This document shows, piece by piece, positions 1-64,000 of a DNA stretch of 64,000 bases. How positions within the stretch are numbered: the stretch's first letter is position 1; each line of letters begins with the position of its first letter. The stretch is taken from NCBI GenBank assembly GCA_029262065.1, contig JAJDAC010000044.1, positions 1 through 64,000 of the forward strand. Direction: 5' to 3'. The notes below the pieces were generated by a model. That model was not told the origin of the DNA. It worked only from the letters and a program-made list of their open reading frames with translations, and did no database searches. The stretch comes from Candidatus Krumholzibacteriota bacterium. Lineage in GTDB: Bacteria; Krumholzibacteriota; Krumholzibacteriia; JAJRXK01. Made by a program: the position numbers and the translations under genes.

Positions 1-290
1 CCCAGCGTCTCGAGCTTGTCCATGAGCCGCTGGCCCATACGGGCATGCAGGTTGCTCTTCAATGCATTGTTCTCGGCAAGCTCCTTTATGTCGGCCCCGG
101 CCACGAAGGCCTTTTCGCCGGCACCGGTGAGCACCAGCACCCGAACCTCGGAGTCGTTGCGGAGTTGCTCGAATACGCCGTCGAGTTCGCATAGGGTTTC
201 TCGGTTCAGCGCATTCAGCGCCCGCGGCCGGTCGATGGTGATCCAGGCGACGCCGCTGTCGATCGATAGTCGGAGGTTTTGATATTCCAT
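1..290 (-). CDS. Enoyl-CoA hydratase/isomerase (crotonase) family, 3' end cut by window edge
   Basis: Reading leftward from an ATG at 288-290, the first 96 codons encode the N-terminal part of a crotonase-fold enzyme. Typical family features are seen: an early beta-strand GVAWITIDRP, the NALN segment, VLTGAGEKAFVAGADIKEL (the oxyanion-hole loop that binds the CoA thioester) and the following helix. The second catalytic region lies beyond position 1, so the exact reaction (enoyl-CoA hydration, isomerisation or another crotonase reaction) cannot be fixed. An AAAGG sequence lies about 10 bases before the ATG. The gene is divergent from the LpoB-like lipoprotein gene. A role in fatty-acyl-CoA degradation is inferred from the family and from the other beta-oxidation genes in the window. 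Confidence 0.85.
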   Translation of the reverse strand, partial: MEYQNLRLSIDSGVAWITIDRPRALNALNRETLCELDGVFEQLRNDSEVRVLVLTGAGEKAFVAGADIKELAENNALKSNLHARMGQRLMDKLETL

Positions 291-426
291 GGCTGAGCTG
301 CCTTTCGGGCCAAGCCAGGCCCCACTGATGATCCAGAACCCTGCGTGCTTGTCGTACGCCCGGGTGTGCCCTAGCCTAACGCTCGTTTCCGGCCCTAGCA
401 AAGGCCAACTCTTGGGAGGAACGCTA

Positions 427-1014
427 ATGAGAATTCTGGTACGTACGGCGGCTGTCGCCGCCATGCTCCTATTGACTGCCTGCGGCGGCAAGACCGTGAC
501 CCGTGTCGATACCGCCAGCACCATTGACCTGAGCGGTCGCTGGAACGACGTGGATTCACGCGAGGTGAGCACGCAGATGGTCACCTCCATCCTGAACGCC
601 CCCTGGCGTGACCGATGGGAACGCGAGAAGGGCGGCGTCAGGCCCACGATCATCGTGGGACAGATCGCCAATCGAAGCAGCGAGCACGTTGCCACCGAGA
701 CCTTCACCAAGGATATCGAACGTGCCTTCATCACCTCGGGTGGCATTCGCCTGGTGGCCAGCAGCGAGGAACGCGATGGCGTACGCGACGAGCGCCGCGA
801 CCAACAGGACTTCTCGGACCCAGCCACGGTGAAAGAGTTCGGCAAGGAGCTCGGCGCCGACTTCATGCTCATGGGCACGATCAACAGCATCACCGACGAA
901 GAGGGCAAGAAGAAGGTCGTGTTCTACCAGGTGGACCTGGACCTCACCAACATCCAGACCAACGAAAAGGTCTTCCTGGATCAGAAAGAGATCAAGAAGT
1001 TCATCGAGCGTTAG
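427..1014 (+). CDS. lpoB: LpoB-like outer-membrane lipoprotein (penicillin-binding protein activator family)
   Basis: A 195-residue lipoprotein. The start at 427 is chosen because GGGAGGA sits 6 bases upstream and because it begins a lipoprotein signal peptide ending in the lipobox LLTAC (Cys about residue 19). The mature part matches the LpoB/COG3417 pattern: RPTIIVGQIANRSSEH near the start, a FTKDIERAFI helix, an SEERDGVRDERRDQQDF segment, GADFMLMGTINSI, and a C-terminal FYQVDLDLTN..TNEKVF..KEIKKFI stretch. In enterobacteria LpoB reaches through the peptidoglycan to activate PBP1b. That role is known for the family and is inferred here. The next gene starts 8 bases downstream and encodes a second lipoprotein, so the two are probably cotranscribed. 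An in-frame extension to 289 lacks a signal peptide at its start and is not preferred. Confidence 0.85.
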   Translation: MRILVRTAAVAAMLLLTACGGKTVTRVDTASTIDLSGRWNDVDSREVSTQMVTSILNAPWRDRWEREKGGVRPTIIVGQIANRSSEHVATETFTKDIERAFITSGGIRLVASSEERDGVRDERRDQQDFSDPATVKEFGKELGADFMLMGTINSITDEEGKKKVVFYQVDLDLTNIQTNEKVFLDQKEIKKFIER

Positions 1015-1022
1015 GTCCTACG

Positions 1023-2387
1023 ATGCGTTCGCCCATTGCCCTTCTGCTCGTGGCCACCGCACTGGTGGCCGCGGGCTGCAGCACGTATGCCAACACTGCC
1101 AGCCAGCTGCGCGAGCGGGTGGACAGCGGTGATCTGCCCGGCGCACTCGAGCTACTCGAAAAGCGCGGCGGCGACGATCCCGACGTGCTCAACCTGCTCG
1201 AGCGCGGCTTGCTTCTGTTCTACGAAGGCCGTTTCCAGGAAAGCAACACGGCGCTGCAACGCGCCGAAGACAAGATCGACGAGTTGTACTCCAAGAATGT
1301 CGGTAAGGAAGCGTTGGCGTTCCTTACCAACGACGGCACGCTTCCCTACAGCGGCTACCCCCACGAACAGGTGATGCTGCACATATACGGAGCCCTCAAC
1401 TACATGGCGTTGGGCGAAACCGAAGACGCGTTGGTGGAAGTACGACGCGTGAGCAACCGGTTGGCGGTCATGGAAGACCTGCGCAAGGACAAACAGGGCT
1501 ACTCCACGGACGGCTTCGCCGAATGGCTGTCGGGGATCCTGTACGCCGATGACGGCGACGCCAACGGGGCCCTGGTCTCGGCGCGCCGGGCCATGGGCGC
1601 CTACGACGAAGCAAATACAATGTTGCAACAGCCCCTGCCCGAAGCGCTCATCGCCGATCGCATCGGCTGGGCGCGCCGATTCGGCTCGTCGGCGGAAGCG
1701 CAATCGCTGGCCGAGACATATCCCGAAATAGCCGCGCGCGTGAAGCCACTACCGCCAAACGAAGGCGAGTTGATTCTCGTGTACGAGAGCGGCTACGTGT
1801 CGCGACTGGTGGAACAGAAGCTCAGCTTTCCCATCTTCAAACACGACGACAACCCGGACCCCGAAGCGGTCTACCGGCGGGGCCATCGCGGCGTCTACCG
1901 CGATACGGGCAAAGTGGAACTGGCGTACTGGTTGGAGGTGGCGACGCCCGTCATGCAACCCACGCATCCGCAGCTGCGATCGGCGCGGATGACCGTGGGC
2001 GGTCAAAGCACCAACAGCTTTCTGGCCCAGGACGTCTCGGCCATCGCCAAGCTCACGTTCGACGAGGGATCGGCCAGCCGCACCCTTCGCACCATCGGCC
2101 GAGCCATTGCCAAGGCCGTCGTCACCGAGAAGATCAAGAAGAAGGACTCCGTCCTGGGATTCCTGGCCAACGTCACGGGAGCTCTCACCGAACGGGCCGA
2201 TACCAGGTCCTGGAGCACGCTTCCCGACCGCATCCACATGGCCCGGATACGTCTGCCCGAAGGGGTTCACGCGGTGGAAGTGGAAATCCTGGACGCCCAG
2301 GGACGGGTGGGCCAAACGGCCACCTTCGAGCAGGTAGAGATCGTCCCGGGCGAAATCACCCTGCTCCACCATCGCTCCTACCGCTAG
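1023..2387 (+). CDS. COG3014-type lipoprotein, companion of LpoB
   Basis: A 454-residue lipoprotein with signal peptide MRSPIALLLVATALVAAGC (lipobox VAAGC, Cys19). The first 200 residues are helical and TPR-like: ALELLEKRGGDDPDVLNLLERG, FQESNTALQRAEDKI, and YGALNYMALGETEDALVEVRR. The second half (about 240-454) looks like beta-rich domains, ending in LPEGVHAVEVEILDAQG and a short beta tail. The pattern resembles uncharacterised conserved lipoproteins of COG3014. I recall such proteins beside LpoB-type genes in other Gram-negatives, but cannot check this here. The start is 8 bases after the LpoB stop, and the reading frame is open far upstream of it only as an out-of-frame overlap with lpoB. 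A role in envelope or peptidoglycan assembly is inferred from the neighbour and is not shown by the sequence. Confidence 0.75.
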   Translation: MRSPIALLLVATALVAAGCSTYANTASQLRERVDSGDLPGALELLEKRGGDDPDVLNLLERGLLLFYEGRFQESNTALQRAEDKIDELYSKNVGKEALAFLTNDGTLPYSGYPHEQVMLHIYGALNYMALGETEDALVEVRRVSNRLAVMEDLRKDKQGYSTDGFAEWLSGILYADDGDANGALVSARRAMGAYDEANTMLQQPLPEALIADRIGWARRFGSSAEAQSLAETYPEIAARVKPLPPNEGELILVYESGYVSRLVEQKLSFPIFKHDDNPDPEAVYRRGHRGVYRDTGKVELAYWLEVATPVMQPTHPQLRSARMTVGGQSTNSFLAQDVSAIAKLTFDEGSASRTLRTIGRAIAKAVVTEKIKKKDSVLGFLANVTGALTERADTRSWSTLPDRIHMARIRLPEGVHAVEVEILDAQGRVGQTATFEQVEIVPGEITLLHHRSYR

Positions 2388-2480
2388 CGGCGGCGGCGGC
2401 CGGTGGCGGATTCGGCCTTCCGTTTGCATCCTGGTACAGATTCCAGCCTCTGAACCCAGGGATCACAAAGGAGCCTCTCC

Positions 2481-3497
2481 GTGGACACCCAGACCCAGCC
2501 TTCGCCGACCCGTATCCTGGATACGATCAACGGGTACAAGAAGACCGCATCGCTCAAGGCCGCCCTCGAGCTCGACGTGTTCACCGCCATTGGCGAAGGA
2601 GCAACCACGGCCGACGCGATTTCCACCAGCGTGAAGGCGTCGCCGCGCGGCGTCCGGATGCTGTGCGACTACCTGGCCTCCATGGGATTCCTGTCGCACT
2701 CCAACGGCGGCTATACCCTGACGCCGGAGTCCAAAGCCTATCTCGACCGCCACTCACCGCGGTTTCTGGGCGATGCGGCGTTCTTCATCGCCTCACCCAC
2801 GCTCGAGCATGCCTATGATCTGTTGACGGACGCGGTTCGGCGCGGAGGTACGGCACTCCTTGGTTCGGGCACCTGCAGCTCAGAGAATCCCATCTGGATC
2901 CACTTCGCCAACAGCATGGCCCCCATGGCCTGCCCCGGAGCCGAGACCATTGCCAGGCTGATGGATGCCGAGGAAGGCAACGCGTGCAAGACGCTCGACA
3001 TCGCCGCCGGCCACGGACTCTACGGATTGACGATTGCCAAGCACAACCCACGCGCCCACGTCTACGCGGTGGACTGGGACGACGTGTTGGAAGTCGCCGC
3101 GCTCAACGCCATGGAAATGGACCTGACCGACCGATGGCACCGCCTCCCGGGCAGCGCCTTCGAGGTGGACCTGGGCAGCGGCTACGACCTGGTGCTGGTC
3201 ACGAACTTCCTGCACCACTTCGGACGCGATTGCTGCCTGAAAGTGCTACGGCGGGTGCGTGAGGCCATGGCCCCCGGTGGACGAATGGTGACCCTGGAGT
3301 TCGTACCCGACGAAGAACGGCAGCAGGCCCACGACGCCTTGGCGTTCGCGCTGACCATGTTGGCCACCACGCCCGAGGGCGACGCCTATACGTTTTCGGA
3401 GCTGGACTCGATGTTCCGCGAGGCAGGCTTCGGCGAGACACAGCTCCACGACCTGGCCACGTCTGCCCACAAAGTCCTCATCACGAAGATGGCCTGA
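2481..3497 (+). CDS. SAM-dependent O-methyltransferase (dimerisation plus Methyltransf_2 type)
   Basis: A 338-residue protein. The start is a GTG with AAAGGAG 7 bases upstream. Residues about 15-100 form the winged-helix dimerisation domain of small-molecule O-methyltransferases (KTASLKAALELDVFTAIGEG, ASPRGVRMLCDYLASMGFL). The SAM-binding Rossmann core follows at about 170-330 with motif I LDIAAGHGLYGLTIAKHNP, the acidic loop VYAVDWDD, VTNFLHHF and a post-core PGGRMVTLEFVPDE. The family methylates phenolic or other small aromatic/ketide hydroxyls, and the substrate here is unknown. It is on the strand of the two lipoproteins but 93 bases away, and converges on the cohesin-like gene with only 13 bases between the stops. 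Confidence 0.85.
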   Translation: MDTQTQPSPTRILDTINGYKKTASLKAALELDVFTAIGEGATTADAISTSVKASPRGVRMLCDYLASMGFLSHSNGGYTLTPESKAYLDRHSPRFLGDAAFFIASPTLEHAYDLLTDAVRRGGTALLGSGTCSSENPIWIHFANSMAPMACPGAETIARLMDAEEGNACKTLDIAAGHGLYGLTIAKHNPRAHVYAVDWDDVLEVAALNAMEMDLTDRWHRLPGSAFEVDLGSGYDLVLVTNFLHHFGRDCCLKVLRRVREAMAPGGRMVTLEFVPDEERQQAHDALAFALTMLATTPEGDAYTFSELDSMFREAGFGETQLHDLATSAHKVLITKMA

Positions 3498-3510
3498 GAG
3501 CCGAGAACGC

Positions 3511-4113
3511 CTAGCGAATCTCGAGCTCAGGACGGAAGAACGCTTTCAACACGCCAAGGCTCACGTTCTCCGTGGCCGTAGCCGTGCAGTTGACGGTAAG
3601 CGTACCCAACGTGACGTCCAACGCCAGATTCGCCAGGGTTTCATCGAACAGATGCGAATCCGAAATCGTGAAGCTGAGTTCGCGACCGGCCGGAAACGCC
3701 TGCGCATTGCCGGCGCACGGAACCTCGAACGTCAACCGAACCAGAACCCCCTCGGCGGTGCCGATGGCACTACCGCTCGCGGCGGCCACCTTGACCTGAC
3801 CCGCCGCGAACTCCGGGTTCGCGTCGAGTAGACCGAAGAGGTCCCCGTTCTCCCACGTGGGCGCGCTCAAGAAATCATCGGCCGAGTAACCGATCACCAG
3901 ATCGATGCCCGCCAAGGGTGCCGCATTGGCCAACACTACATCCACTATCACCGTCTGTGACTCCGCGGAAAACTCCACGGTTTGATCGGCAATCGAGATC
4001 GCCACCTGGGCGTGCGACAGCGTGGCGGTGGTGGCCGAGAGGATGGTGAGCAGCGCGAGGCCGGCACCCATGCGAAGCACTTTCCGTCCCATGTCTTTAA
4101 CCTGAAACCGCAT
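3511..4113 (-). CDS. Exported single-domain cohesin-like protein
   Basis: A 200-residue protein. The start is supported by AAGGAAGGG 6 bases before the ATG. An N-terminal signal peptide (hydrophobic GAGLALLTILSATTATL, likely cleavage after SHA near residue 35) is followed by one beta-sandwich of about 140 residues. It has the sequence style of cohesin domains: VEFSAESQTVIVDVVLANAAPLAGIDLVIGYSADDF, then VKVAAASGSAIGTAEGVLVRLTFEV. No NPFNP-type tail, lipobox or transmembrane anchor is seen, so how it is held at the surface is unclear. The gene lies 81 bases downstream of a large protein carrying a dockerin-like repeat and two further cohesin-like segments, which suggests the two products may interact. 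The domain name rests on pattern and context only. Confidence 0.6.
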   Translation of the reverse strand: MRFQVKDMGRKVLRMGAGLALLTILSATTATLSHAQVAISIADQTVEFSAESQTVIVDVVLANAAPLAGIDLVIGYSADDFLSAPTWENGDLFGLLDANPEFAAGQVKVAAASGSAIGTAEGVLVRLTFEVPCAGNAQAFPAGRELSFTISDSHLFDETLANLALDVTLGTLTVNCTATATENVSLGVLKAFFRPELEIR

Positions 4114-4194
4114 TGGTTTCCCTTCCTTCGATGCGGCCTGTCGATGTTGTGTTCGAACCAGGCCTTCGTTGAGTTCCTAAGATGCGTGGATCCG

Positions 4195-7100
4195 CTAGCG
4201 GACCAGGATCATCCTCTTGCTCTGCGACACGCCCGGACCTTCCAGACGGTAGATGTACACACCACTGGCCACGGGCCGACCGTCGACGTCGTCGCCCAGC
4301 CACAGGACCGCATGCGACCCCGCGGCCTGGTGTCCGCTGACCAGTGTCTTGACCTTGCGACCGGCCACGTCGAATACGCTCAGCTCGACCGCGGTTGCGC
4401 TGGGAAGCTCGTAACGAATCTCCGTACGCGGATTGAACGGATTCGGCCGGTTCTGCTGCAACAGCGCCGCTCCGGGATTGCTGGGCGTAACACCATCGGA
4501 GGAAAACGACATGGTCACGGTACCCTCGAGTTCAAAACGCTGGCCGGCCTCGCCGAAGCCAAGCGCCTCTTCCACGCGAAGATCGATGGAAGTCCAATCG
4601 GAATCGGCGGGATCGAGACGCAATTCGAATCGCGTGACTCCGTCCTGGGCCCAGGCCCGGTTTGATGCAATCGCCGCGACGAGTCGCCCATCAACTACGT
4701 TGGTTGCCACCAGGGCACCGTCGGCGCGGTCGGCGCGCAAGCCGGTGAACGCTGTCCTTTGATCCAATCGAACCGTCAGGTCAACGCCGGCCAGCGGAGC
4801 CGAGGAACGGACCGCCATGGGAACCACGACCGTACCGTCGCGTTCGACCGTGGCATCGCCATCGGCCTCGATGCGAAGTGGCTGCGTCGACTTGTCGACC
4901 AGGGCCTGCGCACCGGGCGGCGTGCCCACGATCTCCTGCAAAATGAGGATGGCGTCACCGGAGGTAACTGATCCGTCACGGTCGACGTCGGCCGCGCACA
5001 GTTGAGCCGCGGTAGGCACCACCAGCCCCACGTCGATGCGCAACGCTAGTACGGCATCGTTGCTGAGAACCTCGCCGTCACCGGACACGTCGAACAGGTC
5101 ACAAGCTGGCTCGACCGAACCTTCTACAAGGACGCCACCGAGCGGCGTGCCGACCTCGTCGAATACGTTCATACCGCCAAACCCAACTGTGGATATCGCG
5201 AGCGGAGCGTCCGTTGCGATTTCAAACCGCAGGAGGAATACCTGACCGTCGGCGTTGGCTACGTCGAGGCCTCCCGGCCGGGCCGCGCCGACACTCAATT
5301 CACCAGCGATGGCGCCGTCAAAGGCCGGTGTAAACCCACCGGCGGTCACCAACAACGCGCCCAGTTCGGCATCGACGAATGTAAGCACGGCAGAGTCATA
5401 GAGAATGGTTCCGTCGAAGGCGGCCACGCCCGTCAGGCTGATGCCCTCGATGCCCAGTTCCACCACGGTGCCGCGAGGTAGCCCCGACAAGTCGTCGATA
5501 TCGAGAGTCAGCGGTGGCACCACCACGAGCGCGCCGGTAAGCGGGTCCAGCGTGTAGGTATCGTTCGTGGTGATCACTTCGAGCCGAGTACCCACAATCG
5601 CCAGGGAGGCGACGTCGCCCTTATCGATCGGGAATTCTGCCAGTCCGTCGAACACCGACGACCAAAGGAACGAACCCGGGTCACACCCGGCATTTGCGCC
5701 GGAAAGGTCGGTGGGGTCGAGAGCGAGGATCTCGACGTCGCCACCTACGTTCGAGCCACCCACGAACAGATAAGCCGTTCCGCCAACATCGGTCAGCAGG
5801 AAGTCGGTCGTGGGGCCGAGAAAATCGAAGTCTTCGGCCGCGACGATCGTGCGAATGTTGTTGCCCACCGATAGTCGCGAGATGCGCGTCTTGTCGTCGG
5901 GGTACGCGTACCGCACGAACGCGCGGTGGGCGATCTCCACGGGAGCGGTGCGCGCTTCGGCCTGCATCAACAGGGGATCACCAGAACGCGGCCCATCGCA
6001 AGGATCCACCAAGCCTCGGTAGATAGACGCCGGCTTGCCGTGGCACTCGAGCACCATGACACTGTTGGCGAAACTGCCGCCGCCCTGGGTAGCCACCATG
6101 ACGGCCGGAGCCCCGTCCACGTCGAACACGTGCGTGAGAATGATGCCGGAGGATCCGGTGTCGAAGGTCCATAGCTCACCCGCCGTGTCGTCCAAGCCAG
6201 TGACGACACCCGCGGCCACCGAAACGTCGACCAGGTCACACGGCACGGGCAGCAAGGTATCGCTGTCAACCAGGTACGTGTTGCCACTGTCCATGGTTAC
6301 GGTCAAGCCGGCCGAACCCTGGGCCAGACCGGTGACGTTGGTCTCGGCCTGAAAGAACGGATCGGTCGTACCGTTCGTTCCTTCGAGCACGTAGGTCCAA
6401 CGGGCAATGCCATCTTCGGCACCCACGATGCAGCCAGCCTGCTCGTCCGGCCCCGCGCCACGGAGGTTGTCGGTGGGCACGCGAATCACCGTGGCCGCAC
6501 CCGCCAGGTCCTGGCCGGCTACGATCACACCATCGCTACCCGACAGCAGAAATTGCGGGAAGGTTCCCAGAGCCCAGTATTCGAAGTTGTTCGTGGGACC
6601 AACCAATGTGCCATCGAGAGCATGAAGCGTCAGTCGAATGCCCGGATTGGTCGCTCCCGCCGGCGTGCGCGAGAGTATGAGAATCTCGTCTCCCGGGTTG
6701 TTCGGCTCGAGATCCAGTTTTTCCAGACCCACGACATCGGTGAAATCGATGTTGGGTTGGCAGGTCAGACCGCTGTCTTCGAACGTCCACGCCTCGCCAC
6801 CCTGGCAGTCAAGCTGACCCACGGTGCCGTGACTGGCGCCGTCGTTGGCGGTCCAGAAGAGGATGTTGTTTTCACCATCGCCATCGAAGTCGTTCACGAA
6901 CACGCCGCGCACGACCTTGCCGGCATCGTAGGTGAACAGCTCGTTGGAATCGCCGTCGCGAGCCGTGATGATGGTGTTCGCAAACGAGGCCGAGGCCAGG
7001 TTGCAATCGAGAGGCGCGATGCGCCCGGGAACGACGCTCTCGAAGAGAACGAGTTCACCCAGGCCGCAAGTTCCGTCGCTGCCGCCGTTCAGCCAACCGG

Positions 7101-7590
7101 GGGCCGGCGGATTGAACGAGCTGGTGGTGGCGGATGTGATGGCGATCGTCAGATTGGTGAGGTCAGCCGTGTCGTCAATCAACAGGTACGGAATCTCTAT
7201 GATCTGCACGCCTCCGGCGACATCTTCGGTGACGCAGGTTCCGGTGCCGACGATGTACTCGCCGGGCGCGGCCCCCACGTTGATGGATATGCTGGGATTC
7301 AGAGATGGCACCTGAAGCGTGAATGCGTCGGGGACCGTCAACGTGAACTCGTAGCCCGCGACCTGCGCGGTAGCGTCGAACTCATCCAACCCCTTGATCA
7401 CCACCCAGAACTTCTGTGGCGAGAACAGAGGAGGCGCCGTTTCGAGCGTACTCTGGGTCCAGACGTCTTCGTCGAAATACACCCCAACGGTGGCTCCGGT
7501 GCGCTGGGCCGAAGCATCCTGGATAGCGAAGGGGCTGAGGAGCAGAACTCCCAGCAATAAGACTGCGACAGCAGCGGGTTTCACCGACAT
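4195..7590 (-). CDS. Large secreted protein: propeller-like region, cohesin-like domains, dockerin, FlgD-like C-terminal tail
   Basis: An 1131-residue exported protein. The ATG at 7588-7590 is preferred over a GTG 27 bases upstream because AAAAGGAAG precedes it and the Sec signal peptide (AAVAVLLLGVLLLSPFAIQ) then begins cleanly. About residues 30-200 form a beta-rich domain. About 210-690 contain propeller-like strands and FG-GAP-like acidic loops (NDFDGDGENNILFW). About 690-825 resemble a cohesin (VVELGIEGISLTGVAAFDG, DSAVLTFVDAE). About 825-887 are a dockerin-like pair of calcium loops (DVSGDGEVLSNDAVLALRID and DVDRDGSVTSGDAILILQEI). Another cohesin-like segment follows. From about 1043 the protein ends in PNPFNPRTEIRYELP, FDVAGRKVKTLVSG, ASGVYIYRLE and a basic end, the FlgD-like/T9SS-like tail. 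The function is unknown. Surface display or scaffolding is inferred. Confidence 0.75.
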   Translation of the reverse strand: MSVKPAAVAVLLLGVLLLSPFAIQDASAQRTGATVGVYFDEDVWTQSTLETAPPLFSPQKFWVVIKGLDEFDATAQVAGYEFTLTVPDAFTLQVPSLNPSISINVGAAPGEYIVGTGTCVTEDVAGGVQIIEIPYLLIDDTADLTNLTIAITSATTSSFNPPAPGWLNGGSDGTCGLGELVLFESVVPGRIAPLDCNLASASFANTIITARDGDSNELFTYDAGKVVRGVFVNDFDGDGENNILFWTANDGASHGTVGQLDCQGGEAWTFEDSGLTCQPNIDFTDVVGLEKLDLEPNNPGDEILILSRTPAGATNPGIRLTLHALDGTLVGPTNNFEYWALGTFPQFLLSGSDGVIVAGQDLAGAATVIRVPTDNLRGAGPDEQAGCIVGAEDGIARWTYVLEGTNGTTDPFFQAETNVTGLAQGSAGLTVTMDSGNTYLVDSDTLLPVPCDLVDVSVAAGVVTGLDDTAGELWTFDTGSSGIILTHVFDVDGAPAVMVATQGGGSFANSVMVLECHGKPASIYRGLVDPCDGPRSGDPLLMQAEARTAPVEIAHRAFVRYAYPDDKTRISRLSVGNNIRTIVAAEDFDFLGPTTDFLLTDVGGTAYLFVGGSNVGGDVEILALDPTDLSGANAGCDPGSFLWSSVFDGLAEFPIDKGDVASLAIVGTRLEVITTNDTYTLDPLTGALVVVPPLTLDIDDLSGLPRGTVVELGIEGISLTGVAAFDGTILYDSAVLTFVDAELGALLVTAGGFTPAFDGAIAGELSVGAARPGGLDVANADGQVFLLRFEIATDAPLAISTVGFGGMNVFDEVGTPLGGVLVEGSVEPACDLFDVSGDGEVLSNDAVLALRIDVGLVVPTAAQLCAADVDRDGSVTSGDAILILQEIVGTPPGAQALVDKSTQPLRIEADGDATVERDGTVVVPMAVRSSAPLAGVDLTVRLDQRTAFTGLRADRADGALVATNVVDGRLVAAIASNRAWAQDGVTRFELRLDPADSDWTSIDLRVEEALGFGEAGQRFELEGTVTMSFSSDGVTPSNPGAALLQQNRPNPFNPRTEIRYELPSATAVELSVFDVAGRKVKTLVSGHQAAGSHAVLWLGDDVDGRPVASGVYIYRLEGPGVSQSKRMILVR

Positions 7591-7736
7591 GGAGCTGGCT
7601 TCCTTTTGTAGTGTCACGGTTGCGTTACGAGGTGTTGTTCAGGCGTGGCCACGCGTTTCGCGCGAACGAATATTTCATGGCAGCGGCTGCCCACAGCAGG
7701 CAAACCAAAGGCAAAGAAAAAGTATACAGGATTCCC

Positions 7737-7799
7737 ACGCCGCTTCGGCGTTCGCAGTGGGCAAAAGGCTCCAGTTTCGCCCCGCCCAAGCCGAGGCGG
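7737..7799. other. Three tandem stem-loops in the gap between thiolase and the dockerin protein
   Basis: The 222-base gap 7591-7812 contains three adjacent inverted repeats: ACGCCG/CGGCGT (7737-7742 and 7746-7751, loop of 3), GGGCAAA/TTTcGCCC (7759-7765 and 7775-7782, one bulge) and CCGCC/GGCGG (7782-7786 and 7795-7799). On the minus strand they follow the thiolase stop and precede the dockerin-protein start by about 150 bases. A TATACT hexamer at 7721-7726 (minus strand) could be a -10 box for that gene, but no good -35 is seen. The segment could be a 3' end structure, a leader RNA or a dispersed palindromic repeat. Confidence 0.35.
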
Positions 7800-7812
7800 A
7801 CTGTAAGTAACT

Positions 7813-8988
7813 TTAATTCAATGCATTACGGAACAACACGGAAACCCCTAGGCCACCGCTTACGCAAAGCGTGGCCAGTCCCAGCGCAAGGTCGCGCTGC
7901 GCCAGCTGGTGAAGAAGGGTCGTAGTTATCCGCGCGCCAGTGGCCGCGATGGGGTGCCCGAGGGCGATTGCTCCACCCCGCGTGTTCAACCGCTCCAGGG
8001 GTAGCTTCAGGTCGTGCACACAGGCCAGCACCTGAGCGGCGAACGCCTCGTTCAATTCGATCGCATCGATCTGCTTGAGGCCCACGCCGGTTCGGGCCAA
8101 CAATCGACGCGTGGCGGGCACGGGGCCGATGCCCATGCGGGCGGGATCAACACCAGCCACCTCGTAGTCGAGGACGTGGGCCAAGGCCGACGAACCAGGG
8201 TCGTGGCGCCGCAGAATGATGACCGAGGCCGCATCGGTCAGCCCACTGCTATTGCCAGCCGAGACGGTTCCCTGTTCATCGAACACCGCGGGCAACTTGG
8301 CCAGCTTCTCCAGGCTGGTGGAACGCGGATGCTCATCGTGGTCGAGGCCCGGCCGCTTGCCTTGCGCCGCGACAACGACCATTTCATCCTGAAAAAGTCC
8401 ATCGGCCACGGCCCGGGCCGCCCGCATCTGACTTTCCAACGCGAAACCGTCCTGCTCCTGGCGCGAGATGCCGTATTCGCGAGCCAGTGTTTCGGCCGTC
8501 GCGCCCATGACCTGGTTGGCCAGCGGGCAATGAAAACCGTCCTGCACCATGGCGTCCACCAGAGGCGCGTGCCCCATCCGGTAGCCACTGCGAGCCTTGG
8601 GAAGCAGGTAGGGAACGGTGCTCATGCTCTCGAATCCGCCCACGGCCACATATTCGGCGCGGCCAAGGGCGATATCCTGGACGCCCAGGATCAGGGTTTG
8701 CAGACCACTTCCGCAGGCCATGTTGACAGTCATGGCCCTGACGTCGTGGGACAGACCCGCCCGAATTGCGACCTGGCGCGCCGGATTGGGCCCGTTCCCG
8801 GCCGGCCGGGCGTTGCCCAGGTAGCATGCGTCGACCTGGTCGGGGGCGACTTGGGCCCGGACCAACCCCTCGCGCAGCGCGATCTCGCCCAGGTCCACCG
8901 CCGAACGCTGGGCCAGACTGCCCATGAAGCGGCCGATCGGCGTGCGCACGGCGCTGACCACGTCGGCCAGAGGTGTCAATCTATCCAC
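7813..8988 (-). CDS. Thiolase (acetyl-CoA C-acyltransferase family)
   Basis: A 391-residue thiolase. The GTG at 8986-8988 is chosen because AAGGAGAGG lies 7 bases upstream and the protein then begins at the usual thiolase N-terminus (LADVVSAVRTPIGRFMGSL). The nucleophile Cys is in MTVNMACGSGLQTL (about residue 88). The C-terminal catalytic pair is present as ALGHPIAATGAR (His) and CVSGGLG (Cys), and the NEAFAAQV motif is intact. Length is normal for the family. The reaction is thiolytic release of acetyl-CoA from 3-ketoacyl-CoA, or its reverse. This copy lies apart from the beta-oxidation run at 42-49 kb, which has its own thiolase, so the two may differ in chain length or direction. It is divergent from the glycoside-hydrolase-like gene, with 181 bases between them. 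Confidence 0.9.
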   Translation of the reverse strand: MDRLTPLADVVSAVRTPIGRFMGSLAQRSAVDLGEIALREGLVRAQVAPDQVDACYLGNARPAGNGPNPARQVAIRAGLSHDVRAMTVNMACGSGLQTLILGVQDIALGRAEYVAVGGFESMSTVPYLLPKARSGYRMGHAPLVDAMVQDGFHCPLANQVMGATAETLAREYGISRQEQDGFALESQMRAARAVADGLFQDEMVVVAAQGKRPGLDHDEHPRSTSLEKLAKLPAVFDEQGTVSAGNSSGLTDAASVIILRRHDPGSSALAHVLDYEVAGVDPARMGIGPVPATRRLLARTGVGLKQIDAIELNEAFAAQVLACVHDLKLPLERLNTRGGAIALGHPIAATGARITTTLLHQLAQRDLALGLATLCVSGGLGVSVLFRNALN

Positions 8989-9169
8989 CTGGGAACCTCT
9001 CCTTCGCACGCATGCCCGGGAACCGAAACCGTTATCAGAAAACACGTTGGCCCGTGTCTTGCACGAGCGGAAGAGCCTGTTAGCGGCAAATGTACCTCCA
9101 ATCGGCCGGTCGAGCTACTCGCGACGCTGCGAGCCTCACCTGGCCGGAAGGCAGTCGAGGCTCCCCTCC

Positions 9170-11866
9170 ATGAAAAGACTCGGGTTCTTCCTACTGACTC
9201 TCGCCCTGGGCAGCAGCGTGGCCGGATCGGTCCATGCCACCCTATCGGCCAACCCCGCCGTGGGTCGCTGGATCGAGTGGAGTCGCCCAGGCGGCCAGGA
9301 CCTGTCCCGGCTCGCCGACTGGATCTCGCCCGCTCAGGTCCCGCTCCTCGTGCAGGGAATCTCGCGCGAAGAATCGGAAACGGGCGTGTGGAACCCCGCG
9401 GCCTACGAAGCCGCGGTACGTTGGCAATTCTGGATGGGCAAGGAATTCGACGCCGCCAACCGCGGTGTGTGGTCGGTGCGCGCGTCGCGCCTGGGACTTC
9501 CCGCCAGCCACAATCGCCGAGTGTCCTCGACCTTCGCCGCGCTCGAGTTGGTGTCGCTTCGTGCACTGGCCGAAATGGCCGAACGACGAGCTCTTTACTA
9601 CGACGCGCAGGTTTGGTGGCGCGAACATTCGGTGCTGCGCTCGCGACTCCTGAAGAACTATTACGATTGCGCTCTGGGCGCCTACGTCGATCTGGATTCG
9701 TTGGGACGCCGGATCACCCCCACTGGCGTGGAAGGACTGATGCCCGTCGCACTCGGCGCATCAGCCGTGGTAGCGGCCGGCAGCGACTTTGCCAACACAA
9801 TCTTCACGCGCGAGACCGAAGCCCCGGCTGACCCGCGGGTCAAGGTGAACCCCGGCGAGACCCGCCAATTATTCAGCGCATTGCGCGTGATCGACCCGGG
9901 TGGCAGTTGGAAGCTCGCGGTGGGAACGAGCCTCTGGCCGGACGCGAACGTAGCCACCATGGCGCACGAGGCGTTGCGCGCCGTGCGCGACGGAAAGATC
10001 CGCAATCTCGCGCGCGAAGCACTCGTCACCCACAGTCTTACGCCGAAAGACACGCTCACGCTCACGTTCGACGGAAAGTCAATCGAGGTTCCGGTCCCAC
10101 AACCACAACTCGAAGCGTTTGCCCGTGGCCTCGTTTGCACCGAGTTCCTTCGACGCACGCAGCTGTTTCCCCCGAACGAAACCGACGCCCTCTTGGCCGC
10201 GCTGAACGCGAACCAGGCCGGCGCCATGCCCGACAGTCTTCCGAGCACCCTGGGCGGAATCGTGGCCCGGTGGCGCGCCGTCGATTTGCAAGCGGCCCAG
10301 GCCCTCGCCCGTGACCGCACGGCAATAGCACTGAACGATCCCGCGGGCGCCGCGGCGTTTCGATTCGACAAGTCCGAGACCAGGAACTGGGTCAACCACT
10401 CGCTCGAACGCCTCACCGAAGATCTCGTGGCCTACTACCTTCAGGGAGTGAAGGCAGCCGCCTACAAGGCGGCCTTGGTCCCCAAATCAGCCGCACGGGG
10501 CAGCACGGCCCAACTGGACATCGACATCTCCACCATGGCCGAGGCTTCGCGCAGCCAGGATGGGCCATGGACGGCCACGTGGACCGACGGGCGTAGCGTC
10601 CAACCGCCGTTCGAGTTGGCCCTCGAGCACGACGACGAAACCCACGCCCACGCCGAAGTCACCACGCTGCCTTCGTCGATGGGTGTTTGGTGGTTGGTGG
10701 TCCAGGGCCCCTTGGGTCGCCCCAGTTCCGCGCCCGGGTTGGCCGTGGTTCAACCGTTCGTGGCCCGGGTCGCACCGATCTCCGTGCCTACCGATGACGG
10801 TACCACCGTGTTCGAAGTGGAAGTGCACAATCAGGTGAATGTGCGCAACCACGGGCGCCTGGAATTGGCCCACCCGTTGGAATGGATGGCGCACGGTGAC
10901 TTCGGCAAGGGCTTCGACCTCGAGCCATCGGCCACCAAACGTTGGCGCGTACGCATGAGCCCGGGCGATGATCTGCCGCCGGGGTTGTACGACATGGAGT
11001 GGCAGTTCTACGACGACCGCAGCCGCGTGGCCAACGTAGCCACGAAACTAAGCGTACCGTTCCAGTGGCTCCACATTGGACCGTTCGCCAACGCCGACGG
11101 CTCGCTGAACTCGTCGAACGGTCCCGACCGCGAGGTCGACTTCTCGGCTCGCTACAACGGGGCGATCAAATACAAAGGATGGACTCACCTGGGTTGGCGC
11201 AATCTCCAACACCAGGGTTGGGTTCAGCTGATGGATGAAAACGAAGAGCTCGCCTCGGGCTACGCTCTCACCGCCTTCACGTCGATCAGCAAAGAGATCA
11301 TCGTGCGCCTGGAAAGTGACACCCCCGCGCTGGTGATACTGAACGGAACCCCGGTCGCCCGCTGCGAGGGCTTTCGCCGACAAGACCACGGAGAGGCCAA
11401 GCTTGAAACCGGCGTGAACTACCTCATGGTGAAATCGATCGGTGGCGATGGTCGTCCCGCCCGTTTTCGGGTGGGCATCGAGGACCTTGGCGGCGGCAAT
11501 CTCGTGGCCGTGAACAACGATCTGGCGCAACTGCTGGACGGCTACGCCTACATCTCCGGAGCGCCCGAGGGTGAACCCTCCGAGACGCACCTGCACCGCG
11601 AGCAGATGCGCATGGTACCCATCGTCTACGACGACCCCGGGGCCGCCACGGTCTCGGTGGTGGGAAGCTTCAATGGATGGTCGCCGGGCGCCGCGCCCAT
11701 GAAGCGCACCGATGACGGCCGCTGGAAGACCGAGATCCGGCTCGCACCCGGACGTTTCGAGTACAAACTCGCCGTAAACGGGAAGACCTGGATCATCGAC
11801 CCCGAAAACCCCTTGTCGGTGTCAGACGGCTTCGGAGGCCGCAACTCGGTCCTGGTGGTTGAGTAG
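9170..11866 (+). CDS. Exported GH63/trehalase-like protein with C-terminal glycogen-binding (CBM48/AMPK-type) domain
   Basis: An 898-residue protein beginning with a Sec signal peptide (RLGFFLLTLALGSSVAG, cleavage after VHA near 23). Residues about 30-220 resemble part of the (alpha/alpha)6 catalytic fold of trehalase/GH63/MGH1-like enzymes: GISREESETGVWNPAAYE corresponds to the family's ESGWDNSPR-type segment, followed by RALYYDAQVWW, YDCALGAYVDLDSLGRRI and TGVEGLMPVALG. The N-terminal half of the usual fold appears missing, so catalytic activity is uncertain. The middle (about 470-760) looks like beta-sandwich domains, and the last 80 residues contain VVGSFNGWSPGAAPM and FEYKLAVNGKTW, typical of AMPK/CBM48 glycogen-binding modules. 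A GAGG lies 10 bases before the ATG, and the reading frame extends upstream without a better start. A role in periplasmic or extracellular alpha-glucan metabolism is inferred. Confidence 0.65.
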   Translation: MKRLGFFLLTLALGSSVAGSVHATLSANPAVGRWIEWSRPGGQDLSRLADWISPAQVPLLVQGISREESETGVWNPAAYEAAVRWQFWMGKEFDAANRGVWSVRASRLGLPASHNRRVSSTFAALELVSLRALAEMAERRALYYDAQVWWREHSVLRSRLLKNYYDCALGAYVDLDSLGRRITPTGVEGLMPVALGASAVVAAGSDFANTIFTRETEAPADPRVKVNPGETRQLFSALRVIDPGGSWKLAVGTSLWPDANVATMAHEALRAVRDGKIRNLAREALVTHSLTPKDTLTLTFDGKSIEVPVPQPQLEAFARGLVCTEFLRRTQLFPPNETDALLAALNANQAGAMPDSLPSTLGGIVARWRAVDLQAAQALARDRTAIALNDPAGAAAFRFDKSETRNWVNHSLERLTEDLVAYYLQGVKAAAYKAALVPKSAARGSTAQLDIDISTMAEASRSQDGPWTATWTDGRSVQPPFELALEHDDETHAHAEVTTLPSSMGVWWLVVQGPLGRPSSAPGLAVVQPFVARVAPISVPTDDGTTVFEVEVHNQVNVRNHGRLELAHPLEWMAHGDFGKGFDLEPSATKRWRVRMSPGDDLPPGLYDMEWQFYDDRSRVANVATKLSVPFQWLHIGPFANADGSLNSSNGPDREVDFSARYNGAIKYKGWTHLGWRNLQHQGWVQLMDENEELASGYALTAFTSISKEIIVRLESDTPALVILNGTPVARCEGFRRQDHGEAKLETGVNYLMVKSIGGDGRPARFRVGIEDLGGGNLVAVNNDLAQLLDGYAYISGAPEGEPSETHLHREQMRMVPIVYDDPGAATVSVVGSFNGWSPGAAPMKRTDDGRWKTEIRLAPGRFEYKLAVNGKTWIIDPENPLSVSDGFGGRNSVLVVE

Positions 11867-11978
11867 TCTGATCTCACGAAATACCGGGTGGGATTGACCG
11901 CACCCCGCTGCTATCGTTACCCCTGAGCAACAGTTCAGCATCACGCGCTCGCCAGCCGCGGCGAGGTCAGGGGATTCC

Positions 11979-13535
11979 ATGACAGACAGTGTCGAGAGCA
12001 AGCTCGAGGGCCTACGGGCCCGGCGAGCCAAGGTACTCGAAGGTGGCGGCGAGGCCCGCATCGCCAAGATCCACGAATCTGGTCGCCTCACGGCGCGAGA
12101 GCGCATCCATCTGTTCCTCGACGAAGGCACCTTCATGGAGACCGGCGTCTTCGTGACGCATCGCTGCAACGAGTTCGGACTGGAGAAATCGAAGCCTCCG
12201 GGCGATGGCATGGTGACTGGAGTCGGCCAGGTCGACGGGCGACAGGTTTGTGTATTCGCTCAGGACTTCACCATCTTCGGCGGCAGCATGAGCGAATCAA
12301 ATGCGCTGAAGGTGTGTCGCCTGATGGATATGGCGATGGAAAACGGTTGTCCCGTCATTGGTCTGAACGACAGCGGTGGCGCACGCATCCAGGAAGGGGT
12401 GGCGAGCCTGGCCGGCTACGCCGAAATCTTCTGGCGCAACACCATGGCCAGCGGCGTCATCCCCCAGATCAGCGCGATCATGGGTCCGTGTGCGGGTGGA
12501 GCGGTCTACAGTCCCGCCATTACCGACTTCACGATCATGGTCGACAAGACCAGCTACATGTTCGTCACGGGTCCCAACGTCATCAAGATGGTCACCAACG
12601 AAGACGTCACGTCCGAAGATCTGGGCGGCGCCATGACCCACAACGAAAAAAGCGGCGTGGGCCACCTGGTAGCCAGCTCCGACCAGGAGTGCATGCTCTT
12701 CATAAAGAAGTTGCTGAGCTACCTTCCGCAAAACAACACCGAAGATGCCCCCGACGTTACCTGCACCGATCCCATCGACCGACGCGATCCACGGCTCGAC
12801 AACATCGTTCCCGACAATCCCAAACAGCCGTATGACATAAAAGATGTCATCAATATGGTGGTAGACGATGGCGAGTTCATGGAGATCCAGCCGTACTACG
12901 CCCGAAATATCGTGGTGGGATTCGCGCGGCTCGGCGGACAATCTGTCGGCATCGTTGGCAATCAACCCAAGCACCGCTCGGGCGCGCTGGACATCAAAGC
13001 CAGTTTGAAGGCTGCGCGCTTCGTGCGGACCTGCGACTGTTTCAATGTACCGCTGATAACCTTCGAAGATGTTCCCGGCTTCCTGCCCGGAACCGATCAG
13101 GAGTTCGGCGGCCTCATCAAACACGGCGCCAAGCTATTGTACGCCTACTGTGAAGCCACGGTGCCCAAACTCACCGTCATCACCCGCAAAGCCTACGGCG
13201 GTGCCTACGACGTCATGAGTTCGAAACACATTCGGGGCGACTGGAACGTGGCCTGGCCACACGCGGAGTTGGCCGTCATGGGTTCGGAGGGCGCAGTGAA
13301 CATCTTGTACCGCAAGGAACTGGCCAAGGCCGACGACGCCGAGGCCAAACGCGCCGAGCTGATATCGGAGTATGAAACCACGTTCAACAATCCCTACATC
13401 GCCGCGGGCCTGGGGTACCTTGATGACGTGATCGAACCGGCCAACACGCGCCCCATGCTCATCCAGGCCCTGCGCAGTCTGCGCAACAAGCGCCAGGAGC
13501 TTCCGCCCAAGAAGCACGGAAACATTCCACTATGA
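11979..13535 (+). CDS. pccB: Acyl-CoA carboxylase beta subunit (probable propionyl-CoA carboxylase carboxyltransferase)
   Basis: A 518-residue carboxyltransferase of the PccB/AccD5 type. The start is supported by AGGGG about 5 bases upstream. Both crotonase-like halves are visible: the N-terminal half with DFTIFGGSMSE, GLNDSGGARIQEGVASLAGY and MGPCAGGAVYSPAITDF (acyl-CoA pocket and oxyanion loop), and the C-terminal half with VGIVGNQPKHRSGALDI, TFEDVPGFLPGTDQE and ITRKAYGGAYDVM (carboxybiotin side). It transfers CO2 from carboxybiotin to an acyl-CoA. Propionyl-CoA is the likely substrate because the mutase and epimerase that use its product follow in the same run. Its stop overlaps the biotin carboxylase start (ATGA). 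First gene of an eight-gene run. A small inverted repeat CTCGCC/GGCGAG (11948-11965) lies just upstream. Confidence 0.93.
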   Translation: MTDSVESKLEGLRARRAKVLEGGGEARIAKIHESGRLTARERIHLFLDEGTFMETGVFVTHRCNEFGLEKSKPPGDGMVTGVGQVDGRQVCVFAQDFTIFGGSMSESNALKVCRLMDMAMENGCPVIGLNDSGGARIQEGVASLAGYAEIFWRNTMASGVIPQISAIMGPCAGGAVYSPAITDFTIMVDKTSYMFVTGPNVIKMVTNEDVTSEDLGGAMTHNEKSGVGHLVASSDQECMLFIKKLLSYLPQNNTEDAPDVTCTDPIDRRDPRLDNIVPDNPKQPYDIKDVINMVVDDGEFMEIQPYYARNIVVGFARLGGQSVGIVGNQPKHRSGALDIKASLKAARFVRTCDCFNVPLITFEDVPGFLPGTDQEFGGLIKHGAKLLYAYCEATVPKLTVITRKAYGGAYDVMSSKHIRGDWNVAWPHAELAVMGSEGAVNILYRKELAKADDAEAKRAELISEYETTFNNPYIAAGLGYLDDVIEPANTRPMLIQALRSLRNKRQELPPKKHGNIPL

Positions 13536-15061
13536 GCAAGCCAGCTCCGCCTCCGTTTCGCAAGGTCATGGTAGCCAACCGGGGCGAGATCTCCGTTCGC
13601 GTGCAACAGAGCCTACGCGAAATGGGCATCGTGGCCTGCGCGGTCTACAGCGACCCCGACCGCGCCGCGCTGCACACCATAAAGGCCGATGAAGCGTTCC
13701 CGATTGGGCCGGGGCCCTCACACGAGAGCTACCTCGACATCGACAAGCTCATCGCCGCGGCCCACGCCATGGAATGCGAGGCGATTCATCCTGGCTACGG
13801 GTTCCTGAGCGAAAATGCCGATTTCAGCCAGGCCGTGAACGACGCGGGGCTGGTGTTCATTGGACCGCAGCCCGCGGCCATGCGCGACATGGGCAACAAG
13901 CTGGCCGCCCGCCGCATCATGGAAGACGCTGGCGTTCCCGTGGTACCCGGCGTCACCGAACCCATCCACGATTCCGACCAAGCCATCGCCATCGCCGAGG
14001 GAATCGGCTATCCGGTCTTGATCAAGGCCGCCTCCGGCGGCGGCGGCAAGGGAATGCGGGTGGTGACTGCGTCCAAAGATATGGCTTCGGCCCTCGAGCG
14101 CACCCAAGGCGAGGCCCGCAGCGCCTTCGGCGATGATGCGGTGTTCGTGGAAAAATTCATCGAGCGTCCCCGCCACCTCGAAGTGCAGATCATGGGCGAC
14201 CACCACGGGCAGGTGGTACATCTGTTCGAGCGCGAGTGTAGCGTCCAACGACGGCACCAGAAGGTCATCGAGGAAAGTCCGTCGCCGTCCATCAGCCAGG
14301 AAACGCGAGAGAAGCTCTGCGCCGCGGCCGTAGCCGCCGCGCGTTCGGTCGACTATCACAACGCGGGCACCGTTGAATTCATCGTGGATGAAGACGACAA
14401 CTTCTACTTCCTGGAAATGAATACCCGCCTGCAGGTGGAACACCCCATCACGGAAAACGTGGTGGGCGTCGATCTGGTAGCCGCCCAGGTCGTGGTGGCC
14501 GCGGGCCAACCACTGCCCTGGAAACAGGAAGAGCTGACGCAACGCGGTCATGCCATCGAGTTTCGCATCTACGCGGAAGATCCGTCGCGAAACTTCGCAC
14601 CCTCGCTGGGCACCGTGCTGCGACTGCGCACGCCGCTGGGCGCGGGCGTACGCAACGACCTGGGCATTCGCGAAGGATACGAGGTGCCGATCTTCTACGA
14701 TCCCATCCTGGCGAAACTGATTGTGCGGGCGGAGAACCGTGCCATGGCCATCGCCCGCGGGCGGCGCGCCCTGGCCGACTACCGCCTGCTGGGCTTCCAG
14801 CACAACATTCCCCTACACCGTTGGGTGCTCGAACAACCCGAGTTCATAAGCGGTCACTACTCCACGCGCTTTCTCGAAGAACGCTTCACGGCCGAAGAGT
14901 TGACGCGGCACATGGGCGACGACGAACTCGAGGCCATGGCCGCGGCCCTGGCCCTGATCGAGTCGGGCGTTGGCGAAGCCAAGGTTTCCACGGGCACCAC
15001 GCCGCCCCCGCTGTCGCCGTGGGGCACGAACGCACGCGCGGCCATCGGGCGCCGGCGCTAA
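13532..15061 (+). CDS. accC: Biotin carboxylase subunit of acyl-CoA carboxylase
   Basis: A 509-residue biotin carboxylase with ATP-grasp fold. The order of segments is standard: the N-terminal FRKVMVANRGEISVRVQ, the AIHPGYGFLSENADF loop, the glycine-rich ATP lid AASGGGGKGMRVV, ERECSVQRRHQKVIEESPSP and the metal/bicarbonate site EMNTRLQVEHPITE. It carboxylates the biotin on the carrier encoded next, using ATP and bicarbonate. About 50 residues beyond the usual 450 are present at the C-terminus (after HYSTRFLEERF), with no recognised domain. The start overlaps the upstream stop by 4 bases, so translation is probably coupled. There is no biotin carrier domain within this protein. It is supplied by the next gene. 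Confidence 0.94.
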   Translation: MSKPAPPPFRKVMVANRGEISVRVQQSLREMGIVACAVYSDPDRAALHTIKADEAFPIGPGPSHESYLDIDKLIAAAHAMECEAIHPGYGFLSENADFSQAVNDAGLVFIGPQPAAMRDMGNKLAARRIMEDAGVPVVPGVTEPIHDSDQAIAIAEGIGYPVLIKAASGGGGKGMRVVTASKDMASALERTQGEARSAFGDDAVFVEKFIERPRHLEVQIMGDHHGQVVHLFERECSVQRRHQKVIEESPSPSISQETREKLCAAAVAAARSVDYHNAGTVEFIVDEDDNFYFLEMNTRLQVEHPITENVVGVDLVAAQVVVAAGQPLPWKQEELTQRGHAIEFRIYAEDPSRNFAPSLGTVLRLRTPLGAGVRNDLGIREGYEVPIFYDPILAKLIVRAENRAMAIARGRRALADYRLLGFQHNIPLHRWVLEQPEFISGHYSTRFLEERFTAEELTRHMGDDELEAMAAALALIESGVGEAKVSTGTTPPPLSPWGTNARAAIGRRR

Positions 15062-15081
15062 CCAACGATAGGAACGACAGC

Positions 15082-15621
15082 GTGCAACTGCGTAAGAAAT
15101 GGACTCTTCGAATCGATGGCCGCGACACCCGCGTAACGGTGGTACGAGACGGACGCGGGTCGGTGTGGGTCGAAACCGAAAGCGGTGAGACAATCGCCGA
15201 CGCCCTGGTACTCGATTCCGGCCGCACCGTGAGCCTACGACGCGGCACCAAAGCATACCTGGTCGACGTGACGCCACCCGGGTCGTTGCCGGTGCGCGCA
15301 TTGGTGAACGGGATAGGTGGCCCCGTGGAGTTCCTCGACGAGTTGGCCGCGGCCGCGCAGGAGACAGCCAAGGAATCGATGGGATCACCCGAGCTGAGAG
15401 CCGAAATGCCTGGCTTGGTGGTGGAAGTGAAGGTCAGCGTGGGTCAAAAGATACAAGCCGGCGATCCGGCCATCGTACTCGAAGCCATGAAGATGCAGAA
15501 CGAACTGACCTCACCGCTGTCGGGAGTAGTGGAGCAGATACTGGTGAAGGCCGGCGAGAGCGTGGATACCGGCGCCCTACTCATGCGCCTGATGCCGGCG
15601 GCCGAGGAGGCCCAAGCGTGA
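15082..15621 (+). CDS. Biotin carboxyl carrier protein of acyl-CoA carboxylase
   Basis: A 179-residue carrier. The GTG at 15082 is chosen because AGGA lies about 8 bases upstream and the gene then follows the carboxylase stop by 20 bases. The C-terminal biotinyl domain (about 105-175) has the canonical [15 protein letters not shown] segment, with Lys137 the biotin attachment site, and flanking [16 protein letters not shown]. The N-terminal 100 residues ([29 protein letters not shown]) form the beta-rich region typical of carrier subunits that dock on propionyl-CoA carboxylase-type enzymes. It shuttles carboxybiotin between the two enzymes encoded just upstream. The stop overlaps the GTG of the mutase gene. 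Confidence 0.9.
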
Positions 15622-17255
15622 CCGAGTCGTACCGCCGTTGGAAGAAAGAGACCTACGCTCCCGCCATCAAGAAATTCGCGGAACGACGCGAAGATTTCCA
15701 GACCACGTCCGCCAAGATTCCCGAACCCGTCGACGGACCCGATTCGGTAGCCAACGACCGTATCGGATGGCCGGGCGAGCCGCCCTTCGTGCGCGGCGTG
15801 CAACCTACCATGTATCGCGGCCGACTGTGGACCATGCGCCAGTACGCCGGGTTCGGTAGCTGCAAGGAAACCAACGAGCGCTACCGCTACCTGCTCGACC
15901 AAGGCGTTACCGGTTTGTCGGTCGCGTTCGATCTGCCCACGCAGATGGGCTACGACAGCGACCACGCCATGGCCCGCGGCGAAGTAGGCCGAGTGGGCGT
16001 GGCCATCGACACCATGGATGACATGGCCATGCTGTTCGATTCGATCCCACTGGAAGACGTGTCGATTTCCATGACCATCAACGCGCCGGCCAGCGTGTTG
16101 CTGCTGATGCTGGTGGCGGTTGCCAAAGAACGCGGTATCGACCCCACCAAACTGCGTGGGACCATCCAGAACGACATTCTCAAGGAGTACATCGCGCGCG
16201 GAACGTACATCTTTCCGCCGGGCCCGTCGATGCGACTCATTACCGACACCTTCATCTGGTGCGCCAAGAACACGCCGAACTGGAACACCATTTCCATCAG
16301 CGGCTACCACATTCGCGAGGCGGGTAGCACCGCCATGCAGGAAATTGCGTTCACGCTGGCCGATGCCATTGCGTACTGCGACGCCGCGGTGGATGCCGGC
16401 ATGCCTTTCGATTCGTTCGCGCGCCGGCTGAGCTTCTTCTTCAACGTACACAACAATTTTCTCGAGGAAGTGGCCAAGTTCCGCGCCGCGCGACGCCTGT
16501 GGCACGACATTGCCACCAAGCGCTATGGCAGCACGGACGCCAATAGCCAACGCCTTCGCTTCCACAGCCAGACCGCGGGCAGCACCCTGACGGCCCAGCA
16601 ACCCCTGAACAACGTGGCTCGCGTGGCGTTGCAATCGCTGGCCGCCGTATTGGGCGGGACCCAGTCACTGCACACCAATTCCTACGACGAAGCCCTGGGA
16701 CTCCCCACCGAGGACAGCGCGCGAATCGCGCTGCGCACCCAGCAGATGTTGGCCCACGAAACCGGTGTGGCCGACGTGATCGATCCGCTCGGCGGCAGCT
16801 ACACCATCGAGCGACTCACGGACGAGTTGACCGAGCTGGCCCAGAAAGAGATCGCGAAGATCGACGAGCTGGGCGGAATGGTACGCGCCATCGAATTGCG
16901 GTATCCGCAGGGCCAGATCGAAAAGAGCGCCTATCGCTTCCAGCAGGACCTCGAAGACCAGAAACAGGTAGTCGTGGGTGTGAATCAATTTGTTACCGAG
17001 GGAGCCGAACCCGAGGTCTTTCGCCTGGATCCCACCGTTGAATCGGATCAGCGCGAACGCCTGGAGAAAGTGAAACAAGGGCGGGATGCCCAGGGGGTAA
17101 CCGCCGCGCTCGACCGACTCGAGGAAACCGCGCGCGGCCAGGGCAACCTGCTGGACCCCATGTTCGAGGCCATCGAGCTACGGGCCAGTGTCGGCGAGAT
17201 CGCCGATCGGCTACGAAACGTGTTTGGCCGCTACCACGAGGGAGGCAGCGCATGA
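15618..17255 (+). CDS. Methylmalonyl-CoA mutase, large (catalytic) subunit without B12 domain
   Basis: A 545-residue acyl-CoA mutase catalytic barrel. It starts with a GTG overlapping the carrier stop, with GGAGG 7 bases upstream. Key segments are [10 protein letters not shown] (Tyr76), [12 protein letters not shown] (Arg206) and [12 protein letters not shown] (His231). Tyr and Arg at the first two positions correspond to Tyr89 and Arg207 of Propionibacterium mutase, the residues known to distinguish methylmalonyl-CoA mutase from isobutyryl-CoA mutase (Phe and Gln). The protein stops before the cobalamin-binding domain. That domain is encoded separately at 48058-48462. The reaction interconverts (R)-methylmalonyl-CoA and succinyl-CoA with adenosylcobalamin. 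The stop overlaps the epimerase start by 4 bases. Confidence 0.92.
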
Positions 17256-17713
17256 CCCCTTTCGACGCTCAAGCCATCTTGGAAAAACTTCCGCCGGAGA
17301 TCCTTCCCCTCTCTACCGGGTTGGACCACATTGGCCTGGCGGTGGAAAGCCTCGAGGCCTCGCTGCCGCTATACCACGAGTTGTTGGGCCTCCCCCTTCT
17401 GTACCAGGAAGAGGTGGTTTCCGATGGCGTACGGGTGGCGGTGCTGGACCTGGGACACGGGCACCTGGAACTCCTGGAGCCGATGGGGCCGGAAACACCG
17501 GTCGGACGTTTCGTGGCCAAACGTGGTCCGGGCATCCATCACGTCGCGCTGGGCGTGAAGGACTGCGCCCAGGCCATCGCCTGCTTCCGAGACGCCGGAC
17601 TGCAATTGCTCGACCAAGCGCCCCGACCCGGCGCTGGCGGTAAGCAGATCGCCTTCGTGCACCCCCGTTCCACCGGCGGCGTTCTTCTCGAACTGTGTCA
17701 GAGCCATCCCTAA
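17252..17713 (+). CDS. mce: Methylmalonyl-CoA epimerase
   Basis: A 153-residue VOC-superfamily protein with two beta-alpha-beta-beta-beta modules. Metal-ligand positions of the family are present: His in [11 protein letters not shown], Glu in LELLEPMG, His in GIHHVALGV and Glu in VLLELCQ. It converts (S)-methylmalonyl-CoA, the carboxylase product, to the (R) form used by the mutase encoded just upstream. Length is typical (about 135-155). It overlaps the mutase gene by 4 bases (ATGA) and is followed after 22 bases by a methyltransferase gene. Confidence 0.93.
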
Positions 17714-17735
17714 CCCACTGCGAAGCGAGCCCCCG

Positions 17736-18596
17736 ATGACGGTGGTAGCCATCGACTGCCCGCTTTGCCAAGGGCGTTCGGCCACGCCTATCTGGCGCGA
17801 GGGCGACCACTCGATCGTTCGCTGCGCGGCGTGCAAGCTCATGCAGGCCCATCCACTGGCCGAACTTCCGTTGGCCTACGACGAAGACTACTACCGCGAT
17901 GGTCATCACGTAGAGAACCCACTGCGGCGTGAGCTGTTCACGGAGCGGTTCAACACCGTCATCGGCCAGGCGCCCAGCGGCGGCACGATCCTGGACATCG
18001 GATGCGGCACGGGAGATTTTCTGCGCGTGTGTCACGACCACGGGTGGGACACGGTGGGCGTGGACGTGAGTCCCTTCGCGGCGCAGATCACGCGCGAACG
18101 TACGGGCGGCGAAGCCCACCACGGCCGCATCCAGGAACTTGACCTGGGTGACGAGCGCTTCGACGTCGTGCACATGCACCACATGTTCGAGCACGTGGCC
18201 GACCCCCTGGATGTCCTTCGGCACGTATACAAACTCATGAAACCCCAGGGGCGCCTGGTCATCGAAGTGCCCAACGAGCGAAATCTCATCAACATTGTCC
18301 AGAAACTACATGGCCGACAGATGCTCCCCAGCGACAAGCCCCCCACCCACCTTCTTTTCTTTGAAGAAGGCACGCTGTTGCGTACGGTACGCACGGCGGG
18401 TTTCGAGATCGACTCCATCGACCAGATGGATCTGACCACCGAGGCGCGTCGCCAGATCTATCGCTACTTCGATGGGAAGGGCAACATCATCTCGCGCACA
18501 GTCGAAGCACTGTACTCGGCGGGGATGCCCTCGAAAATGAAGTTGGGAGTGTTTCTTCTTCTGCAGGGGCGACGACCCGCTCGGTCAGGTGCATGA
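17736..18596 (+). CDS. Class I SAM-dependent methyltransferase with N-terminal zinc-ribbon-like segment
   Basis: A 286-residue protein. Four cysteines near the N-terminus (CPLCQG and CAACKL at about 8, 11, 30 and 33) form a probable zinc ribbon, as in Methyltransf_23-type proteins found in polysaccharide loci. The SAM core follows with ILDIGCGTGDFLRV (motif I), VGVDVSPFAAQ, FDVVHMHHMFEHVADP (post-I/II region) and LVIEVPNERN. The C-terminal helices end in SGMPSK-like basic residues (FLLLQGRRPARSG). The substrate is unknown. The following genes encode a glycosyltransferase and a flippase, so methylation of a sugar or lipid-linked glycan is the likely role, by inference. It overlaps the next start by 4 bases. 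Confidence 0.8.
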   Translation: MTVVAIDCPLCQGRSATPIWREGDHSIVRCAACKLMQAHPLAELPLAYDEDYYRDGHHVENPLRRELFTERFNTVIGQAPSGGTILDIGCGTGDFLRVCHDHGWDTVGVDVSPFAAQITRERTGGEAHHGRIQELDLGDERFDVVHMHHMFEHVADPLDVLRHVYKLMKPQGRLVIEVPNERNLINIVQKLHGRQMLPSDKPPTHLLFFEEGTLLRTVRTAGFEIDSIDQMDLTTEARRQIYRYFDGKGNIISRTVEALYSAGMPSKMKLGVFLLLQGRRPARSGA

Positions 18597-19789
18597 GCGA
18601 ACCGCTCGATTTCGTGGTCTTCTCGGTGAATTCGTGGCAAGCGTGGCACGACGGCGGTTTTCGTACGCGCAACGCCCGCGTGTTCCAGAGCCTGCGGCAG
18701 TTCGAAGACTCCGGCCAGGTCCTCCACGTGGAGACGTTTCCCAAATCGCTGCTGCCGCGGGCCAACCAGCGCCGTCGAACGCTCGTTGAATGTACGCATG
18801 GCCAGGCCCTGCCCATCGCCTGGCCGCACGCCCTGGTGCGCGTGGATGCCGGCACGGCGGCGCTGCAACTGTCGCGCACGCTGATGTACCGCGCTCCACA
18901 ATGGGCAAGCGGAGTGGTGCGGCGCGCGTGCGACGAACTGGGTCTTCGTGACCCCGCCCTGGTGGTGTACGACCCGGCGGCCGCGCGCATGTTTTCCCAT
19001 CTTCCGTCGCGACTACGCCTGGTCGACGCCGACTTCAATTGGATCGACCATGGCGATCTGGTGAAGCGCGGGCGCGGCGCGTTGGAGCGCGGCTACGAGT
19101 GCATCCGCCAACAGGCCGACGTGGTCGTACGCGTATCGGACCGTCCCTTCCCACTCCTGGAGGGCCCACCGGTAAACGAGATCATCGCCAACGGGTTCGA
19201 CGCACGACTGTTCCGTCGAGGGCACGAAGAGCCGGTGTCCTTGCAATCGATCCCCAGGCCGCGCGCGGGCTACGTGGGAACGATCCAGGGTCGCGTCGAC
19301 CTGGACCTGCTGACGCAGGTAGCCAGACTACGACCCAACGTATCCTGGATACTCCTGGGACCGGTTTGGGAGAGTAGCGATGTGGCCGCGCTGAAGGCTC
19401 TTCCCAACGTGTTCCTATTGGGCGCCAAGACCCACGATCGCGTGCCCGCGTACGTCGAAGCCCTGGATGTGGGACTGATCGTGCATCGCGACGACGCGCT
19501 GACCGCAAGCATGGACCCGCTGAAACTGTATGAGTACCTGGCCATGGGAATTCCCGTGGTTTCCACGCCGGTGGCGGGAATCGAGCCCTTCACCAGGTTC
19601 GTCCGCGTGGCCCGAACCGCCGAAACCTTCGCCGCGGCCGTGGACATGGCCCTGGACGAAGCGTCCGACCGCAAGGAAGAACGCCAGGCATCGGTCGAAG
19701 ACTGTTCGTGGGAACATCGCCTGCGGAAGTTGCACGCGCTCATACGTGAGCATCGACACGCACCCAACACCACACGGACCGCGTCGTGA
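18593..19789 (+). CDS. Glycosyltransferase, GT4/GT1-like (GT-B fold)
   Basis: A 398-residue protein with two Rossmann-like halves. The N-terminal half carries SVNSWQAWHDGGFRTRNARV, a segment typical of GT4-like enzymes that scan for acceptors. The C-terminal half has RAGYVGTIQGRVDLDLL, WILLGPVWE, NVFLLGAKTHDRVPAYVEAL, DVGLIVHRD and the nucleotide-sugar EX7E-like region DPLKLYEYLAMGIPVVSTP. The donor and acceptor are unknown. It overlaps the methyltransferase gene upstream and the flippase gene downstream by 4 bases each, which suggests a small glycan assembly and export unit at the end of the carboxylase operon. No signal peptide or transmembrane segment is seen, so it is probably cytoplasmic. 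Confidence 0.82.
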   Translation: MSEPLDFVVFSVNSWQAWHDGGFRTRNARVFQSLRQFEDSGQVLHVETFPKSLLPRANQRRRTLVECTHGQALPIAWPHALVRVDAGTAALQLSRTLMYRAPQWASGVVRRACDELGLRDPALVVYDPAAARMFSHLPSRLRLVDADFNWIDHGDLVKRGRGALERGYECIRQQADVVVRVSDRPFPLLEGPPVNEIIANGFDARLFRRGHEEPVSLQSIPRPRAGYVGTIQGRVDLDLLTQVARLRPNVSWILLGPVWESSDVAALKALPNVFLLGAKTHDRVPAYVEALDVGLIVHRDDALTASMDPLKLYEYLAMGIPVVSTPVAGIEPFTRFVRVARTAETFAAAVDMALDEASDRKEERQASVEDCSWEHRLRKLHALIREHRHAPNTTRTAS

Positions 19790-21351
19790 GCAACGGACCC
19801 ATCGACGCACTCAAGCGCAGCTCCATTCTACTGGGTTCGCTGTACGGCGTGTCCCAGGTGGCCGGACTGGCCAAGGAAATCGTCGTCGCGCAGGAGTTCG
19901 GCGCCACGGGCGTCATGGACGCCTTCGAAATTGCCCACAATCTGCCGCAACTCATGGCCAATTTCGTCATGGGCGGCCTGGGCGGGGCCTTGATCCCGCA
20001 CGCGGTGAGGTATCTACGTGAAGGCGGGGCCACGGCCAGCTACTTCGCGTTCCTTCGGCAGGTTGGAGTCAGGCTGGTCCTGGTGCTGGGTACACTGATG
20101 GCGCTGGCCTACTGGAAATCGTATGGCGTCGTGAAGCTTCTGGGGCCGGGCCTCCCCAATTCTGACATGGCGCTGGCCAGCGATCTCTTGCGCACGCTTC
20201 TCGTGGGAGCATTCCTGTCCTTGCTCTTGGGTCTGATGGTGGCGGCCTGCCACGGATTGCGGCGCTTTGGCGTGGCCGGCCTGCCGGGCAGCATCTCGCC
20301 CCTGGTCATGGCCGTGGCCGTGGCCTGGACCGCTTCTTCGGTGGGCATTCGCGGGTTGGCCGGAGGTTACGTCGTCGGTCAGGCACTTAGCCTGGCATTG
20401 CTCACCGCCTATCTGGTACGCGTGCGCCGCAACGAAACCCAAAGCGAGGGGCCTACCGTGTCCAGCGACGCCTGGCGCATGAGCCTGGCGGCAGTGACCC
20501 TCGTGTTCCTGGGCTGGAGCGGTGGCATCATCAACGTCACCGTGGACAAACTCATGGCCTCCACGTTGCCAGCGGGACGGGTTGCCGCATTGGGTTACGG
20601 CTACAAGATGATGATGATTCCCATTGGTCTGTTCAACTCGGTGGTCGGTGTCGCTTTGCTGCCCCACTTGAGTGCCGCGGCCCACGACGATGACGAGGCC
20701 GGTCAACGGCGCGCCCTGACCTATTCGATCCGACTGTTGGCCCTGCTGCTGATACCGGCGGCCGTGGCCTTCATGGTGGTGCCCCACCAACTCGTGCGCG
20801 GTCTGTACGAACGCCGGAATTTCGACGCCGCGGCCACCGACCTGACATCGATTGCCCTGTCCATGTACGCACCGGCCATTCTCTTCCGCAGCTTTCTTAC
20901 CGTGTTCGTAACGCTGCTCTACGCCCGCCACCGAACACGCATGGTGGCGTTCCTCAGCCTGCTGACCGTGGGCCTGAACGTGCTTACCAACTGGTGGCTC
21001 ATGGGGCTGTACGGCCACGGCGGCGTGGCCTTGTCCACCAGTCTGGTTACGTTCCTCCACGCGGCCGCGCTGTTGGCGCTGGTGCCCACGTTGCGCGCGG
21101 TACTCGGTAGCCGCCTGGTCCTCTTGAGCCTGGCCCGCGCCACCATTGGCGCCGGAGTCATGGCGGTGGGACTACGTGGATTGGGCTCGTTTCTGCAGAG
21201 CCGCGACACACCGGCCGTCGTGGTCACCATTGCTACCATCGTGGCCGGCGGAGCCATCTACTCAATAGCCATGATGATTTTGGGCGGCGGCGAAATGGGC
21301 GAGGTGTGGCGCAGCGTGACGCGGCGACGGAAGGCCGGACCGGAAGCCTAG
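19786..21351 (+). CDS. MurJ/Wzx-like MOP-family lipid-linked oligosaccharide flippase
   Basis: A 521-residue polytopic membrane protein with about 13-14 hydrophobic segments. The N-terminal signature SSILLGSLYGVSQVAGLAKEIVVAQEFG and MDAFEIAHNLPQLMANFVMGGLGGALIP parallels MurJ (DAF...LPN...F..GA...AFIP), and a later GYGYKMMMIPIGLFNSVVGVALLPHLS segment is also MurJ-like. MurJ moves lipid II across the inner membrane. Because the two preceding genes look like glycan-modifying enzymes, a different lipid-linked glycan is equally possible. The GTG start overlaps the glycosyltransferase stop. Its TAG stop shares bases with the stop of the convergent OPT gene, so there is no intergenic space. Confidence 0.82.
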   Translation: MSNGPIDALKRSSILLGSLYGVSQVAGLAKEIVVAQEFGATGVMDAFEIAHNLPQLMANFVMGGLGGALIPHAVRYLREGGATASYFAFLRQVGVRLVLVLGTLMALAYWKSYGVVKLLGPGLPNSDMALASDLLRTLLVGAFLSLLLGLMVAACHGLRRFGVAGLPGSISPLVMAVAVAWTASSVGIRGLAGGYVVGQALSLALLTAYLVRVRRNETQSEGPTVSSDAWRMSLAAVTLVFLGWSGGIINVTVDKLMASTLPAGRVAALGYGYKMMMIPIGLFNSVVGVALLPHLSAAAHDDDEAGQRRALTYSIRLLALLLIPAAVAFMVVPHQLVRGLYERRNFDAAATDLTSIALSMYAPAILFRSFLTVFVTLLYARHRTRMVAFLSLLTVGLNVLTNWWLMGLYGHGGVALSTSLVTFLHAAALLALVPTLRAVLGSRLVLLSLARATIGAGVMAVGLRGLGSFLQSRDTPAVVVTIATIVAGGAIYSIAMMILGGGEMGEVWRSVTRRRKAGPEA

Positions 21352-23345
21352 TCGGGCATCATCCCCAGAGCCAACAAGGCGGCAACCAGCAGCCCCATGA
21401 GGCTCTCGCCGGCGATCAAGCCACTACTTACCGGGGTGATCAGGCCGGCTTTGTCAGCGCGCGTGCGCCGCACGGCCAGGGCCACCAGTGCTCCCAGCAA
21501 CAGAGCAAAACTGTCGCCCGCGCCAATGATCATGCCCATACCCAGACCAAACGAGCTGGGCATCCACCACGATCGAATTCCAAACCGGCGCTCAAAGAAG
21601 GTCAAGGCAACGGCCACTACGACCCCCACCGCCACGGCCCAACGCGCCGTCGTCGAAAGGACTTCGAGCCCCGAGGTCATCAGCTCCGCGGTAAGGGCCC
21701 AGCTTCGCGCCGCCGGCGCGGGAAAGGTCGTGGAACCCAGTAGGTCGGCGGACGGCACCAGCAGGTAGAACGCGCCGACCACGGTCACCGACCCCGCTAC
21801 CACGCCAATGACCTGGGCCAGCACCTGCAGTCGCGTCTTCGCTCCCAGCAAGTACCCGCACTTCAATCTCACGGACAAGTCAGATGCCGACGCCGCCCCG
21901 GTGGCCGTGATCGACGCCGCCATGAGGTTGCCGGTGAGATCGGCCGCCAACGCGCCGTGTCCCAACTGGGTCACGCGGGCCAATGGCCCGGCCGGTGAAA
22001 TGTCGGTTTCGCCCGACGCCCGGGCGCTGACGGTTGCGAACAACAGTGTGGCCAGTACCACGAGGGTGGAGATCCACCAGGGAAGCCCGAATGCAGTGTG
22101 ACCCACCAGCAACACGGCCGCGGCCACGATGGGTGCGCCCAGTCGAAACCAGATGGCCGGCGGCTCGATGTCGGCCAGGGGGTCGGTTCCCGTTTCCCGG
22201 CCCGAATGAAGCTGGCGCCACAGGTGAAGCATGGCCCGCCCCACGGTGGCACCCTGCTCGGCCAAAGCCACTACCGATGTGCTGATGATGATGGCGGTTC
22301 CGCACCACAATGCGAATCCGAACTGAACGCTGTTCCAATCCACGCCGTCGATCCAACCGCGCGAGGCCATCACGGGGGCAAGACCCACGTAGGTAACGGC
22401 GGCACCCAACGTCATCCACAGGGTGTTGCGAACACCCAACAACGCACCCGCCGCCAGGTGTACCGCACTGAGGTTCAGCGCCACCGTGTACTCCACCCAG
22501 GGACGGCCCGCGAACGTGCCGGGAACCGACAACGAGGCTGGAATGCGGGCGGGCCACCAGGGATACGTTACGTCGATCTGCCACTTCAGCAGTGCTCCGA
22601 CGACCATCGATACGCCCAGTGCCTTGGCCTGGCCCACGAGATCGTTGCCCTTCTGGTAGAGGCCACGCACCAATTGGGCGGCGGCCAGACCGGAGGGAAA
22701 CGGCAACTCTTCGTAGTGGATCATCGCGCGCTTGACGGGCAGGAACGCAAGAACGCCCAGCGTACAAAGAAGAGCCGACCACAACATCAACCAACCGGCG
22801 TGGATCGGTGTTCCCCCGGACATGAGATGCGCGGGCAAAGCCGTTACCACGACCGCGGTCACCGAGAAGCCCGCGGCCGATGCCGTGGACTGCATGCAAT
22901 TGGTCTCGAGCGCGCTCAGCTCGGACCGGGTCCATCCGAACCTGGTCGAGCCTCGCCACACCAACACACTCAGCAAAGTAGCCGTGAGCGCCACACCGGT
23001 CGCCCAACCGATCTTCAGTCCTACGTAGACATTGCTGACGCCGAGAATGCACCCGATGAGCAATCCTGTAACCGTGGCCCTCAGCGTGAGCTGCGGCGCA
23101 TCGCCCTGGAAGACGTCACGAAGCCAACGCTCGTCGATCTGACGATGGGACTCTTCCGCCTGCGCGTGGAAGAAATCCGAGGCGGGCGCGAGGTGAGGTG
23201 GAAGTTCGGGCCGATCAAGCGGGGCGGAAGGAATTGCCGGGCCAAGGGTAGAATCCCCCACGTCCGGGGCGTGGGTGGGCGGAGCGACTTCAGTCGCCGG
23301 GATCCTGTTCTTCGTTCTGCTCGAAATCTTCAAGGTCGGCCACAA
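21348..23345 (-). CDS. OPT-family oligopeptide/metal-chelate transporter
   Basis: A polytopic membrane protein of up to 665 residues with about 14-16 hydrophobic segments. OPT features include TGLLIGCILGVSNVYVGLKIG near the first helix, HYEELPFPSGLAAAQLVRG, and a C-terminal GMIIGAGDSFALLLGALVAL followed by PVSSGLIAGESLMG. The family imports oligopeptides or metal-siderophore/peptide complexes by proton symport. The start is uncertain. The longest frame begins with TTG at 23345 inside xseB, while a GTG at 23261 just after the xseB stop would shorten the protein by 28 hydrophilic residues. The tail-to-tail arrangement with the flippase gene leaves no spacer. It is probably cotranscribed with the exonuclease VII genes. 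Confidence 0.88.
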   Translation of the reverse strand: MWPTLKISSRTKNRIPATEVAPPTHAPDVGDSTLGPAIPSAPLDRPELPPHLAPASDFFHAQAEESHRQIDERWLRDVFQGDAPQLTLRATVTGLLIGCILGVSNVYVGLKIGWATGVALTATLLSVLVWRGSTRFGWTRSELSALETNCMQSTASAAGFSVTAVVVTALPAHLMSGGTPIHAGWLMLWSALLCTLGVLAFLPVKRAMIHYEELPFPSGLAAAQLVRGLYQKGNDLVGQAKALGVSMVVGALLKWQIDVTYPWWPARIPASLSVPGTFAGRPWVEYTVALNLSAVHLAAGALLGVRNTLWMTLGAAVTYVGLAPVMASRGWIDGVDWNSVQFGFALWCGTAIIISTSVVALAEQGATVGRAMLHLWRQLHSGRETGTDPLADIEPPAIWFRLGAPIVAAAVLLVGHTAFGLPWWISTLVVLATLLFATVSARASGETDISPAGPLARVTQLGHGALAADLTGNLMAASITATGAASASDLSVRLKCGYLLGAKTRLQVLAQVIGVVAGSVTVVGAFYLLVPSADLLGSTTFPAPAARSWALTAELMTSGLEVLSTTARWAVAVGVVVAVALTFFERRFGIRSWWMPSSFGLGMGMIIGAGDSFALLLGALVALAVRRTRADKAGLITPVSSGLIAGESLMGLLVAALLALGMMPD

Positions 23346-23550
23346 CCTGCTCGATCTCCAGCTTGCTGCTCAATAGCCTACGGCGACAGAGCTTGATCAG
23401 TTCGCTGGCCCGCTTCACACGCACGGATAGGTCGTCTACGTCGATGGAGTCGCTGTCCAGATCCTCCAAGATCTGTTCCAACTCGGCCACGGCATCGGCG
23501 TAGCGAATGGCGGCGCTCTCTTCCTGGGCGGCAGGCTTGCGCGGACTCAT
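23290..23550 (-). CDS. xseB: Exodeoxyribonuclease VII small subunit
   Basis: An 86-residue helical protein with the family pattern YADAVAELEQILEDLDSDSIDVDDLSVRVKRASELIKLCRRRL, the core helix pair that binds XseA, and an acidic C-terminal tail. XseB joins XseA to form exonuclease VII, which degrades single-stranded DNA from both ends into short oligonucleotides. The start overlaps the xseA stop by 4 bases, so the subunits are probably made in a coupled way. Its last 56 bases may be shared with the N-terminal extension of the OPT gene if that gene starts at its most upstream codon. Confidence 0.92.
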   Translation of the reverse strand: MSPRKPAAQEESAAIRYADAVAELEQILEDLDSDSIDVDDLSVRVKRASELIKLCRRRLLSSKLEIEQVVADLEDFEQNEEQDPGD

Positions 23551-25130
23551 GAAGGTTCCTTCGTAGGAGGCTGGGGCTCGACGGATTCGACCTGGCTGAC
23601 CACACGCGCGTCGGCCAGATGGGTGACGATCTGGGCTCCGGGCGGACAGTCCTGCGCGTTACGCACAAGCTTACCCTGGGCATCATACGTGAGACTGTAT
23701 CCGCGCTGCAAAGCGCGCCGCGGATCAAGAGCCCGGACCTGCGCTTCATGGGCATCGAACATTTTCTGGTGCAGCTCGAACCGGTGGCGCAGTGGCTCCA
23801 ACAAACGGGATTTCATGTGCTCCAGTTCAGATCGATGCCGGCGCCAGAGGTGCTTGGTCCGTTCGGGCGACAGTCGCCGGCGAAACTCCTGTAGATGCGA
23901 ATCGCTAGCCGCCAGATGGCTGCGGGTGACATCGCGCAGGCGGCGCGAACTCGAACCAAGTGAGCGAACCTCGCGCGTCACGCCGTGACGCGCCTCTTGT
24001 CTCAAATGACGCGAGGCGCTTCGCAGGTGGGCCTGCTGTCCCACCAGGGTCGTGCGCGTGGCGGCCGCGATCTGACGGGCCGAGGCCAACAGTGCTTCAT
24101 CGCATCGAACCTGCGCCGCGTGCGTCCCCTCGACGATTTCGGCCCAGGCGTTCTCGACCGTTTCGACCGCCGCCGCCATGCGACGCACCAGTTCGGCCGC
24201 GCAGGCGGTGGGCGTCTTCAACGACAGCGCGGCCACCTCGTCGGCCACACTGCGGTCCGTCTCGTGTCCAATGCCGGTAATCACCGGAACCGGCATGGTC
24301 GCGATTCCACGGGCGATCATCTCGCTATCGAAAGCCGACAGGTCACTACGCGATCCACCGCCACGAATGAGCACGACCACATCGGGCGGGTGCTGCGCAA
24401 AGGCTCGCAACGCGCGTACGACGGTTCGCTCGGTATCGTGACCGGAAACGCGCGCATCGATGGCCTTGACCGAGAACGAGTACGGATGACGCTGGAGTTC
24501 CTGGACAAAATCGTTGTAGGCGGCGCTACCCAGGCTGGTAATCAGGCCCACGCGACGCGGCGCGGCGGCGAACGGTTGTTGCGCGTTGCGTTCGAGCAAT
24601 CCGGCCTGGGCCAACCCTCTCAGCACACGTTCGCGACTGGCCGCCATCTGCCCCAGCGTGAACGTGGGATCGATGCCCATCATCTCCAGCTGAAGCTTGC
24701 CATAGGGCGGGTAGTAGCCCACCTTCGCGCGAATACGCACCTCGATGTTGTCTTCCAGAACGAAGCCTGGTGCCTGCGCGCAATCCTGGTCGATCGCGGC
24801 CCGATTCCAATCGAGCAGGGCGACCGGAACCTTGGCCGCGACCTGGTCCTGTCCAGCCTTCTTCTCGACCAGTTCGAAGTACCGATGACGCGCATTGGGA
24901 CGCGAGCGGGAGAGGCCCTGGATTTCCCCGCGAATCCAGATCTGCTGGGAAAACGTGCGCTTCAGGGCGTTCTCTATGGCCCGGTTCAGCTCGAAGACGC
25001 CGTAGGTATGCGGTGCTCGCGCCGGCGCGCGCTCGGCCGCCGAATCCGACACCTGGTCGAATCCGTAGCTGACGCTATCGCCAAAGTCCTCACCGAAGAG
25101 GGGTCCAAAGTCGTTTCCGGGGCGGCTCAT
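23547..25130 (-). CDS. xseA: Exodeoxyribonuclease VII large subunit
   Basis: A 527-residue protein from the ATG at 25130. A GTG at 25166 would add 12 residues, and neither start has an ideally spaced Shine-Dalgarno site. An unusually long N-terminal leader of about 45 residues precedes the OB-fold domain (YGVFELNRAIENALKRTF, QIWIRGEIQGLSRS). The catalytic domain has RVGLITSLGSAAYNDF, VVVLIRGGGSRSDLSAFDSE, PVITGIGHETDRSVAD and LKTPTACAAELV, the conserved XseA blocks. The C-terminal coiled-coil region (many Arg-rich helices) and a final beta segment with PRRALQRGYSLTYD follow. It is divergent from the peptide-binding protein gene with only about 80 bases between, so both promoters must lie close together. 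Confidence 0.93.
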   Translation of the reverse strand: MSRPGNDFGPLFGEDFGDSVSYGFDQVSDSAAERAPARAPHTYGVFELNRAIENALKRTFSQQIWIRGEIQGLSRSRPNARHRYFELVEKKAGQDQVAAKVPVALLDWNRAAIDQDCAQAPGFVLEDNIEVRIRAKVGYYPPYGKLQLEMMGIDPTFTLGQMAASRERVLRGLAQAGLLERNAQQPFAAAPRRVGLITSLGSAAYNDFVQELQRHPYSFSVKAIDARVSGHDTERTVVRALRAFAQHPPDVVVLIRGGGSRSDLSAFDSEMIARGIATMPVPVITGIGHETDRSVADEVAALSLKTPTACAAELVRRMAAAVETVENAWAEIVEGTHAAQVRCDEALLASARQIAAATRTTLVGQQAHLRSASRHLRQEARHGVTREVRSLGSSSRRLRDVTRSHLAASDSHLQEFRRRLSPERTKHLWRRHRSELEHMKSRLLEPLRHRFELHQKMFDAHEAQVRALDPRRALQRGYSLTYDAQGKLVRNAQDCPPGAQIVTHLADARVVSQVESVEPQPPTKEPS

Positions 25131-25210
25131 TCCTTGTTTATACACACTTCCTTCGTTCGTGGCCACGGGCTACAATGCCCCCGCCCCGCCGCAACAACGA
25201 CGAAAGCGTC

Positions 25211-26845
25211 ATGCAAACCGTTATGCCAGCCGTCATGAGCGTCTTCAAATTGGCCACGCCACGTGCCCAGATCCGCACGCTGCTCCTGGCGGTGCTCTGC
25301 ATCGTGGTCATGGGCGGGTGTGCTCTGGACGAGGAGCCGGCCGATTTCTCGTTTCTGAACATCGAACCCGAGACGATCGATCCGGGCCGGTTGAGCGGCC
25401 AGGCCGGCGGGCGCATCGCGCTGAGCATCTTCGAGGGCCTTACCTATCGCGACGCCCGAACTCTGGCCCCGGTTCCGGGAATGGCGCGCTCGTGGGACAT
25501 CAGCCCCGATGGTCGCACCTACACGTTCCATCTACGTGAGGCCCGCTGGACCGACGGACGTCCGGTGACCAGCGGCGACTTCCAGTTCGCCTGGACCCGG
25601 CTTCTGGACCCGCTCACGGCCGCGCGATACGGCAACATGCTTTTCGATGTCGTCAACGCCCGCGCGTTCAACGCCGGCAAACTGACCGACCCGACCCAAC
25701 TGGGCCTGCGTTGCCTGGATGATCAGACATTCCAGGTCGAACTGGAGGCCCCCGTCGCCTACTTTCTGGACCTGTGCGCGTTCTATCCGCTACTGCCGGT
25801 ACCTCGATGGCAGGTGGAGACCCACGGCGACGCGTGGATCCGTCCAAAGAACATCGTGACCAACGGACCCTTCCGTCTGGTCGATTGGCAGATCAGTCGC
25901 CGCATTCGCATGCAACGCAATCCGGAGTACTGGAATGCGGACCAGGTTCAACTCAACGTTGTAGACGCTTTGCCCGGTGACTACATCAACGGCAACTTCA
26001 ATCGCTACACCAGCGGACTGCTCGACTGGATCGACGCATCAGGGGTGCCGCTCACCGTGGTCGATGCCCTGCGCGATCGTCCCGACTTTCACACCGCGCC
26101 CTATTTCAATACGTACTTCTACCGTTTCAACGTGACGCGCCCCCCCTTGGACGACGTCCGCGTTCGCAAGGCCCTGTACCACGCGGTGGATTCCCGCGCC
26201 ATTACCGAGTACGTCATGCGCGCCGGACAGGAACCGGCCCACAGCCTCATACCACCGGGTCTGCCAGGCTACTCGGAAGTACAACTATCGGGCTACGACC
26301 CCGATCGCGCCCGGCAGCTCCTGGCCGAGGCTGGCTTTGCCGACGGCGACGGATTTCCCGAAGTAGAGCTCCTGTTCAATACCAGCGAGGCCCACAAGCA
26401 GGTGGCCGAGGTCATCCAACAACAGTGGAAGCGCACGTTGGGGATCGAAGTGAAGCTGGTGAACCAGGAGTGGAAAGTCTACCTGGCCAACACCAAAGCC
26501 CTGGAGTACGACATCTCGCGTGGCGGTTGGATCGGTGACTATCTGGACCCCAACACGTTTCTCGACATGTGGCTCAGCGGCAGCGGCAACAACCGTACCG
26601 GGTTTGCCAGCGAGGCCTACGACGATCTGATCGCACGCGCGCGTTTCGCGACCGACCCCAACGAACGCATGCAGCTTCTACGTCAGTGCGAAGAAATCAT
26701 CACGCAGGAGGAATGCATCATCCTGCCCATCTACTACTACGTGGTGACCAACATGTACGACGCCTCGCGTTGGGAGGGTTTGACGCCCAACTTGGTAAAC
26801 GGAATCGATCTGCGGTCGGTGCGCCGTAAGGCGGGCCCGCTGTGA
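25211..26845 (+). CDS. oppA: Peptide ABC transporter substrate-binding lipoprotein (OppA-like, SBP_bac_5)
   Basis: About 544 residues. The start at 25211 is preferred over 25175 because a TACAAT -10-like hexamer at 25171-25176 would place the transcript start near 25183. This is not certain. A basic region and hydrophobic stretch (TLLLAVLCIVVMGGC) end in a lipobox. The mature protein has the family I/II sequence style: EPETIDPGRLSGQAGGRIALSIFEGLTYRD, YTFHLREARWTDGRPVTSGDF, RPPLDDVRVRKALYHAVDS and WIGDYLDPNTFLDMWLSG, as in OppA/MppA. It captures peptides in the periplasm and delivers them to the permease pair encoded next. The stop overlaps the oppB start. The ATPase genes are not in this window. 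Confidence 0.88.
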   Translation: MQTVMPAVMSVFKLATPRAQIRTLLLAVLCIVVMGGCALDEEPADFSFLNIEPETIDPGRLSGQAGGRIALSIFEGLTYRDARTLAPVPGMARSWDISPDGRTYTFHLREARWTDGRPVTSGDFQFAWTRLLDPLTAARYGNMLFDVVNARAFNAGKLTDPTQLGLRCLDDQTFQVELEAPVAYFLDLCAFYPLLPVPRWQVETHGDAWIRPKNIVTNGPFRLVDWQISRRIRMQRNPEYWNADQVQLNVVDALPGDYINGNFNRYTSGLLDWIDASGVPLTVVDALRDRPDFHTAPYFNTYFYRFNVTRPPLDDVRVRKALYHAVDSRAITEYVMRAGQEPAHSLIPPGLPGYSEVQLSGYDPDRARQLLAEAGFADGDGFPEVELLFNTSEAHKQVAEVIQQQWKRTLGIEVKLVNQEWKVYLANTKALEYDISRGGWIGDYLDPNTFLDMWLSGSGNNRTGFASEAYDDLIARARFATDPNERMQLLRQCEEIITQEECIILPIYYYVVTNMYDASRWEGLTPNLVNGIDLRSVRRKAGPL

Positions 26846-27759
26846 TTCGTTTCCTGGTGCGGCGGCTGGCGTCGACCGTTCCGCTGGTGCTGGGAATCGT
26901 AGTGGTTTCATTCCTGTTCATGCGCCTGGCCCCGGGCGGGCCATTCGACGATGAACGCACCCTCGACCCCACCATTCGCGCCAACCTCGACGCGCGCTAC
27001 GGCCTGGACAAGCCACTGTCGACCCAGTTGGGCATGTACGTGAAAGGGCTGTTCCGCGGCGACCTGGGCCCCAGCTTCAAGTACACCGGCTGGACCGTGC
27101 GCGAAATCATCGCCCAGGCACTTCCGGTTTCGTTGACGATCGGCCTGGTGGCTTTGAGTTTTGCGCTGTTGGTTGGTATTCCGTTGGGAACCCTGGGCGC
27201 GCTCCGCCACAATCAATGGCCCGACTACGGCGCCATGTCGGTGGCGTTGGTAGGAATCTGCGTACCCAACTTCATCTTGGGCCCGCTCCTGATCATCGTC
27301 TTCGTGTTCTGGCTGGGCTGGTTACCGGTTGGCGGATTTGGTTCGCCCGCGCAGCTCCTGCTGCCCGGAATTACACTGGGGGCGGTGCGCGCGGCCTACA
27401 TCGCCCGCCTGATGCGTGCGGGCATGCTGGATGTTGTGCATCAAGACTACATCCGTACCGCGCGCGCGAAGGGCCTTTCCGAGCGCGTGGTTGTGGCCAA
27501 GCACGCGCTGCGCACCGCGATCCTGCCGGTGGTCAGCTACCTCGGTCCGGCCGTGGCATCGATCCTGGTGGGAAGCGTGGTGGTGGAGAAAGTGTTCTCC
27601 ATTCCGGGCATGGGCACGTTCTTCGTGAACTCCGCCCTGAACCGCGACTACACGCTGGCCATGGGTACGGTGCTGCTGTACAGCGGATTGCTCATCACCC
27701 TGAACATACTGGTCGACGTTCTCTACAGCGTGCTCGACCCCCGCGTGGAGTTGCAATGA
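26842..27759 (+). CDS. oppB: Peptide ABC transporter permease (OppB-like)
   Basis: A 305-residue inner-membrane permease with six predicted transmembrane segments. The GTG start overlaps the oppA stop. The N-terminal family segment FLVRRLASTVPLVLGIVVVS and RYGLDKPLSTQLGMYVKGLFRGDLG are characteristic of DppB/OppB. The cytoplasmic EAA-type loop that contacts the ATPase is seen as DYIRTARAKGLSERVVVAKHAL. It forms the channel with OppC. The order binding protein, OppB, OppC is conserved across bacteria. The stop overlaps the oppC start (ATGA). Confidence 0.93.
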   Translation: MIRFLVRRLASTVPLVLGIVVVSFLFMRLAPGGPFDDERTLDPTIRANLDARYGLDKPLSTQLGMYVKGLFRGDLGPSFKYTGWTVREIIAQALPVSLTIGLVALSFALLVGIPLGTLGALRHNQWPDYGAMSVALVGICVPNFILGPLLIIVFVFWLGWLPVGGFGSPAQLLLPGITLGAVRAAYIARLMRAGMLDVVHQDYIRTARAKGLSERVVVAKHALRTAILPVVSYLGPAVASILVGSVVVEKVFSIPGMGTFFVNSALNRDYTLAMGTVLLYSGLLITLNILVDVLYSVLDPRVELQ

Positions 27760-28619
27760 GCCACGAAGGCCCCTGGCGGCAGGCCTTTCGGAGGCTACGG
27801 CGAAACCGCGCTGCGATGGCCGGGCTGGTCGTGCTGGCGCTGGTCATTCTATCCGCGCTCGCCGCGCCGTGGCTTACGCCCTACGACTTCGACGAACAAG
27901 ACCTGGTCAGCCAGTACCAGGGACCGTCGTGGGAACACCCCTTTGGCACCGACCCCAACGGCCGCGACGTGCTTACCCGGGTGCTATTCGGCGGACGACT
28001 GAGCTTGGCGGTGGGCGCGGTAGCCACCCTGGTGAGTTTGATCATTGGCGTAGCCTGGGGCATGACCGCGGGCTGGTTGGGCGGCTGGGTCGACAACGGC
28101 ATGATGCGTTTCGTGGACATGCTCTACAGCCTGCCATTCATGTTCTTCGTGATTTTGTTGGTGGCCTACTTCGGGCAGAGTCTGGTCCTCTTGTTCATTG
28201 CCCTGGGCGCGGTGCAGTGGCTCACCATGAGTCGTATCGTGCGCGGTGAAATGAAGCGGTTGCGCCACGCCGAGTTCGTCGAAGCCGGAATGGCACTGGG
28301 ACTGCCCCGCCGCAACCTGGTCCTGCGTCACATTCTGCCCAACATGCTGGGGCCCATCCTGGTGTACACGACGCTCACGGTGCCCGCGGTCATGCTCGAG
28401 GAAGCATTCCTCAGTTTTCTGGGGCTGGGCGTGCAGCCACCCATGGCCAGCTGGGGATCCTTGGCCAACGAGGGCGCATCGGCACTCAACGCCGTGCACA
28501 GCTCGTGGTGGCTTATCTTGTTCCCGGGGACGTTCCTGGCGCTGACCCTGTTGTCGCTGAACTTCGTGGGCGACGGACTACGCGACGCGTTCGACCCCAA
28601 GACCCGCCGGACGGCCTGA
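27756..28619 (+). CDS. oppC: Peptide ABC transporter permease (OppC-like)
   Basis: A 287-residue permease starting at the ATG that overlaps the oppB stop. The reading frame is open further upstream, but only as an out-of-frame shadow of oppB. The N-terminal OppC_N segment QAFRRLRRNRAAMAGLVVLALV is followed by HPFGTDPNGRDVLTRVLFGGR, a hallmark of DppC/OppC, and the EAA loop EFVEAGMALGLPRRNLVLRHILPN. The C-terminal PPMASWGSLANEG segment is also typical. It converges on the pepA stop with 23 bases between and no obvious terminator hairpin. OppD/OppF-type ATPases must be encoded elsewhere. Confidence 0.93.
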   Translation: MSHEGPWRQAFRRLRRNRAAMAGLVVLALVILSALAAPWLTPYDFDEQDLVSQYQGPSWEHPFGTDPNGRDVLTRVLFGGRLSLAVGAVATLVSLIIGVAWGMTAGWLGGWVDNGMMRFVDMLYSLPFMFFVILLVAYFGQSLVLLFIALGAVQWLTMSRIVRGEMKRLRHAEFVEAGMALGLPRRNLVLRHILPNMLGPILVYTTLTVPAVMLEEAFLSFLGLGVQPPMASWGSLANEGASALNAVHSSWWLILFPGTFLALTLLSLNFVGDGLRDAFDPKTRRTA

Positions 28620-28642
28620 CGCCAGCTCCATCCAGTCGGGAC

Positions 28643-30136
28643 CTACCGGTGGCCGTTCGCCACCTGCTCGGCGATAGCCGCGAAGAGTCGTGCGCCATAC
28701 CCCGTGGCCCCCTTGGGTGCGATGGCCTCGGGTTCTTCGTTCCATACGGTGCCAGCGATATCCAGATGAGCCCAGCGCGCGCCTTCCGCGAAGCGACTCA
28801 GGAATCCGGCCGCGGTAAGCGCTCCGCCCTCGCGCGGGCCCGTGTTCTTCAGGTCAGCCACGTGGCCTTCCATCTTCTTCCGGTGTTTGTCCTGCAACGG
28901 CAATCGCCAAACGGGTTCATCGCAGGCACGGCTGGCGTCTTCGATCAGCGCCACGAGCTTGTCGTCTTCGCTCATCAGACCACAGGCCACATCGCCCAGG
29001 GCGATCATGCAGGCACCGGTGAGCGTAGCCGCGTCCACGATGAACTCCGGCTTCTGCTGCTTGGCGTAGTGCAACGCATCGGCCAACACGAGGCGACCCT
29101 CGGCGTCGGTATTGTTCACTTCGACCGTGAGTCCACTCATCATGGTCAGAAGGTCGCCGGGCTTGATGGCCTTGCCGTCGGGCATGTTCTCGGCCGAGGC
29201 GATGTACCCCAGCACGTGCACCTTGGGTTCGAGCAGGGCTAGGATCTTGAAGGCACCCAGTACGGCCGCGGCGCCGCCCATATCAAACTTCATGAGTTCC
29301 ATGCCCGCGGCCGGCTTGATGCTGATACCGCCGGTGTCAAAGGTCAGGCCCTTGCCCACGAATGCGATTTTGCGCAACGAGGACACTTTTCCCTTTGGCT
29401 TGTACTCCAATTGGATGAACTGGCTGGGCTCGGCACTACCGCGACCAACGCCGATGATCCCGCCCATCTTGTTTTTCTCGATCTCACGCGGACCCCACAC
29501 CTTGCATTTCAGCGTGGCGTGGTCGGTGGCCATTTGCTTGGCGACCGCCGCCATGTCGGTGGGCGTGAGCATGTTGGCGGGCTCGTTCACCAGGTCCCGG
29601 GCCAGATTGGTCCCCGCGGCCAATGCCTGCCCGCGGGCCAGACCCGAACGCACCGTCGCGGGCTCCGCGTCGGTAACGATCGTCACCTGGGTCACCGGTC
29701 GTGAGCGCGAGTTGGACTTGTGCATGGCGGGGTCGTACATGGCCAGGCCGCCCCCCTCGGCCACCGCGGACGCCCGCGCCTCCACGTCGTCCGAATCTGC
29801 CATCGCCAGGGCAACCTTGCGAAGACCGGCCTTCTGCGCCGCTTTCAGCGCAGTGCCCGCCGCACTGCGCAGCGTGGCCATGGTGAGGTCCTTTTCCGGC
29901 CCCAGCCCCACCACCAACACCCGCTTGGCCTTGGTGCGACCCTTGTCCAACCAGACGATCTGAGATGCATCACCCGAGAAGTCGTCGAAGGCCAGCGCAC
30001 CCGTGATCGCCCCACCCAACTTGCGGTCCAGAGCCGAGATCTGCTTGGGCAGCGACTTCGACTTGGCGTGCACTCCCACTACGAGTGCGTCACAAGGGAC
30101 GGTGGTCAGGTCGCCCTTCTTCACGGTGAACTTCAT
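28643..30136 (-). CDS. pepA: Leucyl aminopeptidase (M17, PepA-type)
   Basis: A 497-residue protein when started at the ATG of MKFTVKKGDL, which has AAGGA 9 bases upstream. An upstream in-frame extension of 38 residues has no such site. The catalytic C-terminal domain carries the two-metal signatures VGKGLTFDTGGISIKPA, MKFDMGGAAAVLG and NTDAEGRLVLADAL, plus the QKPEFIVDAATLTGAC strand. The N-terminal domain (about 1-170) is the usual macro-like fold. It removes N-terminal residues from peptides in the cytoplasm, which fits with peptides brought in by the Opp genes that converge on it. Length is normal for PepA (about 480-510). A terminator for the upstream gene separates the two. Confidence 0.93.
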   Translation of the reverse strand: MKFTVKKGDLTTVPCDALVVGVHAKSKSLPKQISALDRKLGGAITGALAFDDFSGDASQIVWLDKGRTKAKRVLVVGLGPEKDLTMATLRSAAGTALKAAQKAGLRKVALAMADSDDVEARASAVAEGGGLAMYDPAMHKSNSRSRPVTQVTIVTDAEPATVRSGLARGQALAAGTNLARDLVNEPANMLTPTDMAAVAKQMATDHATLKCKVWGPREIEKNKMGGIIGVGRGSAEPSQFIQLEYKPKGKVSSLRKIAFVGKGLTFDTGGISIKPAAGMELMKFDMGGAAAVLGAFKILALLEPKVHVLGYIASAENMPDGKAIKPGDLLTMMSGLTVEVNNTDAEGRLVLADALHYAKQQKPEFIVDAATLTGACMIALGDVACGLMSEDDKLVALIEDASRACDEPVWRLPLQDKHRKKMEGHVADLKNTGPREGGALTAAGFLSRFAEGARWAHLDIAGTVWNEEPEAIAPKGATGYGARLFAAIAEQVANGHR

Positions 30137-30219
30137 CGGCTTCATTCCTTCCATCGGGTCTTGGGCACGGGACACGTCATTTTTCCATCCGCCCGACCCG
30201 GTTGCAACTGTAGTTGTGC

Positions 30220-30256
30220 AAAAGAAAAAGGAGCGTCGACTTGTCGTCAACGCTCC
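30220..30256 (-). terminator. Intrinsic (Rho-independent) terminator of the 14-repeat secreted protein gene
   Basis: On the minus strand, just past the stop at 30288, arms GGAGCGT and ACGCTCC (30230-30236 and 30250-30256) enclose a further CGAC/GTCG pair, giving a near-continuous hairpin. It is directly followed by TTTTTCTTTT (30220-30229 on the plus strand reads as the complement). GC-rich stem plus U-tract is a textbook terminator, acting on the minus strand only. Confidence 0.85.
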
Positions 30257-30287
30257 CTCAGAGAACCCCCGAGGGGGGCGACAATCG

Positions 30288-32963
30288 CTATTTCAACAGA
30301 ACCATACTGCGTGCTGAAACCTCGCCGCCCTGGCTCAGGACATAGCGGTAGGTGCCCGAGGCTACCGACCGGCCAGACGAATCGATTCCGGTCCAGATGA
30401 TCTCGTGCTCACCAGCCGCACGAACACCATCCACCAGCGTGTTGACCAGCCGACCCCGGTTGTCAAAGACACGCAGGGATACCTGACCCTCGCGAGGCAG
30501 GGCGTACCGGATGACGGTCTCGGGGTTGAAGGGATTCGGGAAATTTTCGTCCAGTCTCAGTTGGCGTGCGGGCGAGTCGACGGCTTTGGATGGAGCCGCG
30601 TGTTCGCTGTTGTCCGAGGCCACCGCCACCACGGTGTACTCGTAGCGATGGGCAGACTCCGTGCTGTCGTCCACGAAACGCGATGTCGACACCGGCAGAA
30701 GACTGGCCACGGTCTGCGTCTGACCGTTGCGGGCTCGATAGACCCGGTAACCGATTACGTCGGACCAGCCGGCCACGCTCCAGGACAGTTCCACCGCGGT
30801 GTCGGTCACTACGGCTTCCATCGATTCGAACTCGGCCGTGGCGAAATCGGGGTCGGTGAATCGAGCCACGTGCCGTGACGGTAGACCGGCCGCGCTGGCG
30901 AAGTTTCCACCGACCCAGATCTCATGCCCACGGAACTCGAGGCCCTTCACCATGCCGTTGACGCCCGATCCCAGGCCCGACCAGGTGGCCCCGTTCCAAC
31001 GCGCGATGTTGTTCACGCGAATACCGTTGGCTCGTTCGAAGTCTCCGCCCACGAACAACTCGTTGTTGCGCGACCGGATCACGCGCACGTTCGTGTAGCC
31101 AGAACCCTCGAAGCCGCCGCCCAGCGCGTGCCATTCCTGACCATCCCAACGCGCGATGTAGTGGGCCGGCTTTCCCCCCGCCTGATCGAAGTGTCCACCC
31201 ACGTAGAGGCTGCCGTCGTCGGTCATGTGCAGCGCTGAAACCACGCTGAAGTCACGACCGCTGAAGGTGACGCCTTCGCCCAACGGCAACCACTCGGTTC
31301 CGTCGAAGTAGGCAACGTTGTTGAAGGTGCGACCGCGGATTTCCGTGAAGCCACCGCCGGCGTACAAACGACCGCCCTCGAGCGCGAGAACCGCGCCCAC
31401 TTTCTGGTTCAGTCCCTCGCCCACCGCGTGCCAGCTCACGCCATCCCAGCGGGCGATGCCAATGGCCTCAATGGGCCCCGCCGTGGTGAACTCGCCCGTC
31501 ACGTAGAGGTCGTGGGTGTCGGGAGCAACCGACATGGCCCGGCACGGATCATTCAGCCCCGCATCCAGGCCGTACCATGCGTTCCCGTCCCAGCGAGCCA
31601 CGTTGTCGGTAACCTGGCCGTCGGCCGTACAGAACATTCCGCCGGCGTACAAGGTCGTGCCGTCCACGGTAGCGGTATGGACCGGCGGCTGATCGAAGCC
31701 CGTCCCCAGATTGCTCCAGGTCTCGCCGTCGTATTTGGTGATGAACCGGGCATCGGCCTGGCCCGCCTGCGTGAACCAACCGCCCACGTAGATATCTGTG
31801 CCCAGGCGCACGATGGGATCCACGTTGCCCTGCAGTCCCATGTGGTTTCGGTCCACCAGACCTACCCACCCGTTTCCGTCCCAGTGGGCCACGTTCTGTA
31901 CGTAGCGATCGTCCGCGCGCTGGAATGTGCCACCCGCGTAGAGCGAGCCCTCAACGAATTCCAGTGTAAGGACGTCTCCGTCCATACCCAGACCCATCGC
32001 GGTCCAATCGGTGCCGTCGTATCGCGCAACGCACGGTGCGGCCACGCCGCCCGCGGTACTGAACTCGCCGCCCGCGAAGATCGTCCCTTGCTCGTCGAGC
32101 GCCAGCGCAAACACGCCAGCGTCAAACCCGGTACCCACCGTGCCCCAGTGCACGCCGTCCCAGGTGGCGATGCGCCCGACCGTCGTACTCCCCGCCTGAT
32201 CGAAAATACCACCCACGAGCAACTTGCCGTCGGGCGCCACGGCCAGCGCGCGTACCATTCCGTTGGTGCCGGCGCCAAGAGGATGCCAATCGGTTCCGTC
32301 GAACGCGGCGATGTTGGATGCGGCCACGCCGCCGGCGGCTTCGAACTTGCCGGCCGCGTAGATCATTCCATGGGCCGCCACCACCTGGCGTACGACGCCA
32401 TCGATGCCGTCTCCCATGGGAAACCAGCGCGATCCATCCCACTGGGCCATCGCGGCCAGCTCGGTGGTACCCGAAGCAGAGAAGATTCCGCCCGCGTAGA
32501 CGGTGCCACCGACCACGGCCAGGTCGTAGACGCGCCCGTCGAGTCCCGCGCCCATGGGAAACCAGACACCGTCGCGCCAACGGGCGATGTTGCTGGTGGT
32601 GAGATCGCCGGCCAGGCCAAACGTGCCACCAACGATGAGCTCTCCGTTGGCGGGCGTCATGACACGAACGTCACCTTCGACGCCGTGGAACGGACCCTCG
32701 TTCAAGCGGGACCAGCCTTGGTCACCCATCCACGTAGCGACACCCTTTACCGCAAGCGAGCCCACGTGATCCATGGCGCCACCAATGAGCACCTGGGAGT
32801 TCTGCGGGGCAATGGCGCGGACCGCACCGTTGGAACCCACGTGTCCAAACTGGGTGTCCCAGTAGATGTCGTCGGGGCTGTACTGCGCGTGCGTGAAATT
32901 GACCAATGCGGCGGCGAGTAGCAACGCCGCTACCGGCACAGATCGACCGATGATGCGAGTCAT
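30288..32963 (-). CDS. Secreted 14-repeat beta-propeller-like protein with FN3 domain and FlgD-like C-terminal tail
   Basis: An 891-residue protein starting with a clear signal peptide (VPVAALLLAAALVNFTHA, cleaved near 26). AAAGG lies about 6 bases before the ATG. The body is a run of 14 imperfect repeats of about 45-50 residues, each with a core like VGG.F..AGG....NIARWDG..W..LG.G and a short hydrophobic strand. This resembles kelch/delta-60-type propeller blades. Residues about 705-800 look like a fibronectin type III domain (VELSWSVAGWSDVIGYRVYR). The last 90 residues are a FlgD-like/T9SS-like tail: DENFPNPFNPETVIRYALP, FDNRGRLVNTLVDG and ASGTYRYVLSQGG, ending in a basic RSMVLLK. An extracellular or surface role is inferred, and the ligand is unknown. 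Confidence 0.8.
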   Translation of the reverse strand: MTRIIGRSVPVAALLLAAALVNFTHAQYSPDDIYWDTQFGHVGSNGAVRAIAPQNSQVLIGGAMDHVGSLAVKGVATWMGDQGWSRLNEGPFHGVEGDVRVMTPANGELIVGGTFGLAGDLTTSNIARWRDGVWFPMGAGLDGRVYDLAVVGGTVYAGGIFSASGTTELAAMAQWDGSRWFPMGDGIDGVVRQVVAAHGMIYAAGKFEAAGGVAASNIAAFDGTDWHPLGAGTNGMVRALAVAPDGKLLVGGIFDQAGSTTVGRIATWDGVHWGTVGTGFDAGVFALALDEQGTIFAGGEFSTAGGVAAPCVARYDGTDWTAMGLGMDGDVLTLEFVEGSLYAGGTFQRADDRYVQNVAHWDGNGWVGLVDRNHMGLQGNVDPIVRLGTDIYVGGWFTQAGQADARFITKYDGETWSNLGTGFDQPPVHTATVDGTTLYAGGMFCTADGQVTDNVARWDGNAWYGLDAGLNDPCRAMSVAPDTHDLYVTGEFTTAGPIEAIGIARWDGVSWHAVGEGLNQKVGAVLALEGGRLYAGGGFTEIRGRTFNNVAYFDGTEWLPLGEGVTFSGRDFSVVSALHMTDDGSLYVGGHFDQAGGKPAHYIARWDGQEWHALGGGFEGSGYTNVRVIRSRNNELFVGGDFERANGIRVNNIARWNGATWSGLGSGVNGMVKGLEFRGHEIWVGGNFASAAGLPSRHVARFTDPDFATAEFESMEAVVTDTAVELSWSVAGWSDVIGYRVYRARNGQTQTVASLLPVSTSRFVDDSTESAHRYEYTVVAVASDNSEHAAPSKAVDSPARQLRLDENFPNPFNPETVIRYALPREGQVSLRVFDNRGRLVNTLVDGVRAAGEHEIIWTGIDSSGRSVASGTYRYVLSQGGEVSARSMVLLK

Positions 32964-33045
32964 CGTTGACCTTTGGGTGGCGAGGGCGAGTTGGTGGCGT
33001 GAATCCCCGGTCAGCGGCGGCAGAGAACCCGCGGAGACCTACAAA

Positions 33046-33055
33046 CCATATATGG
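33046..33055. promoter_or_regulatory. AT-rich perfect palindrome upstream of the 14-repeat protein gene
   Basis: CCATATATGG is a 10-base perfect palindrome in the 144-base gap between the Fe-S carrier stop and the 14-repeat protein start, about 85 bases upstream of that start, in otherwise GC-rich DNA. It could be part of a -10 region or a small operator. No matching -35 was recognised. Confidence 0.25.
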
Positions 33056-33107
33056 GCCAAAATACCACATCGGAGGGTAGTACGGCCAGCCCGGCCGAGG
33101 GCTCCCG

Positions 33108-33437
33108 CTAAACCTTGAAAGACTGCCCGCAGCCGCAAGTGCCTGCCGCATTGGGGTTTTCGAAGACAAATCCCTTGCCGTTCAGGCCGCTGGTGTGGTC
33201 CAGCGTGAGCCCGTGAAGAAAGAGCATGCTCTTAGGGTCCACCGCGATGCGGGCCTCGTCGCCGCCGTACAGCTCGTCGCCCTCGCGCAGCTGGTCATCA
33301 AACTCGAGTTTGTAGCTCATGCCCGAACAACCGCCGCCCTGCACGCCCACGCGCAGAAATGCGTTGGCGGGGTCGCGACCCTCGTCCTTCATGGAATCGG
33401 CGATGGCCTTCTTGGCGCGATCAGTGATTTCGATCAT
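33108..33437 (-). CDS. A-type iron-sulfur carrier protein (IscA/ErpA/HesB family)
   Basis: A 109-residue protein with ITDRAKKAIADSMKDEG, LRVGVQGGGCSGMSYKLEF and the C-terminal FENPNAAGTCGCGQSF. The three conserved cysteines (one in GGGCSGMSY, two in CGCG) hold the Fe-S cluster. A-type carriers receive clusters from the scaffold and hand them to target enzymes. The start overlaps the cysteine desulfurase stop by 4 bases, so the two are translationally coupled. No IscU/NifU scaffold gene is in the window. ErpA, IscA and SufA cannot be told apart from this sequence. Confidence 0.92.
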   Translation of the reverse strand: MIEITDRAKKAIADSMKDEGRDPANAFLRVGVQGGGCSGMSYKLEFDDQLREGDELYGGDEARIAVDPKSMLFLHGLTLDHTSGLNGKGFVFENPNAAGTCGCGQSFKV

Positions 33438-34627
33438 TTCGTTCCTTCTGCTTGGCTCGACGCGCGAGCCGCGCCATGGATAGGCGACGTAGCTCGCAAT
33501 CGTCGCACAACCTCGAGCACCCGGATGGCCGCTTCGTCCACCTCGTCGGCCGTATTGAACCGCCCCAGGCCGAAGCGGAGCGCGGCGTGGGCGTGTTCGG
33601 AGCTGAGCCCAATGGCCCTGAGCACCGGACTGGGTTCGTGCGAATCAGCCGCACAGGCCGAGCCGCTGCTGATGGCCACCCCCGGCAATTCCAACAATAC
33701 CGTCTGAGCTTCGACTCCCAAGAAACTCACGTTGAGCGTTCCGGGCAAGCGCCGCGCGAAATCTCCGTTCTGGACGACGTTGGGCTCGTCGCGGAAATGG
33801 ACCCACAAACGGTCACGAAGCTCAGCCACGCGATGCGCTTCGGCCTTCTGCTCGGCCCGTACCAACGTGCAAGCCAGGCCCATGCCCACGATCAACGGAA
33901 CCGCCAGAGTACCCGGCCGAACCCCGAATTGCTGGGATCCCCCATGAAACATGGGCTGCAACCGGATCCGAGGCCGGCGCCGGCTGGCCGTGAGCACGCC
34001 GATTCCCTTGGGACCGTAGATCTTGTGCCCGCTGAATGAGAGCAGGTCGACTTGGGCCTGCCTGGCATTTATCGGAACCCGACCCACCGCCTGCGATGCG
34101 TCCGAATGAAACGGGATTCCCCGTTCCCGGCAAGCGGAGGCGATGGGAGCCACGGGCTGGATCGTGCCTATTTCGTTGTTCGCCCACATGATCGAACAAA
34201 TCACGGTGTCGTCACGCAGCGAGCGGATCACCTGGTCGGCGTCGACGACACCCGAGGCATCCACATCCACCAGGGTGACCGAAGCACCTCGTCGCCGCAG
34301 GTCTTCCACCACCTGGCCCACGGCCGGATGCTCGATCCGACTCGTTACGACGTGACCCTGGCCCCCGGCCTCGTCGAAGACTCCTCGCAGGGCCAGATTG
34401 TCGCTTTCGGTGGCGCCGCTGGTGAAGATCACTTCCTTGGGCTCCACACCCACCAGCTCCGCAACCTGTATGCGCGCCGCCTCCACGGCCTCGTCCGCTT
34501 CCCATCCAAACAGATGTGGACTGTTGGCATTGCCGTATTGCTCGGTAAAGTATGGGAGCATGGCGTCGACCACGCGTGGGTCGGTGCGCGTGGTAGCGTG
34601 ATTGTCCAGATAGATACGCGAAGCCAT
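33434..34627 (-). CDS. Cysteine desulfurase (class V aminotransferase, NifS/IscS type)
   Basis: A 397-residue PLP enzyme from the ATG of MASRIYLDNHATTRTDPRV. A longer frame to 34951 has no typical N-terminus. Conserved blocks are IYLDNHATT, EVIFTSGATESDNLAL, the PLP lysine in LLSFSGHKIYGPKG, and the active-site Cys loop ISSGSACAAD with RFGLGRF near the end. It removes sulfur from cysteine as a persulfide for Fe-S cluster assembly. The next gene is an A-type carrier, and ygfZ is divergent 116 bases away. No strong Shine-Dalgarno site was seen before this ATG. Confidence 0.93.
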   Translation of the reverse strand: MASRIYLDNHATTRTDPRVVDAMLPYFTEQYGNANSPHLFGWEADEAVEAARIQVAELVGVEPKEVIFTSGATESDNLALRGVFDEAGGQGHVVTSRIEHPAVGQVVEDLRRRGASVTLVDVDASGVVDADQVIRSLRDDTVICSIMWANNEIGTIQPVAPIASACRERGIPFHSDASQAVGRVPINARQAQVDLLSFSGHKIYGPKGIGVLTASRRRPRIRLQPMFHGGSQQFGVRPGTLAVPLIVGMGLACTLVRAEQKAEAHRVAELRDRLWVHFRDEPNVVQNGDFARRLPGTLNVSFLGVEAQTVLLELPGVAISSGSACAADSHEPSPVLRAIGLSSEHAHAALRFGLGRFNTADEVDEAAIRVLEVVRRLRATSPIHGAARASSQAEGTK

Positions 34628-34743
34628 GGTGGTTTCTTTCGCTGAATAGGTCGGCCAGTTAACCTTACGGGGTCCGAATTCGCGCCGCAAGGTGGCACGC
34701 GAGTGGATCAGCCGGTCAGATCGCAACCCGAGGATGCCCGAGA

Positions 34744-35730
34744 ATGCACAAGACGCTGACCCAATGGAACGCCCGTTTCGACGACACCGGTGTTCCCCTT
34801 GGCTATGATCACGGCCAAGACGAGGCTCAGGCCCTGATCGACGGGCTGGCCATGGTCTACGAGGGTACTGGCGATCGGTTGCGGCTGACGGGCGGTGACG
34901 CGCTCGACCTGCTCCACCGCCTGGCCGCGTCTGAGGTGCGCCAGATTCCACCCGACGAGTGGCGTCCGTTGCTGCTTACCTCGGACAAGGGCAAAGTCAT
35001 CGACCACGCCCAGCTGGTGCGGCACGATGACCATCTCGACGCCCTGTGCGGGGCCCGCCGTGGCGCCGACGTAAAAGCTTGGATCGACCGCTTCATCATT
35101 ACCGAAGACGTCGCGCTGGAGTCCCAAAATGAAGCCGTACAGCTGTGGCTCGTGGGCGATGCCGCGGCCCTGCGAGCGGCTGAACAACTGCAAACGCCCG
35201 CGCTCGATGGCGACTGGGCGTTCCGCTCGGACGTCGCCGGCAACCTGCTGCTGAGCGCCGGCCCGCGCTGGCCACGGGTCGCCCGACTCTCCCTCTCGGC
35301 CAAAGACGCCCCGCGGTTGCTCCTTGCATTGCAAGACCAAGGCGTGGTGCCGGTGGGACAGGAAGCCTTCGATGCCTGGCGCATCCCGCACGGCCGGGTC
35401 ATGACGGGCGGCGATCTGACCTTGGGCGTAAACCCGCTCGAGGCCGGGCTGCACGACGTCGTGAGCTTCACGAAAGGCTGCTACGTAGGACAGGAAGTCG
35501 TAGCCCGGTTGGACACCTACGAGAAGGTGCGACGTGCCCTTGCGGTGATGGACGTAGCTGGCACCACGCGTGCGGGCGACGACGTTACGTTGGCCGGGAA
35601 GGTCGTAGGGAAGGTCCTGGCGAGCGCGGCCAACACCGCGCTCGCCCTGGTACCGAAAAACCTGGAGCCAGGCAGCTCCGTGGAAGCAGGAGCGCAGCCC
35701 GCCCGCGTGCGGATGATTACTCCGGCTTGA
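34744..35730 (+). CDS. ygfZ: Folate-binding protein YgfZ/GcvT-like
   Basis: A 328-residue protein of the GcvT/YgfZ fold. The diagnostic motif FTKGCYVGQEVVARLDTY (K-G-C-Y/F-x-G-Q-E) lies at about 240-257. Upstream segments DRLRLTGGDALDLLHRLAASEV and EAFDAWRIPHGR are also family-typical. In E. coli YgfZ uses folate to support assembly or repair of certain Fe-S enzymes. Here it sits divergent from a cysteine desulfurase and an A-type carrier, which fits that role. Its last 14 bases overlap the 3' end of the convergent DUF4340 gene. The start has no strong Shine-Dalgarno site, but the N-terminal sequence is of normal length. Confidence 0.88.
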   Translation: MHKTLTQWNARFDDTGVPLGYDHGQDEAQALIDGLAMVYEGTGDRLRLTGGDALDLLHRLAASEVRQIPPDEWRPLLLTSDKGKVIDHAQLVRHDDHLDALCGARRGADVKAWIDRFIITEDVALESQNEAVQLWLVGDAAALRAAEQLQTPALDGDWAFRSDVAGNLLLSAGPRWPRVARLSLSAKDAPRLLLALQDQGVVPVGQEAFDAWRIPHGRVMTGGDLTLGVNPLEAGLHDVVSFTKGCYVGQEVVARLDTYEKVRRALAVMDVAGTTRAGDDVTLAGKVVGKVLASAANTALALVPKNLEPGSSVEAGAQPARVRMITPA

Positions 35731-36736
35731 GGTCCTTGGGATCCTTGAACACATTCTGGCGAATGTAGTTTTGCATGGTCCAGACGATGTCTTCGCCCTC
35801 GACCTGGAAGTAGCACTGGCTTTCGTCATCGGGCAACTGGCGGCCGAACCGAAGTGTGTGCTGCGTGGAGTCCTTCATGGTAACCGTCACGCGATCGGCG
35901 TCGTCACCCAGGCCGTACTCTTCCTTCATGTCGCGGCCCGCGATATCGCGAGCACGCAGGTTGGTAAGGCTATTCAGAATCGCGTCGGCCTGCGTCTTGG
36001 TGGCCTGGAACGACTCCGGTACGGTCACCCGCCACTCGTAGGCCGACGGGTCAGGCAGAGCCTGGGCGCCGGTAGAGTCAGCCTGGACTTCGGGGAACTC
36101 CTTGTTCATGACCAACGCAAACTCGCTCGACTTCAGGTCGAGCGAAGCGGCCTCGTTTCGATCGAGTTCGAAGACCACCAGGTCGATCCATGAAGCCCGA
36201 TCGGGGTCGGTCTGGTCCTCGCCGAACATGCCAAAGTCACTGCGCAGGTTGTGGCTGGCCAGCAACGCCTCGTTGGAGCCGTCGGTCCGTACGAACCCAC
36301 CCGAGCCACTGGACTTGCCCACCAGAAAGTGATGCAGGTCTGCCCCGGATTCTCCCTTCACCACGACGTGCAACGCATTGGCGTCTTCGAGTTGGTAGTC
36401 GCCCAACACGCCAGCGTCGTCGCTGCGAAATTCGCCTTCCATACTCTCCAGATTTCCCAGCAGAGTACGAATCTTGTTTTCGTTGGCCGGCGCATCGTGG
36501 TGATTGGTGAGCACCCAATCGGTGCCCCGCTTCGACATCACTACGCCTCCTTCACGGTTTTCACCGCGATAGGCCTCGATTCCAAATACGTCATCGGTCG
36601 ACAGCGGCCCTTCCACTACGTCGCGAAAGCCGCCGGTATTGTCCATGTGACTACGCTGCTGGCTGGTGAGCATGTAGGTACCGCCCAAGACCACCAGCAG
36701 AACCACGAGGATCACGAGATTGCGATTGCTTCCCAT
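35717..36736 (-). CDS. DUF4340 domain protein, membrane-anchored, part of a Gld-like ABC module
   Basis: A 339-residue protein with one N-terminal transmembrane anchor (LVILVVLLVVLGGTYML) and an extracytoplasmic region. An AGGAG lies about 11 bases before the ATG. Repeated beta-alpha units with GVVMSKRGTDWVLTNHHDAPANENKIRTLLGNLESM and a later TDVTVTMKDSTQHTLRFGRQL-like stretch match the DUF4340 repeat pattern. In many bacteria this domain is encoded next to Gld-like ABC transporter genes, as here (fourth gene after ATPase, permease and GldG-like auxiliary protein). The molecular role is unknown. The 3' end overlaps ygfZ (14 bases), tail to tail. Confidence 0.8.
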   Translation of the reverse strand: MGSNRNLVILVVLLVVLGGTYMLTSQQRSHMDNTGGFRDVVEGPLSTDDVFGIEAYRGENREGGVVMSKRGTDWVLTNHHDAPANENKIRTLLGNLESMEGEFRSDDAGVLGDYQLEDANALHVVVKGESGADLHHFLVGKSSGSGGFVRTDGSNEALLASHNLRSDFGMFGEDQTDPDRASWIDLVVFELDRNEAASLDLKSSEFALVMNKEFPEVQADSTGAQALPDPSAYEWRVTVPESFQATKTQADAILNSLTNLRARDIAGRDMKEEYGLGDDADRVTVTMKDSTQHTLRFGRQLPDDESQCYFQVEGEDIVWTMQNYIRQNVFKDPKDLKPE

Positions 36737-36772
36737 TCTTTCATCGCTCCTGCAAGGGCAATTCGTGTTGGG

Positions 36773-38497
36773 TCAAGCGCTCTGCGCGGCCAGGAACATC
36801 GCTTGTTCCCGGCGTCGACGCGCGGAGCGAACGAATCCGAACAAGGCCACCAACAGCGGTACGAAACCCACTACGAAAAAGCGGAAGAACAACTTCTGGC
36901 CGTCGCTCACGGGTTCGAGAACACGCTGACTAATAGCTTTCGATCGGATCTGGATGATGTCTTCACCAAGCGTCATGGCGTCGACCGAATTCAACAGAAA
37001 CAGTCCGTTGCCCCCCGCCTGGATGAGACTGTCGTCGAACATCTTGGCGCAGCCCACGACCACCAACTTGGTATCCACCGGGGTAAACGTCTCCACCGGC
37101 GGTGGCACCGTCGTGTCGGCGGCCGCGTTCCAGGACGGAATGGTTCCGTCGGCAAACAAATTGGGCAACGTGCCCTCCAGCATGACCGCCAGCGGGGCAT
37201 TGCGCAGCTGGGTGTTGGCGTCGGGCTGCATGGCCTCTTGACTGAGAGGACCCGGCGTGAAGTCGCGCTGCCACGAGTTGTCCGAACTGGTGAACAGCGT
37301 CGTGACCTCCAGGCCATTCTCGGCCGTCTTGGTCTCGTCCACGTCCAGGCTCGTGCCCCACAGGTACAACAGCTGTGAAATACGATTGGTCACCGAGAAA
37401 TCCTGGTTCAGTTGATCGGCGGTGACGCTGATCTGAATGGGAGCCTGAACCGGCTCGGCCACCTGTAAGCGCATGCCGCCGATGTTGCGCTCGCTGGGAA
37501 TGGACAACACTTCCATGTTGGCATCCATGAGCAACTTGTCGGACACCGACACGCCGTAACCATCCAGGAGTCGGGCCAGCCCCGAGTTGCTTTGCGTGGG
37601 GGTCAGGTTGAACCCTCCGCGGCGGTTGGGAGCGTAGCTGTACTCGTAGTTCTGAACCGCCACGATCAGGTTGCCACCCTGCTGGGTGAACTTGTTGATC
37701 TCGTACAGCTGTCGCTCGTTCAGGTTCTTCGGGGCCAGCATGACCAGTGTGACCGCTTCCTCGGGAATCGGCGAATCGGCCGTGATCTCCACCCGGCGGG
37801 CATCGTAACTCTCGCGCTGAAGAACCTGTAGCACACTCTGATACAGGTCCTGCGGTTCAGGCGGCTGCTGACCCATCTGGAGATACATCTGCATCAGCTG
37901 TGGATCGATGGTCTGACGGCTGGCGTAGATCGCCACCACCGGATTGATATCGCGCGTCAGGCGCGTGACCGCGGCGCAGATGTCGTACTCGAGCGTAGTA
38001 AGACTCTGGGGCAGGATCTGCGGCAGCACCTCTTCTTGCTTGTCCTTGTAGGCAATCGTGATGGCGCTGTACACCAACTTGATGCCCATGGCGTCGCGGT
38101 CGATGGTCTGCACCTGAAAGGGCCGCACGTTCTTCGTGGCCAGGCGCTCGGCCAACTCGTCGTCACTCGATGGGTCGGCCACCGAAAAGTCCAGGTTGCC
38201 ATTGCTGGCCAGTTTGAACTCGGACAATTTATCGACCACGTCGCGCTCGAGCGTCTGCAACTGGGTGGGCAGGTCTTCCTTCTTGGTGATGTAGAACTTC
38301 AACTGTACGGGAACCTGCAGCTTGCCCAGCACACGCTTGGCCGCGGGACTCACGGTGTAGAGCTTCTCTTCGGTCAGGTCGAAGCGTCCCAGATCGACGC
38401 GCCCCACCACCCCGTTGAAAAACACCACGATACCCAGCAGCACCGCCGCGGTAATACCAAACGTCACGTTGAAATTGAGTTTCTTGTTGACCGCCAC
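36773..38497 (-). CDS. GldG-like ABC-type auxiliary protein
   Basis: A 574-residue protein. The GTG start shares one base with the permease stop. It has an N-terminal transmembrane segment (VTFGITAAVLLGIVVFFNG) followed by DLTEEKLYTVSPAAKRVLGKLQVPVQLKFYIT, the family signature of GldG/ABC_transp_aux proteins, then an extracytoplasmic domain of about 430 residues including NPVVAIYASRQT, VTLVMLAPKNLNERQLYEINKF and GGNLIVAVQNY. A C-terminal transmembrane segment (FRFFVVGFVPLLVALFGFV) ends in a basic tail. In Flavobacterium GldA, GldF and GldG are needed for gliding. In other phyla the same architecture occurs without gliding, so the role here is not assigned. Confidence 0.85.
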   Translation of the reverse strand: MAVNKKLNFNVTFGITAAVLLGIVVFFNGVVGRVDLGRFDLTEEKLYTVSPAAKRVLGKLQVPVQLKFYITKKEDLPTQLQTLERDVVDKLSEFKLASNGNLDFSVADPSSDDELAERLATKNVRPFQVQTIDRDAMGIKLVYSAITIAYKDKQEEVLPQILPQSLTTLEYDICAAVTRLTRDINPVVAIYASRQTIDPQLMQMYLQMGQQPPEPQDLYQSVLQVLQRESYDARRVEITADSPIPEEAVTLVMLAPKNLNERQLYEINKFTQQGGNLIVAVQNYEYSYAPNRRGGFNLTPTQSNSGLARLLDGYGVSVSDKLLMDANMEVLSIPSERNIGGMRLQVAEPVQAPIQISVTADQLNQDFSVTNRISQLLYLWGTSLDVDETKTAENGLEVTTLFTSSDNSWQRDFTPGPLSQEAMQPDANTQLRNAPLAVMLEGTLPNLFADGTIPSWNAAADTTVPPPVETFTPVDTKLVVVGCAKMFDDSLIQAGGNGLFLLNSVDAMTLGEDIIQIRSKAISQRVLEPVSDGQKLFFRFFVVGFVPLLVALFGFVRSARRRREQAMFLAAQSA

Positions 38498-39222
38498 TAG
38501 TACCGCCTCCCTTCCAGAGCCAGGGTATTCAGGACCAGAAACAAGGCGGACATGGACACGAAGTAGATGAGATTCCGCAGATCCACGACGCCACGCTGGA
38601 TGTCAGCGTAGTGCGTGGTCAGGCCCACGAAGCGTTGCAGAAAACTGCCCACGCCCGAGACCCAACCATCGACGGTCTGGGCCACCGTGCCGTCGCCCAC
38701 CAGATAGAAGAAGAAGCAGACGATCAGGCTCACGACGAACGCAGTGATCTGATCCTTGAACAGTCCGCTGACGAAGATGCCCACGGCCAGGAAGAACGCT
38801 CCCAACAGGAAGCTTCCCAGGTAACCGGCCACGATGGCTCCCATGTCGGGAGAACCAATCATCGTGAGCGTGATCGGAATGGTGATGGTGCCCAGTAGGC
38901 CCAATCCGTAGAAGGCCAGGCTGGCCAGATACTTACCCATGACGATGTGCCAGGATTTCATGGGCAACGTCATGAGCATTTCCATGGTGCCGATTCGGTT
39001 GTCCTCGGCCCAAAGCCGCATGGTGACGGCCGGCAGGAAGAACAGGTTGAACAGCGGCAGGTTGCCAAAGAATGAGCGCATGTCGGCATTGCCCATAAGG
39101 AAGAATGCCGTCATGTACCAACCGGCGGTAAGCAGCAGGAACACGATCAGGAATATGTACGCGATCGGGCTATCGAAGTAGCTGCGGAATTCGCGACGAA
39201 AGATGATGAACACGCTACCCAT
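38497..39222 (-). CDS. ABC transporter permease, GldF-like (ABC-2 type)
   Basis: A 241-residue membrane protein with about six hydrophobic segments. The N-terminus IIFRREFRSYFDSPIAYIFLIVF is typical of GldF/ABC-2 permeases, and further helices include PLFNLFFLPAVTMRLWAEDNRIGTMEMLMTLP, a conserved segment of the family. It forms the membrane channel for the ATPase encoded upstream, whose gene it overlaps by 8 bases. The stop overlaps the GldG-like start by one base. The arrangement ATPase, permease, auxiliary protein, DUF4340 suggests one complex. Confidence 0.88.
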   Translation of the reverse strand: MGSVFIIFRREFRSYFDSPIAYIFLIVFLLLTAGWYMTAFFLMGNADMRSFFGNLPLFNLFFLPAVTMRLWAEDNRIGTMEMLMTLPMKSWHIVMGKYLASLAFYGLGLLGTITIPITLTMIGSPDMGAIVAGYLGSFLLGAFFLAVGIFVSGLFKDQITAFVVSLIVCFFFYLVGDGTVAQTVDGWVSGVGSFLQRFVGLTTHYADIQRGVVDLRNLIYFVSMSALFLVLNTLALEGRRY

Positions 39223-40174
39223 GACGCGCCTCCTTACCCATGGTCTGGCGCCGTACCAGTTCGATGAATGCGTCTTCCAGCGACAGAGTAGGCGAAGAAA
39301 GCTCGTGCACGGCCCACTGGTTCTTCACGGCCAACTCCCCGACCGACTTCATCACGTCCTGGCCACGGGAAGTACGCAACTCCACGGTGACCGAACCATT
39401 CACCTCACCCACCAGGCTTACGCCTTCCACACCACTGATGGCAGCCAGTTCACGCTCCACGCTGTCGCGCGAGGCTCCCAGCGCCGCCCGGACCTGCGTA
39501 ACGTCGGACAGATCACGACGAATTTCGCTGATGAAACCGTCGGCGATGATCTTGCCGTTGTTGATGATGATCACGCGGTCGGTCGTGGAACTCACTTCCT
39601 GCAGAATGTGGGTGCTGAAGATGATCGTCTTCTCTTGCGCCAACTGCTGGATCAGCGAACGGATCTCGATGATCTGCAGCGGGTCGAGACCCGAAGTGGG
39701 CTCATCGAGAATGAGGATCTTGGGGTCGTGAATGAGCGCCTGGGCCAAACCCGTGCGCTGCTTGAACCCCTTCGAGAGCTCGATGATGTTCTTCTTGAGA
39801 ACACGACCCAGGCCGCATGCCTCCACCACGAACTTCCGGCGGCTGGCCAACGTGTTGCCACGCAGACCCCGCGCCTGACCACAAAAGTCCAGGAAGTCGT
39901 CGACGCGCATGTCGGTGTACAGCGGGTTGGTTTCTGGCAGGTAGCCGATCTTGCGCCGGACCCCGATGGGATCCTTCGTTACATCGTGCCCCTCCACCGT
40001 GACCTGGCCATCGGTGGGCGCCAGGTAGGTGGTGATGACCTTCATCGCGGTGCTCTTGCCGGCTCCGTTGGGCCCTAGAAAACCCAGGATCTGGCGATCT
40101 TTGACTTCGAAGGAGATCCCATCCAGAGCCCGGGTGGGTCCGTAGTCCTTCGTCAGCTTCTCCACACGGATCAT
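39215..40174 (-). CDS. ABC transporter ATP-binding protein, GldA-like
   Basis: A 319-residue ATPase from the ATG of MIRVEKLTKDYG, with GGAGG 11 bases upstream. The longer frame upstream is not protein-like. Walker A is FLGPNGAGKSTAMKVI, the signature is ELSKGFKQRTGLAQALIHDP, Walker B is ILILDEPTSGLDP, and the switch His is in IIFSTHI. The last 90 residues form the extra C-terminal domain usual in GldA-type ATPases (GVEGVSLVGEVNGSVTVELR). It powers the permease encoded next. The promoter candidate at 40312-40340 precedes it by about 130 bases. Confidence 0.9.
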   Translation of the reverse strand: MIRVEKLTKDYGPTRALDGISFEVKDRQILGFLGPNGAGKSTAMKVITTYLAPTDGQVTVEGHDVTKDPIGVRRKIGYLPETNPLYTDMRVDDFLDFCGQARGLRGNTLASRRKFVVEACGLGRVLKKNIIELSKGFKQRTGLAQALIHDPKILILDEPTSGLDPLQIIEIRSLIQQLAQEKTIIFSTHILQEVSSTTDRVIIINNGKIIADGFISEIRRDLSDVTQVRAALGASRDSVERELAAISGVEGVSLVGEVNGSVTVELRTSRGQDVMKSVGELAVKNQWAVHELSSPTLSLEDAFIELVRRQTMGKEARHG

Positions 40175-40311
40175 CGTCGAGAAGTCCTCCCCAAAGGCGT
40201 TGGAACGCAGATTCTTTGTTGATTGGCCGATCATCGACCGATGGCTCAATCGCAGGCCTGCTGCTGGTCCAAAAAGACGGACAACAGGGCTGGGCGCTGA
40301 ACCGGCGGCGA

Positions 40312-40340
40312 AGTATAGAAGACGACCGCCTCCGTGGCCA
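40312..40340 (-). promoter_or_regulatory. Candidate promoter of the Gld-like ABC operon
   Basis: On the minus strand TGGCCA (40335-40340, 4 of 6 matches to TTGACA) is followed after exactly 17 bases by TATACT (40312-40317, 5 of 6 matches to TATAAT). The predicted transcript would start near 40305 and carry a leader of about 130 bases before the ATPase start at 40174. The gap 40175-40446 (272 bases) is the longest in this part of the window and otherwise has no gene. Confidence 0.4.
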
Positions 40341-40357
40341 CACCCGGAAACGGGTGT
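40340..40357. other. Tetraloop hairpin just upstream of the Gld-like promoter
   Basis: ACACCCG (40340-40346), loop GAAA, CGGGTGT (40351-40357): a perfect 7-bp stem with a GAAA loop on the plus strand. It abuts the -35 candidate. It may be an operator or part of the 3' end of the isoprenoid operon that ends at 40447. No U-tract follows on the minus strand. Confidence 0.35.
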
Positions 40358-40428
40358 CCTCAAACCTCGCTGCGACGAGTGGATACGCCTGGCTTGCCAT
40401 GAAGTTCCCAGTTTTCCAGCCGATCGGG

Positions 40429-40458
40429 CGGCCAGAAACCAACCGGTTAGACTGGCCG
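40429..40458 (-). other. Inverted repeat at the 3' end of the idi gene
   Basis: Arms CGGCCAG (40429-40435) and CTGGCCG (40452-40458) flank the stop codon of the isopentenyl-diphosphate isomerase gene, with an inner AACCGGTT palindrome. It could act as a transcript end structure, but there is no U-tract. Confidence 0.3.
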
Positions 40459-41481
40459 TAAATCACTGCGATCAAGATCTTTAGCCCGGGCCCGGCCGGC
40501 GTAGAAGCAGCTGATCTGTAGTTCCCGCCGGATGCGCTCGAAACGCTCCCGCAGGGCATCGCGGCCGCGGTGGGCCGCCAGGAGCAGCGGCCGCGCCAGG
40601 CCCACCACGTCAGCTCCCAGGGCCAGCGCCACGGCTACGTCGGCCCCGCTGCGCACGCCGCCGCTGGCGATGAGGTTCTGCGTGGGATACAGCTCGCGCA
40701 CGGCCAGTATGCTCTGTGCGGTGGATTCGCCCCAATCGCCGAACACCGTCGCGGCCTCGTCATCGTGGGACCTCATGGCCTCAATGCGAGCCCAGCTGGT
40801 GCCGCCCGCGCCGCTCACTTCGAACCCCGCCAGGGGCACGTCCTGAAGCTTGCGCAGTGTCTTGAGCGACATGCCGTTGCCCGTGGTCTTCAAGAGCAGC
40901 GGACACGGAAGGTTGGCTGCGACGTGACGGATCTTCTCCAGGAGACCCTGGAAATTCGTGTCGCCTTCGGGCTGAAGCGCCTCCTGCAGGCTATTCAGGT
41001 GAAGGAACAACCCGTCGGCTTCGATCATCTCCACCGCCCGCATGCACTCCTCGAGCCCGTAACCGTAGTTGAGCTGCACCGCGCCCAGGTTGGCGAATAG
41101 CAGGGTATCGGGAGCCACGTCGCGGATGCGAAAACTCTCGACCAGGTCCGCGCGCTCGAGTGCCGCGCGTTGACTCCCTACTCCCATGGCACAGCCGACC
41201 TCGGAAGCCACGGTGGCCAACGTGCGATTGATCCGCGTGGCTTCTTCAGTACCACCGGTCATGGATGAGATGATCAAAGGAAGCTCGAGCGACGCGTCGA
41301 GAAAGCTGCGGCCCAGATCGATGGATTCCAGATCGACTTCGGGGAGAGCGTCGTGGATGAGTTGCCATTGATCCAGCCCATTGCCCACGCCCTGGAAACC
41401 CACGTCGTGCTCGAGGCACAGCTCGAGATGGTGTCGCTTGCGCGGCTGGGTCACGTCGGCCGGGTGTTCATCCTGGCTCAC
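40447..41481 (-). CDS. fni: Isopentenyl-diphosphate delta-isomerase, type 2 (FMN-dependent)
   Basis: A 344-residue TIM-barrel flavoprotein. The GTG start overlaps the ispH stop (GTGA). Segments match type 2 isomerases: RKRHHLELCLEHDVGFQ, LPLIISSMTGGTEEAT, the FMN/phosphate loops VGSQRAAL, LLKTTGNGMS, VSGAGGTSW and LIASGGVRSGADVA. It interconverts isopentenyl and dimethylallyl diphosphate using reduced FMN. It follows IspH, the last step of the MEP pathway, which makes both products, so the isomerase balances their ratio. Length is normal (about 340-350). A longer upstream frame overlaps ispH and is not used. Confidence 0.92.
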   Translation of the reverse strand: MSQDEHPADVTQPRKRHHLELCLEHDVGFQGVGNGLDQWQLIHDALPEVDLESIDLGRSFLDASLELPLIISSMTGGTEEATRINRTLATVASEVGCAMGVGSQRAALERADLVESFRIRDVAPDTLLFANLGAVQLNYGYGLEECMRAVEMIEADGLFLHLNSLQEALQPEGDTNFQGLLEKIRHVAANLPCPLLLKTTGNGMSLKTLRKLQDVPLAGFEVSGAGGTSWARIEAMRSHDDEAATVFGDWGESTAQSILAVRELYPTQNLIASGGVRSGADVAVALALGADVVGLARPLLLAAHRGRDALRERFERIRRELQISCFYAGRARAKDLDRSDLRPV

Positions 41482-42452
41482 GAAGTTCGCTCCGAACCCT
41501 TGGTACCGGATCCGGCCGGACGCAGTTCCGGCGGAAGCGGAAACGTCACGTCTTCGCGCGCCACTTCGCGCGTGCGAAGCTCGCCCCCCAGGTGTTGCAG
41601 GTGACGCACGACGTCCTGCACCAGGTCTTCTGGCGCGCTGGCGCCCGCGGTCAACCCCACACGCTGGCCGTCGGCTATCCACGCAGCGTCGATGTCGGTC
41701 GCGCGATCTATCAGGTACCCCGCGGCCCCGCGTTCGTTCGCGGTTTCCACCAGCCGCACGCTGTTGGAGCTGTTCTGGCTTCCCACCACCAACAGCACGT
41801 CGATGTTGTCATCACTGACCAACGACTTCACGGCATCCTGCCGATTCTGGGTGGCGTAACAGATGTCGTCTTTCTTGGGGCCGTGGATGTTGGGGAAACG
41901 CCTCCGTAGGGCATCGATGATACCTTTGGTTTCATCGACGGAAAGCGTGGTCTGGGTGACGTAATAGAGGTTGTCGGGATCGTCCACTTCCAGCGCGGTC
42001 ACTTGCTCGACGTTTTCGACCAGGAGCATGCGGTCGGGCGATTGGCCCAAGGTGCCCTCGACCTCATCGTGTCCATCGTGACCAATGAGAATTACGGTAC
42101 GCCCCTGCTTCACGCTGCGGCGCACTTCCAGATGCACCTTGGTAACCAGAGGACATGTGGCATCGATGATCGTGAGATCTCTCTCGCGCGCGGCGTCCCA
42201 CACCGCGGGCGAAACACCATGCGCGCTGAAGATGCAGGTGGAACCCGACGGCACCTGGTCGAGGGTTTCCACGAACACCACCCCACGATCGCGAAGGCGT
42301 TGCACCACCGCCTGGTTGTGGACGATTTCTTTTCGCACGTAGATGGGCGGAGGGTACTGATCCAGCGCCAGATAGACGATGTCCACGGCGCGCTCCACGC
42401 CGGCGCAGAAGCCCCGCGGACTAACCAGGAAGATCTCGAATCGCGGTGTCAT
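41478..42452 (-). CDS. ispH: 4-hydroxy-3-methylbut-2-enyl diphosphate reductase
   Basis: A 324-residue Fe-S enzyme, the final step of the MEP isoprenoid pathway. The three cluster cysteines are in PRGFCAGVERAV, DATCPLVTKVH and ICYATQNRQDAV. Other family blocks are VYVRKEIVHNQ-like YVRKEIVHNQAVV, TCIFSAHGVSP and VVGSQNSSNS. Length is typical with a short extra C-terminal tail of about 25 residues after the conserved VGLTAGASAPEDLVQ region. The gene is the second-last of the run that begins with beta-oxidation genes. It starts 25 bases after an acyl-CoA dehydrogenase stop and no Shine-Dalgarno site was evident. Confidence 0.94.
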   Translation of the reverse strand: MTPRFEIFLVSPRGFCAGVERAVDIVYLALDQYPPPIYVRKEIVHNQAVVQRLRDRGVVFVETLDQVPSGSTCIFSAHGVSPAVWDAARERDLTIIDATCPLVTKVHLEVRRSVKQGRTVILIGHDGHDEVEGTLGQSPDRMLLVENVEQVTALEVDDPDNLYYVTQTTLSVDETKGIIDALRRRFPNIHGPKKDDICYATQNRQDAVKSLVSDDNIDVLLVVGSQNSSNSVRLVETANERGAAGYLIDRATDIDAAWIADGQRVGLTAGASAPEDLVQDVVRHLQHLGGELRTREVAREDVTFPLPPELRPAGSGTKGSERTS

Positions 42453-42477
42453 GGGGTCAGTGTAACCGAAGCCAGGG

Positions 42478-43626
42478 TCAGCCGCCGTACTCGGAAAGGA
42501 CCGAGCGGGCTATGACGAGACGTTGGATTTCCGAAGTTCCCTCGTAGATGCGCAACACGCGGGCATCGCGATAGTAGCGCTCGATATCGTAGTCTTTGCT
42601 GTAGCCGTATCCGCCGTGGATCTGCAACGCGCGGTCGGCCGCGCGCCCGGCCATTTCACTCGCGGCCAGCTTGGCCATCGCGGCCTCGCGCCCGTAGGAA
42701 CGGCCCTGATCCTTCAACCATGCCGCCTTGTCCGCCAGCAATCGCGCCTGCTCCAGCTCCGTCGCCAGATCGGCCAGCATCCACTGGATGGCCTGCTTGG
42801 TGGCGATGGGCTTGCCGAATTGTTCGCGCTCGATGGCGTACCTGGCACCCACATCGAGGCAGGCCTGCGCCAGGCCCACCGACTGGTAGGCCACGCCGAT
42901 TCGACCGCCGTCGAGGGCCGACATGGCAATCTTGAACCCGTCGCCTTCTTCGCCCAGGCGTCGCGCGCCCGGTACGTCGACGTTCTCGAGCACCAACGAG
43001 ACGGCGTCGCTGCTGCGCAGGCCCATCTTGTCTTCCTTGGCTCCCACCATGAGCCCGGGCGTATCGCGATCGACCAGGAAGGCGCTGATGCCGTCGTGAC
43101 CTGGCTCGTTATCGAGTCGCGCCGTCACCACGAAGAACTGGGCGTGGTAACCATTGGTGACCCAGATCTTCTCTCCGCTCAATCGGTACCCGGTTTCGGT
43201 GCGCTCGGCCCGCGTGGTCATACTGGCCGCGTCGCTGCCCGCTCCCGGCTCGGTTACGCAGAAGCTGGCCAACTCGCCTTTCGACATGCGCGGCAGCACT
43301 TCCCGACGCAACTCTTCGCTGCCAAACTGTAGGATCGGAAAACTTCCCACACCATTGTGAACGGAAACCATGATGGCCACGCCGGCGTCGACGCGAGCCA
43401 ACTCGGCCACGACCCGACCGTAGGTTACGGTGTCGAGGCCCAGACCACCGTAGGTCTCGGGAAAACAGAGCCCGAAAAAGCCGTGATCGCGCACCATGTC
43501 CAGAAGTTCTGGATCGATGATGCCGGCCGCATCCATCTTGGCGCAGCGCGGAGCAATTTCACCGCGTGCGAAGTCGCGCACACCCTTGGTAAACATCTCC
43601 TGCTGTTCGTTCAGATCGAAATCCAC
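42478..43626 (-). CDS. Acyl-CoA dehydrogenase (copy 1)
   Basis: A 382-residue flavoprotein starting with GTG. GGAG lies 6 bases upstream, inside the end of the preceding gene. The three-domain fold is complete: N-terminal helices (FDLNEQQEMFTKGVRDF), the FAD/substrate beta domain ([34 protein letters not shown]) and the C-terminal helices with YGYSKDYDIERYYRDARVL and the catalytic-Glu region RIYEGTSEIQRLV. It makes trans-2-enoyl-CoA, passing electrons to ETF. Chain-length preference cannot be read. Only 3 bases separate it from the next-upstream dehydrogenase gene (copy 2). Confidence 0.93.
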   Translation of the reverse strand: MDFDLNEQQEMFTKGVRDFARGEIAPRCAKMDAAGIIDPELLDMVRDHGFFGLCFPETYGGLGLDTVTYGRVVAELARVDAGVAIMVSVHNGVGSFPILQFGSEELRREVLPRMSKGELASFCVTEPGAGSDAASMTTRAERTETGYRLSGEKIWVTNGYHAQFFVVTARLDNEPGHDGISAFLVDRDTPGLMVGAKEDKMGLRSSDAVSLVLENVDVPGARRLGEEGDGFKIAMSALDGGRIGVAYQSVGLAQACLDVGARYAIEREQFGKPIATKQAIQWMLADLATELEQARLLADKAAWLKDQGRSYGREAAMAKLAASEMAGRAADRALQIHGGYGYSKDYDIERYYRDARVLRIYEGTSEIQRLVIARSVLSEYGG

Positions 43627-43629
43627 GGC

Positions 43630-44769
43630 CTACTCCATTACCGAGGCCGCAATGACCATGCGTTGAACCTCGTTCGTACCCTCGTAGATGTCGCAGATCT
43701 TGGCGTCGCGCATGAGTTTCTCGACCGGGTACTCCTTCGAGTAGCCGTTGCCGCCGAAGATCTGCACCGCTTCCTCGGCGCAATGAACGGCAGTGGTCGA
43801 CGAAAACAGCTTCGCCATCGCCGATTCCTTGCTGTGGCGTACGCCGGTATCCTTTACAGCCGCGGCACGGTAGGTCAACAAGCGTGCGGCCTCCAAGCGC
43901 ATGGCCATGTCGGCGATCTTGAACTGGATAGCCTGAAACTGACCGATGGGCCGACCGAACTGCTCGCGTTCCTTGGAGTAACGGATGGAGTGCTCCAACG
44001 CGGCCTGCCCGATACCAAGGGCTTGAGCCGCGATACCAATGCGGCCACCGTCGAGCGTCTGCATTGCGACCTTGAAGCCGTTGTGTTCGTCGCCCAGAAG
44101 CTGATCGTCGTCCACCTCAACATCTTCGAACACGATCTGCGCCGTGTCGCTGGCGCGGATGCCCATCTTCTTTTCGGTATGGGCCACGACCACGCCCTTG
44201 GCCTTGGCATCCACCACGAACGCGGTAATACCGCGATGCCCCTTCTCGATGTCGGTCATCGTATACACGATGAGAGTGTCGGCATTCGCACCGTTGGTGA
44301 TGAAATTCTTGGTGCCATTGATGACGTAGCCGCCGCCAACCTTGCGCGCGACCGTGCGCTGGGCCGCCGCATCGGTGCCCGCCTGGGGCTCGCTGAGACA
44401 GTAGGCGCCCAACTTCTCTCCCTTGGCCAACGGCGTCAGCCATTTGGCCTTCTGGGCGTCGGTGCCGTACCTGACGAGCGGCCAGCAGGCCAGGCTGTTG
44501 TTGACCGACATGATGACGCCGCAACTCGCGTCGCCCCACGAAATCTGCTCGGCGGCCAGGATGTAGCTCACGGTATCGAGTCCCGCCCCGCCCCATTCCT
44601 GGGGAACCGACACGCCCATGAAACCCAGCTCGCCCAGTTTTTCGACGACTTCGGCGGGGAACCGGGACTCACGGTCCCACTGGGCCGCGTGCGGTACGAT
44701 TTCCTGCTCGGCGAACTCGCGCGCCGTCTTGCGAATGAGCTCTTGCTCGGAAGTGAGTTCGAACTTCAA
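43630..44769 (-). CDS. Acyl-CoA dehydrogenase (copy 2)
   Basis: A 379-residue flavoprotein. The start is a TTG, well supported by AGGAGG 5 bases upstream and by the usual N-terminus KFELTSEQELIRKTAREF. FAD-domain segments LSEPQAGTDAAAQRTVA and IVYTMTDIEKGHRG are present, and the catalytic region is DIYEGTNEVQRMVI after GGNGYSKEYPVEKLMRDAKI. It resembles the short/branched-chain group (butyryl/glutaryl-type), but substrate cannot be fixed. It sits between the 3-hydroxyacyl-CoA dehydrogenase gene and copy 1, with 30 and 3 bases of spacing. Confidence 0.93.
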   Translation of the reverse strand: MKFELTSEQELIRKTAREFAEQEIVPHAAQWDRESRFPAEVVEKLGELGFMGVSVPQEWGGAGLDTVSYILAAEQISWGDASCGVIMSVNNSLACWPLVRYGTDAQKAKWLTPLAKGEKLGAYCLSEPQAGTDAAAQRTVARKVGGGYVINGTKNFITNGANADTLIVYTMTDIEKGHRGITAFVVDAKAKGVVVAHTEKKMGIRASDTAQIVFEDVEVDDDQLLGDEHNGFKVAMQTLDGGRIGIAAQALGIGQAALEHSIRYSKEREQFGRPIGQFQAIQFKIADMAMRLEAARLLTYRAAAVKDTGVRHSKESAMAKLFSSTTAVHCAEEAVQIFGGNGYSKEYPVEKLMRDAKICDIYEGTNEVQRMVIAASVME

Positions 44770-44799
44770 GGGGTCCTCCTGCGATCGCCGGAATCGAAA

Positions 44800-45648
44800 C
44801 TAGGCGTATGAATAGAAACCCTGGCCGCTCTTGCGCCCCAGGTGCCCGGCGGCCACGAGATTGCGTAGCAACGGGCAGGCGCGGTACTTGGGATCGCGAA
44901 ATCCGTCGTACAGCACGTCAAGAATGTTCAAGCAGATGTCGAGGCCAACGAAATCAGCCAGTGCGAGCGGCCCCATGGGGTGCGCCATGCCCAACTTCAT
45001 GATCTGATCGATGGCTTCAGCCGTCGCGACACCTTCGTGCAGCGCGAAGATGGCCTCGTTGATCATAGGCATGAGAATGCGGTTGCTAACGAAGCCCGGG
45101 TAGTCGTTGCACTCCACCGGGATCTTGCCCAACGCCGACGCCATTTCCACCACCTGGTTACACGTGGCGTCGCTCGTTACGTGACCCCGGATCACTTCCA
45201 CCAGCTTCATGATGGGTACGGGGTTCATGAAATGCATGCCGATGAAGCGATCCGCCCGCGACGTGGCGCTGGCCAACTGCGTTATGGAGATAGACGATGT
45301 GTTCGAAGCCAGGATTGCGTCGTCGCCGAGTACTGGATCGACCTTGGCGTAGATGTCCCGCTTGGCGTCGAGCGATTCAAAAATAGCTTCGACCACCAAC
45401 GCGGCGCCCTCGAACGCCTTTACTTCGGTGGTGAAGTCGATGCGGTCCAACGTAGCGGATGCGTCGGCCTGGCTGATGGCCTCTTTCTTTACCTGGCGAC
45501 CCAGGTTCTTTTCGATCATGCCTCGCGCGCGGTCGAGCGCGGCCTGATTCACATCCATCAACACGGTAGGATGTCCCGCCTGCGCGAACACATGGGCAAT
45601 TCCATTGCCCATGGTTCCACCGCCGACGACTCCAATCTTCGTACTCAT
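44800..45648 (-). CDS. 3-hydroxybutyryl-CoA dehydrogenase
   Basis: A 282-residue NAD-linked enzyme. The ATG of MSTKIGVVGGGTMGNGIAHV is chosen because AGGAG lies 7 bases upstream. A 14-residue extension lacks this. The Rossmann glycine motif is GGGTMGNGIAHVFAQAG. The catalytic His/Glu region is GMHFMNPVPIMKLVEVI, and the C-terminal domain carries NDYPGFVSNRILMPMINEAI and PLALADFVGLD. It oxidises or reduces the 3-hydroxyacyl/3-ketoacyl-CoA pair in a four-step cycle with the neighbouring dehydrogenases and thiolase. Length is that of short-chain (PaaH/Hbd) enzymes. Confidence 0.94.
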   Translation of the reverse strand: MSTKIGVVGGGTMGNGIAHVFAQAGHPTVLMDVNQAALDRARGMIEKNLGRQVKKEAISQADASATLDRIDFTTEVKAFEGAALVVEAIFESLDAKRDIYAKVDPVLGDDAILASNTSSISITQLASATSRADRFIGMHFMNPVPIMKLVEVIRGHVTSDATCNQVVEMASALGKIPVECNDYPGFVSNRILMPMINEAIFALHEGVATAEAIDQIMKLGMAHPMGPLALADFVGLDICLNILDVLYDGFRDPKYRACPLLRNLVAAGHLGRKSGQGFYSYA

Positions 45649-45670
45649 TCGGGGGCTCCTTGCACTTGCT

Positions 45671-46858
45671 CTAGTCGAGGCGTCGGACACTCATGGCCAC
45701 GGCATCGCCGCCACCCAGGCACAGCGCCGCCAGACCACGGTTGGCGCCGCGATCCTGCATGGCGTACAGCAGCGTGGTGAGGATACGTGCACCGCTTGCC
45801 CCGATGGGATGTCCGAGCGCCACCGCACCGCCGTTCACATTCACGCGATCGAGGTCCAGTTCCAACTCCCGACAGACGGCAATGGCCTGCACCGAAAACG
45901 CTTCGTTGATCTCGGCCAGGTCGTAGTCATCCCAGGTGGTGTTGGTCTTTTCCATGAGCGTGCGCACGGCCCGTACCGGCGCCATCATGACCCACTTGGG
46001 CTCCACCGCACCGGTTGCGTACGCTTCAATTTCGAACCAGGGCGTGAGTCCCAGTTCGCGCGCGCGTTCTTCGCTGGCGACCACCAGCGCCGCCCCACCG
46101 TCGTTGACGCTGGGCGCGTTGCCCGCGGTCACGGTGCCACCCTTGGGCTGAAACGCCGGGCGCAACTTGGCCAGGGATTCCAGTGATGAGTCGGCGCGGG
46201 GGCCTTCGTCGGCCGCGATCACCGTTTCGCCCTTGCGGGTCTTCACGGTGACCGGTGTGATCTCCTGCTCGAAGCGGCCCGCCTTCATGGCGGCAATCGC
46301 CTTCTCGTGGCTCTGCAGCGCGTAGGCATCCTGCTCTTCGCGGCTGATGCCGTACTTCTCGGCCACCAGTTCAGCGGTCATGCCCATGTGATAGTCGTTG
46401 TAGATGTCCCACAGACCGTCGTGGACCATGAGATCGGTCAGCTCCCCGTGGCCCAGCCGATAACCCGTGCGTGCTTTCTGAAGCGCGTAGGGCGCGTTGC
46501 TCATGCTCTCCATGCCGCCCGCCACCACGCAGCCCACGTCGCCCGCCTTGATAGCCTGCGCGGCCAGGGCCACGGCACGCAGGCCGCTGCCGCATACCTT
46601 GTTGATGGTCATCGCGCTGCAACTGTCGGGAAGGCCGCCGTAGATTGTGGCCTGCCGCGCGGGATTCTGACCCAGTCCCGCCGGAAGCACGCAGCCCATG
46701 ATGACTTCGTCGACCGCTTCGGGGTCCACGTTCGCGCGCTCCACCGCGGCGCGTATGGCCGCGGCACCCAGCTCGGGCGCCCGCACTGGCGACAAACCAC
46801 CCTGGAACCTGCCCACCGGCGTTCGGGCCGCCCCGGCGATAACGACTTTCTTCGACAT
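45671..46858 (-). CDS. Acetyl-CoA acetyltransferase (thiolase)
   Basis: A 395-residue thiolase. AAGGAG lies about 6-8 bases before the ATG. The nucleophilic Cys is in [16 protein letters not shown], with the C-terminal pair in [13 protein letters not shown] (His) and [11 protein letters not shown] (Cys), and [11 protein letters not shown] is intact. It carries out the last thiolytic step, or acetoacetyl-CoA formation. It sits between an acyl-CoA dehydrogenase gene and the 3-hydroxybutyryl-CoA dehydrogenase gene, spaced 19 and 22 bases, in the beta-oxidation run. It differs from the thiolase at 7813-8988 in sequence (for example [10 protein letters not shown] versus MTVNMACGSG). Confidence 0.94.
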
Positions 46859-46877
46859 GAACTCTCCTTGGGGTGTC

Positions 46878-48014
46878 TTAGCTCAACACGTGACGACTGA
46901 TGACGATGCGTTGCACCTCACTGGTACCCTCGCCGATCGTGCACAATTTGGCGTCGCGATAGGCACGCTCGACCGGATAGTCGCGGCAGTAACCGTAGCC
47001 GCCCAGAATCTGGATGGCGTTGTTCGTAACGCGCATGGCCATTTCACTCGCGAATAATTTGGCCATGGCGCTCTTGTGGCCGAATGGCTTGCCTTCGTCT
47101 TTCAGGCGCGCCGACTGGTACACCAGAAGTTCGGCGGCCTCGATCTCGGTGGCCGCATCGGCCAACATCCATTGAATGGCCTGGAAGCCCGAGATGGGCT
47201 TGCCGAAGGCTTCGCGTTCCTTGCTGTACTTCAGCGCGAACTCGTGCGCGCCCTTGGCCAAACCCAACGAAAGCGAACCAATGGAAATACGACCGGCGTC
47301 GAGGGTCTTCATGAAGTTCTTGAATCCGGCTCCCACCTGTCCCAACACGTTCTCTTTGGGAATGCGCACGTCCTCCATGAGCAATTGCGCCGTGTCGCTG
47401 GCGCGCATACCCAACTTGTCTTCCTTCTTGCCCACCGAGAACCCCGGAGTATCTCGTTCCACCAGGAATGCGGAGATCCCCTCGCTGGTGCCCCTGGTCG
47501 GGTCGGTCACCGCCGTCAGCACGTAGAGCCCCGCGTACGACGCGTTGGTGATCCAACTCTTGCTGCCGTTGATCACCCATTCATTTCCGTCGAGCACCGC
47601 GGTGGTCTTGGTTCCACCCGAGTCACTCCCGGCACCCGGCTCGGTAAGGCCGTAGCTCACCAACATGCGCCCGGCGGCGGCCTCGGGTAGGAACTTCTTG
47701 CGCTGCTCCTCGGTACCGAACTGGTTGATCGGTCCCACGCCCAGGCTGTTGTGCGCGGCCACGCCCAACGCCGTGGAACCGCAGGCCTTGGCAATCTCCT
47801 CGATGATGATGGCGTAGCTCACGGTGTCCAGGCCGGAGCCGCCGTATTGCTCGGGAATGAAGACACCCAGGAAACCGATTTCGCCGAGGGCCGCCATGTT
47901 ATCGGCGGGAAACTGACCCTTCTCGTCGATCTCGTGGGCAATGGGTTCGACCTGCTCCTGCACGAAGCGGCGCGCGGTATCGCGTACGATTTGGTGATTT
48001 TCCGAAAAGTCCAT
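46878..48014 (-). CDS. Acyl-CoA dehydrogenase (copy 3)
   Basis: A 378-residue flavoprotein from the ATG of [18 protein letters not shown] 27-residue extension of the frame has no family-like sequence. FAD-domain segments [18 protein letters not shown] and [16 protein letters not shown] are present. In the catalytic region, where copies 1 and 2 have IYEGT, this copy has [14 protein letters not shown], so the Tyr before the catalytic Glu is replaced by Gly. It may have different chain-length preference. It follows the B12-subunit gene by 43 bases and precedes the thiolase by 19. Confidence 0.92.
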
Positions 48015-48057
48015 GCACAGTCCCCAGGGGAAACGACGAACACTCCAGGCCAGGCGT

Positions 48058-48462
48058 TCAGACCTGACGCAACGGCAAATTACGAATAAAGGCAACCACG
48101 TCGCGCGTGGGCGACCCTGGTCCGAACAGGCGGCTGACGCCTTGTTCTTCCAATTGGCGCATGTCGGCGTCGGGAATGATTCCGCCGCCCACTATATGCA
48201 CGTGCGAAGCGCCGCGCTCGCGCAGCAACTCCAGAATTCGAGGAAAGACCGACATGTGCGCGCCCGACAGGATGCTCACGGCGAGCACGTCCACGTCTTC
48301 CTGCACCGATGCACTGACGATGTCTTCGGGGGTCTGGTGAAGACCGGTATAGATGACCTCCATTCCGGCGTCACGCAGCGCCGAAGCGATCACTTTGGCG
48401 CCCCGATCGTGGCCATCGAGTCCTGGCTTGGCCACTAGCACGCGAATCCGGGTTTCCACCAC
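48058..48462 (-). CDS. Methylmalonyl-CoA mutase, small (B12-binding) subunit
   Basis: A 134-residue cobalamin-binding domain with flavodoxin-like fold. GTG start, with GGGAGATGG about 6-9 bases upstream. The base-off/His-on signature is [11 protein letters not shown] (Asp16, His18, Gly21; DxHxxG). It is followed by SILSGAH and the [10 protein letters not shown] loop. This fits the missing C-terminal domain of the mutase subunit at 15618-17255. The family interacts as an alpha-beta heterodimer that binds adenosylcobalamin. It sits between the MeaB gene and an acyl-CoA dehydrogenase gene. No catalytic barrel is encoded nearby, so partner assignment to the distant gene is inferred. Confidence 0.92.
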
Positions 48463-48602
48463 GTCGGACCATCTCCCGTCTGGCAGCCGAAAAGCCCCCA
48501 GCCGCTTGAAATACTTGGATTTACGCGGAGGCCGGCCCGAGGGACCGGGTCAGGCACACTGAAGGTATAGGATACGGACGAACGACCGTTTTGGAAAGCA
48601 GC

Positions 48603-49574
48603 CTATGAGCCCTCGCCGGGCAGTGAAATCCGGTCGGAAAGCGCGTGAACGGCCGCGGCCAGATCGGTCCGATGGGCGGCCACATCGGCCGCGTGGTCGC
48701 GAAGGACGCTACCGAAACCATCGTCGTGCCAGAGCCGCGCCAGCAGCGCATGCTCGACCAATTGGCGCAGTTGCAGCTCGATCGAAGCTCGCGTACGGGC
48801 CTCGAACTCACCGGAAGTCTCCAGCCAGGTTCGGTGTTGCCGCATGACCTCTACCACTTCATCCACGCCCTCGCCGCGATAGGCGCAGGTCATGAGTACG
48901 GGTGTGGCCCAACCGCCGTCGACCACCGCACGACTGTGCAGCTCCGACTCCACCAGTACCCCCAACTCCTTGGCCCCGTCTCGATCGGCTTTGTTCACCA
49001 CGAGGATATCAGCCACTTCCAACAGCCCGGCCTTCATCAGCTGAACCCCGTCACCGGTCCCCGGCAGTAGCAACAGTGCGACCGAGTGCGCTTTCCGCAT
49101 GACATCCAGCTCGGCCTGCCCCACACCCACGGTCTCCATGAGAATTGGATCGAACCCCAGGGCGTCCATGGCGTCGGCCACCAGGCCCGTGGCCAGACTC
49201 AGCCCGCCCGTCTGGCCCCGCGTGGATAGGCTTCGGATGAAGATCCGGTCGTGCGACTCCAACTCGCTCATACGGACACGATCGCCCAGGAGGGCACCGC
49301 CCGTCTGAGGACTGCTGGGGTCCACCGCCACCACGCCCACCTGCGCGTCGTCCCGTGCGGCAAACCGCCGCGCGAGCTGGTTGATGAGAGTACTTTTGCC
49401 CGCGCCGGGCGGTCCGGCCACGCCGATTCGATGGGCGCGGCCAGTGTGTGGACTCAGCAAACGCAACAGCTCGTCGCGCCGGGGCCCACCTTGCTCTACC
49501 AGCGTCAGTACGCGTCCAATGGAGGCCTGGTCGCCCGCCTGGGCACGCGCGAATAGTTCTTCTGAAGTGCTCAT
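48603..49574 (-). CDS. meaB: Methylmalonyl-CoA mutase-associated GTPase (MeaB/ArgK)
   Basis: A 323-residue G3E-family GTPase. Walker A is GVAGPPGAGKSTLINQL. VVAVDPSSPQTGGALLGDRVRM and IFIRSLSTRGQTGGLS follow, the base-specificity motif is ILVVNKADRDGAKELGV, and the helical C-terminal region is of normal length. MeaB loads adenosylcobalamin onto the mutase and protects it from inactivation. It is 140 bases upstream of the B12-binding subunit gene. No Shine-Dalgarno site precedes the ATG, and a TATTCT hexamer ends only 7 bases before it, which hints at a leaderless transcript. A strong hairpin separates it from the lamin-tail-domain gene. Confidence 0.94.
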   Translation of the reverse strand: MSTSEELFARAQAGDQASIGRVLTLVEQGGPRRDELLRLLSPHTGRAHRIGVAGPPGAGKSTLINQLARRFAARDDAQVGVVAVDPSSPQTGGALLGDRVRMSELESHDRIFIRSLSTRGQTGGLSLATGLVADAMDALGFDPILMETVGVGQAELDVMRKAHSVALLLLPGTGDGVQLMKAGLLEVADILVVNKADRDGAKELGVLVESELHSRAVVDGGWATPVLMTCAYRGEGVDEVVEVMRQHRTWLETSGEFEARTRASIELQLRQLVEHALLARLWHDDGFGSVLRDHAADVAAHRTDLAAAVHALSDRISLPGEGS

Positions 49575-49581
49575 GCCGCGG

Positions 49582-49587
49582 AGAATA
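49582..49587 (-). promoter_or_regulatory. Possible -10 box for a leaderless meaB transcript
   Basis: On the minus strand TATTCT lies 7 bases before the meaB ATG, so transcription would start at or next to the start codon. The only -35-like hexamer at 17-base spacing is TGGTCT (3 of 6 matches). Absence of a Shine-Dalgarno site before this ATG agrees with leaderless translation. Weak evidence. Confidence 0.3.
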
Positions 49588-49610
49588 GGCTACAACCGGG
49601 CTTGAGACCA

Positions 49611-49637
49611 GCCGGGACCGAAGCAATCGGTCCCGGC
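49611..49637 (-). terminator. Strong 11-bp hairpin between the lamin-tail-domain gene and meaB
   Basis: Arms GCCGGGACCGA (49611-49621) and TCGGTCCCGGC (49627-49637) are perfectly complementary with a 5-base loop AGCAA. On the minus strand the hairpin starts about 12 bases past the stop of the lamin-tail-domain gene. No U-tract follows, so it is a terminator-like or mRNA 3' end structure and not a textbook terminator. It separates two transcription units of unrelated function. Confidence 0.5.
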
Positions 49638-49648
49638 CACCAACACCA

Positions 49649-50281
49649 TCAGAATCGTGCTCGGACCCTGGACAGACTCGCCCCTTCTATGGGCACCGAG
49701 CCGGCACACTCATTCTCGAGGCCGGGGGAAGGCACACAGTCGGTGCTCGCGGGCTGCAGAGTGCCCGTATACGGATTCAGCGCGTCGAACAACACCCACG
49801 TGCCAACCTCCACCAGCCGGCCCATCGAACGATCGTCTTCGGCCGCATGGGCCAATACATCGACCGCATCGAGCGCATCGAGAACCCGTGGCGTATCGAT
49901 GTCTCGCCAAAGCTCCACGCGATCGCCGCTGTTGTTCAGACTGAGCCCGGTCGTGGACAGTCCGTTTGCGCTCTGCCACGCGACGGCGTCACTACCGAGT
50001 ACCAGGCGCACTTCCCCCGCGGCCAGGCTGCCGGTGAAGCCGAAGTGATAGCTGTCACCCGAACCATCGCGCAGGAAAACCCCCTGGAGGTCTTCGACTC
50101 CGGGGCCCGTGTTCACGATTTCGACCCACTCGTCGTTCTTGAAATCGACCTCGCCATCACCGTTCCAGTCTTGGCCCGGCGCCGACAGGATCTCATTGAT
50201 CAGGAGTTCCGCCGCAACGGGTGACACCAGGAGACTTGTCAGCAGGAGGACGCACACCATCGAACCGAGGGCGAACCGCAT
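49649..50281 (-). CDS. Exported lamin-tail-domain (LTD) protein
   Basis: A 210-residue protein with a signal peptide (GSMVCVLLLTSLLVSPVAAE, cleavage near 24). AAAGGTGG lies about 8 bases upstream. The mature part begins ELLINEILSAPGQDWNGDGEVD and continues NDEWVEIVNTGPGVEDLQGVFLRDGSGDS, SLAAGEVRLVLGSDAV and GLSLNNSGDRVELWRD, the pattern of the bacterial lamin tail domain, an Ig-like fold found in exported proteins. An acidic DWNGDGEVD loop could bind calcium. About 60 C-terminal residues carry a CVPSPGLENECAG segment. It lacks an NPFNP-type tail, so how it is held is unknown. Function unknown. Confidence 0.8.
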   Translation of the reverse strand: MRFALGSMVCVLLLTSLLVSPVAAELLINEILSAPGQDWNGDGEVDFKNDEWVEIVNTGPGVEDLQGVFLRDGSGDSYHFGFTGSLAAGEVRLVLGSDAVAWQSANGLSTTGLSLNNSGDRVELWRDIDTPRVLDALDAVDVLAHAAEDDRSMGRLVEVGTWVLFDALNPYTGTLQPASTDCVPSPGLENECAGSVPIEGASLSRVRARF

Positions 50282-50361
50282 TGGGTTCCACCTTTCGGGA
50301 GGCTTCGTCGTTGGGAAGATCGACAGGGTAGCTGATCGAGCCGGATCGTCAAGTCGGTCGG

Positions 50362-50811
50362 CTAGAACTGAACCCGTAGCAGCGACAACCGCACTTCACG
50401 GTCGGGGACGCGCGCGAGGTCGTAGCCGTTGGCGCGGTTGAGAAGTTCGGCTCCGCGATACGCGTCGATGCTCGACCATGCCAAGGCGGTACCGTAGAGG
50501 ATCCAACCAATGCCCCGCTCGAAGTCGACGCCGCTTTCGCTTTGCGCCAGTCCGAACACGCGCCCGACCAGCAGCAGACCCAGGCTCGCGGTGGCTACGA
50601 ACGCGTATCCCTTGTTGGGCTGTTCGTTTCCGAACTGGCCCCACCCCGGCAGGATCGCGCTCTTGGTGAACGCCCAGGTGGGGTCACGGTAGCGTTCGAC
50701 TCGTCCTTCGGACTTCATGGCCGATTGGGCCAACGCGGCGGGTGCCTGCGGCCCCACCAGCAACTGGACCATCAGCAACAGGCCCATGAGCCACGGCCAC
50801 GCTCTAACCAC
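50362..50811 (-). CDS. DUF5683-like membrane protein
   Basis: A 149-residue protein from a GTG that overlaps the gatB stop region and has GGAGG 6 bases upstream. A longer frame to 50850 is possible but has no such site. An N-terminal hydrophobic segment (WPWLMGLLLMVQLLVG) is followed by AQSAMKSEGRVERYRDP, then KSAILPGWGQFGNEQPNKGYAF, which resembles the SAxxPGxGQ..N....KG pattern of DUF5683, and further hydrophobic helices. In the FCB group DUF5683 is common among membrane proteins of unknown function. It is the last gene after gatB and may be cotranscribed with it. Confidence 0.65.
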   Translation of the reverse strand: MVRAWPWLMGLLLMVQLLVGPQAPAALAQSAMKSEGRVERYRDPTWAFTKSAILPGWGQFGNEQPNKGYAFVATASLGLLLVGRVFGLAQSESGVDFERGIGWILYGTALAWSSIDAYRGAELLNRANGYDLARVPDREVRLSLLRVQF

Positions 50812-52261
50812 GTCGTTCCTCCAGCGCCTTGCGCACGATGTCGTTGGCAAGCTTCGGATTGGCTTGCCCGCGGGTCAGCTTCATGAGCTGTCCCACGAAG
50901 AATGCGGCCACGCTCTCCTTCCCGTCCAGATACGTCTGTACCTGTTGCGGATGGCTATCGAGAATCTGACGCACCTGCGCGTCGATTTCTCCGACGTCGG
51001 AAATCTGGCGCAAGCCATCCCGTTCGACGATCTCGGCCGCGCTGCCGCCGCCCTGGGTCATCTTCTCGAACACTTCCTTGGCCAAACTACTGCTGACCGT
51101 CCCGTCCACCACGAGCTGGATCAGCTCGGCCAGACCTGACGCCGAGACTCCCAGCGAGTCGATTTCACCGTCGCGCTCGTTGAGCACGCGCGCCACCTCG
51201 CCCACCATCCAGTTGCTTACGAGTTTGCCGGCGCGTTCGACCTTGCCCACGGAAGCCACCACCTGCTCGAAGTAGTCGGCATGAGCGCGACTCTGGCTGA
51301 GCTGGGCCGCGTCATCGGCCGATACTCCGAACTCTCGCACCAACCGGCCGGCCCGCGCCGCGGGCAACTCGGGCAACGCCATACGAACACGCTCGAGCCA
51401 GGCCTCGTCGATCAGGACCGGAGGCAGATCGGGGTCGGGAAAGTAACGATAGTCGCTGGCTTCCTCCTTGCTTCGCATGACGCGCGTGGTATTGCGGTCG
51501 GGGTCCCAAAGACGCGTCTCCTGGCGAATGCGTTCTCCGTCGGCCACCGCTTTCTTCTGTCGTTCGATTTCGTGCACGAGCGCGGCCATGACGCCACGAA
51601 TGGAGTTCATGTTCTTGATTTCGACCTTGGTACCCAACGTGCTCACGCCGACTTCCCGGACCGAGACATTCGCGTCGCACCGCAGGCTTCCCTCTTCCAT
51701 GTTGCCATCGCAGATATCGAGATAGCGAACCAGGCGACGCAACGCCGTGAGGTAGGCGCCCGCCTCTTCCACCGATCGCAAGACGGGCTGGCTGACAATT
51801 TCCACCAACGGTACGCCCGCCCGATTGAGATCCACCAGCGTGGTCTGGCCCTGGGTCTGATCGTGCAGCGACTTGCCCGCGTCTTCTTCGAGGTGAATAC
51901 GCTCGAGCGCCACCGTCGACGGCTTGCCGTCCACCACGATCGGAACTTCACCCCCACGGCAGATCGGCTGATCGAACTGGGATATCTGGTAGTTCTTCGG
52001 GACGTCCGGATAGAAATAGTGTTTGCGCGCGAAGACGTTCGACTCCCGGATCTCACAGCCCAACGCCAAGCCCAGTCGCATGGCAAATTCCACGGCCTTC
52101 ACGTTGACGACAGGCAACGCTCCCGGCAGGCCAAGGCACACCGGGTCGGTCTGGGTGTTCGGTGGCGCCCCGAAAGCCGCTGACGATCCACTGAAGATCT
52201 TGGTCGCCGTGGAAAGTTGGGCGTGCACCTCGAGGCCAATGACCGGTTCCAGCGCGCTCAT
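50804..52261 (-). CDS. gatB: Asp/Glu-tRNA amidotransferase subunit B
   Basis: A 485-residue protein from the ATG that overlaps the gatA stop (ATGA). Signature blocks are VIGLEVHAQLSTATKIFSG, KHYFYPDVPKNYQISQFDQP, RIHLEEDAGKSLHD, DLNRAGVPLVEIVSQP and DCNV-type RCDANVSVREVG, the tRNA-binding cradle. The C-terminal helical and YqeY-like tail (GQLMKLTRGQANPKLANDIVRKAL) is complete. With GatA and GatC it converts misacylated Glu-tRNA(Gln) and/or Asp-tRNA(Asn). Length is typical (about 475-490). Confidence 0.95.
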   Translation of the reverse strand: MSALEPVIGLEVHAQLSTATKIFSGSSAAFGAPPNTQTDPVCLGLPGALPVVNVKAVEFAMRLGLALGCEIRESNVFARKHYFYPDVPKNYQISQFDQPICRGGEVPIVVDGKPSTVALERIHLEEDAGKSLHDQTQGQTTLVDLNRAGVPLVEIVSQPVLRSVEEAGAYLTALRRLVRYLDICDGNMEEGSLRCDANVSVREVGVSTLGTKVEIKNMNSIRGVMAALVHEIERQKKAVADGERIRQETRLWDPDRNTTRVMRSKEEASDYRYFPDPDLPPVLIDEAWLERVRMALPELPAARAGRLVREFGVSADDAAQLSQSRAHADYFEQVVASVGKVERAGKLVSNWMVGEVARVLNERDGEIDSLGVSASGLAELIQLVVDGTVSSSLAKEVFEKMTQGGGSAAEIVERDGLRQISDVGEIDAQVRQILDSHPQQVQTYLDGKESVAAFFVGQLMKLTRGQANPKLANDIVRKALEERRG

Positions 52262-53721
52262 GACGACTTCTCCATGAGCGTCCAACGATCTTCGTCAAAG
52301 CCTCGCACGTGCTCGACCGCGCGCCCGGCCCGAAGCAGAATACCCTCTTGCATGGCCGGAGCCGTCAGATGGATTGCCAGGGGCAATCCCGCCTCGTTGC
52401 ACGCCGTGGGTACCGACAACGCGGGAAGCCCCGTGAGGTTGGCCGACACGGTGTACACATCGCCGAGGTACATGGCCAGAGGGTCAGCGGCCTTCTCGCC
52501 GCGCAGGAACGCGGGCGTGGGCGAAGTTGGTGTGGCAATGACGTCGCACGTCTCGAAGGCCGCATCGAACTCGCGACGCAACAGCGTGCGCACCTGGCTC
52601 GCCTTGTTATAGTAGGCTTCGGCGTACTCGGCCGACAAAACGAACGTTCCCAGCACGATGCGGCGTTTCACCTCGGCCCCGAAACCTTCGGTGCGGGTCG
52701 CGCAGGTCATGTCCACCAACGACTGTTCCTGGGCGCCGTCTTGGGCCTGGGCCCGGTGCCCGTAGCGGATTCCGTCGTACCGAGCCAGGTTGCTCGACGC
52801 TTCGGCCGTGCACAGTACGTAGTAGGTTGCCACCGCGGCCTTGGCGGCCGGCAGATCCACATCGACCAGCTGGGCGCCGGCTTTGCGCAACTGCTCACAC
52901 GTGGCCTCGAAGTCCGCGCGCACATCGGCGTCGACCCCTTCGCTCACCAGCGCTCGCGGTATTCCTACCCGTAACCCCGCCGGCCCGCCTTCGATTTCCG
53001 CCAGTACGTCGCCGACCGGACGGTCCATGGTGGTGGCATCGCGTGGGTCGTGACCGGCCAGCGCGCTGTACACCAACGCGGCGTCGCGCACGTTCCGCGT
53101 GAGCGGCCCAACCTGATCGAGGCTGCTGGCGAATGCCACCAGGCCGAAACGGGACACGCGTCCGTAGGTGGGCTTGAGCCCAACCACACCGCAGAACGCC
53201 GCCGGTTGTCGCACCGATCCACCGGTATCGCTGCCCAGGGCGAACGGAACCATGCCCGCGGCCACGGCCGCCGCCGAACCACCCGAACTGCCACCGGGAA
53301 CGGCGTCTGCATGCCAGGGATTTCGCGAGGGACCGCCGTGCGAATTCTCGGTACTGCTACCCATGGCGAACTCGTCCATGTTCGTAACGCCCAGCAGCGT
53401 GGCGCCCGCTTCGCGCAGCCGAGCCGTGACCGTGGCATCGAAGGGCGATACGTACCCCTTGAGAATCCGACTGCAGCAGGTGAGTTCGCGGCCGACCACC
53501 GCGATGTTGGCCTTGGTGGCGTAGGGGATCCCACTCAACCTGCCGCCGGAAGACGCGGCAACCGGTTCATCGAACACCTCGACGAACGCCTGCAACGCAG
53601 CGTCCGCCTCGCGCACGCGGGCGACGCAGGCTTCGGTCAACTCGGCGCCGGAGAACTCGCCGCGATCCATGCCCTGGAGCAATTGTTCTACCGAGCGGCG
53701 GCTTAGATGCGTCCCACTCAT
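52258..53721 (-). CDS. gatA: Asp/Glu-tRNA amidotransferase subunit A
   Basis: A 487-residue amidase. The Ser-cisSer-Lys triad is visible: Lys in GIPYATKANIAV, the cis-Ser and nucleophilic Ser in VPGGSSGGSAAAVAAGM and LGSDTGGSVRQPAAFCG. Other family segments are LVAFASSLDQVGPLTR and PRALVSEGVDADV. It releases ammonia from glutamine and passes it to GatB. Order C-A-B with 4-base overlaps at both ends suggests one operon downstream of uvrD/pcrA. Confidence 0.95.
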   Translation of the reverse strand: MSGTHLSRRSVEQLLQGMDRGEFSGAELTEACVARVREADAALQAFVEVFDEPVAASSGGRLSGIPYATKANIAVVGRELTCCSRILKGYVSPFDATVTARLREAGATLLGVTNMDEFAMGSSTENSHGGPSRNPWHADAVPGGSSGGSAAAVAAGMVPFALGSDTGGSVRQPAAFCGVVGLKPTYGRVSRFGLVAFASSLDQVGPLTRNVRDAALVYSALAGHDPRDATTMDRPVGDVLAEIEGGPAGLRVGIPRALVSEGVDADVRADFEATCEQLRKAGAQLVDVDLPAAKAAVATYYVLCTAEASSNLARYDGIRYGHRAQAQDGAQEQSLVDMTCATRTEGFGAEVKRRIVLGTFVLSAEYAEAYYNKASQVRTLLRREFDAAFETCDVIATPTSPTPAFLRGEKAADPLAMYLGDVYTVSANLTGLPALSVPTACNEAGLPLAIHLTAPAMQEGILLRAGRAVEHVRGFDEDRWTLMEKSS

Positions 53722-54017
53722 GACGGCTGATCGCCGAGCACGGCTGGGACCTCGAAGAAGTCTCCGTGCCGCGCGGGCGCCGACCGCAGGGCTTCGTCGG
53801 GGGACAGCGATGGTTCCAACTCGTCTTCGCGCAACCCTTGACCCACATCGACCGGCGTCGTCGTTGCCGGTACGCCCGCGGTGTCGATGGCGGCGAGCTG
53901 GTCGATGTACTCGAGAATGGTTTCCAGCTGGCCTTTCAGCTGCAACCGCTCGGCCGGGTCGAGAGTGAGGGCCGCGAGCTTCAGCAGGTCATCAACCGTT
54001 TTGTCGGGTAGAGCCAT
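53718..54017 (-). CDS. gatC: Asp/Glu-tRNA amidotransferase subunit C
   Basis: A 99-residue protein from the ATG of MALPDKTVDDLLKLAALTL, with GGGAG about 5 bases upstream. The frame is open further upstream, but only as the shadow of uvrD. DVGQGLREDELEPSLSPDEAL and the following APARHGDFFEVPAVL are typical of GatC, which clamps GatA to GatB. Length is normal (about 95-100). It begins 17 bases after the helicase stop and its stop overlaps the gatA start. Confidence 0.92.
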   Translation of the reverse strand: MALPDKTVDDLLKLAALTLDPAERLQLKGQLETILEYIDQLAAIDTAGVPATTTPVDVGQGLREDELEPSLSPDEALRSAPARHGDFFEVPAVLGDQPS

Positions 54018-54034
54018 ATTTCTCCCTTGTGGGG

Positions 54035-56338
54035 CTACGGTCCGTCGACCTCGCCTACTACCTGGATCTTGGCGTACTTGGCCAGGACCTTCTTCTTTCC
54101 GGCGTCGGCGAAGTCGATGGTAAGTCGGGTGAGATCCCCGAACCCCTCGACCACCTCGATCGTTCCTTCGCCCAGCTTCTCGTGTTTCACACGCAAACCA
54201 GGTGCGAAGTGTATCTCTTCCTGATTCCATTCGTGCTCTTCGAAACCGTGATCGGGGTCCGAGGCCCGGCTCTTCGCCTGGGCCTGGCTACGCCGAAACG
54301 TCTCGACCGAGAATCCGTTGTCCCACGCCGCGGGCTCATCGCTCCGCGAAACTGGCCGGTGCCGGCGGGGCCCGGCCGATGGGAGGCGCGAAGTGGACCG
54401 CATGGGCGGACGGGTCGAGAGGCCCACCTCCGTGTAGCAGTCGTCGGGTAGTTCACCCAGGAACCGACTGGGCAGCATGGGCTCGTAGCTTCCGAACCGC
54501 TGACGCGAGGCCGCCGAGGAAAGAAACAGGCGACGCTCGGCCCGGGTCAAGGCCACGTAGAAAAGACGTCGCTCTTCCTCGACGCCGTCGTCTTCCTGCA
54601 GACTTGTCATGTGGGGCAGCAACCCCTCTTCGCAACCCGCCACGAACACGTAGGGAAACTCCAACCCCTTGGCGGTATGCATGGTCATGAGCGTCACCAT
54701 GTCGCCCGACTCTTCCAGGCGATCGATATCGGCGAGCAGCGTGACCGACTCCAGGAACTCGGCCAACGTGCCGTCGTCGGTCTCGCTCACGAAACTGTGT
54801 ACGGCGTTACCCAGTTCGGCCACATTCTCCAGACGCTCTTCGGCCGTGGACGGGTCGTCCTTGCGAATCCAGTCCTCGTACTTGATGGCGGCCATCAGCT
54901 GCTTGAATACCGCCACGGCATCGCGCGACTGGGCCAGGCGACCCAGATCTTCGATCAGTCGCGCGAAGGCATATAGTCGCTTGGCCGGCGCCGTGCCCAC
55001 CGTGGACGCCAGGCGAGATGTATCCTTGCACAACTCCAACGGTGAAATACCCGCGGCGGCCGCCGCGCCGTACAGCTTCTCGACGCTGGCCTTGCCGACG
55101 CCGCGTCGCGGCACGTTGATGATCCGCGCCAGACTGATTGAATCGGCGGGATTGGCCAGCACCCGCAGGTACGCCAACAGATCCTTTACCTCACGACGTT
55201 CGAAGAAACGCGTGCCGCCGATGATCTGGTACGGAATGCCTTCACGGCGTAGCGCATCTTCGATCGAGCGGCTTTGCGCGTTGGTGCGATACAGGATCAC
55301 CATTTCCCGACGCGGCACGCCTTCGTTGCCCAGATGACGAATGGTATCGCGGATCTGCCCGGCCTCGTCGTCACCGTCATCGGCCCACCGCAACTCGATG
55401 AGATCGCCGCCCGTCTGCTCGGTCCACAGGGTCTTGCCCTTGCGGCGGCGGTTGTTGGATATGACCGTATTGGCCGCGTTCAGGATGATCGACGTGCTGC
55501 GATAGTTCTGCTCCAGGCGCAGAAGTTTCGAGCCCGGGAAGTAGTCTTCGAACTTCAACATGTTGTCGACGGTGGCTCCGCGCCACGAGTAGATCGACTG
55601 ATCGTCGTCGCCCACCGCGAACAGGTTTCCGTGGGATGCACTGAGGGCACGGATCATGACCAACTGGAGTGGATTCGTGTCCTGGAACTCATCGACCAGA
55701 ACGTACCGGAACCGATCGCTGTATCGCTGCTGGACCTGCGGATGCTCTTCGAACAACTGGACCGTGCGCCCGATCAGGTCATCGAAGTCCATGGCCCCAT
55801 TGGTGCGGAGCCGTCGCTCGTACTCTTCATAGACGTCGGCGCGTTTCTCGTCGCGGTGGGTCAACGCTGACTCTCGCGCCTGCGCCACCGACACGAACGC
55901 GTTCTTCAAACGGCTGATTTCCGACGCCGCGGCTCGCGGCGGAAACTGTTTGGGATCGGCCCTGAGGTCCTTGAGAATGCTGACCATGAGCGAGCGGGTG
56001 TCCACGGCATCGTAGATCGTGAACGAGTTGGGATACCCCAATCGATGGGCTTCTCGTCGCAGGATGCGCACGCCCGTGGCGTGGAAGGTGCCAATCCAGC
56101 AGCGGCCCGCGGCCTGGGGCGCTTCACGCTCAACCCGCCCACGCATCTCACGCGCAGCCTTGTTGGTGAACGTGAATGCGAGGATGGCCTCGGGGGGTAC
56201 ATCGAGCTCACGAATGAGATGAGCGATACGGGTAGTCAGTACACGGGTCTTGCCGCTACCCGCGCCCGCGATGACCAGCCAGGGACCCTCGGTGGAAAGC
56301 ACGGCTTCGCGCTGGGGCGCGTTGAGGCCTGCGAGCAT
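54035..56338 (-). CDS. DNA helicase UvrD/PcrA family (superfamily 1A)
   Basis: A 767-residue helicase. GAGAGGA lies about 8 bases before the ATG. Motifs appear in order: Q-motif region LNAPQREAVLST, motif I VIAGAGSGKTRVL, motif Ia ILAFTFTNKAAREM, motif II VDEFQDTNPLQ, motif III VGDDDQSIYSWRGA, motif IV LRLEQNYRST, motif V VTLMTMHTAKGLEFPYVF and motif VI VALTRAERRLFLS. It translocates 3' to 5' in repair or plasmid/phage replication contexts. The C-terminal 120 residues (after about 650) end in a tudor-like segment FAPGLRVKHEKLGEGTIEVV, a feature of PcrA. PcrA and UvrD cannot be told apart by this alone. Confidence 0.93.
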   Translation of the reverse strand: MLAGLNAPQREAVLSTEGPWLVIAGAGSGKTRVLTTRIAHLIRELDVPPEAILAFTFTNKAAREMRGRVEREAPQAAGRCWIGTFHATGVRILRREAHRLGYPNSFTIYDAVDTRSLMVSILKDLRADPKQFPPRAAASEISRLKNAFVSVAQARESALTHRDEKRADVYEEYERRLRTNGAMDFDDLIGRTVQLFEEHPQVQQRYSDRFRYVLVDEFQDTNPLQLVMIRALSASHGNLFAVGDDDQSIYSWRGATVDNMLKFEDYFPGSKLLRLEQNYRSTSIILNAANTVISNNRRRKGKTLWTEQTGGDLIELRWADDGDDEAGQIRDTIRHLGNEGVPRREMVILYRTNAQSRSIEDALRREGIPYQIIGGTRFFERREVKDLLAYLRVLANPADSISLARIINVPRRGVGKASVEKLYGAAAAAGISPLELCKDTSRLASTVGTAPAKRLYAFARLIEDLGRLAQSRDAVAVFKQLMAAIKYEDWIRKDDPSTAEERLENVAELGNAVHSFVSETDDGTLAEFLESVTLLADIDRLEESGDMVTLMTMHTAKGLEFPYVFVAGCEEGLLPHMTSLQEDDGVEEERRLFYVALTRAERRLFLSSAASRQRFGSYEPMLPSRFLGELPDDCYTEVGLSTRPPMRSTSRLPSAGPRRHRPVSRSDEPAAWDNGFSVETFRRSQAQAKSRASDPDHGFEEHEWNQEEIHFAPGLRVKHEKLGEGTIEVVEGFGDLTRLTIDFADAGKKKVLAKYAKIQVVGEVDGP

Positions 56339-56354
56339 GGACTGATTCCTCTCA

Positions 56355-56382
56355 GAAACCCCGCCCGCGCCTGCGCGGTTTC
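56355..56382 (-). other. Hairpin between the Omp85-like protein gene and the helicase gene
   Basis: GAAACC (56355-56360) and GGTTTC (56377-56382) pair around a GC-rich loop that can fold further. On the minus strand it begins 5 bases after the upstream stop. It could be a weak terminator or a 3' end stabiliser. There is no long U-tract. Confidence 0.3.
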
Positions 56383-56386
56383 ACGA

Positions 56387-59300
56387 TCAGAAATCGGGGC
56401 CGATGGAGAAGGTGTAATGGACGTCGCCGCCGGTGGTGATGAGATCGGACTTCCAGGCCCAATCGAATTTCAGCGGAAGGAAGCCAACGTTCGCTCTTAT
56501 ACCAAAGCCGATGTCGGCGTTCAAGTCTTGCAGCTGCAGGTTTCCCTGCGAGGTGCGCGCAAAGGGCTGGAAATCGTCGCCGAAGGCGCTGCCCACGTCG
56601 ATGAACGCCACCGCGCCCACCCCACCAATGGCGAATCGGCCGGGCCATCCCAGAAACAGCGCGTCCACGAACGGAAACCGGTACTCCATATTGAATACCA
56701 ACATGTTGTTGCCCAACAGCCCTTCGTTGAGCAGGTTGCCCGAGGCGTCGGTCCGTTCGAAGTCGTACAGATCGAATCCACGCAGGGTGCCCGGGCCGCC
56801 TACTACGAAGTTTCTCGGCGTGCCGCCGCTGCTGGTTGCGCCCACGAACCTCAGGGCCAGACTGTTGCGATCCCACATGCGCATGTAGCGCCGATAGTCC
56901 ATGAAGGTCGTAACGCGATTCACGTCCTTGCTGGACACGGGAATGGCCGGCGAAAAGCTTACAAGGAAACGGCTACCGGTCACCGGACCATGGCGACCAT
57001 AGAACGCCGAGTCGTGGATGTAGCTGAGCGAAGGCTGCAGCAATCGGTCGGACTGATCGCGTACCTCGGAGTACTGCAAATTGGCTTCGTCGTACTCGAA
57101 GAATGTCTTCTTGCTCACGAACGCCTGTAACTCGAAGTCCAGACGATCGAAATGCGTCAACGGCAAGCTGGCCAGGCCGAAGAGACCGTAGTTGCGCTCG
57201 CTGAACAGCTCACTGCTTTCGAACACCTCGCCCAGTCGCGTGAAATTACTGTTGATGAAATTCCGGTAGTGGAATATCCCGCCCGCAAAATTGACCCGCC
57301 GCTTCAGGTAGTAGTAGCTGGCCGCCAGATCGCTGTACTTCAACGATCCGTAGAAATTCACGAGAAACTGCATGCGATGGTTGCCCAGCAGGTCGCTCAG
57401 GCTGAGCACGTTCGCGAAGCCCAGGCCCAAGCCTGACGAATAGGACACGGCGCCGCCGCGACCACCGACGGGGTCGAATGACCACCGAAGTGAATAGGGC
57501 TCTACCGTTCCCACGGGAGTTCGCGGCTCGAAGAGGGGTACATCGGGTCCGCTGGCATCGGCTACGTCCAGGACCCCACCTTCGGCCAGGTCCGCCGTTT
57601 CCGCCGGCACTTCCGCTTCGGCCGGATCTGCCGTTTCGGCCGGATCAACCGTTTCGGCACCGCCATCGGCGCTCTCGTCGTCTGGGGAAGCACCGTTGCG
57701 GGCCAGCTCTTCTTCGGCCCGTGCTAAACGCGCCAGCACCGTCCCGTCGGCCGAATCAAGCGCGCCCCGCGGGCGCGTCTTGTCCCGCTCCATCTCGGCC
57801 TGCGCCGGCGATTTGGCGTCGACCACGTCGGCTGTGGTCTCCGACCCGGGACGCGGCACCGAAGGCAGCGTTTCATCCACGCGCGGCGTGGCCACCAACT
57901 GAAAACCGGGCTTGGCACCGCGGGCCGAGATCAGCTCGGTCTCCCCCTCCTGGGGGAACTGGATGGATTCGATGGTGCCGGAAAAATCCTCACCCACGAA
58001 GATGTCCCAACCGCCCTCGTTGAATGCCGAAAAAGCAAAGCGATTGGCGGTGGTACTGACCGAAGGGTGGAAGATTCCACCCAATACATCGGTAAAGCGT
58101 TGCGTCTGGTTTTCCGAGATGACATGCACGTGCAGGTTCTTGACCCCGGTCTGGTTGCTCACGAACACGATCGTGTCGTCATCGACCATGAAGGGATCGG
58201 TATCGTCGCCTGGAGTGCTGACGATCCGGGCCACGGTGCCCGTCTTCACATCGAGGGCCATGAGATCGAGCGACTCACGCACGTCGCGCACGTTGGTCCG
58301 ACTCGTGAAATCCACCGGCGTCAGGCGCTTCTCGCCCTCGGGATTCGCTTCCACCGCCACCGGAACGAACGTGTCGGGAAAGCCGCTGAACAGGATGCGC
58401 GAGCCGTCCGGGTACCAGGCGGGCGAATGCTCATCGCCCACGTCGTCGGTCAGTGGTTCCACCCGCCCGCTGTCCAGATCCACCAGGTACAAATCGGTCT
58501 GGCCACCCCTGGTACCACTGAGCACTACCTCGTCGGCCACCGGCGACCAGGCCGGGCTGCGCGCAATGTCCATGTTCAAGGCTATGGACTTCTCGATTCC
58601 GCCATCTTCAATGCCCACCACGTACAGCACTTCGTCCTGGCCACTCTTGGCCACGAAGCAGACCTCGTCGCTGTCCGGCGAGAAGCCGATGCTGCTATTG
58701 AAACTGTGGAGCGTGAGAAAGTCGTTGCTGCGGTAACCGGTCACCAGCTTGCGCAGTGTATCGCCGCCCTCCACGCTGGAAACGTAGAGGCTCACGAATC
58801 CCTCCACGTCGCTGAAGAACGCCACGTACTCGCCGTTTGGCGATAACACCGGCTGCTGAAAGAAGTAGTTCCCCTCTTTCGCGTGGTTCGTCAGACGACG
58901 TCCTATCGCGTCGGGCTCCTGTTTGTGGGAATACAGCGACCAATATTCCTGCTTCAACGACTTGATCCAGTGTTCAGAGAACGTGGATTGATCGACCCCC
59001 AACGTTTGCACCAACGCGGCATTCACGTCTCGCGTGCGCCCGACCTCCTTGAACAGATCCACGACCTTGTCATCACCGTAGGTCCGGGCGATGTACCGCA
59101 TGGCCGACTGACCCTGCTTGTACACACCGAAGAACCCGCCGTAGGCGCGCGGCAGGGGTATGGTGTAGTCGTAGATGGTAGCGTCCCGCAGCCACATGTC
59201 GGCCGCCTGATCCCAACCGGTACTGAACCACTCGGCCGCGCCTTCGGCGAACCAGAGGGGCAACGGGAAGAACTGTCGTCGCGACCCCTTCTGCGTGGAG

Positions 59301-59773
59301 TGGTAGACGATGTCGAACATGAACACGTGCACCATCTCGTGGTTGATCACGTGCACGAACCCCTGATTGTCCCCCGGGTAGGGCAGCACCACGCGATTGC
59401 GCAATGGCTCACTGAAGCCACCGGTGCCCTCGCCAATGAGACCGGGGCTCACGTTGGTCTGCTGAAAGTCGTTGGGCGAGGCATACAGAATGAACGGAAT
59501 CTGCGTCGACAGTTCATGGTCGAAGGTTTCGCTCAACCGGTTGTACGCGTCTTCGGCGATCACCGCCGTGCGAGCGGCGAGCTCCTGCTCATCGGAGTAG
59601 AAGAAGATCTCGAAGTGCGGCGTACTGAGAATCTGCCAGTCGAAGTTCTCGTACTGAATCTTGTTGCGGCCGAAGTGCTGCGCCGAAGCCGGCCCGACGT
59701 CAAACATGCTCACAAGGAGCAGCAGCGTCAGGAGGGCTGCGAAGCAAGATCGCGGAAGAGGCATGGCCGTCAT
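56387..59773 (-). CDS. Exported peptidase / TolB-like propeller / Omp85-like beta-barrel fusion
   Basis: A 1128-residue protein. The ATG at 59773 has AAGGTGG about 5 bases upstream. Other starts within 10 residues are possible. A signal peptide (FAALLTLLLLVSMFDVG, cleavage after SAQ near 32) precedes a gluzincin-like peptidase domain (about 45-280) with intact zinc site HEMVH (His145, Glu146, His149) and third-ligand region LWFAEGAAEWF. About 305-600 is a TolB/WD40-like propeller (RSPAWSPVADEVVLSGTRGG, SPAWYPDGSRILFSG). About 610-750 is an acidic, Ala/Glu-rich low-complexity linker. About 755-1128 is a beta-barrel with an Omp85/surface-antigen style end (GGPGTLRGFDLYDF, FNMEYRFPF, RFAIGGVGAVAFIDVGSAF and a final aromatic GPDF). 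It lies 291 bases downstream of tamB. The combination is inferred to export or process proteins at the outer membrane. Confidence 0.72.
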   Translation of the reverse strand: MTAMPLPRSCFAALLTLLLLVSMFDVGPASAQHFGRNKIQYENFDWQILSTPHFEIFFYSDEQELAARTAVIAEDAYNRLSETFDHELSTQIPFILYASPNDFQQTNVSPGLIGEGTGGFSEPLRNRVVLPYPGDNQGFVHVINHEMVHVFMFDIVYHSTQKGSRRQFFPLPLWFAEGAAEWFSTGWDQAADMWLRDATIYDYTIPLPRAYGGFFGVYKQGQSAMRYIARTYGDDKVVDLFKEVGRTRDVNAALVQTLGVDQSTFSEHWIKSLKQEYWSLYSHKQEPDAIGRRLTNHAKEGNYFFQQPVLSPNGEYVAFFSDVEGFVSLYVSSVEGGDTLRKLVTGYRSNDFLTLHSFNSSIGFSPDSDEVCFVAKSGQDEVLYVVGIEDGGIEKSIALNMDIARSPAWSPVADEVVLSGTRGGQTDLYLVDLDSGRVEPLTDDVGDEHSPAWYPDGSRILFSGFPDTFVPVAVEANPEGEKRLTPVDFTSRTNVRDVRESLDLMALDVKTGTVARIVSTPGDDTDPFMVDDDTIVFVSNQTGVKNLHVHVISENQTQRFTDVLGGIFHPSVSTTANRFAFSAFNEGGWDIFVGEDFSGTIESIQFPQEGETELISARGAKPGFQLVATPRVDETLPSVPRPGSETTADVVDAKSPAQAEMERDKTRPRGALDSADGTVLARLARAEEELARNGASPDDESADGGAETVDPAETADPAEAEVPAETADLAEGGVLDVADASGPDVPLFEPRTPVGTVEPYSLRWSFDPVGGRGGAVSYSSGLGLGFANVLSLSDLLGNHRMQFLVNFYGSLKYSDLAASYYYLKRRVNFAGGIFHYRNFINSNFTRLGEVFESSELFSERNYGLFGLASLPLTHFDRLDFELQAFVSKKTFFEYDEANLQYSEVRDQSDRLLQPSLSYIHDSAFYGRHGPVTGSRFLVSFSPAIPVSSKDVNRVTTFMDYRRYMRMWDRNSLALRFVGATSSGGTPRNFVVGGPGTLRGFDLYDFERTDASGNLLNEGLLGNNMLVFNMEYRFPFVDALFLGWPGRFAIGGVGAVAFIDVGSAFGDDFQPFARTSQGNLQLQDLNADIGFGIRANVGFLPLKFDWAWKSDLITTGGDVHYTFSIGPDF

Positions 59774-60038
59774 GGGCACCACCTTGGGGGCGGAGAGAAC
59801 ACCACGGCATACTGGAGCGAGGGCCCGATCAAGCAGGGTTCAGGCCCAATTGAACTCAGCGATCAGGGGAACGAGCCAGCCTTGTGTACGTCGTGGTGCA
59901 GGGGCGTCGCGTTAGATCAAGTCTACCGGAACGGCGGATTCGGGGTCAATTCGACCATCCGGCCAAACCCTCGAATTCAGGCCCCTACCCCATCATTGGT
60001 GCCATTTCGCATGAAGCCGCCGCGCGGCGGATAGCGGT

Positions 60039-60073
60039 GAGTACTTCCAGGAAGGGTCCCGGAGTCAGTACTC
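60039..60073 (-). other. Inverted repeat at the 3' end of tamB
   Basis: Arms GAGTACT (60039-60045) and AGTACTC (60067-60073) surround a 21-base spacer that contains a GGGTCCC palindrome. The second arm includes the tamB stop codon. The 291-base gap to the next gene (59774-60064) has no gene. A short frame on the plus strand there (59884-60099) has no recognised start context or family. The gap also contains CCGCCG/CGGCGG (60017-60030) with too small a loop to be a hairpin by itself. Confidence 0.3.
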
Positions 60074-63000
60074 CAGACGGAACTTCAGATCGACGTTGAA
60101 CTGGGTCTGCGTGGCGTTCTCACGCAGCCGCCGGCGCACCTCGCTGTTGAACAGCCAACGTCGACTGATCTGGTATTCGAAGAACAGATCACGCTCGGTA
60201 ATGGACAGACCCTGACTGAAACGAAGATAGAGGTTGTTCGTCAGGTACTTGCCCACCGCGATACGGGTGCTCTCGAGCTCCTCGAGACCCGCCTCCTGCG
60301 TCTGGATGTCGATCGTGTCGACCAGATCGATCTGATCGGCAACCACGCGCCCGAACGAACTCGCGGCCACCCGGTACCCGATGTCACCGATTCCCGCGCC
60401 CGAACCCTCGGCGGGACCGATACCAAGCAGCATCCGGAGAATAGTCTGTTCGTCATACCCCGATTCGCTCGTGAACGTGAGCTGGGGCGTCGACATGGTG
60501 CCGGTCATGTCGACGGTCACAAGTTCGAGATCGCGACCCAGCACCGAACTGCGATCGTACAGAGGCACCTCGGTTTCGGCCGTGATGTTCATGGCCGGAT
60601 CCAGCCCTACGCCCTGACTGAAATCCAGACGTCCCCGGGTAATGTTGAAGTCCTGATACAGAACCCGCACACGCCCCTGGGGAATCTCCACCTGTCCGCG
60701 GTAATGAAAACCCGCCTCGTCACGCACGAAGTCGAAGTCTCCCAGAATCCGAAGCTCCAACTGGTCGTTCTTCACCAGAACACGGTCCTGGGCCCGCACA
60801 CGCACATCGGCCATCCACTCCGGGGTGGACGTGGCCGGTAGCACGTTGGTAGCGGTGCCCGACCCGTCGTCGCCGAACGTCCCGGTGTACTCGGCCCTCC
60901 GACACACGACGTTTCCCGTCAACTTGGGTGCGCGCGGACCGGTGGCCAGGGGGCGAACCAGCCGAAGCTGCAAGTCGTCCGAGGACCCAATCGCGCGCAG
61001 CGACGGAACCGAGACCAGCAACAGATCGCGCGCCCAGAAGTCCATGATGATGTCGTCGGGCAGGAGTCCCAGGAAGGCGATCTCGGTCCGGCGAGCCTGC
61101 AGCACGCCGTTCTTGCCCTCGCTCGCGCTGACATTGGATAGATGCAGCGTGTTGTCGCGCACGACACCTTCGATTTCGATGTCGCGAAAGACCTCCAGGG
61201 TGCCGGCCCATTGCGCCACGCCACCGCTGATCTTTACCGACCCGGCGATGTTCGGTGCCGCCAGGGTGCCCGTGGCCTCGTACAACATCTCGATCTCGCC
61301 CTCGAGCCGCGTGAAGAATGGCCAGCACGTGTTCACCGGTCGGATGTCCACCGGTCCTCGGGAGTCGAACACCAGGCGGAACGGATCGCCACGCTCGAAG
61401 CGGGGTTGTTCGGCCAGTGAAAGATAGATGGGTAGGTGCCCCAGTGTGGTGATCCACGGATCCGGAGCAGAGATCGTACCCTGGTCGAAGGTGATGCCCG
61501 TGGTGTCCACGCGCACGTGGCCGCTGGCCGAAGGGATCTGCAGGTCTCCCAACTGGAAGCCCGTGAGCTGCGCGAACCCATCGAGCTCGGGCGCCTGCGC
61601 CGTGCCTCGCAACGTCCACTGCCCCGCGGCCGTACCCCAATCAGTGCGCGCCGCCTGTGGTGGAAGCCATTGTGAAATCCCCACCTGATCGGCCTCGACC
61701 TGCAGATCGAGCGTGAGCGTTCGCCACAGGTCGAACCACAGCGACGGATCATCGATGGCGGCCGTGAGCCAGGCGTTGCGGTCAGCTTGAGCGGTGCCCT
61801 GCACGCTGAACAGCCCGTGTGGACTGCTCGCCCGCATGGATCGCAGCTGGAACGCCCGACCATCGAAATCAAGATCGAACGCCAGCGCGTCCAGCTGCTG
61901 GCCGGCCCAGGTTGGGTTCTGGATGCCCAACCGGATCTCGCCCCCGGGCCGATCCATCCGGCCCGTGAACGCAACCGTACCTCCCACCTGGCCACCCAGG
62001 TCCGTTGGGGCAAGCCCCATGGTTCCCAGAATCGCCAGGTCGCCTTCGGTCAGCGACAGTTTCAGATCGGCGGCGCCATCGAGATCGATGCCCCCCTCGA
62101 GTACGAACGATCCGGTGTTGGATCCAATGGAAATCCTGGGCGTGTGGAACGAGCGGCGCTCCACGTTCACCGTAGTGGGTTCACGCAGGCGCCACGCTTC
62201 CTTCACCAGGTCCAACTCCATGGTGTTCGCTTCCACGCTTACGTGATCGTCTTCGATCACGATGGCCCCCTGCGCCACCATGGTGGTGTCGCCGAGCGCG
62301 ACATTCGCCTCGTCGATATCCAGTCGAAAATCGCGCAGGCGGAGTTTGGTGTTCAACTGGCCCAAGAACCGACCGCGACCCTTGAGTCGATTCACGGTGA
62401 AGTCGCCGTTGAACTGAGACCAGTCCAGGTAGTCCTCGAAGTCCACCGTGAGCGTTTGATCGCTACCCTCGAAGCCGTAGCCATCGGCCCTCTCGATCTG
62501 ACCCGTCAAGCGCAACGCGATCGCATCGATCGGCCCTCGCAGCTGTCCGTCGCCCGTGAAACCAAAGGCACGAACACCGGGCACCTTTCCCCACCGGATC
62601 CAGTTCTGCAGATCGTCGGCCTGCGCCTTCACATCGATGCTCACGATGTCGTTCACGTCCACCGTGCCGCTGCCGTCGAAATTGGCCCCGAACGCACGCC
62701 CGATCGCGCGATTCAAGACCAAGCCGTTCGCGTCGGTATAGCGCAGATCGACCGAAGTCTCCTCGATGGGAATGTCCAGAACCGTGCCCAACATGGATTC
62801 GCCCAGCAGATCCATTTCGAATCGGCCGGGCCGCAAATTCAGTCGCAGGTCGAACTCGCCACTCAGGTCGCTCTGGGGCCATCCGGTTGGTTCTCCCACC
62901 CACGGTTGCTCCAGGTCGATGTTGGCCGCCCGGCCACGCACCGTAAGGATGTCGGGCCCGATCACTAATTGGCCGGACGCACTCACCTCGGCTTCGAGGA

Positions 63001-63973
63001 ACGCGCCCCGGAAGTTGGAGAATCGCATGTCGTCTTCGATCAGCCGGGCCGCCACCGCGTCGGCTCGATAGGGATAGCCCTGGATGACTCCGTGGCCGCG
63101 CCCGTCGAAGTCGATCACCTTGTTCGCATCCATCCGGATACGCAGCTCGCCCTCGTGGTGAAGATCCACCGCCTGCTTCTTGCCCAGTATGCGAAGCACT
63201 TCGTTCAGGTTGGAGCGCTTGGCCTGCGTGTCCAACCGCAGCGACTCGACCTTGCCGGTTTCGAGGAACACGAATTCGCCCTCGGCCTGGGCGTCGGTGC
63301 TGTCGAATACCGCGTGGGCGTTGATGATCTCCAGGCGCCGGTCGGCGGGGAAAAAACGAGCTTCGCCACCCACGCTGTGCACAAGCAGATCGCGACTGCG
63401 CCAGTCACCGCGCGCCGCCGCCGTATCCACCGTCCAGTTCCCATCGCGACGGCGGATGGACCCGTGCCAGTGGCCGTCCTGGATGTCTTCGACCAACTCC
63501 CCACTGGCATCGGTTACCGTCACCGAGAAATCGCGCAGCTCGGCCCGACCCAACGTGATGGGCATCTCACCCGAACCCGGCGGCTCACTGCGCGGACGGG
63601 AGATTGCGTCCTCGGGCCCTTTGCGCAACAGCAGTTGCGTTCCGTACACGGTAGCCCGCCGAATGCGGATGTCGTTGCGAAGAATGGCGCGTAGGTCGTA
63701 CTCGACCTCGACGCTGTCGGCCGTGAGGTAGCTGAAACTTCCGTCGAGACCGCGGCGGGTCAACGATACGGCGTAGAAGTTCATGCCTTCCAGCGGGTTT
63801 CCCTTGAGGTCCCGGCAGGCAAACGTGATGCCGGTGTCGCGGAGCAGATTTCGGCTGATCACGCGGCCGACATGGCCCGCGTACAGGGTGGGATGCGCCG
63901 CCAGCCAGGCCAAAACGGCCAACGCCAGCAAGAGCGCCACCAGGAGGGTTATTCGCGTCGTTCGTACCCACAC
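60065..63973 (-). CDS. tamB: Translocation and assembly module protein TamB
   Basis: A 1302-residue inner-membrane-anchored, periplasm-spanning protein, complete in this window. It starts with GTG, with AGGG about 9 bases upstream. An N-terminal transmembrane helix (ITLLVALLLALAVLAWLAA) is followed by a long beta-helical region with repeated amphipathic strands (for example TLTVDFEDYLDWSQFNGDF and MDLLGESMLGTVLDIPIEET) and the conserved C-terminal TamB/DUF490 domain (ILRMLLGIGPAEGSG, GRVVADQIDLVDTIDIQ, GKYLTNNLYLRFSQGLS, FEYQISRRWLFNSEVR). With TamA it helps place certain proteins and lipids in the outer membrane. No canonical TamA gene was found; the barrel protein just downstream is the obvious candidate partner. 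Length is close to E. coli TamB (about 1259). Confidence 0.88.
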   Translation of the reverse strand: MWVRTTRITLLVALLLALAVLAWLAAHPTLYAGHVGRVISRNLLRDTGITFACRDLKGNPLEGMNFYAVSLTRRGLDGSFSYLTADSVEVEYDLRAILRNDIRIRRATVYGTQLLLRKGPEDAISRPRSEPPGSGEMPITLGRAELRDFSVTVTDASGELVEDIQDGHWHGSIRRRDGNWTVDTAAARGDWRSRDLLVHSVGGEARFFPADRRLEIINAHAVFDSTDAQAEGEFVFLETGKVESLRLDTQAKRSNLNEVLRILGKKQAVDLHHEGELRIRMDANKVIDFDGRGHGVIQGYPYRADAVAARLIEDDMRFSNFRGAFLEAEVSASGQLVIGPDILTVRGRAANIDLEQPWVGEPTGWPQSDLSGEFDLRLNLRPGRFEMDLLGESMLGTVLDIPIEETSVDLRYTDANGLVLNRAIGRAFGANFDGSGTVDVNDIVSIDVKAQADDLQNWIRWGKVPGVRAFGFTGDGQLRGPIDAIALRLTGQIERADGYGFEGSDQTLTVDFEDYLDWSQFNGDFTVNRLKGRGRFLGQLNTKLRLRDFRLDIDEANVALGDTTMVAQGAIVIEDDHVSVEANTMELDLVKEAWRLREPTTVNVERRSFHTPRISIGSNTGSFVLEGGIDLDGAADLKLSLTEGDLAILGTMGLAPTDLGGQVGGTVAFTGRMDRPGGEIRLGIQNPTWAGQQLDALAFDLDFDGRAFQLRSMRASSPHGLFSVQGTAQADRNAWLTAAIDDPSLWFDLWRTLTLDLQVEADQVGISQWLPPQAARTDWGTAAGQWTLRGTAQAPELDGFAQLTGFQLGDLQIPSASGHVRVDTTGITFDQGTISAPDPWITTLGHLPIYLSLAEQPRFERGDPFRLVFDSRGPVDIRPVNTCWPFFTRLEGEIEMLYEATGTLAAPNIAGSVKISGGVAQWAGTLEVFRDIEIEGVVRDNTLHLSNVSASEGKNGVLQARRTEIAFLGLLPDDIIMDFWARDLLLVSVPSLRAIGSSDDLQLRLVRPLATGPRAPKLTGNVVCRRAEYTGTFGDDGSGTATNVLPATSTPEWMADVRVRAQDRVLVKNDQLELRILGDFDFVRDEAGFHYRGQVEIPQGRVRVLYQDFNITRGRLDFSQGVGLDPAMNITAETEVPLYDRSSVLGRDLELVTVDMTGTMSTPQLTFTSESGYDEQTILRMLLGIGPAEGSGAGIGDIGYRVAASSFGRVVADQIDLVDTIDIQTQEAGLEELESTRIAVGKYLTNNLYLRFSQGLSITERDLFFEYQISRRWLFNSEVRRRLRENATQTQFNVDLKFRLEY

Positions 63974-64000
63974 AGTCAGATCACCCTACTAGAACGCGTG

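Follow-up and report, generated by a model that had tools for sequence, protein, structure and literature searches.

The window, by which we mean the whole 64,000-nucleotide stretch of DNA analysed, contains near its end a gene for a fusion protein, set in a block of genes on the reverse strand (Table 1). Encoded in order are a signal peptide, a gluzincin-like peptidase, a TolB-like propeller, an acidic linker and an Omp85 barrel. Both this reading frame and that of tamB2 lie where the original prediction had placed them.

Table 1. Features of the fusion gene and its neighbours in the window
Feature	Position	Strand	Residues	Description and basis
gatC-gatA-gatB	50804..54230	(-)		Conserved end of the block; named from sequence
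UvrD-type helicase gene	54035..56338	(-)		Conserved downstream neighbour; named from sequence
Fusion protein gene	56387..59782	(-)	1131 aa from GTG; 1128 aa from inner ATG at 59773
Omp85-type beta-barrel	56390..57520	(-)	755-1131	Terminal Phe; PF01103
RGF of barrel loop L6	56774..56782	(-)		Omp85 signature RG-F/Y
Acidic low-complexity linker	57521..57865	(-)	~640-754	From sequence
TolB-like beta-propeller	57968..58897	(-)	~296-605	PD40/TolB models, TolB structures
Peptidase MA-like (gluzincin) domain	58928..59677	(-)	36-285	PF13485 (below cut-off in this protein, matched by 20 of 21 members) and collagenase profile match
WFAEG	59240..59254	(-)	from 177	Predicted third zinc ligand E180
HEMVH	59327..59341	(-)		Predicted zinc ligands H148 and H152, catalytic E149
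Signal peptide	59678..59773	(-)	~4-35	Hydrophobic core, then ASA/QHF; read from sequence
tamB2	60065..63973	(-)		TamB/DUF490 C-terminal domain; directly upstream of fusion; PF04357, 114 bits

Domain assignment and conserved sites

HMM searches, which the original prediction had proposed as a check, place the propeller (PD40, 56 bits) and the barrel (Omp85, 49 bits over residues 890-1131) above their Pfam cut-offs, but the peptidase below it. Peptidase_MA_2 (PF13485) matches residues 76-277 with 22.4 bits, and with 27.4 bits when the domain is scanned alone, against a cut-off of 32.4. Yet 20 of the 21 family members match this model, the best with 1.2e-13, and a relative from Bacteroidetes (L019) exceeds the cut-off at 33.5 bits. 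Further, the profile of the family's peptidase domain matches peptidase units of collagenases among solved structures (E 0.0014), and the HExxH and downstream glutamate ligand of the peptidase MA/gluzincin type are present in the fusion (H148, E149, H152, E180). Judged from these sequence matches, the peptidase assignment is firm at the family level. The 'Metallo' group of Omp85 proteins was ruled out, as it is defined by PF00149, which we take to be a metallophosphoesterase family and not a gluzincin one.

The propeller matches TolB structures through sequence search. That the protein is TolB itself was ruled out: the fusion reaches 98.8 bits with the NCBIfam TolB equivalog, below its cut-off of 343, and the genome has a separate TolB-like gene (C14), as well as a Pal-like gene. 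The profile of the barrel region matches the structures of 9ccg (a POTRA-domain protein), TamA and BamA. Compared by hhalign with the phylum's TamA/BamA alignment it gives 99.2% over 178 aligned columns, which represent the C-terminal half; the first ~175 barrel residues fall outside the alignment. The length of 377 residues suits a barrel of 16 strands, a count that is only predicted. Neither POTRA (PF07244) nor patatin domains were found in the fusion by the Pfam scan. The predicted layout, from the signal peptide to a C-terminal Omp85-like barrel without POTRA, is in this way borne out. A misassembled or chimeric reading frame was ruled out as well, given full-length relatives with the same make-up in dozens of independent genomes.

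Structure prediction, from which a 16-strand barrel and a zinc peptidase fold had been expected, supported the propeller only. With three sequences only, AlphaFold gave a moderate model of the N-terminal half (pLDDT 58) and a barrel with a pLDDT of 37. Propellers, TolB included, are among the 50 Foldseek matches listed for the N-terminal half; as these matches are propellers they carry no information on the peptidase fold.

In an alignment of 27 family members H148, E149, H152, E180 and G181 are near-invariant; for the predicted zinc ligands and E149 this means at least 96%, with none substituted among the rows shown. The predicted ligands and E149 are also kept in the three paralogues of the fusion in its own genome. 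The zinc site was originally described as intact, and its conservation in the aligned sequences appears well beyond chance. Near-invariant in the same 27 sequences are also R1001 and G1002 of barrel loop L6, the C-terminal F1131, and F37, G38, N40 and K41 of a conserved FGRNK motif that follows the signal peptide.

Gene order across the phylum

Among 80 genomes of the phylum 53 have the fusion; one more, with a paralogue alone, was left out. The gene order in the phylum is tamA2-tamB2-fusion-uvrD-gatCAB, where tamA2 is a second Omp85 gene, with POTRA, and the order from tamA2 to uvrD is kept across seven families. In 49 of the 53 genomes the fusion follows tamB directly and in the same orientation, with a gap of 5-286 nt, which is the conserved pairing that had been predicted. 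Of the remaining four, G078 and G047 have only fragments of the fusion, on contigs without that tamB, and G004 and G008 (family f2) have a divergent relative at another site, which the tree places with a paralogue. None of 31 places of paralogues is within 15 kb of a tamB, which makes the linkage specific to the fusion branch. Going by gene order, we take the association between fusion and tamB to be real, phylum-wide and specific.

Directly upstream of tamB2, tamA2 is found in nearly all relatives, including genomes of the same family (G001 and G002). It is present wherever there is sufficient upstream sequence, with the exception of the single-contig L087 and L100, which have rearranged or broken genes. 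No further gene lies between tamB2 and the edge of the window, and the spot of tamA2 would fall past position 64000, where an intact tamA2 is expected. In relatives without the fusion the order tamA2-tamB2-uvrD is unchanged, and genomes of families f5 and f2 that have no fusion after tamB2 still carry tamA2. Since tamA2 is kept both with and without the fusion, the fusion looks like an addition to TamA, not a substitute for it. Family f5 is mixed: the fusion is in place in some genera and missing from others, which keep tamA2-tamB2-uvrD. In the tree the f5 fusions are neighbours of those of f1, which agrees with vertical inheritance and losses; the deeper branches of this tree are long and their placement is uncertain.

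Over 21 complete blocks the mean pairwise identity is 45% for the fusion, 39% for tamA2 and 29% for tamB2, indicating a stronger constraint on the fusion than on its two neighbours. When the uvrD background is removed, the distances of the fusion correlate with those of tamB2 and tamA2 (partial r 0.50 and 0.48), and those of tamA2 and tamB2 with each other (partial r 0.65 in the same 21 blocks). This is a rough test with non-independent pairs, and it only suggests that the fusion tracks its two neighbours beyond the uvrD background.

Two irregular loci were seen among the relatives. In G022, a single-contig genome, the fusion is in two distant pieces (C1:878861-880159, adjoining tamB2, and C1:3161621-3163855, adjoining uvrD), which looks like a rearrangement or an assembly join within the gene. 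At L114:1-9003 (+) an open frame of 3000 codons spans tamA2 and tamB2 in another frame and runs into the fusion, which high G+C probably explains.

Related genes in this genome and in Bacteroidetes

This genome has ten Omp85 matches and two TamB genes. The second, tamB1, adjoins a TamA with three POTRA domains, so that there is a second tamA/tamB pair. The three paralogues of the fusion (G000 C17:136701, C16:94066 and C27:70846; L053, L054 and L055) are 1014-1117 aa long. All have peptidase-like and propeller regions with an intact HExxH and none is near tamB; Pfam recognises an Omp85 barrel in the C16 copy only. The genome further encodes several M48 peptidases. The LptD model (PF04453) has no match in it, so a parallel to BepA and LptD cannot be drawn.

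A wider contig scan found two loci only, both in distant Bacteroidetes: two MAG contigs (L019 and L020) that encode the same domain make-up, the acidic linker being missing from the L019 protein. The gene that follows in L019 (6874-8043) encodes a BamB-type PQQ propeller (PF13360, PQQ_2), and the one that follows in L020 (11868-13109) a similar, lipoprotein-like propeller, judged by eye. No tamB was found on these contigs of 10 and 13 kb; the TamB genes of those genomes are elsewhere. These neighbours are hints that fusion-like proteins may be used near outer-membrane assembly more widely.

Possible roles at the outer membrane

Propeller-Omp85 proteins have been listed since 2014 without an assigned function. 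Heinz and Lithgow named the WD40-Omp85 subfamily and likened it to a fusion of BamA and BamB, and their passages on this group mention no peptidase domain or linkage to tamB (PMC4104836). Ten years later the WD40-like group is still listed as poorly characterised, in the 2024 paper on PlpD (PMC11116518). Set beside the 2014 group by description, the fusion family fits as a member: both have a TolB-like N-terminal propeller, a C-terminal Omp85 barrel and no POTRA. The difference is that the fusion has a peptidase and is linked to tamB, neither of which is in those passages on the subfamily. Among the open-access papers that our searches returned, none describes a peptidase-propeller-Omp85 protein next to tamB, and in what was searched the peptidase domain and TAM linkage of WD40-Omp85 proteins appear undescribed.

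Several known systems share single traits with the fusion. PlpD, the patatin-like Omp85 protein of Pseudomonas, also has a soluble enzyme domain ahead of the barrel, but it is a lipase with one POTRA and no propeller, whereas the fusion has a peptidase and a propeller and no POTRA. TamA and TamL have a homologous barrel and are likewise encoded beside tamB; they differ from the fusion in having POTRA, and in the relatives a separate POTRA TamA fills this role in the same operon. The propeller is related to that of TolB and resembles the TolB/BamB propellers, although the fusion misses the TolB equivalog cut-off. BamB docks on BamA. The clients and accessory factors of TAM are still debated. 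BepA, an M48 metallopeptidase, acts on clients at BAM (PMC8423444). As a zinc metallopeptidase of the periplasm that acts on barrel assembly, BepA would, by analogy only, be the counterpart of the fusion; it belongs to another peptidase family and is a separate soluble protein without a barrel.

We consider it about an even chance (roughly 0.5) that the fusion is a zinc peptidase of the WD40-Omp85 type, anchored in the outer membrane and facing the periplasm, and a dedicated third part of a tamA2-tamB2-fusion operon. Once exported by Sec, the protein would insert its C-terminal barrel in the outer membrane and keep both ends on the periplasmic side, leaving peptidase and propeller to hang under the membrane beside a bridge of TamA2 and TamB2. 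The propeller might be a platform for docking or for holding substrates, as in BamB and TolB, and the peptidase could, much like BepA at BAM, cut TAM clients that are stalled, misfolded or still maturing. The barrel may be an anchor alone or also a gate competent for assembly. Perhaps the fusion is a built-in quality-control module, like BepA and BamB. A more specific version is tentative: a TAM of three parts in which the fusion inspects clients and cuts failed ones, and in which its barrel and TamA2 might together make up a paired or hybrid gate. If true, a protease would be covalently built into an Omp85 assembly module.

Against a third TAM part speaks that co-location is not proof of interaction. 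Many f5 genomes have tamA2-tamB2-uvrD without the fusion, indicating that TAM can work without it; the nearest relative in f2 sits away from tamB, the two Bacteroidetes contigs show no tamB, and the several M48 peptidases of this genome could do the quality control. The main rival is an outer-membrane peptidase that is co-transcribed with TAM yet independent of it, for instance one that processes lipoproteins, peptides or the surface layer; the operon would then give only a shared timing of envelope expression. This is possible but doubtful. Paralogues with the same zinc site occur elsewhere in the genome without tamB, and since uvrD and gatCAB of the block have unrelated functions, the position by itself may be inherited order; the tamB-linked branch alone, however, holds its place across families at ~40% identity, and its distances track tamB2 and tamA2 in the rough test above. 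The original prediction was bolder and saw an alternative TamA, with the fusion as the main outer-membrane partner of tamB2. An Omp85 barrel with an RGF motif adjoining tamB, and no POTRA gene beside tamB within the window, would agree with this. But it did not hold up and is now very improbable indeed: both the separate POTRA TamA, which it had named as evidence against itself, and the conserved tamB pairing, whose lack it had also named, were found, with tamA2 directly preceding this tamB in nearly all relatives, fusion or not, while the fusion has no POTRA and the genome a second tamA1/tamB1 pair.

Another question is on which side the soluble domains lie, which had been called impossible to tell from sequence. 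The precedent of BamA, TamA and PlpD makes the periplasm by far likelier. In the opposite case the barrel would pass the peptidase and the propeller through to the cell surface, as in type Vd-like autotransport. The enzyme-barrel layout for which this was once proposed in PlpD, the flexible acidic linker ahead of the barrel and secreted collagenases among the nearest solved relatives of the peptidase would suit such a display, but it is improbable: the enzyme domain of PlpD is periplasmic and was shown to remain so (PMC11116518), in the Omp85 proteins studied the N-terminal domains face the periplasm, and a folded propeller with a peptidase makes a poor passenger. Finally, the peptidase domain could lack catalytic activity or do no more than bind peptides, as a chaperone-like holdase, in line with the match of this protein below the curated Pfam cut-off. 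Given predicted zinc ligands and a catalytic glutamate that are near-invariant in 27 relatives and kept in the paralogues, this is very unlikely.

One propeller-Omp85 branch, with its conserved zinc site, is tied to TamA and TamB by a phylum-wide operon, and this gives it a testable candidate role, proteolytic quality control or maturation at TAM. It is also further evidence that Omp85 barrels get reused as carriers of periplasmic enzymes.

Other large or envelope-related proteins were noted apart from this locus. AMPK1_CBM-type glycogen-binding modules are found on apparent envelope proteins at L059:5238-6896 (-) and in the window at 8924-11866 (+), in one of the two ahead of an Omp85 barrel. 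Large proteins at 4195-7617 (-) and 30288-32963 (-) of the window have FlgD_ig-like C-terminal domains, possibly sorting signals, and one of them has a Rax2-like propeller.
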